64,000 nucleotides of DNA from Ceratodon purpureus (Eukaryota; Streptophyta; Bryopsida; Pseudoditrichales; Ditrichaceae). The translations under genes were made by a program, and so were the position numbers. The notes below the pieces were generated by a model that was given only the letters and a program-made list of their open reading frames with translations, had not been told where the DNA came from and did no database searches. Where the stretch lies: the NCBI GenBank assembly GCA_014871385.1, contig CM026429.1, positions 4,800,083-4,864,082 on the forward strand. Reading direction: 5' to 3'. Of this stretch, positions 1 to 64,000 are shown piece by piece (within the stretch, counting starts at the first letter, position 1; each line of letters opens with the position of its first letter).

Positions 1-60
1 TGTGGCGATGGTGGTGATGATTGTGGCGATGGTGGTGATGATGGTGGTGAATGAGAATGG
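1..60. repeat. GGTGATGAT-type trinucleotide repeat
   Basis: A short imperfect run of GGTGATGAT and GTGGCGATG units opens the window and is cut by the window edge. It is followed by an AG-rich stretch to about position 100. No gene is recognised here. Confidence 0.6.
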
Positions 61-164
61 ATTGCACGAGAGAGGGGGAGTCCGAGAGAGAGAGAGAGTG
101 ATGTGAGTTGAGTGCAAGGTGAGCCCTAAACCCTAATCACGGTTGGTTTCATCCTCGTACCGTA

Positions 165-1545
165 GGTTTGCCCAAATATAATCCTAAAAGTTAAAAAATA
201 ACACTATAAATTAGTTTTGTAATGTTATATTATTTCTTAGGCATTTAAGGTCGTTTTTACTGATTTTTTGTTAAAAATTTAAAAAAAAAAAAAAATTAAA
301 AAATTAAAAAAAAATAAAAAAAATAAAAAAAAATAAAAAACTGAGAAATTTAGTTTTTGAAAGGCAAATACGTTCTAAATGCACACATATTTGTGATTGA
401 TAAATTCAATTCAACCTTTCAAGTATGTTGCGTGACTTGAATAAGATAATATTTGCACCATGATTGACGTTGGAATTTTCATAAGCGAGTTATTTATGAC
501 TAGACAGTTACCAAGCAGCGGAGGTATGGATGCGAGGTATCAGAGTGACGTGGACATGGACAACTTGACTGTGAACTTAATAGTTGTCTCCCTATGCCTT
601 TCCATACCAATGCATGAAATGCCATTTTTGTACTATTTTCGGAGTTGTACAACATTTTATAACAATTTTCCATCATCATCTTCCCATCCCTCTACAACCT
701 CAAAAAATTGTCTCAATTTTGGTGCCACCTAGGAAACTGACTAGTTTTTATAATTGTCTACCTTGTCTATAGTGAATGCCCCTGTACAGACCACCGCGCT
801 GCCTACGAGGGTATCAATTGCGCACCTCCTTGTGCGAGAGGGCATAAGTGACTATGATGACAAAAACATCCATTCTCATATCCATATAAAATTAAATAAA
901 TCACTGAAAATCTTCAAAAAGAAATTTTGTGTACCAATGGAAGGAAAGAAATTTGCTCTATAACATGGAGTACTTTAAATGCACATAATAATTTACTGTT
1001 TTTACTTATGAAGCTATGAAGTACAAATTTACGTTTTTAATTTAGTGATTAAAAGCAATCCAATGTTTTCTTTCTTTAACTTTATGTTTGCTATATGTTG
1101 ATAGTAGGTTCATTTATAAATAATTAACCAAAAAAACCAAAAAAAAGGAAACTAAGGATAGAGAAATCAAATAGAAGACACTATTTTGTATGAAATTTCT
1201 CTTTTAAATCCATATAAGGCGATGTTTTAGTGCTCTTTTATTTGAAAAAATAAAAAATAAAAAATAAAAATTTGGAGAAAAGAACCTTATTTTTCCCAAA
1301 AAAACAAAAAACTGAGTGAACAATTTTGCTATCAACATAAGGTAATCAAGTAATCAAGTAACCATAGTACCATAGTACCATAGTTTACCCAAAAATATTT
1401 CTAAAAATTTAAAATTATGAAAAGAAGAAAAAAAAATGGAATCAATTAGTTTATATGATATTTTGTTATATCTAAGCCATTTAAGGTCATTTTACTATTT
1501 TTTTTTCCTCTAAAAAACAGAAATTGAGAAACTCAGTTTTTGAGA
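165..1545. repeat. Degenerate direct repeat pair (165-360 and 1380-1545) in the region upstream of NMD3
   Basis: Two AT-rich segments about 1.2 kb apart share the same order of landmarks. Each has a CCRTAG-GTTT-CCCAAA start, a block of T/A runs, the word CATTTAAGGTC (at 241 and 1479), a long A or T run, and an ending like ACTGAGAAA-TTAGTTTTTGA. They look like an old direct duplication. The DNA between them (360-1380) is AT-rich with only short, unconvincing reading frames; I see no gene in it. Confidence 0.45.
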
Positions 1546-1559
1546 GACTGAAGTCAGTG

Positions 1560-2932
1560 CACAGAAGAAGCCGTGTCGTGCAAGGGGAATGCGAAGGTGT
1601 GAAAAGGAACATTAAGAAACCATTTAGGGTTTAGGGCTCTGCATCGCCTCCGTTGTAATACCCCATCAAAGGCCCTCTCTCATGCACTCTGCCCACTTTG
1701 GCCGAGGCCACAGCCTCTTTGCCTCCCTCTCTCTGCCCCTGCTTCTCTCTGTGCCTCACTCCACTTTCTTCTCATCTCCTCCGGACACAACCTCTCTCCT
1801 CACCGCTCTATTCCTCCGTCCAAGGATTGCCAATTTTGACAACTCATTTCATCTCCAGGTAACCAGACTATGTTCTAGCCTTCAATTTCTGTGCCCTAAC
1901 CCCAACCATTTGCAATGACTCTGCTCATGAATTCACAGGTCGCACTGAATTTTCTCGCAGGTTGTAGGCTCATGAGGGAGCGTCGTTTTCTGTTCTAGTG
2001 TTAGTAGAATGGTGGTAAAGTTGTGGTGCATCGGTTGTTTTGGTTTCTGCCGTGGTTTTTGATGAGGGTTTAGGGTTTATTTCTCTGTTTCTGAGTTTAC
2101 TGGCGATGGGGTCTGGTATTTCGGTGCTCTTGCTCGTTTGGGGGGTCTTTTGGTGATCTACGGTTGGTGTGTTTGTGGGGTTTGTAGAGAGATTTTTTTC
2201 TCATGAAGACGAGTAGCGGTGGTTTGAGATAGTTCGAGGGGTCAGGAACTAAGAAGAATGATGAGATTTGCATCATTTTGGGAGTGTTTGATGAGAAAAT
2301 CAAGGTGTCTGGAGAGAGATGAACTAGTAGCCACCATTTTTAGGGTTTTTGTTCACTTTTGATGTTTCTAGCAGGTAGGTTAGTGTTTTGAGATTTGGAT
2401 GCTGAATGAACGTTAGAATTCGTATTAATAGTTGGTGAACTCCTGTTGTTGCGTTGCCTTCGTGTCGTGTGAGTTTAGGTTCTGTTCAAGCATGAGTTCC
2501 CTCTTGGAGTTTGAACACTTGTAGTATTGAAGTTTGGATCATTATAGGGGGACACCTTTTTTCAAGCATCAGGATACGCCTTGCTTACAGAGCTATGTGG
2601 TCTAAGGTCACTAATTCAATGATGCGATAGCAAATAAAAGTGGAGTATATCAGCTTCCTGGTTGTAGCAACATGCCATGGAATTTATTACTGCCCCACAC
2701 AGATTGACATATTGTTTGGTTTTAGACGCGAGGTGAATTTGACTGGCTGTTTTTCATGGTTTGTTAGAATGCAATGTGGAGTATTCTTGTCTTTGAACAT
2801 CATCTTAGCGCTGTCGTCTTCTGGTCCTTTTTTAACATCTGGTTGGACGATGGTGGGGACATTCTTGCACTTTCTTAGTTCTCATTGCTTGTGCAATAAT
2901 CTGGGTCTTTTGCAGATTGTTCAGTACCAGCT
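1560..2932 (+). promoter_or_regulatory. Predicted promoter, 5' UTR exon and 5' UTR intron of NMD3 copy 1
   Basis: Between about 1620 and 1858 the sequence becomes C/T-rich, like a plant 5' UTR, and contains ACCCTAAA-like telobox words in reverse (TTTAGGGTTTAGGG at 1624). Such boxes are common upstream of ribosome-biogenesis genes. A donor CAG|GTAACC lies at 1858/1859. A matching acceptor TTTTGCAG lies at 2915, 17 bases before the NMD3 start codon, giving an inferred 1,057-bp leader intron. The duplicated second copy of the locus begins inside this intron, so it lacks this leader exon and promoter. The splice model is inference from consensus sites. Confidence 0.4.
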
Positions 2933-4489
2933 ATGGCGACCGACATGTTCACCGTGTCCCATACTGTGGGACGGGTGCTATGTTGCATGTGTGGAGTGGC
3001 CATGGCACCAAACGCAGCTAACATGTGCGTTACTTGTCTGCGATCACAAGTGGACATCACGGAAGGTTTACAGAAGTTGGTCACTGTTCTTTACTGCCCA
3101 GAGTGCGGCCGTTACCTCCAGCCACCTCGGACGTGGGTGAAGGCGGAGCTCGAGTCGAAGGAGCTTCTCACCTTCTGCATTAAAAGGTTGAAGAATATCA
3201 ACAAAGTCCGACTGGTCGATGCAGGATTCATTTGGACAGAGCCTCACTCGAAGCGGCTCAAGGTGAAGCTGAAAATTCAGAAAGAGGTTATCAATGGTGC
3301 AATTCTGGAGCAAGCATACATAGTGGATTACACAGTGGAGGATCACATGTGTGAGAAATGTTCGCGTGTGGCTGCGAATCCTGATCAGTGGATCGCCTGC
3401 GTGCAAGTGAGGCAGAAGGTTGAGCATAAGAGGACCTTCTTTTTCTTGGAACAGCTGATCATCAAACACAATGCTGCCGGAGCCGCAGTAAACATCAAGC
3501 AAATACACGATGGGATGGACTTCTATTTCGCAAACAAGAGTCATGGCTTGAAACTCCTTGATTTCTTATCAAACGTTGTTCCCATCAGGAGCAGGCATGA
3601 CAAGCAGCTAGTGTCTCACGACACGAAATCCAACACGTACAATTACAGGTTTACCATGTCTGTGGAGATATGTCCAGTGTGCAAGGATGACCTTATATGT
3701 TTACCCCAGAAGGTGGCAACCAGTCTAGGCAACATTGGACCTCTGGTTTTATGCATGCAGGTCTCCAACACACTGCTACTACTGGATCCGCAGACGTTGC
3801 GAACTGCGTACATGGATGCTAATCAGTACTGGAGAACAGGGTTTAGACCTCTCCTTCACGCCAAGCAACTTGTAGAGTACATCGTATTAGACATTGAGAC
3901 TGAGCCAGGTGTGTCCTCTCGTGCTGGGCGGTACTCATTAGCAGAAGTGCAGGTGGCAAGAAAGGCCGATTTTGGGAAGAACGATACTACTTTTACGGCT
4001 CGCACACATCTAGGTCATCTCTTGAACGTTGGAGACTATGCTTTGGGTTATGATGTATACGCCGCCAACCCTAATGATCCAGAATTGGAGAAATACCGTA
4101 ATTTGGATCTTCCAGACGTGGTTCTTGTTAAGAAGAGTTACGAGGAGAAGCGGGCTAGGAGACGTGGAAAGCCAAGACCATGGAAGCTCAAAGCATTGGA
4201 CATGGAGATCGATCCCAGTGCTCTCAGGCAAGACCCGGAGAAGGCAGTTGGGGAGTACGAGAAGTTTTTGGAAGAACTTGAAGAGGATCCGGAAATGCGT
4301 GCTAAGATTGCTCTCTACCGAGATGCTCAATACAGGGCACAATCAGAAACGGCTTCCATGATTGACGGAGAGGGCGATGAGCCTCCTTCAGTGCCGCTCG
4401 AGGAGTTGTTAGCGGATCTTCGGATTGACCACGAAAGTGCTGGCGACGCGTCTGAGGCTCCTGAAGATGAAGAAATGGACGACGCTTAG
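2933..4489 (+). CDS. NMD3: 60S ribosomal export adaptor NMD3, copy 1
   Basis: Single-exon frame of 518 codons. NMD3 binds the nascent 60S subunit and carries the leucine-rich export signal that recruits CRM1/exportin for passage through the nuclear pore. Visible hallmarks are the N-terminal zinc-binding cysteines of the family: CCMCG at residues 17-21, CVTC at 32-35 and CPECGR at 55-60. A second Cys group (CEKC) follows, then CPVCKDDLIC in the middle domain. The tail, from about residue 400, is basic (KRARRRGKPRP) and then very acidic, ending EDEEMDDA. Length fits plant NMD3. The start chosen is the first ATG after the predicted leader intron; ATGGCG is a good plant start context. The protein is identical to copy 2, so the locus seems to be under strong constraint. 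Expression of each copy is not shown by the sequence. Confidence 0.95.
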   Translation: MATDMFTVSHTVGRVLCCMCGVAMAPNAANMCVTCLRSQVDITEGLQKLVTVLYCPECGRYLQPPRTWVKAELESKELLTFCIKRLKNINKVRLVDAGFIWTEPHSKRLKVKLKIQKEVINGAILEQAYIVDYTVEDHMCEKCSRVAANPDQWIACVQVRQKVEHKRTFFFLEQLIIKHNAAGAAVNIKQIHDGMDFYFANKSHGLKLLDFLSNVVPIRSRHDKQLVSHDTKSNTYNYRFTMSVEICPVCKDDLICLPQKVATSLGNIGPLVLCMQVSNTLLLLDPQTLRTAYMDANQYWRTGFRPLLHAKQLVEYIVLDIETEPGVSSRAGRYSLAEVQVARKADFGKNDTTFTARTHLGHLLNVGDYALGYDVYAANPNDPELEKYRNLDLPDVVLVKKSYEEKRARRRGKPRPWKLKALDMEIDPSALRQDPEKAVGEYEKFLEELEEDPEMRAKIALYRDAQYRAQSETASMIDGEGDEPPSVPLEELLADLRIDHESAGDASEAPEDEEMDDA

Positions 4490-5183
4490 TAATGTGCAGT
4501 CACCATCCTTTAAACCCAAAATGTTTTTGCACCAATTTAGTGATGAATGTGTTCAAGTCCCAGGTGACATCAAACAGAGGATATGCTCACTATGTACTAT
4601 CCAACTCGGGAGGTCGAGTCTTAGGGGCCCGCTGCTGCTCTATTGTGAGGCGTGAGCATCTTTGACATGTGATCCACATCAACTTACCATCATAGGATTC
4701 GATTTGTATACCAGAGGTTAGGGACAGGCTTTCTTCACCGGTGCATACTAACACAATCAACACAATGTAACTTGCAGAAAGAGACGAGTGTGCGTGTTTT
4801 GATTGGTTTAATAGATTACATAGTGGAATTATATGTCAGTTGAGAACTCTGATAGGCAAGACCGGAACCTTCTTGCTGTAAGCTTGTTGAGTGGCTGCAG
4901 ATGAGATTGTCTTTGGGTTGTACTTGATTCTGGAATCGCTGTACTCTACATATGGACTTAATTTGGAATCCTGGTCAATATGAGCTTTGCTTTAAAACCT
5001 CCTCGGAAGCTGCCATGACAACCATATCTTGCTGCATCGATTTACTTCACAATGCTAGGCAATCTTGCTGCTTTGATGTAGTTGAGTACTGCCTTGTGCT
5101 TTAAGCGTTCACGTTGCAGAAGTTATCTTGTGCTCTTCAGATATGCAGTACGCTTGTAGTGTTCATTCAACATTCACCATCAC
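4490..5183 (+). other. NMD3 copy 1 3' UTR and spacer
   Basis: No further gene is visible. Bases 4094-4808, covering the end of NMD3 and the proximal 3' UTR, are identical to 41862-42576 in copy 2. Sequence beyond 4809 differs again at scattered positions. Confidence 0.5.
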
Positions 5184-5310
5184 CAAGGTACATTTTAGTC
5201 ATTCAACAAGAGGAGCATCGCCACTCCTCGACGCACCCAATGGGCAACTCGCAATTGACCGGTTGTTGCGTGTTGTTGTTGCCGACACGCCTCGCCTCTC
5301 AGATGTTCTG
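5184..5310 (-). pseudogene. Fragment of the dynein heavy chain terminal exon (copy 1)
   Basis: On the minus strand this segment reads [15 protein letters not shown] followed by stop and the 3' flank ACCTTGGTGA. This matches the end of the dynein gene at 52120-52260 ([15 protein letters not shown], same stop and same flank). Upstream it keeps the words ACATCTGAGAGGCGAGGCGT and CAACAACCGGTCA of the [15 protein letters not shown] coding region. It carries internal deletions and expansions that destroy the frame. It is a dead partial copy of a dynein 3' end between NMD3 and LecRLK, and it is duplicated again in copy 2. Confidence 0.8.
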
Positions 5311-5810
5311 TACAAATTCTAGTCGCAGCCATAGTCACAGTGGAAAAAACTGGAAAACTTTTGAATGCAAGAACTTCCTCAAAAATTGATGGATTTTGGA
5401 ATTCCAAATTGCATTGGAATGCTAGTGAGGTGTACTTCAATATCACAAAAAAATATACATATAAACTCGAAAAATAAATAAGCATTTGTGTTTTCCTTGT
5501 ACACTATCTATCACCTAGTATTTCCAACCCCTAATTGAAATGACTGCTTTATTATAATTGGGCATAGTTGAAATGAGACATTTCAACCGCTCCAAGAGAC
5601 TTCATCCCATACTTTATAAATGCTTTCTATCAATTCTTGCTTGTTTATTGGCATTTATTGTCATTGTCCCAAGTTTAATGTCCACAGTAAACGACACCAA
5701 ACATCGCAAATCTCTACGAATCCTGCTCAAGGATGGCCAAATTCTTTTTGAAAACACTTCACCATAACCGCTACAATTGGCTGCTGTTGTTCTGTTTGCG
5801 ACATGGGTCG
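5311..5810. other. Spacer between dynein fragment and LecRLK copy 1
   Basis: AT-rich, and conserved with 43086-43587 apart from small indels. It probably contains the LecRLK 3' UTR (minus strand). No gene recognised. Confidence 0.35.
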
Positions 5811-8066
5811 TTACAAACTTGATTGGAATCGACGGCGCAACTCATACATACTGTCATTTCTGAGCGATCCGTAGACAGGCATGGTCGAAGGCAACGGTGG
5901 CATCGAAGTGAAGGCGGTTTTTGCGTCCCCCGCATTGCTCCGTTGCACCTGCATGATTGCCTGCTTTACAACTCTTATTGAGGGCCGAGACTCTGGATCT
6001 GACAAACAACACTGTAGCCCTAAATGAAGCAAATGTTCAATTTTCCATTTGTCCCTTCCATTGGAAGATGCACCCGCTGCGATATCTGAAATTGTGTTGA
6101 AACTACTCTCATCAACTAGCTCTGCTTCAAAGTCCTTAGAGTTAGTGAGCATTTCAGCGGAGCTCGTGGAGGGCCTGAGTTGGTCTAATTGCAGAAGTCC
6201 AGGGTCAACAGCACTCAGGATGCTGCCAGCTTCATAAGCTCGCCACACATTCTGCACTAGCATGAAATCTTCATCCGGATCTTCAACGTGAAGATTGACT
6301 GCTCTCCTGCCACAAAGAACTTCCAGCATCAGTACACCAAAGCTGTACACGTCTGACTCCTTTGTGGCCTTGCCCGTGTAGTGCATCTCCGGCGCCATGT
6401 ACCCAAATGTGCCTGCCATCATGGTCGTCTTCTCCAGCTTCTCGTGGTCGATTATGCGAGCAAGACCAAAGTCTCCTAGATGCGGGTTGAAGTCCGCATC
6501 CAGCATCACGTTGCTCGACTTGATGTCACGATGCAGCACACATTGCACCCACTCCTCGTGCAGATACTCCACTGCTGCAGCCACACCCGCAAGGATGGAG
6601 AACCGCAATTCCCAAGGGAGCACTTCAAACCTCTTGTACTTGGGGTCATTCGGGTATCGCCGACGGCTAGGGAAGAGCCATTCATCCAGGCCACCATTGC
6701 TCATGTAGTCAAAAACCAGCAGGAATTGGGCGTCTTCATGGCACCAACCTTGTAGATGCACCAAGTTTCGGTGACGAATTTGGCTGATGCTGGATAATTC
6801 AGCCAGGAATACTCTCTCGACATGCTCGGAGTTGTGTGTGAATCTCTTCACAGCAACAACCATGCTCGAAGGCGTTAGAATGCCTTTGTAAACAGATCCC
6901 GAGCCGCCTCTTCCGAGAAGATTTCTTTCATTGAAGTTGTCTGTTGCCTTCTGCAGCTCTTTGAAAGTGAACTCGTGAACAGTCATGAGATGATTCAATG
7001 TGGGCTCAAATTTGATCCTGGGAGACTTTTTATTCCAACATCTTCGAAATAAACAGCTGACCACCATTATAATTATGCATGTCAAAAATATCACGAAGAT
7101 AATTCTTGAATGTATTACCTTCAGCATACTTCTGATGGATAGGGTTGATGATGGCATCTGCTGCACGAAATTACTGGCAAAATTCCAGGATAGGATCTCC
7201 TGAGAATCCTCATCCTGCCCGGAGCATCCAGATAGAGCGGTGTACATGTAGTCATCCATATAGTCGATCAAATCAAGGTTCGGAGCCTTAAGCAAAGCGG
7301 AACCTGCTGGTTTTGTCACTCCCTCTTTCAAAGATCCGTTCGCAAACCAGACTTCGAGTGACCGTGTGGAAGCGCTGTACTCAACCCAAGTTGTATAAAT
7401 CCGACCAGTCCAGGGAAATGAGCACCTGGTGCTCTGATCCCCGCACAGGTTGGTGGAGTAATTCGACTTGAGATCGTTGAGAAGAACCCCAATGTGATTG
7501 TCACTTGGATCCTCGTCCAGGTAATTGTTGTAGGTGTCGATTTCAACTGCAAAATATTGACTGAAATAGGCTGAACAGCTATCGTTGGTCGCCCGAATAA
7601 TATCAATCGGATTCTGGATTTCATCTTTCAGCCAAACTGGATCAAACACAATGCTATTTGGCAGAAAGCCGAAGTAGATTCCACTGGTTAACGACAACCA
7701 ACCGCTCCTGTTGCTGGATTGCTCTCCCTGTCTGATTGAGAACGTGAAGGATGTGCTGAACGAAGCCACTGAACCAGACTTCTTGTTCGTCATCCGCACC
7801 TTCTCTTTGAAGAACAGCTTCCCACAAGCCATCCCTGTTTTCGCACGACCGCCGGCGTTGATGGTGAAGAGGAGAGTGTTAGAATTGTATTTGACATCCG
7901 CAAGTGTCATGAACTGATCTGCTGATCGAAAAGCTGTAAAGGAAAAATTGGTGCTCTGATCAGCACACTGCACAATCAGGGGTGCAAAAGTAATCATGGT
8001 GACATTCAGATTATACAAGATAATTTTTGCCAATTGAGACCAACCGCAGATAGAACGGCGGAGCAT
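5811..8066 (-). CDS. L-type lectin-domain receptor-like kinase, copy 1
   Basis: Single-exon frame of 751 codons. Order: an N-terminal hydrophobic segment ending near residue 34 (likely signal peptide); a legume-lectin domain about 38-300, with the motifs NFSFTAF, SFSTSFTFSI and VEIDTYNNY of the sugar/metal-binding fold; a single membrane span about 320-340 followed by RRCWNKK; then a kinase of about 365-690. Kinase hallmarks are intact: a glycine loop LGRGGSGSVYKG (384-395), Lys407 in VAVKRF, HRD at 512-514, DFG at 532-534 and APE at 558-560. HRD and DFG predict an active Ser/Thr kinase at the plasma membrane, sensing an extracellular carbohydrate or small ligand; the ligand is unknown. It is convergent with NMD3, with a dynein fragment in between. 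It differs from copy 2 at about 25 residues, mainly in the lectin and membrane-proximal parts. Confidence 0.93.
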   Translation of the reverse strand: MLRRSICGWSQLAKIILYNLNVTMITFAPLIVQCADQSTNFSFTAFRSADQFMTLADVKYNSNTLLFTINAGGRAKTGMACGKLFFKEKVRMTNKKSGSVASFSTSFTFSIRQGEQSSNRSGWLSLTSGIYFGFLPNSIVFDPVWLKDEIQNPIDIIRATNDSCSAYFSQYFAVEIDTYNNYLDEDPSDNHIGVLLNDLKSNYSTNLCGDQSTRCSFPWTGRIYTTWVEYSASTRSLEVWFANGSLKEGVTKPAGSALLKAPNLDLIDYMDDYMYTALSGCSGQDEDSQEILSWNFASNFVQQMPSSTLSIRSMLKVIHSRIIFVIFLTCIIIMVVSCLFRRCWNKKSPRIKFEPTLNHLMTVHEFTFKELQKATDNFNERNLLGRGGSGSVYKGILTPSSMVVAVKRFTHNSEHVERVFLAELSSISQIRHRNLVHLQGWCHEDAQFLLVFDYMSNGGLDEWLFPSRRRYPNDPKYKRFEVLPWELRFSILAGVAAAVEYLHEEWVQCVLHRDIKSSNVMLDADFNPHLGDFGLARIIDHEKLEKTTMMAGTFGYMAPEMHYTGKATKESDVYSFGVLMLEVLCGRRAVNLHVEDPDEDFMLVQNVWRAYEAGSILSAVDPGLLQLDQLRPSTSSAEMLTNSKDFEAELVDESSFNTISDIAAGASSNGRDKWKIEHLLHLGLQCCLSDPESRPSIRVVKQAIMQVQRSNAGDAKTAFTSMPPLPSTMPVYGSLRNDSMYELRRRFQSSL

Positions 8067-8760
8067 TTTGACTGAACCTGCATGGTCACGACCGGATCAT
8101 ACAAGTTGATATGAGTTGCCAGGCCGACAAATTTTGGATTTCCTTGAAATGAAACCAAGAGAAGGAACCTACAAAACATTGAACGACATCGATTCAGGCA
8201 GTGTTGAAGGGGCTATGTCATGCAGCAAGCAATTCAGATGCCAAAATGTAGGTTAATTAGTGGTAACAGCAGAGGAAACATCAGAAAGAGAGTCGTGGCA
8301 TACCACATAAATCGCAATCGCAATAACTAAGCTCCCAGAAGAAAATCTGAGAAACCCGGTACCCTGTGCCTGCGCATCAAATCTGGTTCGTCATGCACGG
8401 AGGCCATTTCTGTGAATTTAATTTGATAGACAACGTGCCACGAACTTGCATCTGTAGTACGAGATGAGCCCACCAAAGATTCCAAATGAGTTACTCATGT
8501 TCCTCAATTCCGCATTACAAAACAACTATATAATCACATTACTTTGAGTATATTTCCTTCCCTTGGCACGTCTGTAAAATACATACATACTTTGCAGGCT
8601 GCACAGTAGCACCGTACCTGTTTCTAGAAACTATAAGATATCCCATTTCGTGTTCTGAAATGAAATTCTTCATTTGCTATCAAATATGAAAACAATAAAC
8701 TGTAAGATATGCTTGACTCTGTATCTTAGTGAAGCTGAAATACGGAAATGATACCAACTA
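8067..8760. other. Upstream region of LecRLK copy 1
   Basis: Non-coding. It is homologous to 45844-46481 with several indels, for example extra bases in copy 2 around 45975-46010. It presumably holds the LecRLK promoter or 5' UTR (minus strand). No motif was called with confidence. Confidence 0.35.
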
Positions 8761-9087
8761 TTAACGCAATTTCTGACCCCGTGTCTCCTCGCAGACCTTG
8801 GAATGTTTAGTGACAACAAAGAAGTTGACATGAAGTCGATTGCAGGTGATAAACTGATCTAGTAAAGAAGCGTGGGCCAGATAGAACTCACCAGCAAGTA
8901 GCTCTTCTGCCCACCCGAATGAAGCAGTGATCCCATTGACATGAATCCAACACATTCCTTGCGCACAGCATCGAAGCAACATGTCCACCTCTCGAAGAAA
9001 ATGACCCCAACGAAGAAAACAATTTGAGAAAAACCGAGACAGTTCAGTACCATAATCCAATACCGTACCTAGAAACGATCTCCCCAC
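8761..9087 (-). other. Open frame of unknown meaning shared by both copies (copy 1, 108 codons)
   Basis: The frame contains a stretch GTELSRFFSNCFLRWGHFLREVD and is readable in both duplicated copies; the copy 2 version (46482-47036) is longer, at 184 codons. I do not recognise a domain. It lies upstream of LecRLK on the same strand, so it may be leader sequence rather than a gene. Its preservation may only reflect the recent duplication. Confidence 0.2.
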
Positions 9088-9280
9088 ACAAGCCTCCAGT
9101 GAGAGCGGAGAATCGGAACAGGAACAATGTGCAGAACGTGCAACAACAACATTGTTAAGTGCTCGAGTTCGATTGCGAAATCGTCACAAGCCTCCAGTGA
9201 GAGCGGAGAATCGGAAGAATGGAACAGCAACAATGTGCAGAACGTGCAACAACAACAAGTGCTCGAGTTCGATTAACACC
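9088..9280. repeat. Local tandem duplication of about 95 bp, present only in copy 1
   Basis: The block AAGCCTCCAGTGAGAGCGGA...GTGCAGAACGTGCAACAACA occurs twice (about 9089-9165 and 9189-9275). In the duplicated locus it occurs once, at about 47130-47215. Copy 1 also lacks about 150 bp found in copy 2 at 46960-47120. This end of the segmental duplication has therefore been rearranged since the duplication. Confidence 0.7.
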
Positions 9281-9370
9281 CCGATCACCCAAATTAGAAC
9301 CAGGCCTTCTGTAATCTGCCCATTGCGTCAAGGTTTACACTAAGAGAGGTTTTTCCATACCGGGGTGTCC

Positions 9371-10904
9371 AGTGAATGAGTTCCTCTCCAAACGGTGACC
9401 TACGTAGCAAGAGACATAAATTCTTCATGGCTGCCATGTGAAGCGATACATGTCCGAGTCCAAGAGACCTGTTGCTGGGATGCCCACCATGTCGGGCACC
9501 TCTTGCACCATCCAATAATGCCCATTAGTTACTTGAAAACTCCATCAAAACATCATGTACCATTCTGTGGGGTTTAGCTCTGCCTTCAAACACAATATAT
9601 GCAATGTTCTATATGCAAGTAATGAATGTAGTAATCATATCTAGTAAACCGATTATTGATATTTATAACTTTTATCATTGATGTAAAAAGAGGTGATAAA
9701 TGGTAATTATCATTAATATAGTCACAAATAGTGGTAATAATTATTGCCCCTATTCAAAATGGAGTTAACAAATGGTTGTATTTATCATGGATAAATTGAC
9801 AAAAGATATTGATCATTATTTGTAAATTTTGGAACTTTAGTAAATGAAGTTAATAAATGGCGTCTAATGAACTTCATCATTTTTCCAAATGAAGTTAACA
9901 AATGGAGTGGATCATCATCTTGAGGACAAATTAAAGACAAATCTTAAGGACTATATTGTTTTAAAAGAACAATATATGAAAAAATCTATTATGTACTTCA
10001 ACCTTCTACATTGTAATGTTGGTGCAAACAACAACTACCTAGTATGATGAGGAAATATGGTATTGTGTATTATACAATTGATGCACTGTAAAAAAATGTG
10101 AATCCTTTGATGCTTTCACTTTTTGACCAAAATATTTGTATTACAACATGTTGCCAATCTATTGCAAAATTAACACATTGTAAAGTAGCCACAAGAATGA
10201 ATGTAAATTATATCTTAAACCATCAAAAAATTAAATAAAATTTTGATTTTGATTAGAAATACTCTATAATACTGTAATAGCATATTAAGGAATGATTTAA
10301 TATCCCATTTAACATCAAAGTGCACAAAATTTATCCGCCTAACACCCCTTTACTTTGAAAAGTTGTCCCAATTTTCTAAACAACTCAGATTATTTTGCAA
10401 AAACAATCTCCTCATCCAAAGATGCACCCATCATTTCAACTCCTTCAGGTCATTTGATATAAAGAGTAGAACACATACTTCAATCCAAGAACTTTTGTAT
10501 TCACTCATTGGATGAAACGAAAAGGATTACTTTACAAACAGCTCAACTGGCCCAGCCAATACTGAGGACATTGTCCGCTTGAACAATAAACCACCACAAT
10601 TTCGGTTTTCACAACCATTACTCACAATTTGCACTACCCTAAGCGCTACATTTGTTAAAGACATACTGCCCAACAAAGCATATAGAGACAGCATCTGGGA
10701 AGGAGCATGACACACCACAACTTCCACAACTGAAGATGTACGTCAGAAGCTCGGAGTTGGGCACGGAGTTGTTTAGCTTTGCTCCACCTCCTGTCTTATT
10801 CACCAGGGAGGATGCTGCAATCCATGACTCCGATCCTTCACATACAGTTATTCAAATCTTGTTTCTCTGTAACTACAGGTAAGATTGGAAATGAGGCCTA
10901 AAAT
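9371..10904. other. AT-rich intergenic DNA, no gene seen
   Basis: The frames are short and unrelated to known domains. A word like GAAGTTAACAAATGG recurs three times (about 9763, 9846 and 9890), suggesting remains of a repeat. Nothing else supportable was found. Confidence 0.5.
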
Positions 10905-11690
10905 ATACACAATCAAACAATGAGCAGATATACGAACAACTTCAGAGAGTTTCACAACACAATCCCAAACTCAAGACGAAAATAGGAAAACGAAATTCGG
11001 TAGAACATGATCAGTCCTGGAGGTATTGAGATCCCTTCCAAATTAGGTTGAACATCCACACAAAATATACACAAGCCTTCTCACAAAACAACAACTCTGT
11101 CCTGTCTACAAGCAATGTACTCTCTCATCGACATAATCATATTTCTACTCACAAGTTCCTATCGTCCAGTGCAACATCACAGCAAAATAAAAATACTTAG
11201 CAGGAACATTCACAGTCCTGAACTATAGCTCCCAGAACTACTGTATGCAAGCCAAGTCAAACCATGTCTCATCTTAAAAACTTACAATTAGATTTCGGGG
11301 CAGCCTACAAGACTGTGAGCATAATATACACTCTCATATAAGAGAGCTTCACGAAACAATCACGTGACTGACGTTAAAAAGAAAACATGAATTGGCAGAA
11401 CCTGTTCAGTCCCGAATGTATCAAGACTCCCTCAATTTGGGTAAGACTCCATAAAAAAGTAACAGAGATCTTCTAACAAAGCAGACACCTTGTCCTGTTT
11501 ACGTCGTAGATACTCGGTAAAATTACACCTTGCTGAGCAGAAGAATAATGCAATAAAACTCTACTCTTGAGCTCATCTCAGTGCTTCACACACAGCTACA
11601 CTGCAAATGTAAACACTTGCCACGCAGAATAATCACGAAGTCCCACAACTACAGCTTCAATGTAAGCCAAGTCAAACCATGTCACCGCGT
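10905..11690. repeat. Decayed tandem duplication, unit about 415 bp
   Basis: Unit 1 (about 10905-11270) and unit 2 (about 11320-11690) share ordered landmarks. These are a segment like GAG-TTCAC-AAACAATC, then GTAGAACMTGWTCAGTCC, then CCTGTCTAC or CCTGTTTAC, and AAGCCAAGTCAAACCATGTC near each end (11251 and 11665). The copies are strongly diverged. They lie downstream of the TIR-NB-LRR gene (minus strand). Confidence 0.6.
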
Positions 11691-11784
11691 CGCCTGCATC
11701 GTCAGTGATGTAAGAGAAACTCCATTTGAGACAATCGGTCTTCACCAACTTAGACCCGATTTATCGACACACTTGCACAACGCC

Positions 11785-12670
11785 TCAAGAGAAATTGACC
11801 GGACATCAACTGCATTGATGGCAATACCGCCACAAAGCTGCTGAATAATTCATGTTACCCTCAGCCTGACTCCACCGTCGCCTAAAGCGCTACGAGTAAA
11901 CAAGGCTGCAAATGTAAATGCAATCTTATAAAAAGAAAACCTTGACACCAAACAGCATAGTACCTTGCCAGTTTCTACAGAAAAAAAGAAGTGTCAACAC
12001 CACAATTTCATGCGAACCCTAGAGTTCTGAACAGAATCGGTCAGCACACGTTCGCCAGATAAAAATGCGCTCTTGGTCAAATCAACAGTGACACTTTCAT
12101 AACCCAACATTTTAAAGTTTTCTTGTGCAAATCACTTGAGACCCTAAAAGATGGGGAAGCTACTAAACTAATAGTACTATTTCAGTAGTCGTCTTTGACA
12201 GTCATCACCATGTTGCACTTACATTTGGACGATACAAAACAACACCTGAAAACAAATTGGACTAATATCAACTGCATTGACGGCAGTACAGTCTCAAAGC
12301 TGCTGAACAATTCATGTTACCCTCAGCCTGACTCCACCGTCGCCTTGAGCGCTACGAGCAAACAAGGCTGCAAATGTAAATGCAATCTTCATAAATGAAA
12401 ACCTTGACACCAAAGAGCACAGCGACATGCCAATTTCTACTGAAGAAAAGTGTCAACACCACAATTTCATGCGAATCCTAGAGTTCTTAACAAAACCTGC
12501 CAGCACACGTTCGGCAGAACTACTTTTACTCAAAAGTAATTGCGCACTTGGTCAAATCGACAAAGACACTTGCAAAACCCTACATTTAAAAATTCTCTTG
12601 AGCAAATCATTCGAGACCCTAAAAGATGGGGAAGCTACTAATCATCACCATGTTGCACTTACATTTGAGA
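11785..12670. repeat. Second decayed tandem duplication, unit about 460 bp
   Basis: Unit 1 (about 11785-12230) and unit 2 (about 12250-12670) share CATGTTACCCTCAGCCTGAC (11849 and 12312), CAAGGCTGCAAATGTAAATG, CACCACAATTTCATGCGAA, GAGACCCTAAAAGATGGGGA and CATCACCATGTTGCACTTAC in the same order. Divergence is moderate. No convincing coding frame spans it. It may be 3' flanking sequence of the neighbouring receptor gene. Confidence 0.75.
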
Positions 12671-12855
12671 ACTCGCTTCAAGTAGTCTGTTATTGGAGCG
12701 GACACCCACAAAAAGATCCTCCAACATTTGCGCCTCCACGTCCAAAGTCAGGGATCACGAGAACCCTTCACTCGCACTCCGCATTCCAAACCACTCTGCT
12801 CTTCCGGTCCGCTGGTTGTGTACGGGTCTTGAAGAAATGAGATTGCCTCTCTGTT

Positions 12856-15800
12856 CTACAACGTGATCAACTGACAACAGTCCACCTTGTGGACTCGTTG
12901 CAAAATTGACCGTCCACTCTCAGCATCTTGCACGAGGCGTAGAAACCCACAATCATTTGCTTCCACCACTCGCATTTCCTTCAAATCTCCGCGCACGGGA
13001 AAAAATTCGTTGCTGTCGTCGTATCTGTACCAAGAAGAATAATAACGATTATCGTCCAAAACAATTAGACATGATCCTGAAAGATTGGTGACGGAAGTGC
13101 ATCCCCAAATGCGAAGGCCTGGCACCACTCTCAGCACACCCAAACCCTCCAGGCTGCCACAATCCAATATTCCTAACCACACCAGCGCACTCAGCTGCCT
13201 GAGAGACTCCGGGAGTGGCTGCAACTCACCGCACCCCTCAATCATCAACTGCTCAAGCCTCGACAAGTGGCCGATGGACTCTGGGAGCTTGGTGAGGGAT
13301 CTGCAGTGCGTAATCGATAGCACTTCCAAACTCGTGAGGGCACCCAAACAATCAGGCAGAGTCTCCAGGCTGCTGCATCTTCCCAGGTACAGTGAAGTGA
13401 GCAGTTTGAGTTGTCCGATGCAGTTGGGGAGCTCCCGCAAGTTCTCACAACGCCATAAATAGAGGAAGTCCAGATTCGTGAGGAGTCCGATGGTGTGTGG
13501 GAGCTTGCTCATGGCCGGGCAGTCACGAAAGATAAAGTCGGAAAGGTGGTGGAGATGGGCGAGTGAAGTGTTTCTATCGAGCCATGTGATTCCCTCGTCA
13601 CTGCACTTCCATACAATGAGTTCCTTGAGCCCGTGTTGTTGTCCAACAGCGACTGCTTGCCATTCAGTCGCAAGGTCTGTAGTAAACTTGGTAAGGCCCG
13701 TCATGAGCCCCATTGTCTCTGGCCCCTTGGACATGGATGTGCACTTGTATAAGTAAAACTGTTGCAACCGAGGCAGGGCAGGGATGGAATCCGGCAATGA
13801 TTCTAAGTTTTCGCACTTTTGTAGACGGAGTTTTTCCAATTGTGAGAGTTGTCCAATCGTACTTGGCAGCTTCTGCAAACTCCTACATCCATCCAAGTCT
13901 AATAGTTGGAGTCGAGATAATTGCCCTATGGAATCCGGAAGAGTAATGATTGATGTGCAATTTGTCATATCAAGATTGAGCAAGTTTGGGCAACCCTGGG
14001 AAGCACAACGGATACGGTTTATCAAAAATCAATTCTAAACAATGAACTGCCGTTGGTAGAATCCAATTTGAACTTCAATTGTGAGCATTTAGAATATAAA
14101 AAGTCATCAAAGGATATAATTCTAAACTATTTACTTCATTTTCTTTGTTTTATTTCTAAGATGCAATGTAGGAGTTACATGAGAAAAGTTATAGTTGAAG
14201 CTTAAAAAAAATTCTACTTATAACCAAAGCAAATTAGAAAATGAAGATAAATTTTATTCAAATCATTCAATGTACTTCATCATTCTAGCCTGAATTTTCC
14301 ACCATAAGTATGGCTTTTCCTAATCAGAATGGTGCTACTCAAAACTAGTAAACACAAAATTTCATTATACATATTTACTTGAAAACTGAAGTAAAAATGT
14401 ACACGTGTTCAATTACAATTAAACTCTAAAACCAAATGCAATAATTCTAGCTTTTAAAATATGTTCATATATATTCAATTTTTAATGAAATTACACTTTA
14501 AACAAATAAATAATGATCTTAGTGTAAAACATACAATATTGGAAAGAATAACCTACATTTGGTGGTTGATTTTATAAATTCAATAAAGCGAAGTAGAACA
14601 ATCAATCTTATGATAATATTGTGCGTTTTAATCCTTAATAAATGTAGAAAAAGTATGAATTTATTTCCAAATACTAAATTCTATAAAATACATGTATATT
14701 CATACAAAAATATTTATATCAAATACAAGATAATTTTTATAATTTACAAATGATATACTTTATTGTTTCAACATTCATCCATGATTTATAAAAAAATCAC
14801 TTTGTTGGCTGGTGGTTGATAATAAGTCAAAGCCACGAGAGCTAACAATTTATTATCCAACTTATTTTATAATTCTTTTCAATCTACACTTGACATCCCT
14901 CATCAATCATACCACATGTACATAAGCTCAGAATTTTCCTTTGAAAAAATGTAATTAACATACTTGCAATTTATCAAATTCCAATTTAAACCCAAATATA
15001 AAGTAATGTACCTCTGTAGCCGAATTGGATTCTGTCCACATACTTGCAAGGCGAGGGCTTTGAGAAAAATCCAATGATACCAGATTCATAAAATCAAACA
15101 TCCGAGGTAAATGTACCAATGGCATGTTCCTCCACCGCAACCACCGTAACTCTTTTGAAATAATATCAAAGTTCCCATTTACATCACATCCATCCAAAAT
15201 GAGATAATGTAAGTTGGTCATCTTTCCAAATCTTTCACATTCGTATTTCTGTCTCCGACTCTTTGCAAGATTGAGCGCCCTAATTATGTTGTGACCCTGA
15301 ATAATCAAAACAATAAAAACAAATTTTGTAAACTTTAGGGTGTACCATAAATATATATCCTACAAGATTTTTCATTATTAAATATATTTTCATGTGACAA
15401 AACTTTTAAAATGTATACAAACAATATGAAAACCAAGTAAAAACTTACTTCATAGTTGCCTTCAACAACTTTGGCAGCTCTATTCTCCCACAAGTGGCTT
15501 CCTCTCAATGTTCCAATGTTTTGTCCCAATTCTTGTAGTAGTCCATGCATCACCAATTTTTGTCCTTGTGAGTTGCTAAGAGCAACTAATGACTTATCAA
15601 TGAGCTTCCTCAAAGTCGTGTTAGGGGTCTTATATCGACAACATGATGAACATTCCTTACAACTCTTCCAAATCTCTACAACCTCTTCCTTTTGGAGATT
15701 GCAAAATACACAAGCAATATCCACAAACATCAACTTCTCTTGATCGGAAAGGCAATCGTAGCTCCACCTTAAAGTCGTCATCACCTTTGCGTCTCCCTTT

Positions 15801-17592
15801 AAAGCATCCACTGCCTCAGGCCAAATACATTCCAAATCTTCATCGCTTGTCATATCAATCAAGCTTGAGCCCACCACCTTTAATGCCAATGGCAAACCTC
15901 CACATGCTTTACTCACATCATTGGCTACGTCCTTAAACTTTGGTAGAGCTTCTTCACTCCGAAATGCATACAAGTTGAAAAGCTTTCTAGCATCGTCATG
16001 CTCCAAGGGTGTCACTTCATGAAGAGAGAAATCCCCAAACTCTCCACCAATAACCTTCAATACCTTGTAATCCCGAGATGTAACAATTATGCAACTCCCT
16101 TGTGGAAGAATCCGTGTCTCTAAGATGAGCTCATCAAATTGGCTTCTCTCATAGATGTCATCCAAGACAATCAATGTTGGTCCTTTGTTCGATAACTTGT
16201 GAAACCAATAACTATAATTATGATCATCGCCATTTCGAACATGCAAAAGATCCCAAAGTAGTTGATTCTGCAATTTCTCCACCATACTTGAAGAACTCAA
16301 CATTGAGTTATGATCAAATGCCAAAAAACTCATAGCTTGAAACTTCTTGTGACTCACAAAATGGTTGTAAATCAACTTGGCAAGAAAGGTTTTACCAACT
16401 CCACCCATCCCCACAAGCCCCAATAAACCTGTGGTATTCGATACCTCCTCCAATTTCTTGACGCATGTGTGAACATGCTCTTTGACACCCACCATGCAAC
16501 GATCACCTTGCAATGCCTCATGGCCCTCACATGTAGGTGTCAACTTGCTCAATATGGCATCCACCACTTCCCGTTTCAGTTCTACTTCGTCACTGCGCTC
16601 ACAAAATCAGTCATTAGCACTTCATAAGTTTCCCACTTATTCCAACATTCATGCTTAATTAAAATGGACTGAAAATCGAATGCGGCATGCCCTGAAATAA
16701 TCGATACAAGTGATAGTTGAACTCCTGATCAAGTGACCGGTGCATCATGACACTGCTTACTCTACATTCTGTATAGTACGAATTGCATGCCTGGTGACAA
16801 GAATAACCGATGGGTTTGACATGACTCTCTCGCCGAAGAATGCCCTAGACTAGCTCTACATGCCCATGCCTCAACAGCAAAAGTACAACAGTGCTGTAAA
16901 TATAACTCCATAACAAACTCAGGCATAACAACCACGCCAACAACCCTGGATTACAGTTCAATCAAGTCAAGTGCAATCCCATCACGAAACAAACTCTCAT
17001 TCCGTGGGGTACAAACATATCATGTAAACTTGAAGAGAGACACTCACCCCTTGTAATCAGACGGACGATAGCAAAACCCAGTGATATCCGCCAACTTCCG
17101 AAGAGCATCGCTCCATTCCTTCACTTGCTCTGGTAATCTCTTGGACTTATGTTTCTCAAATGCCTCTTTAAACGGGCCATTCTCCACCCACCGCAAATGT
17201 GCAGGCTCCACCTCGTAGTACACAGGTATTACTGGTTTTCCGCTCCTCAACATGTCAACCAGTTCAGTCAGGCAATACTTCGACTCTGCATATCCTTTCG
17301 AAACAACTGCAACATGGACCTTCGCCACTTCCAGAGCGTCATTTATGGATCTGAAAGCAGGATCCCCCTTCCTCAAGGATGCCTTGTCCAGAAACGGATT
17401 CAACCCAGCTTCCCTAAGCGCTTCATTCAAATGGGCCACGAATCCAGCTTTCACATCAGGCCCACGGTGGTTCAGGAACACGTCATAGTCCACACCCATG
17501 ACTGTAGAAGAAGAGCATTGCCCTCGGGGACGTTTGTAAGGCCTCCAGGGTCCAAGAGCCCGGTCGTCCATGGCTACACTAGTTCCGATCAT
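12856..17592 (-). CDS. TIR-NB-ARC-LRR (TNL) immune receptor
   Basis: Four exons fit GT-AG sites with matching phases: 17592-17048, 16592-15449, 15296-15012 and 13995-12856, encoding about 1,037 residues. Exon 1 is a TIR domain starting YDVFLNHRGPDVK, with the conserved Glu in YCLTELVDML that serves as the NADase catalytic residue in plant TIRs. Exon 2 is NB-ARC: P-loop GMGGVGKT, kinase-2 LIVLDDIY, RNBS-B GSCIIVTSR, GLPL motif CGGLPLALKVVG. The MHD position reads MHG, so the usual Asp is replaced by Gly. Exons 3-4 hold leucine-rich repeats of the form LPDSIGQLSRLQLLDLDGC, about ten units. Intracellular TNLs detect pathogen effectors and signal through TIR NAD hydrolysis. The gene looks intact; the start could be the internal ATG before GVDYDVF. 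Confidence 0.92.
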
Positions 17593-20500
17593 CTAATCGG
17601 AAGAAATGAGATCATGTATAGCCGAACTTTGGTCCCACAATTGCACTACATCAAGACTTGCACACTCCTGGCAAGTTAGACGAGGTTAACGACCTCACAG
17701 CTCTGGGTTATTGAGGAACGAACATCTCCTTGACGCGGCACCCCAGTTCCAGACTGAACAATCTAGACGAGGTGAACATTGATCCTGTAATGTCATTCAG
17801 ATGCACAATCTGCAGGCTGGGTTCTCGATTCGCCAGTGGCCGTTCTTACAGCAATCCTTACAGCAATCAAATACAGTACTGTAGCAACACAAATGCATTG
17901 TTTATTACCTCCAACTGTGAGCGGTTACTGGGCATAATGATTCCTCATTGAAATGCAAGTAGAGTGTGTTTCAGTTCAGGAAACTCTGGGAGAGGTTGAG
18001 AACTTGTCTCCATAATCTGGGACCCACAATTCCACACTGCTCCAAGAGGCTGAAATCGTTGTCGGCTTCTTCATAAATCAGATGACGAAAGAGCACCACC
18101 CCTGTAGTGTCCGCACTTGGACATAACGACCAGCTTCAATGGCTCCAATGAAGTGATTTTGGCTGCACAGAAACCAAATATAATCAAAAGAATATTCTCG
18201 CCCTTCACTTTACATCAAACAAGAATCCTTTACCAGAACGCAACAAAACAAAATTTCGCAAAGAGCAAAATTTACAGTATGAAAGAATCCCGCCTGCAAG
18301 CAAGCACTCTTACTTATAATGCAAACTACGAGTGATATGCTGTGACGAGGTTCTCTACTCGTAATCTAAGGAACTTTGTCAATCCATTGCAAGAATCGTG
18401 GGTTCAGTGAACGTTGCAATATGTGGCTCGGGGCTTGAGTTCACCCTCACTAGGTTGCAGAGCTGGTGACCCAAGTGCGATCCATCGGATCATTTCGGAC
18501 CTCGCTACAACGTGGAATGTCATTGTGCACCCAAAGAACTAAAACGAGCTCGACCTTTGAAAGAAATAAATGCGAAAAAGAAACCCTCACCTTCTGTGTC
18601 ACCAACTAGGTGCCAACAGAGAACTCAAGCTCTCCCACGAACCTTCTCTGCTAAATCGCCCAGCAACAGAGTCTCAACAATTCTACTCCGAAGTTGACCG
18701 AACCTAATGAATCTGTCTTGGTGAGTTTTGATGGAGAAACTAAGAATACAGCTGTGCAGAACCAGAGTACTTCACCAAAACGCAATTTGTTGCAGTCTCT
18801 ATACTGTACCTGGGAGAAGGAGTCGGAGCCGTAATATCCCACTGAGAAGAAGATCGTGCGACATAACAGCACCTGTGGTTAACCAAGCTTATATCGTAAC
18901 GCGTTTCCACTTCTTCCCCGAACTATTGTTTTCGTGTTGTATTTATCCATGACGACCTCCGCAGACTAGTTCTGAACTTCTCATTGAAAGTCTACCCCTG
19001 GAAGACCCCCATTGCCGACTCAAGCCCTTTCCGCGGAACAACACAATTGCTTGTGATTCCAGAACTCGAACACATTCGATCTCAACAGCTCCCTGGCAAC
19101 CATACACCAATCACCAATCAGCAAATAAAAATACCACAAGGAGTAAGACTAACCTCCAAAAACAAATCCTCCAGAAGAATCAGCAGGCTGGTTCTTTAGA
19201 GGTGCAAACATACACTTAGATTTGGCTTCCTTCAATCAGGAAGGTCGCAACAATCCTCCATTTCTGCAAACGGAGAAACTGAAACTAGTTGTCATAATCC
19301 TCAATGTAATCTGAAAAAAAACGAACTCTTATGTTCAATGTCATCTCTAGTATATCAATGCCACACTAAAACGTATACCGACAATCGGCCGTCCCCGATT
19401 TCCCCTGCTCCACCTTAACAAGCCCTTAACGGAGCTCAACCCCCAAAACAACCTCCAAAAACAAATATATATAAAATAAAGAAAACAACTTCCTAAAACC
19501 TCCATCATATCCACAGCAAAACAAGCTCAACTTAATTAAGCACAACCCACATCCTCCAACCCCTTCAAATTAACCACAATAACATCCATCCAGGCTCTTA
19601 CATCCAATGCAATAAAAGTGCAGAAAACCAGACGGTCACCTAAGCTTCGATCTGATCAAAGTGCACCCAAGTGCTGAATAAAGGCCTAGCGACTGATAAC
19701 CTATATTGACGTTAATTGAACAGTCTCCAAAACTCTACTTCCCCACCGACCAATGATCCCCAACTAGAAAGCACCCCCACAAGAATCGTTAAACTGCAAG
19801 CTTTACAGATGCCAGAAACGATAAACCTGATAAAAACAAAATATACTCCAACCTCCTAAATTCTAAGAGTTATCGGTTAAAATTCCAGTCTCTATCGACA
19901 CACGCAGAAATTACCTCTCTAATTCCACCCACAAGCAGCAACGCTCCTTCTTTTCCCAATTTCAGAATTTAGATCCACAATACAACGAAACACTACATCA
20001 ACCAGTCAACATGTTCCGTACCATGTTCGGAACAGGCTAATATACCTCCAAAACGAAAGCGCCAAGCTACCGACACAAGTGAAAGTGGTCGACAAACGCA
20101 GGACCACATCCTCACTACGACTCTAGCCACATGCTAGAACAAGACCAGAACATGGCCATCAGAAAACCAGGTCTACCATCCAGCTAGTAACTCAAACACT
20201 GGTTACAAATCACAAACATCAGAGAAACAGTCCACTCACATGAGATCCGAGACGGATCATCAAACCAAACTCCACACGACAGTCCTCCTTGAAAACCTTG
20301 AACATCGATCAGCAAAAGGAGAAACTAACAATCACCTGAGCCACTGCACCGCTGCTGCGTCGCTGAGTACCTGAACTTACACCCGCTGAAAGGATTTTAT
20401 AACCAGTCACGGCAAATGCTAACCCTCGCTGCTTCAGCTTCGCTGCCACAGCAGTCGGCAAAGAGCAAATCCCGATTGATATCCGTGCGATACTGAGGTG

Positions 20501-20641
20501 ATGCATGTGTAAATTGTCTGTAATACCTGCACGATACTGGGGCATTCAGGTTGTGAGACATGCCAGTGTATAGGACGGTGGAAGTCTGTGCAGACAAACT
20601 GGTTGATCGAGGGACACGGCGAGGGATCGTTCTGGAAGGGG
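17593..20641. other. Unassigned DNA upstream of the TNL gene
   Basis: About 3 kb with moderate GC and only short frames. It should contain the TNL promoter (minus strand), but no core element or conserved exon was identified. The stretch 19300-20300 is C/A-rich on + with no long frame. Confidence 0.45.
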
Positions 20642-21788
20642 TGATTTTTCAGTGTTCTGAAAAAAAAAACATTTCCAGTGGACGGGTTCTCTGAAAATGA
20701 ACCGGTTTTTGGACGTGTCTAATTCACTTTGGACGGGTTCTAAAAATAATTTATTTTTTTTGAGAATTTTTTCCCAAAAAAATGAATGATGCAAATATCA
20801 ATTACAATATGTCATATATGACATGTGAATGTGAACATAATGAAGTCAAACCATTAACACCTAATCAAAATACCTATCTTCAAGAGCTTGATTCACCTGC
20901 ACACATTGATTCATCAACCACAATATTTAGAACCTTTTTAACACAATGTCAGAGATTTAAATTGAAGGTAAACTAAGCAATTGTATAAAGATTTCGTTTG
21001 TATAAACATGTTCAATTTTTACAAAAAAAAAGAAGAACTTATTACTTACCATTCTAACAAGTGGATGAATTCTCATATCCTTCATATTTCTCCAAACAAG
21101 CATCACTGCATTCCAATTGATGTTTTCAACTGGAATATTTGCACATGAAATGCGCATCAAAGCATCTAAAGTCTCCAACTACAAGTTAGTACGGAGATGA
21201 CTCTTGATCCAGTTTTGTTTGTAAAAATCCTGGAACTAGAGCTAAACCTAGACTCTGAGTTGATTTCTAATTCACATTACTTCTCTATCACTTTAAGAAA
21301 ATAAGAAATATCAAGGTAAATAAACCAACATGGGTCCTCAAGGTTGAGAAGTTGTAGCATCAGTAAAACGGAGCAGAACGTAGCTGCAGCACTGAAGAAG
21401 CACAGCAAGATGAATAAAACCTTGAAAACACTCTCTTACAGTCTGCGCAATGGGCCATGCCGGGCTAGGCTTCAATAGCCAGGCCAAGCCAGGCTCCAAG
21501 CTCTGCAGCATGTGCCTAATTTCGTTTTTTGTTTTCTTTTTTAAGTTTTTTTTTTTTGTTTTTTTTTTAAAAAAAATTGGTTTTTATTATTTTTTAAATT
21601 TTTTATGAACATTAGTACGGGACGGGTATTTCTTTTTTGAACCGGTTTTAGGATGGGTTGTTTTTTTTTTAACCTTTCTATGGACGGGTTGGTTTTGAAA
21701 TTACCAGTTTTGGGACGGGTTCCATTTTTTTTTGCCTTTCAATTCAAGGTTTTTGGACATGGACGGGTTAAAACTTTGTGAAAAATCA
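20642..21788. mobile_element. Putative small non-autonomous DNA transposon with GGACGGGTT subterminal repeats
   Basis: The ends carry the inverted word TGATTTTTCA (20642-20651 and its complement 21779-21788). Both subterminal zones are crowded with GGACGGGTT or near variants (about 20673, 20730, 21618, 21691, 21712 and 21762), separated by T runs and words like ACCGGTTTT. Multiple subterminal short repeats are typical of hAT-type and related transposons. No clear target-site duplication was found, so the limits are tentative. The internal frame (20957-21178, minus) is not recognisable. Confidence 0.45.
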
Positions 21789-22185
21789 GCCTTGGGTTCG
21801 AGTTCCTCTTCCCCAGGGACTAATTGAGCAATTATTTGAGCACTTCTTTGCGATGAAATCTTATTCCTTTTGTTTCAAGGAAAGGCTTGGTAGATGACAG
21901 CTTTGAATTCTCAATTTCTTGACTTTGAATTTGTCAAGGACATACTGCCAAAACAGAGAGAGACAGAGAAACTACGGTTTCCGGAGGAGACCAAAGTGAA
22001 TTAAGTGTCTGTTCGATCCACCCCCAATCCAATGCACACGGGACAAAGGTATGGAAGTAAAGATCTACTCCCCGCTTTCGAGAGTAGACACTTTAGTCAC
22101 AAAGTAACCAGTAACCAGTAACAAGTAACAAGTAAGAGTAGTGATTATCTTCTCAATATTCATTTGATTGCGATTTTGGACACCA

Positions 22186-22400
22186 AGCCACGAGCTCATT
22201 CTTGGTTGGAGGTGAGCGTTTGTCTCATTAATCTGGTCCGGGTTCGAACCCTGATGGACTCGTTTGAGTGGATGTGGGGGATGAAGTCGCTTGGTGCTGC
22301 TGAGTGAGGGATCGTAGGCAGTAGATGAGTTGTGCCAACCAACAGCCAGGCTTTGCGAGAAGTTGACAAGAGACTTGACACCCGTATGGTAACAATTTAA
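22186..22400 (+). mobile_element. tRNA-like SINE candidate
   Basis: A good RNA polymerase III B box, GGGTTCGAACCC, lies at 22239-22250. It is preceded at tRNA-like spacing by TTGGTTGGAGGTGAGCG, which resembles an A box. The following 150 bases do not fold into a full tRNA by eye. A second B-box-like word, GGGTTCGAGTTCC, sits at 21796, just outside the right end of the GGACGGGTT element. No terminal repeats were identified, so this is a candidate only. Confidence 0.35.
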
Positions 22401-23254
22401 ATAAAGTAGCTCTAGCTACTAAAAATTTTATTTGTATTTTTATTATAATTTTGGATTTTGACTATGGGGGATCTAATGTTTCGGGTAATGGTTGGTGGTT
22501 TTCTATTCTTCTTCTGTGGAGAAGAATAGACATGGCATATTGTATGGCAATAGTGTTTATGTTTTTAACCCCTAAACACCTAAACGACCAAAAACTGGTC
22601 GTTTTCATTTTTCCAAGTTCCATAACTGTAATCCAAATGACAATTTTTCGTCCATTTTTTTTTTCACGTGGTAAAGTTGAGAGAGATCTATCTAACCTCA
22701 TTAAAAAATTATCAAAATAATAATTTCATGAATTTTGGTGCCTCCTTAGAGTCAAAAAGATCAATACCGTGTATGTATTAAAAAAATTCCTTGATACAGA
22801 CAGCTGAAACACAATTTCGACTATTGGAATGATCTTTTTTGCAGTTGAGGTAAACTAATGAAATGTAGTTTGGCAAATCTATTTTCCAGTCCAATTTAAA
22901 ATTTTGAATAATACCTAAAATTGAGTGATTTATAGCTGGTATAAGATGAAGAGGTATAACCGTGGCTACTTCTTGATTTTCCACGGTTTTAGGTTTTTTC
23001 ATCATATTTTTGAATTAAAACATGATTTTTGAGCACGGTAACTGATATAAGGTTCTTGGTTGTCATATTCATCTATGGTAAATATTTCATAATCTTTTAG
23101 TATAACCTATATTTGATATGAATTTTCTTTGTTTGTTTTTATTTGAAAATTTATATTAATTACATTTTGAAACATTTAATTTTGATAAAATTATTTCTTG
23201 TAGATAACATGTGTATTTAGCTAAGAAAAGTTTAAAATTCATATTTTACATTAT
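22401..23254. other. AT-rich DNA with two short perfect hairpins, possibly LINE 3' UTR
   Basis: TCTATTCTTCT (22502-22512) pairs with AGAAGAATAGA (22520-22530) around a 7-base loop. AAACGACCA (22582-22590) pairs with TGGTCGTTT (22596-22604) around a 5-base loop. The LINE frame ends at 23255 on the minus strand, so part of this region is probably its 3' untranslated tail. No poly(A) end was pinned down. Confidence 0.4.
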
Positions 23255-25120
23255 TTATAGCAGCAAAATAGAGCATCCAAAGTCAAAGTCTATTTCCGTG
23301 GTCATAGGCTCAGTCATTTGGGGGTTAAAGGTGTTTTTGATGGTAGGCAAAGGTATTTTGAAATTGTCTACCAGTAGTTTCATTGATGGAATGTGTGTGG
23401 TAGCTCTGGCGCCTGCTGTGATGACAATAAGGGGGTCAACTTTCCATCCTCTAGCGGTAATACTGGCAATTAATGGATTGTATTTGTTGGTTTTGGCTTC
23501 AAATGTTTCTGGTGAGAATCTGTCATTGCAGTATGTGAATTCAATGAACTGTATGGTAAGATTGGGGTTTATTTCTGTAGAGGGATCGCTTTGGTATGGT
23601 AAACCTTTAACGCAAAGAATATCTGGTCTAAATCTAGAGTTACAATGACATCTTTGTGTGTCACATGTGCATGGAAGTAACCAATTGGGAACGGTATTTT
23701 CTGAGGGTTTGTCATCGAAGGTGCCCGCGTTCATTAGAATAAAACAACAAGATTTTTTGGATGAGACTAGTAGTTTTCTAATTTCCCATATTGCTTTGTT
23801 GTGTCTTTTGACTCGGAGGGAGTGTATATGTTGTTGTTGGCATGTGAGTAGTACATGTAGCCTTGTATCCGGTTCATGTGAATTGCAAATGGGACATGTG
23901 ATAGAAGGAAATCTTTTTCTTCCAAAAAACATTTGTTTTATAGCTTGGACCATGTAAGTTCCCGTACGGAATTTTATGAGGCATGATTTTTGTTTGTCAG
24001 TGGTGGCTGGATTTTCTCAAAATTCGTTAAAAAGTTCATTGTCTATGTTTGCATTTCCCGTCCATTTGCAAATGTTGGGGGTTTGTATGGCCATTATTTC
24101 TAGATTGTTTTCTCTGTCATATTTTTTTATTTGTTTTTCTAGAGTTCTAACCGGTCCTTTATCTGGAACATCTATTCTCGAAGGCCAGTTATCTTTTTGG
24201 AAGTAGAACGGAGTGGCATGGGCATGTTCGTATGAGTGTAGGGCTTTTCTATGTGCTAGCTTTAGGCCTTGTTTTGCTAAGTAATCTGCTTCTTCGTTGC
24301 CGTCAATATTGATGTGTAGTCTAACTTTGTATAGTGAAATTGGTTGTGTTCTTTGTTGGAATAGTTCTACTATGGAGGCAAGTGCGGTTTGATCGGGGTG
24401 ACTATTATGTAGTTTGGAATGTTTTATTTGTGCATTAAGTAAGTATAGTACATTTAGACAGTCGGTAAATATATATGTTGGTTCGTTGGAGAATTGTGTG
24501 TTGATAATTCTGAGTGTTTTGTGTACTGCCATCATTTCTGCACGTAGTATATTTTGGTGTCTGTGGCCCTGTTTTGGGGATATTAAGACCTTTGGGGTTG
24601 TAAATACCATATCCAGCTCTTTCTCTCAGCCATTTACCGTTGCCAATTTCTTTTGGGGGTTTAAATGATCCATCTGTGTAATAACTGAATTGGGGGTGGA
24701 ATCTTAGTGGTAGATTTGTTTGGTAATTTGGTAGTTGTGGGATAGGTGTTGAGTTATTTGCGGGAGTGTTTGAGTAGTTTAATTTGGACCATTTTTTACT
24801 GGGATTGACACGGGTGTTTAAGGAAGTCAAGGATGCAATTTGTGTATAAATTTGTAATATTTGGAGATTGTTAATTGTATGAACGAGTTGATTCATTTGT
24901 TCGTGAGTACCTTTGTTGTTGTTTTGGTGGTGGATACAGAGTATTCTGAGCGTAGAAAGTACTTTTCTTTCAAGTTTAAGTTTGGGGGGAATTGTTGGCT
25001 CTTCATGTATAATGGTGTCTGCAGCAAAATGAGCAATAATGTGTGTGTCCGGGAATGGGCCGGTGTAAGGGTTAAAGTTTTGGTACCAGTTAGTATCGGG
25101 AGAGATGAGTATACCGGAGG
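23255..25120 (-). mobile_element. LINE 3' portion: RNase H, CCHC finger and restriction-like endonuclease (Dualen/RandI-like)
   Basis: Read on the minus strand. First comes an RNase H domain: YYTDGSFKPP near 24690, ILRAEMMAVHKTL, then FTDCLNVLYLL and GNEEADYLAKQG near 24290, supplying the D-E-D-type acidic residues. Next is a CCHC zinc knuckle CPICNSHEP...HVLLTC (CX2CX9HX4C) near 23880. Last is a PD-(D/E)XK fold: RFRPDILCV, then IQFIEFTYCND, then KTNKYNPLI, between about 23640 and 23510. This order (RNH, CCHC, RLE) is that of Dualen/RandI LINEs, known from green algae. The frame is interrupted by a shift near 24600 and a stop near 24015, so the copy is dead. The reverse transcriptase core is absent, so the element is 5'-truncated. 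It continues at 39521-39969 beyond the inserted transposon. Confidence 0.75.
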
Positions 25121-25775
25121 TTAAGAGCAGGTTCGGCGAAAAATAATTCCAAAAATAGCTGCCAAAAATTTTAGGATATTATTGGCAATTTTAGCCGAAA
25201 ATGATATGAATTATTTTTCAAAATTGCCGAAAAGTAAGAAATTTTTACTTCTCACTAGAATTTTACCTCTAGTGGAATCTAATATGAATTGTGAAGGAGA
25301 GAATGTGGTCATTTTGTAATCCAGTTCACTCACATTAGTTCACAAAGAATATGGGTTAAGACGTAGCAAGACACTAAGTGAGGCTTTTCAAATGTGTTGT
25401 ACACAGATTTTTGGAGTCCAATTGAGCATAGAAGATGAAGTTTTAGAGAATTGTGTTTAGCTAACAAAAGTTGAGAAATCAATCCTTCTTCTACCTCCAA
25501 CAAGTTTTATGTTAAAATGAGTCTTTATGCAAAAGATATGAACAAATCATTGCAGCCATGTAAAGATCCAAAAAAAAAAAATGCATTCATAACAGTTTTT
25601 CGGAGGTCATTTGTGCATAGAAGATTAACTTTTTTGAAATTTTGTTGGTTTAAGAAAAGATTTTAAATCAAGCAATCTTTCACCTCCAACAAATTTTATG
25701 TCGTTTGAAGACCAGCGACGCTATCTTGTGAGCGGTGAGCGGTGAGCAGTGAGCGGTGAGCACTAAATTTTCAAA
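25121..25775 (+). repeat. Left terminal/subterminal repeat of the giant transposon
   Basis: It contains the terminal word (25121-25138), repeated TTCGGC/GCCGAA words (25130, 25189 and 25226), two diverged direct repeats ending ACCTCCAACAARTTTTATG (about 25411-25515 and 25600-25702), and the block 25720-25775. That block starts GCTATCTTGTGAGCGG, continues as 7-bp GAGCGGT/GAGCAGT units and ends ACTAAATTTTCAA. The same block occurs inverted at 39111-39165. Confidence 0.75.
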
Positions 25776-26018
25776 TTTTTAGATAAAAATTTGAATTTTT
25801 TTTTTTTTTTTTGAATTTTTTGGAGAACAATCAAACAATGATGAGCAATTTAGGACACTTCGTTGGAATATATGAATGCAAATAAAATAGACCCTATAAC
25901 CGTGGAATCAATCAAATGTTAATGGTTGGAGGGAAAATCTTACTGTTTAAGTCACATACAGAATGTATATCCAATCTTTTTTAAAATTTTTTTTCTTGCA
26001 TTTCTGTGGACGCTGATA

Positions 26019-26063
26019 TGAGAGAAGAATATTTCCAAGGTATGAAAGAATATTCTTCTCTCA
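26019..26063. terminator. Perfect 15-bp hairpin downstream of the transposase gene
   Basis: TGAGAGAAGAATATT (26019-26033) and AATATTCTTCTCTCA (26049-26063) are perfect inverted repeats around a 15-base loop. They lie about 230 bp past the transposase stop codon on the minus strand. A role in 3'-end formation or small-RNA production is possible, but this is inference. Confidence 0.35.
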
Positions 26064-26289
26064 GATCCGAGACAAGAATATTCCCTAACATTGGAAGATT
26101 TTTTTTTTTGCTTTCATTTTACCACAAACACATTCGAGAGGTGGACAATATATAAATAAATAGTGACCTTTATTTATATTTTGCGGATACCAAATCCATC
26201 ACAAAGCCAAAACAAATCAATTCCGCTATTCATATAATGTATTCTTGAACTGTATTGGTCACTTAATTATACAGTCTAACCATAAGAAA

Positions 26290-29200
26290 CTACTGAAGCG
26301 GTTCAGCAACTTTGGCCATCTCCAGAACACGCATAACTTCGTTGAAGCTGAAGCTAGGGGCGTGCATAAAAGTATCAACCTTGTAATCCATCTCACATAG
26401 ATAGCGGAAGATATAATAAACATGTTTGCAGTACTTCCACTGTCCTCTTTTGCCAAGGGTTTCCGAAGTCATTTTCATGAAGTCGGGGCAAGTACATCCA
26501 GGGAAGTCCGTAATGGTGATACAATATATCGTTTCACTTGGACTCTTCAAGGAGATGACGCAGCCAAATCCTGGGTATGGAATCGATGTGACATTTGTAA
26601 TCCAATAGTTGTTCATGAGACCCGCACTGCTCCACTTGTTGCGGTGGTCGGAGGTAGGAGCGTCAGAACTTCTCCTGATGGCATATCCGTTTCGAGTCGT
26701 CGGGTGTGTATCCGGATCAACAGGAACCGGGAAATGACTCCTTGGAAGTGGCATATTAGCAGAAACCTGGAACTGACGACGAGGTGATAATACTCCACGT
26801 TGTTGGAGTTGGAAGCCGGCCTCTTCAAGAGCCAAAATCTCTTTGATGGTCAAGTTCGTGCCCATTTTCACAGGCCAAGTCTGCGGGATAGATGGCCAAT
26901 CGATCACAAACGACTTCTTTGTGCCCTTCACACATCTATTAATGTCATCGGCGCAAAACCAAAAGTCAGTAGAAATCTGGCGATCGGTTCTGCACTCCTT
27001 CTTCAGCCCTACATAGGTTGGAGCAGGCGTACCATGCGTACCTCGGCGCACTCGAGTATCGCACTTTTCATTTGTATGAGCCTGCATTGCTTGGCATTTT
27101 CGGTTAGACTTGCCGGACAGTCTGGCAATGTGCCACTTAGACGGGTCGCAATCTGTCTCCTGCACTGAAGTAGTGTGTTCAACATCGGAGTCAGGTTGAG
27201 AAAGAGCCTCCTCAATGCGTGCTCTGGTGGATCTCGTGCCATCACGAGGAATGGAATAATTCACTGTATCATAACGATGCGAGTCATGACTCGAACCAGG
27301 CGGCAAATCTAACTTCCGTTTTGTAGATCCAAAGATCTCTGCACCTTCCAAGCCTCCTTTCTTCGTCAGTAAATCCTCGGCTCCCGGGTAGGAATTAACT
27401 GCCTCAGCAATCAACTTGGGATCACCAGAGCGTTGAGCGTGGCGTAAACGAAGTTCTGCTCTGTCCGGACCTTTACCGCCCTTACCTCCCTTCAGCCAAA
27501 ACCGGTAACTTGTGATCTGCATGAATGCTCGGATCATATCATCCACTGTTGCCTCGTACAAACAGGTCATTGTATTACCTGATTGTTGAAGCCATCTGTT
27601 ATGCACGGTTTCCGCAAGGTTGCAGGAAGGCATGTCGGCTCTCTCGTCAAGGGTAAGATCCTGGGAAATACAATAAAATAAATAATGTCATTTTCAGGAT
27701 TAAAGATAAAAAGCAAGCTATACTACTACTTGACGGAAGGTATAGAGATGAATGAACTTACGAGCTGCATCGACCCTCCCCATTGTCTATACCGATAGTG
27801 CCAGAAAACCATCCAATCATTTAGATGACGCCTTCCTTCTTCAGTTGTAGCACCTGACGAAAGCCACCACCCGCGGATGACATTGTACTGCGCTTCTGCT
27901 TCTTCTTGGGTCTTCGCGTCCTTCCATACTTTGCACAAAGCTTTGTGTTGGTCTTGAAAGCTTGGCAAGATATTCCGGGAAGTAGCTCTCTGAAGGCACT
28001 TTGTCCAGTGGAAAAGACAAGTGCGCTCCCGTTCTTCCATAGGTTCATTTGGGTCTCCGTTCCCATACACCTTCCGAATAGCGTGCCAGTTGGCTCCAGC
28101 ATTGTCAGCCATGAATCCTTTGAAATTTGTGTTTTCAAGGCCGTTTTTGCGCATTACTTCATTGAGCTGGAGCCAAAATAACTCCTGAGCAGCAGCATCT
28201 TCAGATTGCATGTCACAAAGAGCAATTGTCATAACTTTACAATACTTACTGTCATAAACGTGGCATGCCATAGTGGTCCAGTCAGCTACACACCTAACAT
28301 GGTCGAACATGATCCAGCAGTCTTGAAGATCACCTCCAAGCTGCATGAGCTTCACCAGATCCACACCGCTTCATGGACGATCAGTGGACATCTTGAACAG
28401 AAACACCTTGCCTTCATTCTGTCCAGGGAATTGATTACGGTGGATGAAATCAAAGTTGGAGTAATCCTTCAGCTCCAGGATGCTATCTGTGACTCCTCTC
28501 CCTTGACGGAAAAACCTCTTCGATCCAGAAACAAAATTGCGTATATTTGGTGAAGAAAGAGTTTCAAATTGGTCCATTACAGCATCCATAGATGCTCCCC
28601 GAAGATGACTGCCTCCTGCAGTAGGACGGATCAGAGCATCGGCAAGAAACTGCTTGCTGGCCGCTAGAACGATAGCAGAGTTCTTGGCGTTAGGTGTCCT
28701 CTGAACCTCCTTAGCTATGCAGTCAAACATGATATCCATGGAATCTTGACATCTGCCTTGAGATACAGGATGTCTATGACGTCCTAAATGAATCGCCGCA
28801 CGGGTCATATCATTGTCTGAGGACGACACATGATAGATCCTAGCCTCGCACAATGCTAGACAAGTAGGACGTGTCTGACATACTTTGCACGCTAAAGTAG
28901 ATTTCTCTGTGGGGGGGCCTCCTACAAAGAAAGGTACTAAAGCTACGCCTGACCATTCAGTGTTATTTACCATCCCATTATTCCTGCAGATGTAATCACA
29001 ACTCAGGTTGGGACATTGTAAGTGTCCGGAACAGGATGACTTACGATATGTGAGGCCATACTCGTTCTTGATGTTTGTGGTCATCGTCTTGCACCAGGTG
29101 TGGCCATCATACTGCTTGCTCATCCCGTCCATTCCACCTCCGAATGAATTTGTAACTCCTTCCGGTACAGGGGGTAGCTCGAAAATCTTGTCTCCATCGT

Positions 29201-29867
29201 AAACTGGCGGTAAATACTTCACTTGTTCATGTTCGATAGTGTCAAAATCAATCTTTGATAATTCTGATCGGGAGCCCCTTCTTGATGCTGTCATTCTGAT
29301 GGAAAACATAATGCTCATGTTTTTTTTGGAAGCAGGGTGAATAGGTGGACGCCCTGTAGACAATGACGCAGACATACTAGAACGACTACCCTGTCGAGAT
29401 GGACGAGCTGAGTCTTGGGATCCACGACTCTGAAATGGATTTGACCTAGTGTCTCCTAGCTTGATCTCACTGTGAGTGTCATCATCCGAGTCACTCAACA
29501 AATGTACTGAGTTGTCACTGGGTTCAATTTTGACAGATGCGAGACCAGGAACTTGAACTGTTGACGTGGAGGGGGGAGGGGTTAAAAGAACAGTAGACTC
29601 AGACATCTGTGCATGTGATAACCCATAAACCTTGAAAGTTCCTGTGCCAAGAGTCCAGACGTAACCATCGGGTGTACTATCCTTGACTTGAAATACACAC
29701 TCAAGAATCTCACCATTATCATCAAAGATCTCTTCTTCCACGTAAATAGTCCCAGCTCTAAACCCAAACCTGAGGCTAAGTAATCGCTCCTCCACAACTA
29801 CCTTATTGTCTGGACCTACAGACATCACAAAAGGAATACCTCCATCATGAGACCGTAGAGAGGCCAT
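26290..29867 (-). pseudogene. MULE-like DDE transposase with SWIM zinc finger (one in-frame stop)
   Basis: Two exons: 29867-27762 and 27660-26290 (GTAAGT donor, TTTCCCAG acceptor, phase 0), about 1,157 codons. Order: an N-terminal domain with an Asp/Ser-rich linker; a Cys/His cluster (GHLQCPNLSCDYIC, then CKVCQTRPTC, then HLGRHRHP), a probable DNA-binding zinc region; a DDE-type core with WIMFDHVRCVADW (first Asp), FMADNAGANWHAI (second Asp) and RTCLFHWTKCLQR (the C-x-x-H helix of MULE-type enzymes); and near the C-terminus a SWIM finger CTCPDF...YCKHVYYI. A TGA at 28371-28373 interrupts the frame between TDRP and SGVDLVKL. It is probably a CGA-to-TGA change, as expected for methylated CpG decay. 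Otherwise the frame is open, which suggests recent loss. The alternative upstream ATG at 30008 seems less likely. Confidence 0.78.
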
Positions 29868-30611
29868 TCTAAGTGTACTATAGAAGATAGAAGAAGTACA
29901 ATCATGCATTGGAGGAGAGCTTCTGCAAGTAGAGTGTAAGAAGATGTGCTTGGTGTGTTCGAGGTTGTAGAGATTATATACTTGGTAGTGGTTACTGTGG
30001 TGGGACAACTAACATACTCTAAAATGAAATAGAGTGTACTGGCGAATTCAGCATGATCTGTATAGCTTAATTTAAGTTCAAATGTATCTGACAAACTGAA
30101 ATGCTTAGGCGGCTGAGACCGTCAACCTCATCATGTTTAGCTGATACTATTATATCATTCAGCAGTGAAATTGAACCGTCACAGATGTGCACCAATACGT
30201 TTATAACTATTAGCCGTCAATGTGAGCGTGATCAGGGCCACTTTAATTTAAATAATAATTTTTTTTGGAGGCAGAGTTCCATATCTTACTATATATTAAG
30301 GAGAGATATCATACCAAACCTTGTATTTAGTGTTCACAAATTTCAACATAAGATCATGTCATTCCCTTTACATAGATTTGGTGGTCAATCTAAAATGGTC
30401 TGTACCTAACAATTTAAATATATACTACTATTATATATAACGAAGATACTGACACGAACATTAGCAATCACAGGATGCTCATGCATGTATTATAGGTCTG
30501 AAAGGTTTAGGGTACTCAGAGTCCACTATAAAACTGGTACTAAGCACTTGTCGACTCCAAAGCATACGTCTTAGTTAGAATTATGTTTATGGGAGAGCGT
30601 TACTGAGACCT
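29868..30611. promoter_or_regulatory. Divergent promoter region between the two transposon genes
   Basis: About 745 bp separate the predicted start codons of the transposase (minus) and the ParB-methyltransferase gene (plus). The region is AT-rich with several TATATA-like words (for example 30291 and 30420-30440) but no single certain core promoter. The head-to-head arrangement suggests joint control of the two genes; this is inference. Confidence 0.4.
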
Positions 30612-33600
30612 ATGAGGGAAGAGGAAGAGCCAAGCCCAAGAGTAGTGAGGGCTCCTAGATCATGTACGACTAGAGGTAGAGGGAGAAGGCGAGGTTCAGG
30701 TTTTAGTAATCCGAAGCAGGTGGCGGCCCAGAAGAGACGGAAGGAGAAAGTCGATCTTGCTCGTATTGCAGAAGTGGATTATAGTTCAGATGATCCCAAG
30801 CATCTCAAAATCAAAGCATTGGCCAGTGTATGTCAGGTATACCATACCATGCAGTCTGCATTGTGTAATTGACTAATTGTAAGTATGTTAATTTTTATTT
30901 ATTTATTTCTTAAATGGATTCAGCCGCGGCTTTGTTTATTTAATCTAGTTGTCAAGGACATTGAGAAGCACTGCACACTGCTTGCACAAAATATTAATTA
31001 TGCGATCATACAATCTACATGAATCTTAATTATTGAATGTACGGAGTTAATGAATGTCCAGATTCTCCCTAGTACCAGGTTGACTTTTCCGTTACTTAGT
31101 ATCTTCGGTTTGCAGGTCGGGTTGCCGTCGGGAGAGGGAGGAGGCGACGCACTTGAAGCTGGGGACCCTTCTGAAATCGTCTTCGGCACCAGCAATCACT
31201 CTAGACCTGTAATGACTCTAATTTCTGAATGTTGTGCAAATTTGGTACTTTCGATCTCTTGTCACTAATTTTGCTTCGTCTTCTTTTTGCTGCAAACTGT
31301 TTGGGTTAGAACCGCACATTGGGATTGAATGCGCATGTTATGAAACGAATGTGGTTTCTAAAACCTAAAGTGAAGTATGCAGGAATTTAAAATCGTAAAA
31401 AATTGCTTGGGTTGGTTCGCAGCGTACCTCGCCGTCAGGAGCTGGTGTTGTCGAGGAAGTCCACCGCAGCGACCCACGTCTGTGTGTGCGGAAGGAGGCT
31501 TCGAAGGAGTCTGTAAGTGCTGCTGGGACGAGCTGCATTAGGACTTGGGATTTTCTGTTTTCTAGTGATGGTTTGTTGCTGTGTTGCCGAATGGAGATGG
31601 TCTATTCTGCTTGTGTCGATTCTAACTAGAACCCTAATATGGATTGAGGAAAAACAAGTGGGGGGGTTCGAGGAGGAAGGAATCCTTGAAGCTGTTTGCG
31701 AAGTAGAAGATTCGGTGAGGCTTGGCTTGAAGAATATTTCCTGGGCAATCAATTGTATTTAGGGTGCGATGTGCAAGCTGTGACCAAAGTGCTTTTGCGG
31801 GTTTAGGGTGGATGGATTGTTATTCTAACTTATTGGTTTGTAATTGTTCATGCAGCAATGGCAGGGTTTTGTTGAGGGTGGAGAAGAAATCAAGATAACT
31901 GGTGCTGCTGAATCGCAAGCTTCCGATCCGTGGGCACTTTCGGTAAGTTTGCATGTTGAATTTGATGACACTTTCAATCAGTATCTATGATTTCTGAATG
32001 TTTCGTGATTCACTGAATATGGAGTACATACTAACTGTGACATTTTCACTACTGCAGGTAACTCAAATTGTAAAAACACCTAGGTTAGAGCGGACTGTTC
32101 TTCAGGAGGTGCAGGAAGACAAATCGAATTTGAACTCGAATTCACTGAAGGTACCACTGGAATATAGTGCTGGTCTAGTCTTCTAACAGTTATGGTCTTA
32201 AACGGTTAGTGGTAGCGTATACGATGTCCGTACATGTGGAATGTGGAGGTGTGCACCTGGTTGGGCATTTCATTCTTGTTTGCATCTGTCCTCCTTGGCT
32301 CAATGATTGTGGTTGTAATGTGCGTGGAGTGTGATTGCGAATGATGAGTGAGTCTGAGCTGTAGAGGTTAGATTTGAATAGGCATTTAGCATTTGTTATG
32401 ATGCGTCATTTAATGCTTAAGTTTATGCTAACCTGGATCATGTTGTGCTTGCAGATGAGCTGCGACCAGGGCATGGAGGAGGTGCACAGTGCGTCCACAA
32501 GCATGGATCGTGACGATGCTGGTTTGGCCGAGATGGAAGACGAGCTCCGCAAGGCCGTGCGGGGTAGCTCACATCTTGCACTTCAAGAAGCAATTGACAT
32601 ACCAGGCATGGAGATTGATGTGCCACTGTGTAGGATGATTCCTATGAAGGATGTGAGGGAGCCATTGAAGACCGACATACAGAAGCTAAAGGCAGAATTC
32701 AGCCATAGGTACAAGCGAGGTTCATCTTGCTTCTATCTATCTCTTAAGAGCTTCAGAATGGAAGAGTCAACTGTCAGCGAGGTAGAGAGGTCTTCCTGGT
32801 CCGACTTATGGCGCAAGGAGGACATTGAGTTCGAGACACGGTTGCTGTCAAATCCAGACTTGAAGAAATACTCCAATCGGTTTTTCTATGTATGGGACGG
32901 CAATCATCGCCATATTGCTTGGTCAGATTTGATCAACACTCTTCATAAGCATGATGCTTCTTTCCATGTTTCAGCCCGCTCAATCATCATCAACGTGACG
33001 CCTGCAAATTGCAATATGTTGTTGCATGCCATGACAGATTGGAACAAGTAAGTAATTCATTCACTTTAAACTCATTACTAAGTAAACTACATAAATTTCT
33101 TGAATGCAATTTATTTCTCTATTTACAAATGCTTGATGATTCAACTAAATGGATTGACTGTCAACTATTTGCAGAAAAAATGAAGTTGACCATGTTGTTC
33201 AGCATTGGACCCATGAGGTGAAGCGGGTCCAACAGCTAGGTCTGCTCGACTTCGACCAGCTGAAAGGTTTGGTAAAAGATGCAGATTTGCAAGCAAGCAT
33301 TCTAGAGTGGGGGCATATGAAGAACAGAAAGTGGTATCATCTGTTATATGATGCATTCATTGACTTCTTATACGAGGTGAGTCTGTTCAATTGATTTAAG
33401 TTGTCAACTATGTATGGGTAATGACTTCAACTATGGTTAAAGGCAATACACTAACAAATCATTTATGTAATTTAGAGAGAAATATCTGTTGCCCAAGAGG
33501 AAGCCATTCGGATATATAGGGACACATTAGTCACAGGCCGCGGAGAGGACAAGGTGGGAAGTCCCTCAGAGCTCCTTGCAGTTGCCAAGAAGGCAGTAGC

Positions 33601-36600
33601 GGTAAAGAAAACATCCCTCTCCACTAAATTGGACCGATACTTGGCCATTGCCAACCCAGCTAATGGCGAAGGTTTCTTAAAGGAGGTGTGTATATTTCCA
33701 ATCCTTATCATAGGTCTCCTATTTTCTTTTTTTATACCTCATATTTTTTTTGATATTTGCTAATTTTTTAGATGGTGCGTTCCAGATAAACGCAGCCTTT
33801 GGTCTCAGTTGGTATATCAAGCGTGTTTCTGCGTGCTCCTTGTTATGTTGTGTGCTCCTAGTTAATTTCCGTTTGCTTGTGATTGAGTAAGGTGACTGAT
33901 GTTTGGTTGCTGCTGCGTGCTGGATGCACGCAGCCTTGTGCTGTTTTTTAAAAATCCATTTGATCCTGTGTGCAGTTGCGTGCAACCAGCACGCAGCCAC
34001 GCATTGCTTTTTTTTTTTCAACGCCAACCACCCTCACCTCGGGTCATGGTTTGAGCTTGCTTGTTGCAAAAAAGTGGTTTCACAGTGCACCCCCGGAGGC
34101 TTCCTCGGATCCGAGGGGTGCTTGGAAGTCTTTGTCTAACTTCACTTTTTTTGTAAAAGTCCATTTGTTTCTCACGGTTGCTTGACTGCTTCTCACTGTT
34201 GTTTGCCTCGTCGTTAGATTTTGGGAGCAGCTGCGTGCATCCAGCACGCAGCGTTTGCTTGTGATTGAGTAAGGTGACTGATGTTTGGTTGCTGCTGCGT
34301 GCTGGATGCACGCAGCCTTGTGCTGTTTTTTAAAAATTCATTTGATCCTGTGTGCAGCTGCGTGCAACCAGCACGCAGCCACGCAATCCTTTTTTTTTAA
34401 AACGGTCGATGAAATGTCCGCATGCTGAAGGTTTTCTCTCTTCGACAACCACGTGCTCAAGTTTGATTTCGGAGGAATGCTTTATTTTCATCTCTGGCAG
34501 TTTTGACCTGCTCTTCGACTTTGGAGTCCCATCTATATTGAACATGAAGACATCGAACTGTGAGGTAGCCAACAGGGTGATAACGAGTTGGTCACCTTCG
34601 GCAAGGTTGTTGGAAACTACGCAAGCTTTCCATCCTCTGCTGATCACAACTTCTGGGACCACACGTTGCGGAGGACATATAGCGGACTGCAGAGATCCAC
34701 GCAGCGCAGCGCTTGTTTTCGAAGTCACCGGAGTTGCTGGATGCCTGTTACGGGGTTCAATTTTGGGGGGGGTTGTCTGAAAAAAGTGAAACTCTTTGGC
34801 ACCCCTCGAGGCTCCCTCGGATCCGAGGGGTGCTTGGACCTGTGTCACTAAGAACACTTTTTTTTGAAAAGAGCCTCAAGCACCTGGCTTGGATCTGTTT
34901 TTTTTTCCTTGCTTCAGTTTCGGAGACTCTCCTGTGATTATACTCGTCGTCATGGGGAGCTGTTGCGTGCGTCCAGCACGCAGCATTTGCTTCTTTTTGT
35001 TGATGCTGCTTGTTTTATTGAAATCTTTGTTTGCTGCTTCATGCGGGGCATAGTGAATGCTGCAGCGCGTTATTTAATTGCCTGCTGTTTTCTTTGATGC
35101 TGCGTGCTGGATGCACGCAGCCTTGGGCGTTTTTCCTGTTTTATTTTGGTGAATTTTTGAATTGATTAATTGTTTCCTTCTTAATGGAGGGTATAATACT
35201 CGCTGATTATTTCTTGCCTGCTGCTTGCAGGCTACTTGCGATGTGTATTTTGTACTCCTGCTAGAAACTTGATTAAGCTTATAGAAATGACCTTACATAT
35301 TTTCATTTCAAAGCAACTATGTCTTTGTAAGTGTGTATGTTTAAGGGGTCTATCTGACTCAAGTGAGGGTATTATTTTATGCAGATCATTCGCCATTTTG
35401 ATGTTTATCAGAGCGACGCAGAAATGACCCCAGAGAAGTTGCAACTTTTTGCAAGCGCCAAGGTTGCTCCCAAGTACAAAGAGAGATGGCTGAAGTGGTG
35501 GAACATGAGCAAGCAGAGTCGGGTGGAGTACAACTTTCCTCCAACACCAGCTTTTGATTTAGTTCTTCGAGTTTGGATTGATCAAGCAGCATTTTGGGCT
35601 GGGGTAAGCACAATCTTAATTTCTCTCATAAGTTAAATTGAAATAATGTCTTATAATGTTGCAATTGAAATTAATACCACATTCTTTCTAATATAATGGA
35701 TTCTAATATTTGTGGTTTGTTTCTTATCCCGCAGTTAGAAGAAGAGGCTAGCCTTCGTTATGCCAAGATTGTAGAGGAGGATATCATAGTTCTGAAGACA
35801 GAGGATTTACCTAATCCTGTAGATGATATTGGCTCGTGGATTGAGGCTCATTCTCTGACTCTTTGGGGGAAGGCCTTCACTGGTTTCTTTCCTAAGGCTG
35901 GCACTTTTACTAAGAAAGAGCCATTTCTCAACTAAGCAGGGGCTGAGAATGCTATGAAGAGGGTTATATTGAGGTACTTTTGGAGGGAGTTGGTAGTCAA
36001 GGGTGCCATTGATAGGAATGATATTCCACAGCGTTTTAAGAAATGGGTGGATATTTCCAGCTCTGAGTGCATTTTTACAGATTATTAGAGGAGGCATTTT
36101 CGAGCTCCACATCTTGTTCAATGTTGTTGGTACCTTGAATTGAAGGAGAATGAGAAGTGTCCTGGGGATGAGAGAGCTTTGAAGGCTAGCTGTGACAACT
36201 TGGTGCTGCAGCTTGGGGATGAGAATACCATGAATTTGGAGGAGACTGCCTCGGAGGTTGGAGATGATGCTTCTCTTTCTGAGAAGCAAAGGAAGAAACT
36301 AGCAGAGAGGAAGGCAAAGGCTGAGGCAAGGATGAAGGAGAAGGAGGACAAGAAGAAGGAGAAGGAGGATGGACTCAAGCTCAAGAGAGAATTGGCAGCA
36401 AGGAACAGGGAGCTGGCCAAGCTTGTTTTGAAGGAAGGGCCAGAGAAGATGTTGACTCATGTTGGCATTTCTCCTTCAGGAAGCAGCATGGCTGCTGCCA
36501 TAGTTCCTGTAGCTCCTCAGGTGCCTCTTTTTTCTACCCCTATGCCTTCTCAGACTATCTACACCATTCCATGCTCGCAGTTGGATGAGGTAGACACTAG

Positions 36601-38048
36601 GGTTGAGATCATCAATGACTCCCCTATGGGCATTTTGGAGCTGTTTAATGATCTATCAGAGGGGGATGAGCCTGAGGTTTGGATGAAGGTGAAGGATTGG
36701 ATCAAGGAGAATCTCGGTAGCAAGGCTAGGAATTTTGGAGGTGAAGAGGCTGAGGCTGCTGTGGACCTCATCATTTTTGATGTTCCAGAGGATTTACCAG
36801 TTCCAGGTTTAGGGCAGGATGGTGAGATTCCATTCTGGAACAAGCACCCCAAGATTTCAGCAGGGAAGAAAATGGAGTCTTCATGGATTAAGGCCCATTT
36901 TGAGTTTGCTATGCAGTTTCTGCAGGATGATGGAGCTTTGATTGTATTCTACCCTGATTCAAGGTTCATTTCAAACGAGCTTATTTCCTGGGCAGAGTGG
37001 GCTAACTTTCAGGAGGAGGCCAAGTGGTTTGCAATCAATGGCCTGCCATTGACTATTCCAGATCGTTATCCACGGGAGCACAAGACTTTTATGGTCAAGT
37101 GCTTCATCAAGATGGAGAATGCGGAGGAGGTATTCCAAGGTCTAAGTTCCAGTTTCATGATAGGGCCGAGCTTGGTGCCCAAGGCATCAAGCTCTCCACT
37201 GATGGTCACTGTACTAATTTGATTACTGCAGATACTCTGACTTATAATTCAGAGACAGGTTTGCCATTCAGAGGTCCTAGAGAGAAGACTTCTAACCTCT
37301 TGCAGGCTCTGATTGATCTCTACACTGTAGAGAATGACATTGTCATGGATCTCACAGCTTCTACAGGTATATTTTAGTCTTTCTGTTTTCTGATTGTTGT
37401 TTTTTGTATTTCTTTTTATTCTTTAATCTCATTCAATTGAGCTTCAATTTGTCTGCAGGTGCTTCCATTCGAGCATCGAAGAGTCTCCGGCGCCATGTCA
37501 TAGGCTTTGAGTATGACACCACCTTGTACAAGCAGGTGTTGCTGCCTCTTCTTCCAAGCGCGGAAGAGGTTGAGTCTGCTCCAATTCCTGTGCCTTCACC
37601 GAAGAAGAAACGTGCCATTGAATCAGATGATGAGCCTGAGAGGAAGACTGCCCCCAAGCGTTCTTGTAAGTAAGTCTCTACATTCATTTGACATTTGTTT
37701 GTTTGTTTAAAAAAATTTAGTTCAATATTTATTAAACTGTGAAATGTCATGTGCAGTCGGAAGAAAGCGTTGAAGAATGACACTAGTGGCTCTATTATCT
37801 CGCGCCATCTTAGCAAGATAAAGAGTCCAGTTAGACCTTTAGAGCTTCCACATTATGCAGAGATGCAGGCTCAAGCTTATTTAGCTGCTCCTTCTCCATC
37901 TATTTCATCTGATAGAGATAGCATTTGTCGTGATGCTGAGATTTATCTTGACATAGCTGCAGAAGTTGCCAGAGTGGTATTATCTAGTGATAGCGATTCT
38001 TATGATGGTTGGATTGGTACTTGTAGCGATGACGAGATGTCTACTTGA
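30612..38048 (+). pseudogene. Transposon-encoded ParB-like domain plus beta-class DNA amino-methyltransferase-like protein
   Basis: Twelve exons with matching phases: 30612-30836, 31116-31208, 31423-31512, 31856-31942, 32058-32150, 32455-33047, 33175-33376, 33476-33685, 35385-35603, 35735-37366, 37459-37669 and 37757-38048. The start is basic (TTRGRGRRRGSG). Exon 6 has a ParB/sulfiredoxin-like fold: CRMIPMKDVREPL, a helix, then FFYVWDGNHRHIAWSDLI. Exon 10 has a Lys/Glu coiled coil (about 36290-36430). It is followed by the methyltransferase: motif IV region DLIIFDVPEDLP (canonical DPPY reads DVPE), LQDDGALIVFYPDSRF, then FRGPREKTSNLLQALIDLY and VMDLTASTGAS (SAM motif I), then GFEYDTTLYKQ. The order IV-X-I is beta class (N6-adenine/N4-cytosine type). 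Exon 10 has stops at 35935 and 36087 and a frame change near 37130. Function is unproven; DVPE suggests loss of catalysis. Confidence 0.72.
33871..35130. repeat. Hairpin-rich repeat cluster in the large intron of the ParB-methyltransferase gene
   Basis: Intron 8 (33686-35384, about 1.7 kb) is far longer than the others. It holds two direct copies of a block of about 140 bp (33871-34012 and 34253-34400, offset 382). Palindromic words of the form CTGCGTGC-TGGAT-GCACGCAG occur in either orientation near 33914, 34230, 34295, 34963 and 35099. Related CAACCAGCACGCAGC words lie near 33978 and 34365. CCTCGGATCCGAGGGG, itself a palindrome, occurs near 34102 and 34816. A nested small element seems likely; its family is not identified. 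Confidence 0.65.
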
Positions 38049-38334
38049 TCATTGCATATTTACTCTATTTTGTTATGTTTTCCCTACTTATATATTATAT
38101 GATAGCTTTGGCTTTGGATTTTATATATTGCCTTAACCTCACTTTACTCTACTTGTGTGTGAATTTCTCTACAGGCCATATGTTTTAAATTGACTTCATA
38201 CATGATTGAATCATAATGATGGTACTAATGTTTTTAGAAGTTGAACATTCCTTGGTTACAGCTTGAAGGCATCACAATAAAATGTGGTTTTCTTAATACC
38301 TTTTTCATATATTTTTCCCTACCCTATTATGCAA

Positions 38335-38422
38335 AACCCCTAGTAATTACTTCGGGTACTTGGGCACCCCTAGTAATTACTTGGGGTACTTGGGCACCCC
38401 TAGTAATTATTTCGGGTCCCCT
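38335..38422 (+). repeat. 30-bp tandem repeat, about 2.8 units
   Basis: Units begin with CCCCTAGTAATTA at 38337, 38367 and 38397 (period 30), each followed by CTTSGGGTACTTGGGCA or a shortened form. The repeat lies between the ParB-methyltransferase gene and the right end of the transposon. Confidence 0.85.
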
Positions 38423-38574
38423 ACAAACAGAAATCCCAAGTCGGTTTTAGGAGTAATTAACTCTCAGTTAGTTAATTCTGCACCTTTAAATCAGTCATCC
38501 TACACTTGGATGAAAAATTAGTCATCCCAAAAAACTAGAAGCCACATTCATCTGCAATAGCCGTTGTGTATATC

Positions 38575-38920
38575 CGTTCATCACCTAATTTTGTTTTTTT
38601 TTCTTTTTATCTTTCTTCTTTCTCTCCTATATATATTCATTCATTTTTTTTTTGTTTATTTTTTTTAGTTTAATTCCTTTTTATGTTTTATCTTTTATTT
38701 TTTTAATTTATTTTTTTGTTTATTCGTTGTTTTTTATCTTTCGTTGTTTTATTTATATTTCTTTCTTTTCTTCTTATTTTCCTTCATTTTTTTATTTTTT
38801 TCCCCTATATTCCTTTTCACTATTTATTTTTAATCCATTTTCTTTCTTTGATTTAGTTATTTTTTTCTCTTTTCTTCTTTTTTCTTTATTTTTATTTTTT
38901 CCTCTTGGTTGTCATGGCGT
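38575..38920. repeat. T-rich low-complexity stretch
   Basis: About 350 bp dominated by T runs with scattered C and A (TTTATTTTTT, TTCTTTCTTTT). It is inside the transposon. Frames here are an artefact of composition. Confidence 0.8.
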
Positions 38921-39110
38921 GGGATTGATAGGATATATGAAAAATTAATCACAATTTATTCGGATATGAATCGGGTGTAAATTTCTACATTTATCAATTT
39001 GGAAGCCATTCTTTTTAGAATATACCCTAAAACACTTTCCACGGTCACAGGTCCCGTATATGCCATGTCATGCAAAATCATCTCAAAATATCGAATAAAT
39101 AGTCAAAAAA

Positions 39111-39520
39111 TTGAAAATTTAGTGCTCACCGCTCACTGCTCACTGCTCACCGCTCACAAGATAGCATTCCAGGTTTGAAGACTATATGCAAAAGTTATGT
39201 GTGTTATAAAAAAGAAGACTAACTAAGCGCTTCACCTCAAAGTTCACATTTCCCATATGCATTGTTGGACACAACTCCACTCCACTTGTATAAAGTAGAG
39301 AGCATTCTCACCTCGTCACTCACATCTAACTTATAATCGAATGCATGAATGTTGTACATTATACAAGCTTAAGTAGCAATGTAAGAAATGAATAAAGCCG
39401 AATTTTTAAAAATTTAAATAGAAAGATGCCAAAATTTTAAATATACTATTTTTAGGTGCCGAACACTAAAATCATAAATTAATTAATTATTCGGCAAGAG
39501 AGCGCCGAAGCTGCTCTTAA
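39111..39520 (-). repeat. Right terminal/subterminal repeat of the giant transposon
   Basis: On the minus strand this reads TTAAGAGCAGCTTCGGCG at the end (39520-39503). TTCGGC/GCCGAA words follow (about 39491, 39453 and 39398). Then comes the block 39165-39111, GCTATCTTGTGAGCGG plus GAGCAGT/GAGCGGT units ending ACTAAATTTTCAA, which is inverted relative to 25720-25775. The block is 0.35 kb from this end and 0.6 kb from the left end; the difference fits the extra direct repeat at the left. Confidence 0.75.
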
Positions 39521-39969
39521 CCTACGGTAGTGATAGTGTTTGGGTCATTTTTGCCGCAAGGCAGGCCCAATGAATGGCTTGTTGTAAGTCGATTTCATTG
39601 TGGGGGTGAGCGTAGTCAATTCCTTTCCATTTATGATCAAATGCTTTCCCTAGGGAGCCAAATATTATATCTCGTGAAAATGGTGAGCAAAATTGGGTAA
39701 ATTGTGTACAGCATGTAACCGGTGATGAAAAGTAAGATTGGTGGATGTTGAATGTTACTATTAGTAAGTTTAGTATTTCAGTTGGTATTGTATATTGAGC
39801 ACATTTAGGTGGATCATTTTTTGGAATACGATATTTATATCTTTGATATAGCCACACAAATTCAGTTTCAAATGATTGAGTGGATGGCTCAAGGCGGTGT
39901 GGGGTATTTTTTGCATGTTGATATTGTTTCCATAACCATAGTAGTCTATTGTTCTTTGTAATTCTTCTA
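39521..39969 (-). mobile_element. LINE fragment upstream of the RNase H part (5'-truncated)
   Basis: On the minus strand an open frame runs from 39966: RRITKNNRLLWLWKQYQ, later FVWLYQRYKYRIPKNDPP, and on to AIHWACLAAKMTQTLSLP at the transposon junction. It is collinear with SGILISPDTNWYQNFNPYTG on the far side of the insertion (25118 downward), so both are parts of one LINE. The 5' truncation point at about 39969 abuts exactly the start of segmental duplication copy 2. Confidence 0.6.
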
Positions 39970-40700
39970 GGTTTGTAGAGAGGTTTTTTTCTTATGGAGA
40001 TGAGTAGCGGTGGTTTGAGATAGTTTGAGGGGCCAGGAATGATGACATTTGCATCCTTTTGGAAGCGTTATATAAGAATCAGATGAACCAGTAGCCACCA
40101 TTTTTAGGGTTTTTGTTCACTTTTGATGTTTCTAGCAAGTAGGTTAGTGTTTTGAGATTTGGATGTTGAATGGACATTAGAATTCGTATTAATAGTTGGA
40201 GAACTCGTTGTTGCGTTGCCTTCGCGGCGTGTGAGTTCAGGTTCTGTTCAAGCATAAGTTCCTTCTGTGAGTTTAAACGCTTGTTGTAGTAGGATTGAAG
40301 TTTTGGATTATCTAGGGGGGACACCTCTTTTCACGCATCAGGATACGCCTTGCTTACAGAGCTACGTGGTCTAAGGTCACTAATTCAATGATGCGATAGC
40401 AAATAAAAGTGGAGTATATCAGCTTCCTGGTTGTAGTAACATGCCATGGAATTTATTACTGCCCCATACAGATTGACCTATTGTTTGGTTTTAGACGCGA
40501 AGTCAATTTGACTGACTGTTTTTCATGGTTTGTGTGCATGTAATGTGGAGTATTCTTGTGTTTGAACATTATCTTAGCGCTGTCGTCTTTTGGTCCCTTT
40601 TTACATCTGGTTGGACGATGGTGGAGAGATTCCTGCACTTTCTCAGTTCTCATTGCCTGTGCAATAATCTGGGTCTTTTGCAGATTGTTCAGTACCAGCA

Positions 40701-42257
40701 ATGGCGACCGACATGTTCACCGTGTCCCATACTGTGGGACGGGTGCTATGTTGCATGTGTGGAGTGGCCATGGCACCAAACGCAGCTAACATGTGCGTGA
40801 CTTGTCTGCGCTCACAAGTGGACATCACAGAAGGTTTACAGAAGTTGGTCACTGTTCTTTACTGCCCAGAGTGCGGCCGTTACCTCCAGCCGCCTCGGAC
40901 GTGGGTGAAGGCGGAGCTCGAGTCAAAGGAGCTTCTTACCTTCTGCATTAAAAGGTTGAAGAATATCAACAAAGTCCGACTGGTCGATGCAGGATTCATT
41001 TGGACAGAGCCTCACTCGAAGCGGCTCAAGGTGAAGCTGAAGATTCAGAAAGAGGTTATCAATGGTGCAATTCTGGAGCAAGCATACATAGTGGATTACA
41101 CAGTGGAGGATCACATGTGTGAGAAATGTTCGCGTGTGGCTGCGAATCCTGATCAGTGGATCGCCTGCGTGCAAGTGAGGCAAAAGGTTGAGCATAAGAG
41201 GACCTTCTTTTTCTTGGAACAGCTGATTATCAAACACAATGCTGCCGGAGCCGCAGTAAACATCAAGCAAATTCACGATGGGATGGACTTCTATTTCGCA
41301 AACAAGAGTCATGGCTTGAAACTCCTTGATTTTCTATCAAACGTTGTTCCCATCAGGAGCAGGCATGACAAGCAGCTAGTGTCTCACGACACGAAATCCA
41401 ACACGTACAATTACAGATTTACCATGTCTGTGGAGATATGTCCAGTGTGCAAGGATGACCTTATATGTTTGCCTCAGAAGGTGGCAACCAGTCTAGGCAA
41501 CATCGGACCTCTGGTTTTATGCATGCAGGTCTCCAACACACTGCTACTACTGGATCCGCAGACGTTGCGAACTGCGTACATGGATGCCAATCAGTACTGG
41601 AGAACAGGGTTCAGACCTCTCCTTCACGCCAAGCAACTTGTAGAGTACATCGTATTAGACATTGAAACTGAGCCAGGTGTGTCCTCTCGTGCTGGGCGGT
41701 ACTCATTAGCAGAAGTGCAGGTGGCAAGAAAAGCCGATTTTGGGAAGAACGATACTACTTTTACGGCACGCACACATCTAGGTCATCTCTTGAACGTTGG
41801 AGACTATGCTTTGGGTTATGATGTATACGCCGCCAACCCTAATGATCCAGAATTGGAGAAGTACCGTAATTTGGATCTTCCAGACGTGGTTCTTGTTAAG
41901 AAGAGTTACGAGGAGAAGCGGGCTAGGAGACGTGGAAAGCCAAGACCATGGAAGCTCAAAGCATTGGACATGGAGATCGATCCCAGTGCTCTCAGGCAAG
42001 ACCCGGAGAAGGCAGTTGGGGAGTACGAGAAGTTTTTGGAAGAACTTGAAGAGGATCCGGAAATGCGTGCTAAGATTGCTCTCTACCGAGATGCTCAATA
42101 CAGGGCACAATCAGAAACGGCTTCCATGATTGACGGAGAGGGCGATGAGCCTCCTTCAGTGCCGCTCGAGGAGTTGTTAGCGGATCTTCGGATTGACCAC
42201 GAAAGTGCTGGCGACGCGTCTGAGGCTCCTGAAGATGAAGAAATGGACGACGCTTAG
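40701..42257 (+). CDS. NMD3: 60S ribosomal export adaptor NMD3, copy 2
   Basis: Single-exon frame of 518 codons encoding the same protein as copy 1, with the same zinc cysteines (CCMCG, CVTC, CPECGR) and acidic tail. I counted about 22 base differences from copy 1, all synonymous and all before 41862. The rest of the gene and the first 319 bases of 3' flank are identical. The homologous leader exon and promoter (equivalent of about 1560-2178) are missing. The DNA immediately upstream is the LINE fragment and then the giant transposon. If expressed, this copy must use a new promoter. Complete protein conservation suggests that it is functional, or that conversion keeps correcting it. Confidence 0.92.
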   Translation: MATDMFTVSHTVGRVLCCMCGVAMAPNAANMCVTCLRSQVDITEGLQKLVTVLYCPECGRYLQPPRTWVKAELESKELLTFCIKRLKNINKVRLVDAGFIWTEPHSKRLKVKLKIQKEVINGAILEQAYIVDYTVEDHMCEKCSRVAANPDQWIACVQVRQKVEHKRTFFFLEQLIIKHNAAGAAVNIKQIHDGMDFYFANKSHGLKLLDFLSNVVPIRSRHDKQLVSHDTKSNTYNYRFTMSVEICPVCKDDLICLPQKVATSLGNIGPLVLCMQVSNTLLLLDPQTLRTAYMDANQYWRTGFRPLLHAKQLVEYIVLDIETEPGVSSRAGRYSLAEVQVARKADFGKNDTTFTARTHLGHLLNVGDYALGYDVYAANPNDPELEKYRNLDLPDVVLVKKSYEEKRARRRGKPRPWKLKALDMEIDPSALRQDPEKAVGEYEKFLEELEEDPEMRAKIALYRDAQYRAQSETASMIDGEGDEPPSVPLEELLADLRIDHESAGDASEAPEDEEMDDA

Positions 42258-42951
42258 TAATGTGCAGTCACCATCCTTTAAACCCAAAATGTTTTTGCAC
42301 CAATTTAGTGATGAATGTGTTCAAGTCCCAGGTGACATCAAACAGAGGATATGCTCACTATGTACTATCCAACTCGGGAGGTCGAGTCTTAGGGGCCCGC
42401 TGCTGCTCTATTGTGAGGCGTGAGCATCTTTGACATGTGATCCACATCAACTTACCATCATAGGATTCGATTTGTATACCAGAGGTTAGGGACAGGCTTT
42501 CTTCACCGGTGCATACTAACACAATCAACACAATGTAACTTGCAGAAAGAGACGAGTGTGCGTGTTTTGATTGGTTCAATAGATTACATAGTGGAATTAT
42601 ATGTCAGTCGAGAACTCTGATAGGCAAGACCGAACCTTCTTGCTGTAAGCTTTTTGAGTGGCTGCAGATGAGATTGTCTTTGGGTTATACTTGATTCTGG
42701 AATCGCTGTACTCTACATATGGACTTAATTTGGAATCCTGGTCAATATGAGCTTTGCTTTAAAACCTCCTCGGAAGCTGCCATGACAACCATATCTTGCT
42801 GCATCGATTTACTTCACAATGCTAGGCAATCTTGCTGCTCTGATGTAGTTGAGTACTGCCTTGTGCTTTAAGCGTTCACGTTGCAGAAGTTATCTTGTGC
42901 GCTTCAGATATGCAGTACGCTTGTAGTGTTCATTCAACATTCACCATCACC
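42258..42951 (+). other. NMD3 copy 2 3' UTR and spacer
   Basis: Identical to copy 1 up to 42576, then diverging at scattered sites. No other gene seen. Confidence 0.45.
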
Positions 42952-43085
42952 AAGGTACATTTTAGTCATTCAACAAGAGGAGCATCGCCACTCCTCGACG
43001 CACCCAATGGGCAACTCGCAATCGACCGGTTGTTGCCTGTTGTTGCCGACACGCCTCGCCTCGCCTCTCAGATGTTCTGTACAGT
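42952..43085 (-). pseudogene. Fragment of the dynein heavy chain terminal exon (copy 2)
   Basis: Counterpart of 5184-5310. It carries the dynein stop codon and its 3' flank (CAAGGTACATTTTAGTC), the HWVRRGVAM-coding segment and the RTSERRG-coding word with a CGCCT expansion. It has a small extra segment at its far side relative to copy 1. Non-functional. Confidence 0.78.
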
Positions 43086-43587
43086 CAGGTACACTTCATT
43101 TACCAATTCTAGTCGCAGCCACAGTCATAGTGGAAAAAACTGGAAAATTTTGGAAGGTAAGAACTTGCTCAAAAATTGATGGATTTTGGAATTCCAAATT
43201 GCATTGGAATGCCAGTGAGGTGTACTTCAATATCACAAAAAAATATACATATAAACTCGAAAATTAAATAAGCATTTGTGTTTTCCTTGTACACTATCTA
43301 TCACCTAGTATTCCCAACCCCTAATTGAAATGACTGCTTTATTTAATTGGGCACAGTTGAAATGAGGCGTTTCAACCGCTCCAAGGGACTTCATCCCATA
43401 CTTTATAACAATTCTTGCTTGTTTATTGGCATTTATTGTCATTGTCCAAGTTTTATGTCCACAGTAAACGATACCAAACATCGCAAATCTCTACGAATCC
43501 TGCTGAAGGATGGCTGAATTCATTTTGAAAACACTTCACCATAACCGCTACAATCGGCTGCTGTTGTTCTGTTTGCGACATCGGTCG
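43086..43587. other. Spacer between dynein fragment and LecRLK copy 2
   Basis: AT-rich sequence homologous to 5311-5810 with small indels. No gene recognised. Confidence 0.35.
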
Positions 43588-45843
43588 TTACAAACTTGAT
43601 TGGAATCGACGGCGCAACTCATACAGACTGTCATTTCTGAGCGATCCGTAGACAGGCATGGTCGAAGGCAACGGTGGCATCGAAGTGAAGGCGGTTTTTG
43701 CGTCCCCCGCATTGCTCCGCTGCACCTGCATGATTGCCTGCTTTACAACTCTTATTGAGGGCCGAGACTCTGGATCTGACAAACAACAGTGTAGCCCTAA
43801 ATGAAGCAAATGTTCAATTTTCCATTTGTCCCTTCCATTGGAAGATGCACCCGCTGCGATATCTGAAATTGTGTTGAAACTACTCTCATCAACTAGCTCT
43901 GCTTCAAAGTCCTTAGAGTTAGTGAGCATTTCAGCGGAGCTCGTGGAGGGCCTGAGTTGGTCTAATTGCAGAAGTCCAGGGTCAACAGCACTCAGGATGC
44001 TGCCAGCTTCATAAGCTCGCCACACATTCTGCACTAGCATGAAATCTTCATCCGGATCTTCAACCTGAAGATTGACTGCTCTCCTGCCACAAAGAACTTC
44101 CAGCATCAATACACCAAAGCTGTACACGTCCGACTCCTTTGTAGCCTTGCCCGTGTAGTGCATCTCCGGCGCCATGTACCCAAATGTGCCTGCCATCATG
44201 GTCGTCTTCTCCAGCTTCTCGTGGTCGATTATGCGAGCAAGACCAAAGTCTCCTAGATGCGGGTTGAAGTCCGCATCCAGCATCACGTTGCTCGACTTGA
44301 TGTCACGATGCAGCACACATTGCACCCACTCCTCGTGCAGATACTCCACTGCTGCAGCCACACCCGCAAGGATGGAGAACCGCAATTCCCAAGGGAGCAC
44401 TTCAAACTTCTTGTACTTGGGGTCATTCGGGTATCGCCGACGGCTAGGAAAGAGCCATTCATCCAGGCCACCATTGCTCATGTAGTCAAAAACCAGCAGG
44501 AATTGGGCGTCTTCATGGCACCAACCTTGTAGATGCACCAAGTTTCGGTGACGAATTTGGCTGATGCTGGATAATTCAGCCAGGAATGCTCTCTCGACAT
44601 GCTCGGAGTTATGTGTGAATCTCTTCACAGCAACCACCATGCTCGAAGGCGTTAGAATGCCTTTGTAAACAGATCCCGAGCCGCCTTTTCCGAGAAGATT
44701 TCTGTCATTGAAGTTGTCTGTTGCCTTCTGCAGCTCTTTGAAAGTGAACTCGTGAACAGTCATGAGATGACTCAATGTGGGCTCAAATTTGATCCTGGGA
44801 GATTTTTTATTCCGACATCTTCGAAATAAACAGCTGACCACCAATGTAATTATGCATGTCAAAAATATCACGAATATAATTCTTGAATGTATTACCTTCA
44901 GCACACTTCTGATGGATAGGGTTGATGATGGCACCAGCTGCACGAAATTACTCGCAAAATTCCAGGATAGAATCTCCTGAGAATCCTCATCCTGCCCGGA
45001 GCATCCAGATAGAGCGGTGTACATGTAGTCATCCATATAGTCGATCAAATCAAGGTTAGAAGCCTTAATCAAAGCGGAACCTGCTGGTTTTGTCACTCCC
45101 TCTTTCAAAGATCCGTTCGAAAACCAGACTTCGAGTGACCGTGTGGAAGCGCTGTACTCAACCCAAGTTGTATAAATCCGACCAGTCCAGGGAAATGAGC
45201 ACCTGGTTCTTTGATCCCCGCACAGGTTGGTGGTGTAGTTCGAATTGAGATCGTTGAGAAGAACCCCAATGTGATTGTCACTTGGATCCTCGTCCAGGTA
45301 ATTGTTGTAGGTGTCGATTTCAACTGCAAAATATTGACTGAAATAGGCTGAACAGCTATCGTTAGTCGCCCGAATAATATCAATCGGATTCTGCATTTCA
45401 TCTTTCAGCCAAACTGGATCAAACACAATGCTATTTGGCAGAAAGCCGAAGTAGATTCCACTGGTTAACGACGACCAACCGCTCCTGTTGCTGGATTGCT
45501 CTCCCTGTCTGATTGAGAATGTGAAGGATGTGCTGAACGAAGCCACTGAACCAGACTTCTTGTTCGTCATCCGCACCTTCTCTGTGAAGAACAGCTTCCC
45601 ACAAGTCATCCCTGTTTTCGCACGACCGCCGGCGTTGATGGTGAAGGAGAGAGTGTTAGAATTGTATTTGACATCCGCAAGTGTCATGAACTGATCTGCT
45701 GATCGAAAAGCTGTAAAGGAAAAATTGGTGCTCTGATCAGCACACTGCACAATCAGGGGTGCAAAAGTAATCATGGTGACATTCAGATTATACAAGATAA
45801 TTTTTGCCAATTGAGACCAACCGCAGATAGAACGGCGGAGCAT
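43588..45843 (-). CDS. L-type lectin-domain receptor-like kinase, copy 2
   Basis: Single-exon frame of 751 codons, collinear with copy 1. It has a signal segment, a legume-lectin domain (about 38-300), a membrane span (about 320-340) and a kinase with glycine loop LGKGGSGSVYKG, VAVKRF lysine, HRD and DFG all intact. About 25 replacements separate it from copy 1. Examples are Leu65Ser, Ala80Thr and Lys87Thr in the lectin domain, Trp344Arg next to the membrane, and Arg386Lys in the glycine loop. None touches a catalytic residue. Both copies should therefore be active kinases; the ectodomain changes could alter ligand preference (inference). Confidence 0.93.
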   Translation of the reverse strand: MLRRSICGWSQLAKIILYNLNVTMITFAPLIVQCADQSTNFSFTAFRSADQFMTLADVKYNSNTLSFTINAGGRAKTGMTCGKLFFTEKVRMTNKKSGSVASFSTSFTFSIRQGEQSSNRSGWSSLTSGIYFGFLPNSIVFDPVWLKDEMQNPIDIIRATNDSCSAYFSQYFAVEIDTYNNYLDEDPSDNHIGVLLNDLNSNYTTNLCGDQRTRCSFPWTGRIYTTWVEYSASTRSLEVWFSNGSLKEGVTKPAGSALIKASNLDLIDYMDDYMYTALSGCSGQDEDSQEILSWNFASNFVQLVPSSTLSIRSVLKVIHSRIIFVIFLTCIITLVVSCLFRRCRNKKSPRIKFEPTLSHLMTVHEFTFKELQKATDNFNDRNLLGKGGSGSVYKGILTPSSMVVAVKRFTHNSEHVERAFLAELSSISQIRHRNLVHLQGWCHEDAQFLLVFDYMSNGGLDEWLFPSRRRYPNDPKYKKFEVLPWELRFSILAGVAAAVEYLHEEWVQCVLHRDIKSSNVMLDADFNPHLGDFGLARIIDHEKLEKTTMMAGTFGYMAPEMHYTGKATKESDVYSFGVLMLEVLCGRRAVNLQVEDPDEDFMLVQNVWRAYEAGSILSAVDPGLLQLDQLRPSTSSAEMLTNSKDFEAELVDESSFNTISDIAAGASSNGRDKWKIEHLLHLGLHCCLSDPESRPSIRVVKQAIMQVQRSNAGDAKTAFTSMPPLPSTMPVYGSLRNDSLYELRRRFQSSL

Positions 45844-46481
45844 TTTGACTGAACCTGCATGGTCACGACCGGATACAAGTTGATATGAGTTGCCAGGCCG
45901 ACAAATTTTGGATTTCCTTGAAATGAAACCAAGAGAAGGAACCTACAAAACATTGAACGACATCAATCCAGGCATAAGATGCTGCACTCGAAGACTCAAA
46001 CTTCAACAAAAGGGGCTATGTCATCAGCAAGCAATCCAGATGCCAAATTGTAGGTTAATTTGTGGTAACAGCAGAGAAAACATTAGAAAGAGAGTCGTGG
46101 CATACCACATAAATCGCAATCGCAACAACTAAGCTCCCAGTAGAAAATCTGAGAAACCCGGTACCCTGTGCCTGCACATCAAATCTGGCTCGTCATGCAC
46201 GGAGGCCATTTAATTTGAGAGTATCACATTACTTAATTTGATAGAGAACGTGCCACCAACTTGCATCGGTGGTACGAGATGAGCCCACCAGAGATTCCAA
46301 ATGAGTTACTCATGTTCCTCAATTCCGCATTACAAACAACAATATCACATTACGTTGACTATAATTGCTTCCCTTGGCACGTCTGTAAAGCGCTAATCAT
46401 ACTTGGCGGGCTGCACAGTAACACCGTACCTGTTTCTAGAAACTATAAGATATCCCATTTCGTGTTCTGAAATGAAATTCT
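45844..46481. other. Upstream region of LecRLK copy 2
   Basis: Homologous to 8067-8760 with indels. Expected to hold the LecRLK promoter or 5' UTR (minus strand). No motif called. Confidence 0.35.
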
Positions 46482-47036
46482 TCATTTGCTATCAAATATG
46501 AAAACAATGAACTGCAAGTTATGCTTGACTTGCATCTGGCAGGGCTTGACGTACTCCAAACAATGAATTATGTAAACCAAACTCTGTATCTCATTGAAGC
46601 TAAAAATGAAAAAAAGAAGAACACCAACTATTAACACAATTTTCTGACCCAGTGTCTCCTCGCAGACCTCGGAATGTTTAGTGACAACAAAGAAGTTGAC
46701 ATGAAGTCGATGGCAGGTGAAAAACTGACCTAGTAAAGGAGCGTGGGCCAGATAGAACTCACCAGCAAGTAGCTCTTCTGCCCACCCGAATGAAGCAGCG
46801 ATCCCATTGACATGAATCCAACACATTCCTTGCGCACAGCATCGAAGCAACATGTCCACCTCTCGAAGAAAATGACCCCAACGAAGAAAACAATTTGAGA
46901 AAAACCGAGACAGTTCAGTACCGTAATCCAATACTGTAACTAGAAACGATCTCCTCACACATAATACCACATCTTTGAACGCGCTCATCGTCATTTCAGC
47001 TACATACCTTAGCATTGGCTGCACTACAAAACTCAC
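46482..47036 (-). other. Open frame of unknown meaning, copy 2 (184 codons)
   Basis: Longer counterpart of the frame at 8761-9087. Residues VTVLDYGTELSRFF and GWAEELLAGEFYLAHA are shared between the copies. The extra N-terminus lies in sequence that copy 1 has lost. No domain recognised; it may be part of the LecRLK leader. Confidence 0.25.
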
Positions 47037-47265
47037 CAGAAGCGGAACAAACTAGTGGCGACATCTCAATCCTTCCGAGCGTTGCTGAAGCACCCCAGCA
47101 ACACCCGCAAGGATTGCGAAATCGTCACACGCCTCCAGTGAGAGCGGAGAATCGGAAGAATGGAACAGCAACAATGTGCAGAACGTGCAACAACAACAAG
47201 TGCTCGAGTTCGATTGACACCCCGATCACCCAAATTAGAACCAGGCTCCATTGCGTCAAGGTCTA

Positions 47266-47540
47266 AGGTAGAGACACCCACAACCGACAAGTGACCAATA
47301 ACCAATATATCATAATTCCTAGATTGTGAAAGAGTAGATGTACGTCATTTGTATATATCGGTTATGGATTCTGAAGTACTTACCACTTTGAAAAATTGTA
47401 AAAAATTCAATATTGGGAGATAATTCATGGAAAAATGCTCACTCTTCATGAACCTTATTTTCCTACAAATCAAAATTATCTCTCCATATATAACCCAAGT
47501 TTTGAAATGCTTAAGTTGTCGGTTATAGGTGTCTGTACCT
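47266..47540. mobile_element. 275-bp MITE with TA target duplication
   Basis: Inverted ends: AGGTAGAGACACCCACAACC at 47266 and the complement of AGGTACAGACACCTATAACC ending at 47540. The repeats extend to CGACAA, about 26 bp with 3 mismatches. TA flanks both sides (47264-47265 and 47541-47542). The duplicated locus at about 9330-9345 reads straight through, which gives an empty site. TA duplication and small size fit a Stowaway/mariner-type MITE. Confidence 0.75.
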
Positions 47541-47570
47541 TATACTAAGAGAGGTTTTCCCAAACGGGGC

Positions 47571-48690
47571 ATGATCTCACCGCTCAGATTTTCAATCCAA
47601 TATTTTTCCATATGTCTTTTTTACTATAGACCTTTGTATTTGAATTTCATTATACCTCCATGTGAAAAATCAAGAATTTCTTTGGGTTTTATAAGTCGTA
47701 TGAGGGGAAAAAAAGTGCATGGACATATTCCTAACCCACTTGAGAACAAGAATTTGAAGAGCCTCACATCAAATTTGCTTTTGAAATTGGTTTTTTTGGC
47801 TCACAAAACATTTGAAACCCATTTTACAACAAGTAAATAAACCGTTCTTTCCAACTTAGAACATTATAATTTCTCAAATGCTAAAGAGTTTGAATCTAAG
47901 ATTTAGGTTACATGTACATATACAAGTAAGGTACTAGATCCTACGGTTACATCCCCCAAAAGTACATCAAAACTTGAAAACTAATTATGACTTGTATTGA
48001 AAAAGACCAGTTTTGAGGGATTCTAGTAGTTTTGAGGCTTTTCGATTTTAGGGGTTAAACTCATTTCAATAAATGAAATTTGAAAAAGTTAATGTTTTTA
48101 AAAAATTCAATTAAGTAGGCTTATTCTATTTTTTATTTAAAATGTTATAAGAATAGTATTGATAGCATTTTTTATCCTAATTGTAAAAACTATATATAGA
48201 ATTTAAAGTCTACAACTTTCATATCTATATCTTCTATGAAAGACTCTTCTAAACAATACTATAATATTAAGACTTTTTGAAATCTTCTTTTCAAAAGACA
48301 TTCTTGGATGTATGGAGATTAAACGGATAACTAAGAAAAATAGAAATTGATCTTTTGTTCTATTTTTGGTATCATTTGTTCTATTTTTAAATTTTGAAAA
48401 TTTGAGAAGTCCTATAGTTTAAAAGAATTAAGTAATAAATTGATATACGATAATTATCAATAAAAAAGAAAGATTTTGACTGATAGGTTTCTTTATTTTT
48501 AAAATATGATATTCTAAAATACCGAAATACAAAAATATTCTATTTTCAAAGTCTTAAATGCAATAACTTGTGTCCATTCATTACGAACATTGATACCCGC
48601 CAGTGATAACCTATGACGATACCCGAGAATACCCTCCAAGGACATCTCAACATCCTCCAATGATGCTACTCTCAGTAGTCGCTAATACCC
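47571..48690. other. AT-rich intergenic DNA, no gene seen
   Basis: Low-GC sequence without convincing frames. Near 48590-48720 a word like GATACCCTCC recurs four to five times, close to the promoter of the next gene. Its meaning is unknown. Confidence 0.45.
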
Positions 48691-49206
48691 TCCGTTGATA
48701 CCCTCCACGGATACCCTTCACTAATCGCCAAACTTCTCTCTGTTCGCAAAGTAAAAGATTCATCAACTTCAAAGGAAGAGAGAAAAAGACATGCTCTACA
48801 GGAAAAGAAATCCACTCCACGAAGGAAAGGAACAAACGAACGAAACCGCGCACAATCCAAACCGAAACTTCGCGTCCACCTGAACAGTAAACCTTCGCAA
48901 CGCAAACATAAAACCGTCACTGCACCTAAAAACCAACAGTATCGCCCTACTAACAAACACACAGAAAAACCATCGGTTCTAAGTTCCACTGACGGTTTTG
49001 GGTAGAGTAACAGACTCTCACCGATACGTTTACTTTTTTCCCACTCCCTATATAAGCTTGCTTTCCTCCCAAGAGAAGGTTAGTTTTCTCGACCACTTCA
49101 GAGTAGCATTCTGTTTCGCAATTCCTCAAGCTCGATCGCCCGGGCGCTTTGTGTTTACGGCCAGTGGCTTCGCGTTCGCTGCTTCGACGACACTGAGAAC
49201 GTCGCA

Positions 49207-51450
49207 ATGGTATGTTTCTGAGCCGTGACTCTTTTTTTTTTTTTTTTTTTTTTTGGGGAGATTTTGGGGTTTCGTGGTTTTTTGAAACCCTAAAGCGGTT
49301 GAGGTAGCGCGAATTGGGAGGTTTAATGGTTCTGAATCGGTGCAGATGTGGGAATTTGTTGTGGTTTTTCTCTTGGAAAGAAAGTATCGGTTGGTGACAA
49401 GTTTTGCGGAAGTTTTCATTTTCCTGTGGATGTAGTGGGCTTGAAACCCTAGTCTGTTTGAGGTTTTTTATTTTTGGTTGGGATGTTGGGAGTCTTGGGT
49501 GTTTGGATTTGTGCACCTCCAGATGGTTAGCTCAATTGTCTGTTTGTGGATAGGTTTGCTTTGGGTTTTGTGTTTGTTGAGATTCTCAAAATGGTGCGGA
49601 ACTGTAGTGGATTTGAAACCCTAGCCTAATTGAATTCCGATTGGGCTTGTTGAATTGGGAGAGTTTAGGGGGTTTGAATTCGTGGGGCTGTGGATGCCGA
49701 ACCCGATTTTTGTTGTGGACAGCTTGGATTGAGTTTAGTGTTGATATAGATTCTGGGTTGTTGGCAAATGGTGCGAGAGATCGTAATTTTGGGGCGCAGT
49801 GGATGTGAAATCCGGCGTAGGAGCAGAGTTTTTAGATTTTGTTTTGCAATTATGTGCGTTTGGCGCCGGACGTGGTGGTTTCGTGAAGTTTTTTGATGGA
49901 GTCTAACTTTGGTTGTGGTTGCGAATTTTGTGTGACAGTCGACCTTAGCGGCTGCTCGAGCGGACAACTTCTACTACCCACCAGAATGGACACCCGATCA
50001 GGGTGGTCTCAACAAGTTCAATGGCCAGCATGCCTTACGAGAGAGGGCCAAAAAGATCGACCAGGGAATTCTTGTTATCCGTTTCGAGATGCCCTACCAC
50101 ATTTGGTGTGGAGGATGTGGTCACATGATCGCTCAGGGCGTGCGTTTTAATGCAGAGAAGAAACAAGTTGGCAACTACTACTCTACAAAGGTATGGTATA
50201 TTTCGCCTGTTGTTTCTTTTTTTCATCTTTGCATTTGTTCGGTTTTCAATATTTACCTATTTGAGATGCAGCTTTACAATAATTATCCATCGATTATTGT
50301 TGTAGGTTGACGTTACATTATATGGTGCATTTAATTAATGGATATTTGTTGTGTTACAGATATGGAGCTTCAAAATGAAAGCCCCTTGCTGTGGGCAGGA
50401 GATAGTCATACAGACGGATCCAAAGAATACTCTGTATGTTATTATGAGCGGGGCCAAGGAGAAGACAGTAACTTACGACGAGGTGGACGCGGAGACAACT
50501 CTTTTGCCTGAGAAAGAGGATAGAGGAAAGTTGGCTGATCCATTTTACAAATTGGAGCACGAAGGTGAAGACACAGCAAAGGCGAAGAAGCAGGCCCCGT
50601 TGCTTGTTAGGTTGCAGGAAGCAGCGGATATGAAGCACTTTGACAACTATGCCCGGAACAAGGCACTTCGAGCGCAATTAAGGGTATGTTTTGTGTTCTT
50701 TTTACCAAGCATAGCCGTGTTTGTGATGATTGAGTATTGTCGTGCGAGGAGGAACACTACGTCTGTAAAGTGAATTGTGTTACTTTATAGGTGTAGGATT
50801 AGTGTGGACACAGTAAATTTGCACCAAATTGGTCAAGTGTCCAATTTGGTGTCATCAATGCGTCTTGAGAGCGGAATTGAGAGTTGCACAAACAGTGATT
50901 TAGACCGGAGGTCATCTTTGTAACTGTATCTAGTAATTTGCCTATGAAGAATCTTGTTGTAGGTTTATTTTCCACATGTTCTTTTGAGAATGTGAGCTCC
51001 ACATGTTAATAGAACTATTTATAGTTTGTGGTCCTGATTGTTTCTGTTGGTTCTTTTCAGGCGCAAAAGAAGAGGGTAGCATCTGAGGAAGTGGAAGCAC
51101 AGAAACTGGGCTTGGCCATAAGGTTGTTGCCTCCTTCGAAAGAGGACAGTGAGCAAGCTGCAAGTGTCAAGTTTGCAAGTAAATTTGGACTGAATCAAAG
51201 AATCAAGCGTGCAGACATTCACGCATCTTCCATTTTTTCGACCGAGGCTTCTAATCATTCCGCAAACTTGTCAAGGTCAAGTCCTGCCTCCGCACTTCGC
51301 CAAAAGCTCGACCTGCTGGCCAAGAGGAGGAGGGTTAATGCTGCAGGCGCAAAGGATATTCTTTGCAGCAAGATCAAGCCATTAGTTAGGGGCGTCTTCG
51401 AGAGGGAAACCCGTAATGTTAGACCGCCTGTGAAGATCAAACAGGCTTGA
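49207..51450 (+). CDS. CWC16/CCDC130-family (Yju2-like) splicing factor
   Basis: Four coding exons: 49207-49209, 49939-50190, 50360-50683 and 51061-51450, giving 322 residues. The first coding exon contributes only the ATG; intron 1 (GTATGT) starts right after it and exon 2 begins TCGACC. The protein matches eukaryotic CCDC130/CWC16: NFYYPPEWTPDQGGLNKF, ALRERAKKIDQGILVIRFEMPYHIWCGGC, GVRFNAEKKQVGNYYSTKIW, then CCGQEIVIQTDP. It carries the zinc pair CGGC...CCGQ, FYKLEHEGED, and a basic C-terminus (LLAKRRRVN). These proteins join the spliceosome around the catalytic steps of pre-mRNA splicing. Phases are 0 throughout. A C/T-rich leader lies upstream (about 49100-49206). Confidence 0.93.
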
Positions 51451-52119
51451 ATATTATTTAGGTCACCTGACCATTATTGTTGTAGTGTCTAATTGTACAT
51501 TATATTTAGCATGTTGCATGAAAAATTTTCCTCGTTAGAGAGTGAAGCAACGGCTGAAAACGTATGCTGTCTATACGCTAGTTGAAACGCTCATACCCGT
51601 TGTTGTAAATAACAGAACTCACGTTACATTTGAAGACTGGCCTCTTAGACAGCTGACGCCTTAACCCTTGTAGCACGACTTTGTGGCATGTACTCTGAAT
51701 TTTGTTGAGTATTTTGGTTGTGTTTGGAATGGATCCACAGCTTGAATGGGTCTGAGGTCAGAAGTATTGGAATTCAGATCAATGTGCTCTAATGAGCAAT
51801 TGGAATCCCAATATGAGGATTTTGAGTATTTGGAACTTTGCATGTGCTTACTTTCAGGCTCCATCTCAAGGGAAAATGGCAATCTTTCATTAGTATGCTA
51901 CTCTTTTATCAATCACGAAATTATCATAGGTAGAAAGAACAATAAATCATTTGAGAACCTTCTAGTTATTACCTTATGTGTGTACAAAAGTATTTGAGCT
52001 CTACATTGCTACTTCTAACAAAATTTACTACAAAATTTGATTGAAGTTTATTTGGTATCCAACAAACAATAGGTCTAGGTTTGCATCTAAAGTTGATACA
52101 ACATTCACCAAGGTACATT
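51451..52119. other. Convergent intergenic region between CWC16 and dynein
   Basis: Holds the 3' UTR of the splicing factor (plus) and of the dynein (minus). The last about 30 bases (52090-52119) match the flank of the dynein fragments at 5165-5183. No gene seen. Confidence 0.5.
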
Positions 52120-55100
52120 TTAGTCATTCAATGAGAGGAGCATCGCTACTCCTCGACGCACCCAATGGTCAGCATCTTCGATGGTAGGTAACTCGCAATT
52201 GAAGACGAAATTAGATGAATGACCGGTTGTTGCCAAGACGCCTCGCCTTTCAGATGTTCTGTATAATGGGCACATATAGCACCTATCATGCCTCTTCAAT
52301 GCCATTGTTGTGGGAAACAACCATAATTTTGGTGCGTCTGAGTATAGCACCTGCATACATGCCGGTACAAAATTGTGAAGAACATTTAGTGGACTTTCAA
52401 TTTTTATGTAAAAAACCAAACATATCTTAGGGGAGACTTTACACCATTTATTCCAAGTATCCATATCATTGTGTAATGAGTTTAAAGATAAACACTTGAA
52501 TTTTTCCATGGTATATTGTAAAAAATCTATATTTATTTTCTTGTCAAAATGACTTAGAATAAAATTCAAATGAGTAGTTAGGAAGTGCCCATGTTGGTAA
52601 GATTTGATTGATTTTGCACAAACTAGGCTGGCTTTCGTCATGGATAAGACTTAATCTTAAAAAGAAAAAAACTATATATTAAATGATTGATTATTTATGT
52701 AATTTATTTATTCTTATGAGTGATACAACCAATATTTTCCTTCTCTTAGTAGGGTTTTTTTTATATTATAAAAACACCTCAAATAAAATAAGAGTTATAA
52801 AGACACATTTAAATTATTATCACAAGTCAAATAAAATATTTTAAAAAAACTACTTTATTACAAACATGATAAGATATTATTACCTTTTCAAAAGATTCCA
52901 TGACCGACATATTTGCATCATCCCAACGAGCGCCATTCATATACATTCCATAAACATAACAACCATCTTCTGGTTTCTTACTAAGATCAGCTGACTTTTT
53001 CAAGGTGTTGAATTCAAAACACACCGTATCAATGGGGATGCGATATTTTCTTGCATAATTTTGCAAAACACCCGTAAGAAAAGCATGGGTGAAGAAAAAC
53101 CCACTAATCCAGAATTGTACAGGAGGGCCATTATCCATCCAATCTTGAAGCATGTTGAGCCTTGCCACAAGATCGTTGAAGTAGCTACCCAAAGGCATCA
53201 TAGTGGGGAAACTTGCCGGCGCCCACAACACAGGCATCTTCTGGTTGAAGAAATCAATGGACAGCCTTTCAATTGCAGCTGACATGACAACCAGCCCTTG
53301 TAGCGCCTTCTTCAGTGTCCCTAAACTTGAACGAATCACCTGCAAACAATCAAATATGGAGTTTCATCGTCTAGACTTCTTTCTACTAAAACTATTTTGA
53401 ATATATAGCTTTCGGCTTTGAATTTTCATGAGTTTTTATAATAGGAATTTTGATGCACACCCCAAGAATGAGGTAATTTGAAATATTCTATTTAGAAAAT
53501 AATGTTCTATTTTAGATTGAAATTTTGAATATGAAGTGAGGTGAAATTACTTAGGTACCTTGAACAAGGGTAAATATTGGAAGGATGAATAGCAATTGAA
53601 ACAACTTCTACTAGAAAAGGCATCATAGATTAAAGAATATTGCCCATTAAATCTTACAGTAATTTTATTTTAATAATGTATGTTTTTAAAGGTAAGATAA
53701 TGTTAAGGAGAAATCTATGATAGCCTATATTATTTATTTTTCTAAATATTTTATACAATCCAATAAATAAATAAATCTATAAATATAAATTTGAACCTAT
53801 ATTCTAACTTATATTGTTATAAATTCAACCCAGGACATTCATTTGTGCTTGTTGGCCAACCTTGGCCAAAGTTCAAACCAAACACTCTTTGGCACAATAG
53901 TAGGAAATTGTACTTACATCAGTGAGCTTGTTGAAGCGGACCATTTCTTGAACAAGAACGGAATTCATGCTCTCCTCGTATCGAACAGGGTACATAAATC
54001 GGGCCAACTCCAAATCAAATGCTGGTGGTAGCCTATCCAATTGGTCAACCACTATTTCCATAATTATGTCTTCGCGGCTTCTTCCTCCACCCGTTCTACT
54101 TTGGGCCTATATGATTGATTCAACCATAGAAAGAAGGATTTATGTCAATTGAATCATTTTCCCGGCTTAGTAATTTAACCTTTTTATAATCAAAATACCA
54201 AACCACTAAAATCAAATACTATGTTAGATATATCAAATGTTTAAAATAAGAAATAACCTGAGTTGATCGAATGGAACTTAAGAGAAGATCCACTTCTTGT
54301 TGATCCTTTGTGATATCTGCATTCTCATGCAAACCAAACACTTCTGGTGTTGCAAGAAGTGGGAACTTTTTGACATGTTCTATGTACTCGGCCCATTCGC
54401 AATCTTCTGGAACATAGTAGATACCAGAAGGTGACAACTTCATCTCGAACTCTAAAATCTCTGGCTTGTATATGACCGCTAGGATGCTGATAAGTGTTCT
54501 TCTGTCATGACCATCAGTCACCCGGCCGCCATAGTTGCACTCACCTGTTACATAGTTCAAAGCCTGCATACATTTTTCTAATATTTAATTTTAAAAAATG
54601 ACCCAATCATAAGGTCATGACACTTTCAATTGCTTGCAAAAGGGAATTCTTATACCATACAAAGTTGAGGTTTTTGACCATCTCAAAGAATACCATATTA
54701 AATACTTAAATAGAAAATTTTAGAGGTAGTAGGTGGGTGTAGCATAATTTTTTGAATTCCTTATGCAACAAAAAAATTCTTCTTTGAGATTTCTTCTGAT
54801 ATTTACTAGAGAAAAAAAAATTATCTCCATGAAGCTAATACATTACTATATATTTTTAAAAAATCTCAAAAAGAAATCATGTTGAAAATTGTCATCACAT
54901 GATATTCTAAAAATCCACCTTATATAGAATTTTCTTTTAAGAATTCAAAGTTTTTTCCCTACTAAACAATTATTTTCAATCAAATACACATAATGTCTAC
55001 CAAATATGAATAGGCTTTAACTACCTACCAATTGGTTTGATGTTGTATATCTACATACATAAATTCATTTCATGGATGGGAGACAAATACAGATAGAGTG

Positions 55101-58100
55101 GTGAAGTTCCTTTCAATTATTTTTTGCTAGGCTACACTTAGAGATAAGTAAAGGCTGGAAATATAGGAAAGAAAGCATTACCTTGTGGAGAAATGATAAC
55201 TAGTACTTAGATTTGTAACAAGCAAAAGTCAAATCAAATCTATTTTTTATTTTGTACATAAAAGAATTAGTTGGAACCCTACATAAAAGGTGTAGCACAA
55301 AAGAGATCTTCTACACATGACATTATTATTTGTCTATCTTCATTATTAAAAACTATATTCTTTTGAAACGTGTATAGAAGCAACCGCATTGCTATTAGAA
55401 ACCTCATGGCGAAAGAGTAGTAGTGTACCTTCCATGGTACAACATCAGGCCATTCAACAAGAAATGATTGTAGCTGCCTCATACTAATTTTTAAGTCCGG
55501 ATCACTAAATTGATAGGGAATATTCCATCCAAGAGGGCCAAACTTGACGCGTTCTTGAACTGCAGCATGGAAAAAACAAAGACCAAATAACATTTTCCGC
55601 CATGTGAAGGCCTTGTCACCTTCAATCTCATAGAAAAACTTTGGGTCGTTAATCGGATAACTTGAATAGCTCTGATCCAATTCCAATCCACCAAGCCAAA
55701 TTTCAAGTCAATGACTTTGTGAATGCAATTTACCAACATTATTGAGCTTGGAGTGCAATGTAGTAGTAGGTTAGTAATTACAAGAAATACATATAATGTG
55801 AAGAAACACCATAGCAATATACTACTCAATGCCAACATTCCTTGACACACAACAAGAACTAAAATTTCATTTTAAAATGAATACAAAATGTACATTATGT
55901 CATAGCAATAAATGTAATGTTTCTATCGGATTTGCCTACTTTATTGTACACATGTGAAAACAATGTTGGATGTACCATATATTTGCCTTGTTTTTATTTT
56001 TAAAAGTAGATTAAAAAAAGAAGGTAGTTAACTTGAATCATGTTGGCTCGTAATCCCTTAGGTGATTCATTTGTCATCTTAACACCATTTTGGAGAATAG
56101 CGACGGGAAATTGGTCAGATGGATAGCTGGTGAGCCATAACCGGAACATTGGATTTGTTGTCTCCGGAGTGAGTACTTCGCAAATCTTTTCCAGTGAAGG
56201 CATCCACGATGGCGCCAAGTGACAATTTTGCAGCACCACCCAATCACCACTTCTGGTTCCATTTGAAATCAACTCAGCTGCTTTTGGACCTTGTCCTTGA
56301 CCGAGTGAGATTGTGATGACCTGCTCAAGCCACCCAATTCAATATAAATTCACTCCATTCTTTGAAATGTGGTCCAAGAATTGTACACCTAAGGTAGAAA
56401 AACCAAAAACCATGAAAATAAGGTGATTTGACTAGAAAGGCCAGAGATAGAAATTCTCTAAATTTTTTGAAGAAATGATGAAGAAAGTAGTTTGTTTCAT
56501 ATTTTTATTCGCCTTAAATTATTGTCTAGGATTTCTGATAGTGGGAAGTTTGTTAAACCCCGTTCTTGTATACTAGACTCTTCCCAAATCAAATGTAATG
56601 GTGTTCTAAAATCGTTAACTAATATCACATAAAACTGAACGTAAGACTACTAAAAAAAACCACAACTTAACATTACATGGCAAAACCTAACAGGTTCACC
56701 AAAGCCTGGCTGGTCATGCAATTTTTTTTGTTTTTAGTCTACCACCTCCCTGGTTTGGACAAATCTATTGCAAGCCTTGATGGCATTCACGATTTTTGGT
56801 TTCTCTACCTTGCACATATGCAAGGAATTTTAATAAAGTTGTACCTCATGGGCATCTTCTTCGGCATACTTTAGCAAAGCTGCCATGGGATCGGACCCTG
56901 CTGAGAGCATAAAAATGAGAGGGATGAGTGGACTTGAATCTCCAAATGCTCCTGCTAAGTTGAAGCCTGGAGGTTCAATGTAGCGTTGTCCCATAGTGTC
57001 AAGAATGTAGCTATTCACAGCACCCACAAGTTTGTCGGGTCGTAACACACGAATAACATTAAGTTTCTGGAAATTTGATAGTCTTTCTTGCCAATCCTCC
57101 GGCATTTGTTCTTGATAAGGTTCTTGACAATTGTAAAAAGGTTGCCAACCTTTAGTATTATTGGCAAACGATTTATACAATCCCTGGCATTTTTTCACAT
57201 GATTGAGTAATTTAAATGAAATATTTAAAATTCAACTATTGAATCCTATCACTTTCTCTAGATAATTCAATTAATGAACCAAAAGGAAAATATTTTATTT
57301 AGCTTCATGTATTTTTAACAATCATATGTTGGGAAATTTAGATGGTATAGGAAATAGTGGCGACAATTTGATCATACCTTAAATGCTGGTAATTGTGAGA
57401 GGTATCCCATTTCATTCCATAGCTTATCAGAAAGCCATTTAGAAGGATTTGGTTCTGGAAATCTTGCTGTAGATGTTGGTCCAGACAAAAAGAAATTCCA
57501 TTCATCACTATCCATTAATCCTTCTCTTCTTAAATTAGTTGAACAAATAAGTAATGATAGCAACATCTTGTCTTTTTCAAAGAGGCTACGTGAAACATTG
57601 CAATATAAAAGATATTGAAAAAAGGTGTTCATAGTGTCTATGCGCTTTACAAGGTCTTTGGACTTCTCCGACTTGGCCATTGCTGAATTGAACAATGATA
57701 GATACCTAATGAAAGCACAACATAAATTAAAATCCATTTACACGACTTTAGAATGTATTTGTGCATTCATGTGTGTGGCACAATATGTAATAGGATTATT
57801 TTCAGAATAGAAGTGATCATGTGAACACAAAAATATTTTCTAATGTGTGTAAAAAGTATAAATATATACATTGTAGCATTAATTGGGGAAAGTGTTTTTT
57901 ACATTTTTTTCAAAAAAAATTAAAATCTTTAGATATTTTTATACATTATATAATATTTGGATATTTCTAAACTATTTTAGTGTGTTTGTTAATACTTTTG
58001 GAATATAATAGAAGCTAGATCAAGAAAAATTATGACCATGTATTCAATGAAATACATCCAAAGGTTTTCAAAGCATTTGTTTTGAAGCTTTATTAAAAAA

Positions 58101-61100
58101 TAATTTAATGTGCCTTAATATACTTCCTATAAATAATGTATTTGTGTTCATTGGAGTGAAAAATATATATTCCTTTCTTTAAAGGTAATGATGTTATGAT
58201 GTCAAAATATTTTTAAATCGAGAGCCACCAAAGAATTCAAGAACTAAGTAATTTTACTAAATTATTTTTGTTATAGCACCCTAAAATATCCATAACTAGG
58301 ATCATACAGCCATAGTATTTAACCTCTAGCTTCTTTTTCTTTTTCTAGATCATTCACAAATAAACATTGGTAGGATAGTGGTTTAGCCTCTATCACTATG
58401 CTCAATTACTTGTTATATATCATTCTTCCTCATATGTTTTCCATTATTATACATATAAGAAATAACAACCTTCTTTCTCATTTAAAGCAAGTGTTGGTCA
58501 ATAATAATATTTATGTATACTTCTTCAAAATAACTACATTTCTACTTTCATAAAAGTATGAAGTTACTTACCTACAAGAAAAAATGATGTTACTATCTCT
58601 AAATATATTAAAAAAATGTTTTAAACAATTACATGTGAATATAGCTTACCATGTCAATGAATATTGGTACATAGGATCAATATTGGCGAGGGCAGAGACT
58701 GTGAAGAAAAGCGCTGATACATGCACGGCAACAGGGACGTAGCCCAATCGTGCCTGATCAATCTTAGCTTCCGTAACAAGAGCAATCTTTTGCTTTGCAT
58801 TGATCTCCATGGACAGAACTTTTGACGATGATATGATATTAATTGCTGTTTCGTCTTCTAGAATGTTCCCCTCAGCACTTGACAATACCTACCACATTGT
58901 TGCACACAAGTGTCAACAACCTCTTTCAAGTACAATAATTCACTTTTACAGTTATCCTAAAATGTTGAGGATTACACATTGGAAGCTAGGAGTCTCACTT
59001 GAATCACTTTCAAACTCAAACCAAACAAGAATTGTCCTTCATTTAAACTTAGGGTTCTAGTTAAAGAAATGTCATCTCTGCATGTGGTTATAGTCTAAAA
59101 TTTACACCAATATTATTGATTCTAACACCAAAAATAAGTATTGTAGATTGCTCAAATCAAACAAACAAGGTATCAAATTTATAACCTTTTTCTGTACTGT
59201 TTCCAAAGAGCTAAAGAACAAAACCTTACAATCAATAATGGAGATATCAACTTCCAAAGGTCAAAATCTTAGAAATCTACATCTTTTTCATACCATACTT
59301 TAATCTTCTAATTGAAGCCATTGTTTAGCAGTTACAAGAGGCTTAAGACCACTATCATATGATTGGTATTCAGGAAGATAAGTGTTTTGAAAACTAAATG
59401 TTGTATTATTCACATCTTGACTCAAAATTTACTCAAATTTTGCTTGTGATATATGCATCTTGTATTACCTAACAAGATGTTTCCAATAAGCCCAACATCA
59501 AATGCTAATTCTAACTATTGAATAAAATATGGATGACTAAAGTTTTCAATTGAGAATTTAGATGTTTTCAAAGACAAGGTATTCAAATAAGTTTACTCGG
59601 GAGGCCCCTGTAGCTATCTTACATACCAAAACTTTGGTTTTAAATTGGTACACCGGTTACATTTAATTAAATTGCGAGTTTGTGTTTGAAGGAGTGTATT
59701 TTCTAATCTCTAGATGCATTGTTTAGACAACCACAAATCCTCAGTGGGTGGCAGTAAATCTATCAACTTAATTTGATGATTTACTATAAAAAAATCAGGA
59801 CTAATACCTCTAATTTTCTCTTTAATGGGTCAAGAACGGAGGCGATTGAGGAGTTACCTCTATTATCCGATCTTCAGTTTCTTTCAACTGCTTAGCATTC
59901 TCAGCTCCCTGTAGTACCAACTGAGTTTTCTCTTCCTCCAAATCCGGTCTCTCGTGCTTCACGGCCTCGCCCAACAATTGGTCTTGCAAACCCTCAGGTG
60001 TAATCATGAAATTTAGCAATGTAACCTTCACTGCAACCTGCATACAACACGGAAAAGCATTTAAAAAAAATTGAGCCCAACAAAGGGCCACCCAAAATCT
60101 CTTTTAATTTCTATTTTAGACATGATTATGTTTTTAATTTACTTTTCCTCCATCCTATTGAAGTATAGATCTTTTTAAGGTGATCGGTTGTACATTCTAA
60201 AAATCCCGTTTGGAATAATGGAGTATAAGTTATGAGCAAGATTCTCCCAAAATAAAACCAAGTCCGTGGGGCTTGCATTGTTATTTAAGGGTTAATCCCC
60301 TTTTCTCCCAATCCATCTTCTACTCTCTCCTCTAAACACACAACTTGGCCATGTCACTTAGACCCATACGTGGGGCACACCGGACAAGTGGATGCAGCAA
60401 GCCATCATTCAGCCCGTTCCAAAACATGGTCTTAGGGATCTTGCATCTCTCCCCAATCCATAAACATGTCCATAGTCCACAAATCAAATGTTACGTTGAT
60501 TGGTGTCACTAATGGAAAGATGGTCTAGGACGACCACTGAGTACCAATGATCGGGGAGATCCGGTAGTTAGTTGTAAGTCACTCAAATGAAAGTACCAAA
60601 TTACCAATTTGATTTTGGAGGTTTAGAATTTTTTTGGGTTCAAAACCTGAATCTTACCTAAGTATCACATAAGTATCATCCAAGTATCATCCAAGTATCA
60701 CATAAGTATCATATATAAATTACCGAATAATCTTTGTGAAAAAAAGATAATAGATAGATGACTTCTAAAACTTCCCAAACCTTGTTGAGTACACAAGTGA
60801 GTTGGTATAAGGTAAATTGTCATATAACCAACCACTTAAGCAATTTGACCTATATTTGGCAATGGTAAATCCCAAAAAAAAAATATGACCGCATTTGAAA
60901 TAGGATTTTATAGGGATTGCAAAAAATTGCAACATATAATTTGTACTTCTCAATTTTATACAAATTCCCAAAAGTGCAAAGTAACATGTGACCCATACTT
61001 GATATACTATTCTCCTATGATCAAACTGTGGTGGTCCTATTTTCTGTTGATGATCAAACCCAAAACCAACCACTACAAGATGCATGAACTAAAAACTGCT

Positions 61101-63607
61101 CTTGGCTATAATCAATCATGCTGAAAATGGGAACTAGTGGCTCACGTGCATCTACCCCATACTCCACTCCACATCAACCCAAAACCAACCATGCATGGAC
61201 CCTTAATTTTTGCAAGTCCCACAAATCACTACATTCAATTCTCACTATGGTTGGTTATAGGACAAGTCAACCTAATGGTTCTGGGGTAGTAGTTGGTATG
61301 AGGACAATCGACCTTAAAACACACTTTGGTAGTTCACTCATACACCCGTTGGTCTTTTGATAGTGTGTTTGGCACAATCGGCTACATGCAGAGTAGTGCA
61401 TTTACCCTGTTTATTATTGTTTCACTAAAAGAGAGACTCAACAAAAACATTAAATTGTTATGGAATGGGTGTTGGCTAATTAGACAAGTTAGATGCTTTG
61501 GTGTGCCTCCACTATTAAGGTGAACCAACCTATAACTATTGCACTAAAGGAATGCAACTTTTTGCCTTTAACGTGTGAAATACTAAGAATCTTCCATGGA
61601 AGGAAATAAGGTTTGAAGATTAATACAACTAAAGTCATCATTTTTTAATTTATTTAAATTCTATGAACAAAATTTGACATACATATAGCAGACATCTTCA
61701 AAATTGATGACTTGTTCAAATGGTGTCTAAAAAACATAATTTAAGAATCATTTTTCATAGGCCTATGGGATCCAACAAAAAATTCATTTGGTTTAGTACT
61801 AATTGTGCTAATCCCTTAAATTAACAAAAACAAGGCTGGACTACCACAAGATGCAGCCTAAATCTAAGCCTGCCTTGTAACCCAATAATCTGGATAAAAA
61901 CTTACTTCTGGAAAGTAGTGCGGATTGCGCAATTTTGTGGTGATGTAGAATTTGAATTTTGTGTTATATTCAATGATGTTATCCCCAAGTTTGATCTGGT
62001 ATGAACTACCAGCCTTGATGATTGCTTTCTTGAGGACCGGTTCCAAGGCTGGATCAAGCTCTTCGAGCACATTCTCGAGGAGCAAAGGGTAGCCAAATTG
62101 GATGCACGCTTCAAGCTTCCGCATGAAGTCTCCATCACTCAGCTTCATGGCTTGCAGATTGTTGTACTTCTCGTTGTTCTGACACAATTGAAGTAAGTTC
62201 ATTTGGTATAGGATTTGAGACTTTTAACAAGCCCCCAAACTTTTCCCCTTGGTGTCATTTTGTTTTAACCTAGAATGGGAGGAATTGAAGTAAAGAAAGA
62301 AATGACACAACACTATAATTTTAATTCCATTCTCATATTTTTATTCTATTTTCAATGATACAATTATTGGTATAATTGTTATCATTTCTTAAACAAAAAA
62401 ATCAAAAATCGAAATGATATTTTTCACCAAACAGAATACTTCAGAACTGGCATTTCTAAAGCAATGAACAGTGAATATTTACCCTGATCCATTTATTAGC
62501 CTGTCCCTGAGGATCAATCAGCAACGGCCATCGCCTTGCAACGCTCATGATAATTGCATTATCAATTGAGAAATTGTCATTAGGAAGGCCAGCAATCACC
62601 CAGTCGCGAATCTTCACAGGGTCACCGAGAATCTTTGCTAATGAGAATTCATCAGAGCAAGGAATTTCCATTTCTCTGCAAGCAGTGTCCCAAATCTTCA
62701 AGGTTGATTCGCGGTAGGCTATGCTCACTGCACCAAGGTAAGCAATGTATCCAGATGAAAGAAGCACATCTCCCATCAGGTTAATATACTGCACGGACAA
62801 ATCTTTTATTACTTGTGTCCACCTAATCTTTTCACCTCCTAACCCATTGATAAGCTGTGCTGCCCTTGTGAGTTTCTGCAATCACCAAACCATAGCATGC
62901 AAAAGGTTATATATCCCAAAGAAACATGTACTTCCATGAATTGAATATTTTGAGAGGGTTGTGTATATTCCGATCATAATGTAAGGTAACGGTGCTAAAA
63001 ACCGACGAGGTCCAAAAACGGACCGGTAGGCTGAAGGGTAGGGTCCCAGAAACTTGTCCAACGTGTTTTCAAAAACAATCCAAGAGTGCTCTAATTCCGT
63101 CCATGCCTGGAAAAAATGAGTGCTTATGATTGGTGCATATGTGCTCTGTTTTCGCATTCCCATCTCTCATGAATGTCAAGACTTTATGGTCGGTTGATGG
63201 TTACTCTATGACTTCACACTCAAAAATTCCTAGGAAATCAAATACATACTCAAAAATTGTGTTTTTTTTTTTTTTTATGAATTTGCACCAGCTTTGCAGA
63301 CCATCCAAAAATTCTAATTTTTTTCTAGCATTGTTCTAAGTGGGCACACCTGAAATTCGGTCGGTTTTCAGCACCTTTCCCTTAGTATTAAAGGTGATGA
63401 AGTGTTATGACTCATTACATTTTCACAATTCAGCACTTCAGCTTCCAAAGCTGCTTTTTCTTCTCCTTTCTGTTGCAGTTGTAGTTGAAGTCCCGCGAGC
63501 TTCTCCTCAACGAGTTTCAAAATCGCTTTCTTTGCAGCCAGTGCTGCCTGTAGTTCCTCAAATTCTTGGGTGGCTGCAAGCAGCTTTGCCTTTTTTGGTG
63601 CCACTAC
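52120..63607 (-). CDS. Axonemal inner-arm dynein heavy chain, C-terminal 13 exons (5' end beyond window)
   Basis: Exons with consistent phases: 63607-63419, 62875-62483, 62178-61906, 60037-59858, 58888-58650, 57705-57378, 57183-56845, 56320-56033, 55671-55429, 54563-54258, 54106-53918, 53339-52884 and 52350-52120. Together they encode about 1,217 residues ending [13 protein letters not shown]-stop. They cover stalk coiled coil 2 ([20 protein letters not shown]), [22 protein letters not shown]5 ([18 protein letters not shown]), [14 protein letters not shown] and [40 protein letters not shown]6 ([16 protein letters not shown]) and the C-terminal domain ([21 protein letters not shown]) follow. 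The pattern resembles single-headed inner-arm chains (DNAH3/7/12 group). The motor would power sperm flagella. Introns here are AT-rich. No stops or frameshifts were seen. Confidence 0.93.
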
Positions 63608-64000
63608 CTGTTCAATGAATACCAATGTCATTTAGGTAGTCTTGTAGCACTAGTTGAAAAGCTGTACAAGAACACCGAAGATGAACACCAATCAGTGACT
63701 AATTACACCAAAAAAAAATAATTAATTACACCAAAAAACAATAATTAATTACACCAATCACTAGCCATCTAAGCCATGCCTCATCAACCTTCTACAATTT
63801 TTTGAATCAAGCTTTTCCAAGGTGAGAAACTCAATACTGTTGTTACAGGACTAATACATTCAGATATTTTTTGCTAATGAGAGAAAGTTGGTATTTGGAG
63901 GGACGGTTGTTGTAGGTGTTTGAAGTTTGTGTGACTTTTAAAATTCTATTTGAGGATACATCAATATTGAAATAGTTGTATTTATAAATATATGAACTTG
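63608..64000 (-). other. Dynein intron running off the window
   Basis: Upstream of the first visible dynein exon on the minus strand. AT-rich with a small direct repeat, AATTAATTACACCAAAAAA, near 63700-63755. The exons for the stalk head (microtubule-binding domain), coiled coil 1 and AAA1-AAA4 must lie beyond position 64000. Confidence 0.6.

Follow-up and report, generated by a model that had tools for sequence, protein, structure and literature searches.

The locus raises the question of whether the 14.4-kb unit that lies within another open reading frame (ORF) of the window (the whole 64-kb stretch of DNA analysed here) is one mobile element, and what its two genes could have done for it. 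Its description as a transposon bounded by terminal inverted repeats (TIRs), which combines a MULE-clan transposase with a gene resembling DNA amino-methyltransferases, is supported. For the further explanation, namely that positions 25112–39529 represent a single decayed cut-and-paste DNA transposon whose second gene is a methyltransferase-derived accessory gene, most likely similar to VANC, we see about an even chance.

Ends of the element and insertion site

The unit is bounded by 27-bp inverted repeats (25112–25138 on the plus strand, 39503–39529 on the minus strand), which are identical at 25 of 27 positions. Aligned locally, they score 44, a value not reached by any of 4932 random window pairs, the best of which scored 41. 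Inverted termini had been proposed in a first-pass annotation and were confirmed, with the true outer edges located 9 bp further out on both sides. These edges yield an in-frame empty site: excising exactly 25112–39529 joins the minus-strand flanks into a single open frame of 404 amino acids, a frame match that would occur by chance in one case in three. The right flank (39525–40067, minus strand) is the upstream half of the interrupted ORF with a PCIF1_WW domain (PF12237, 2.8e-11), and the left flank (24020–25111, minus strand) holds the ORF continuation and the RNase H domain of a LINE-like element (RNase_H, 1.7e-8). In a profile search of the junction protein, the PCIF1_WW match did not reach into the left flank, and the empty-site argument is therefore one of frame and domain order, not of a single continuous profile match. 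The proposed interruption of a LINE at both edges holds as the interruption of an ORF whose flanks reach the element on either side, and the transposon would have inserted into a LINE-like ORF.

Further inward, two blocks (25720–25780 and 39105–39165) match in inverted orientation over 61 bp at 96.7% identity, as the same annotation had claimed. Both contain tandem arrays of GTGAGCG detected by TRF, with about five units on the left (25728–25761, plus strand) and a mirrored array on the right (39124–39157, minus strand), the latter also seen in the inverted alignment with the left block. The GTGAGCG pattern was matched 11 times in the window at an expectation of 0.55; four of these matches belong to the left array, four to the right one, and three lie elsewhere.

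A convincing target-site duplication was not found: no repeat within the set limits symmetrically adjoined the TIRs, excision at their exact edges left no duplication, and no 8-bp duplication with up to one mismatch was seen at the element edges. By eye, a 7-bp pair with 5/7 matching positions can be recognized just outside GGTTAAG, lying within the 27-bp TIR. The missing duplication would fit a composite origin, in which the ends belong to different units and enclose either a host gene or a pair of unrelated insertions, and palindromes and 147-bp repeats that share one intron of the second gene (see below) suggest some nesting. However, the ends match, the subterminal arrays are mirrored, and the empty site is in frame at the exact TIR edges, and we regard a composite as very improbable. 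A search of the window with Rfam matched nothing, and the 20-base core of the TIRs had no exact match in viral contigs. With an observed/expected ratio of 0.61, the element did not depart from the CpG range of the surrounding DNA, and this measure is uninformative.

Transposase gene

Two divergent spliced genes, modelled as gene A (29867 to 26290) and gene B (30612 to 38048), start 0.75 kb apart inside the element, which bears out the earlier description of two divergent multi-exon genes. Exon 1 of gene A (27762–29867, minus strand) encodes a Cys/His-rich N-terminal region and, according to hhalign, the first part of a DDE-type transposase core, and it is interrupted by the single in-frame stop of this gene at 28371–28373. 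Exon 2 (26290–27660, minus strand) encodes the end of the core with the motif LAETVHN, whose E we take to be the putative catalytic residue, and a C-terminal CxC...CxH pattern, which we consider SWIM-like.

Against a MULE/IS256 profile, gene A reached an hhalign probability of 66.7% and a score of 41.2, compared with at most 23.5 for 40 shuffles, and the second D and the CxxH were aligned. With hmmsearch, it scored above 1000 shuffles, though weakly (6.9 vs. 4.7 bits), and the Pfam MULE family gave no match even at E ≤ 10. Gene A had been introduced as a SWIM/DDE transposase. A DDE core of the MULE/IS256 clan stands, whereas the SWIM finger was not confirmed: its spacing is readable, but the Pfam SWIM score of 6.7 bits stays below the cut-off of 19.6. 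SWIM or other zinc fingers are frequent in MULEs, not universal, and TIRs are missing from some MULE groups. A transposase core and TIRs are present in this element, and a target-site duplication was not found. Since a duplication of 8–11 bp is a hallmark of MULEs in the accessible text of PMC6446971, formal membership fails on this point. Presumably, the element was mobilized by the gene A transposase, with the 27-bp ends and the mirrored GTGAGCG arrays as its binding sites.

Two matches of the transposase exon were judged irrelevant, a plasmid match at E 0.7 and the PDB chain a-iTHR-201 at 0.0057, in which no stretch passed alone. AlphaFold2 modelled the transposase exon with a pLDDT of 41.1.

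Gene B: methyltransferase domain and the ParB question

Gene B lies on the plus strand and begins with six exons in phase 0 (30612–30836, 31116–31208, 31423–31512, about 31652–31714, which is uncertain, 31856–31942, and 32058–32150), flanked by GT donors and AG acceptors except for the acceptor of the fourth. Three exons with the motif VWDGNHR follow (32455–33047, 33175–33376, and 33476–33685), then one at 35385–35603 and the long exon 35735–37366, which encodes the bulk of the methyltransferase domain, including motif IV (DVPE). In the next exon (37459–37669), alignment placed the C-terminal portion of motif I (GASIRAS...GFEYD), and the last exon (37757–38048) ends with TGA. All lesions of gene B fall into the long exon, namely stops at 35933 and 36086 and a frameshift at about 37130–37150. 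Judged by eye, stops could be parts of unrecognized short introns, which is most plausible for the first one at 35933. With stops in both genes and a frameshift in gene B, this copy is broken.

The read-through protein contains a C-terminal N4/N6 amino-methyltransferase domain (PF01555, 2.5e-9, 37.9 bits at a cut-off of 26.7), and a match to CcrM was found at 2.9e-4. The domain aligned nearly full length with a profile of phage-type D[I/V]PY enzymes (hhalign 96.5%, columns 12–241 of 261), compared with an hhalign probability of 5% for ParB-methyltransferase fusions. The nearest relatives found were D[I/V]PY amino-methyltransferases of phages and bacteria (phiRM10 gp48, Javan1, Lrm1, and SMO_1P), with 20–23% identity over the domain. 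In terms of sequence similarity, it can be concluded that the gene B methyltransferase is nearer to such stand-alone enzymes than to the fusions.

These relatives are encoded by stand-alone genes with D[I/V]PY and GxG intact, whereas both motifs are altered in gene B. Motif IV reads DVPE, with D[I/V]PY present in 60/64 relatives and the other four outside the search pattern; motif I reads TASTG without GxG, which is present in 57/64 relatives, the other seven again being outside the search pattern. Gene B contains neither a catalytic motif of the form (D/N/S)PP(Y/F/W) or D[I/V]PY nor the AdoMet motif GxG. Because of these changes, catalysis by the encoded protein is doubtful, as is a marking or protection of element copies by methylation, and binding without methyl transfer appears at least as likely. 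An active self-marking enzyme, which in intact copies would methylate adenine-N6 or cytosine-N4 of the element's own DNA, would agree with the nearly full-length domain and with the order of motif IV before motif I, which is kept as in the CcrM-like class. However, with motifs IV and I altered in this way, we consider it quite improbable; this reading overlaps with our main explanation, and the likelihoods given here need not sum to a whole.

The first-pass annotation had described gene B as ParB plus a DNA amino-methyltransferase, of which the methyltransferase was substantiated and ParB was not. In Pfam, NCBIfam, and the PDB, no ParB-like match was obtained, the PDB returning only an antibody chain (E 1.2), and ParB was rejected as unsupported after searches of these databases and PHROGs, tblastn against phages, and comparisons with two ParB alignments (hmmsearch and hhalign) in which the window protein was used both whole and after excision of a loop. 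The region annotated as ParB (exons 32455–33685) reached hhalign scores of 10.9–13.9, and shuffles reached 18.6–20.9. All 10 weak PF02195 matches passed the same test with scores of 51–70 (canonical alignment) and 42–232 (fusion alignment), partly by construction as PF02195 itself had picked them. An AlphaFold2 model of exon 32455–33048 was unusable (pLDDT 40.5). In favor of a ParB-methyltransferase fusion as in bacteria and phages, such fusions exist (L180), with 22/34 viral-contig loci spanning nearly the whole L180 length, and VWDGNHR is a motif of the kind found in ParB/sulfiredoxin folds. Given the scores at or below those of shuffles and a methyltransferase without close kinship to that family of fusions, we rate this origin as extremely improbable. 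For the parts of both genes that were tried, no relatives were confirmed in viral or bacterial contigs; two candidates for the gene B exon (L001 and L002) appeared to reflect a single short motif that recurs by chance in other ORFs of phages.

As the element is known here from one copy, gene B may have been carried along by chance. It would then be a captured gene, either from the host or acquired horizontally, that is split into many short exons and plays no role in the life cycle of the element. This would suit its multi-exon structure, in which the first six modelled exons are all in phase 0 and resemble those of a host gene, its two stops and frameshift, and the tendency of MULEs to take up fragments of host genes, as described in the accessible part of PMC6446971. 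However, gene B extends from an ATG to a terminal stop and is divergently oriented at a short distance from gene A, and decay does not single it out because gene A is broken as well. A passenger is, in our view, rather unlikely.

Repeat arrays, possible role of gene B, and known systems

One intron of gene B (33686–35384) harbors a feature absent from the earlier annotation, which is a 23-bp palindrome GCTGCGTGC-N5-GCACGCAGC in seven plus-strand copies between 33912 and 35121 (starts 33912, 33975, 34230, 34294, 34357, 34962, and 35099), five exact and two with one mismatch. A search of the 64 kb at up to three mismatches returned these seven matches, all within this intron, at an expectation of 0.00 (100 shuffles), and no exact match was present in viral contigs. 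The same intron contains 147-bp repeats, and the palindromes could stem from a nested repeat that has nothing to do with gene B.

Under our main explanation, gene B would derive from a phage-type DNA amino-methyltransferase joined to a long N-terminal extension, and presumably travels regularly with this transposon family. Most likely, its product would act like VANC, i.e., as a self-encoded DNA-binding protein that recognizes motif arrays in the noncoding DNA of the element, the candidate targets being the GTGAGCG arrays or the seven intronic palindromes of gene B itself. By altering the chromatin or methylation state at these arrays, it may allow the element to escape silencing. The most specific version, a land-plant DNA transposon family encoding a sequence-specific factor that modifies or binds DNA, descends from a phage-type amino-methyltransferase, and has its cognate palindromes in the intron of its own gene, is put forward tentatively and is unlikely on present evidence. 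If true, the transposon would label itself and be, so far as searched, the first one carrying a DNA methylase reported in land plants.

Among the matches listed in a literature search, with subscription journals mostly outside its scope, no title described a plant DNA transposon carrying an amino-methyltransferase or ParB; to our knowledge, reviews of eukaryotic adenine methylases may touch on methylase-carrying plant transposons. The pairing of a transposase with a gene derived from a phage- or bacterial-type methyltransferase, known here from one copy, is possibly new to land plants. Should it recur between the same ends, a methyltransferase would join the DNA-modifying enzymes known from DNA transposons, and the element, with its candidate target arrays, would offer a defined system for asking whether transposons evade silencing via such proteins.

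For comparison, VANDAL21 of the Arabidopsis MULEs is likewise MULE-type and combines a transposase with accessory genes (PMC5735166, accessible text). Its VANC motifs form tandem repeats upstream of VANA and in introns of VANC and VANB, and we count such motif arrays, in accessory-gene introns and upstream of the transposase gene, among the similarities to the present element. VANC is not described as a methyltransferase in the accessible text of that paper, and the methyltransferase-derived gene B is likened to it by description; VANDAL21 also differs in its 8–11 bp target-site duplication, with none found at our element. DNA-base-modifying enzymes are also carried by the fungal TET/JBP-encoding DNA transposons (KDZ, hAT, EnSpm, and others), though their enzymes are 5mC-oxidizing dioxygenases in fungi, in contrast to the methyltransferase fold of this land-plant element, and Zisupton (KDZ, Kyakuja-Dileera-Zisupton) has an 8-bp duplication (PMC12730594, available portion). 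DNA methyltransferases are encoded by the DNMT-encoding retrotransposons of dinoflagellates and charophytes and by Dam-like DIRS elements, including in a streptophyte alga (PMC5890265, as far as its accessible text goes). These are retrotransposons with C5 or Dam-type enzymes, in contrast to a PF01555 domain in a TIR-bounded DNA transposon. Finally, the DDE transposons in the accessible part of PMC3627910 encode a methyltransferase, as does the present element, but unlike it they combine a Mariner transposase with an added endonuclease and Methyltransf_26 or C5 enzymes in a viral host.

Termini and insertion site

The 14.4-kb unit at 25112-39529, which we read as a decayed DNA transposon, is bounded by 27-bp terminal inverted repeats, the left one at 25112-25138 and the right one at 39503-39529, which agree at 25 of 27 positions. 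The alignment of this pair scored 44, a value equaled by none of 4932 random pairs of window stretches (maximum 41). The inverted termini of the first-pass annotation hold, with the edges moved 9 bp farther out by the excision result below. Inward of these repeats, the matching subterminal blocks described earlier were recovered as mirrored GTGAGCG arrays, with four pattern matches at each end and three elsewhere (11 observed in the window versus 0.55 expected). A 123-bp direct repeat (72%) was also observed in the left subterminal region (25390-25512 and 25579-25701).

Minus-strand ORFs reach the element from both flanks, with an RNase H domain on the left (1.7e-8) and a PCIF1_WW domain (PF12237; 39525-40067, 2.8e-11) on the right. 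Excising exactly 25112-39529 resulted in one open frame of 404 aa spanning the junction, and three other edge choices, for which no duplicated bases were taken out, gave at most 256 aa; a frame match across the junction arises by chance in one case out of three. The in-frame excision supports a single inserted unit. The inner edges with an 8-bp duplication, reckoned by hand, would also be in frame, yet the two 8-mers are dissimilar. Two results count against a single insertion. Firstly, enumeration of candidate pairs, allowing no mismatch at 5-6 bp, at most one at 7-8 bp, and at most two at 9-11 bp, found no target-site duplication next to the terminal repeats; its sole yield was three staggered pairs of 9-10 bp, each with two mismatches and none lying symmetrically against both repeats. 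Secondly, the PCIF1_WW profile match in the joined flank peptides stops short of the left flank. The earlier proposal of an interrupted LINE is supported by the restored frame and the order of the domains, but not by a PCIF1_WW match continuing leftward.

With the element excised, PCIF1_WW lies in frame upstream of RNase H in the flanking ORF, which would make this a LINE-like element that carries a PCIF1-type domain; PCIF1, the namesake of the family, is an mRNA cap adenosine methyltransferase. Also within this ORF, approximately 440 bp beyond the right end, begins a segmental duplication of about 7 kb (2179-9305 and 39970-47246, in pieces 90-98% identical) that contains an NMD3 gene and a legume-lectin receptor kinase. 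Elsewhere in the neighborhood, LRR, NB-ARC, and TIR-domain ORFs (12859-17592, minus strand) resemble a TNL resistance-type gene or receptor, and the C-terminal domain of a dynein heavy chain (52830-53363, minus strand, 5.5e-60) suggests motile sperm, as dynein heavy chains are consistent with a plant having swimming sperm. Together with the NMD3 gene and the lectin kinase, these domains indicate that the window comes from a land plant.

Transposase and methyltransferase-like genes

As originally described, the unit holds two divergent multi-exon genes, namely gene A (minus strand, two exons, 29867-27762 and 27660-26290) and gene B (plus strand, 30612-38048, approximately 13 exons). Gene A, the transposase gene, contains a single in-frame stop (28371-28373), and Pfam returned no match for its whole protein, even at E ≤ 10. 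Against a MULE profile of 23 sequences (out of 30 bacterial loci matching Pfam MULE, chosen for an ORF with a QxCxxH motif), the gene A core reached 66.7% probability and a score of 41.2 in hhalign (40 shuffles, at most 23.5), and the aligned block covers the second catalytic D together with CxxH. By hmmsearch, the core stood above all 1000 shuffles, but weakly (6.9 versus 4.7 bits). We take IMFDHVRC to hold the putative first catalytic D and LAETVHN the putative final E. AlphaFold2 gave a low-confidence model of the core exon (pLDDT 41.1). Of the SWIM/MULE-like transposase proposed at first, the MULE likeness is borne out by hhalign, while a CxC...CxH near the C-terminus is readable as a putative SWIM finger, with a Pfam SWIM score of just 6.7 bits.

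The splice sites of gene B are canonical, save for an uncertain acceptor of the fourth exon, and its long exon carries two in-frame stops (35933 and 36086) and a frameshift near 37130-37150. With the stops read through as X, the protein matched PF01555 at 2.5e-9 (37.9 bits, cut-off 26.7), confirming the DNA amino-methyltransferase domain assigned to the companion gene; the domain alone matched CcrM at 2.9e-4. The phage collection gave 82 records matching the domain, 16 of them covering at least 80% of it. A further profile was built from relatives in phages and bacteria, using 64 out of 70 loci and leaving out six as short or unmatched. In hhalign, nearly the whole domain aligned to it at 96.5% and 9.5e-10, with a score of 68.1 versus at most 22.7 in 30 shuffles; the profile was seeded from a close match of the gene B query, which biases this comparison in its favor. 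Motif IV reads DVPE versus D[I/V]PY in 60 of the 64 relatives (four outside the search pattern), and motif I TASTG versus GxG in 57 (seven outside the pattern). Since both motifs are altered, the enzyme may, judging from its sequence, be inactive or changed. Downstream of gene B lies a 30-bp tandem repeat of 2.7 copies (38336-38417).

Proposed ParB region and intron palindromes

The assignment of ParB to gene B exons 32455-33685 was not supported by the comparisons. The region had no ParB match in Pfam or NCBIfam, and searches returned only an antibody chain in PDB (E 1.2), two short matches in phages (E 8), and one unnamed family in PHROGs (E 0.17). From 23 ParB-methyltransferase fusions (the query fusion L180 and 22 of 34 viral loci), a profile of the ParB part did not report the region, and the whole-length profile ranked it 682nd, below hundreds of its own 2000 shuffles. 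Its hhalign scores were 12.2 against the fusion profile (60 shuffles, up to 20.9) and 10.9 against a canonical ParB profile built from 31 of 64 loci (60 shuffles, up to 18.6), while ten weak PF02195 matches used as positive controls scored 42-232 and 51-70, respectively; these controls (10 of 20 loci) were chosen since PF02195 finds them, and sensitivity is shown only to that level. Removing the loop brought no improvement in the ParB scores, and the AlphaFold2 model of the exon was too poor to use (pLDDT 40.5). The gene B methyltransferase did not group with the fusions either (5%; 24.6 versus at most 20.5 in shuffles). The motif VWDGNHR is a lead only.

The gene B intron at 33686-35384 contains seven copies of the palindrome GCTGCGTGC-N5-GCACGCAGC (33912-35121; five exact, two with one mismatch), with none elsewhere in the 64 kb at up to three mismatches and none in 100 shuffled sequences. 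A 147-bp repeat (97%) accounts for part of this spread. The array may be the candidate target of gene B or else a nested repeat. As RNA, a 735-nt stretch of the intron is predicted to fold much more stably than 20 shuffles (z -8.1), as expected from the palindromes. A second palindromic block, CTCGGATCCGAG, occurs twice (within 34087-34159 and 34799-34871).

Relation to known elements

The element was seen as a single, broken copy, and exact scans of viral contigs found neither the core of the terminal repeats nor the intron palindrome. DNA-modifying enzymes in transposons are already known: TET/JBP enzymes are carried by fungal DNA transposons (PMC12730594), retrotransposons of dinoflagellates and charophytes encode C5 methyltransferases and DIRS elements Dam-like ones (PMC5890265), and methyltransferases occur in giant-virus Mariners (PMC3627910). 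Words starting with "methyl" are absent from the main text of a broad MULE survey (PMC6446971). If it recurs, the pairing of a methyltransferase with a transposase would be a new variation on this known theme.

The nearest working model is VANC, the accessory protein of Arabidopsis VANDAL21. VANC binds a short motif that recurs in tandem arrays within noncoding stretches of its own element, among them the introns of VANC and VANB (PMC5735166), and it causes methylation loss at these arrays (PMC5735166; PMC10398659). By analogy, gene B might act in the manner of VANC, as this element likewise combines an accessory gene with motif arrays in the intron of that gene and near the ends.
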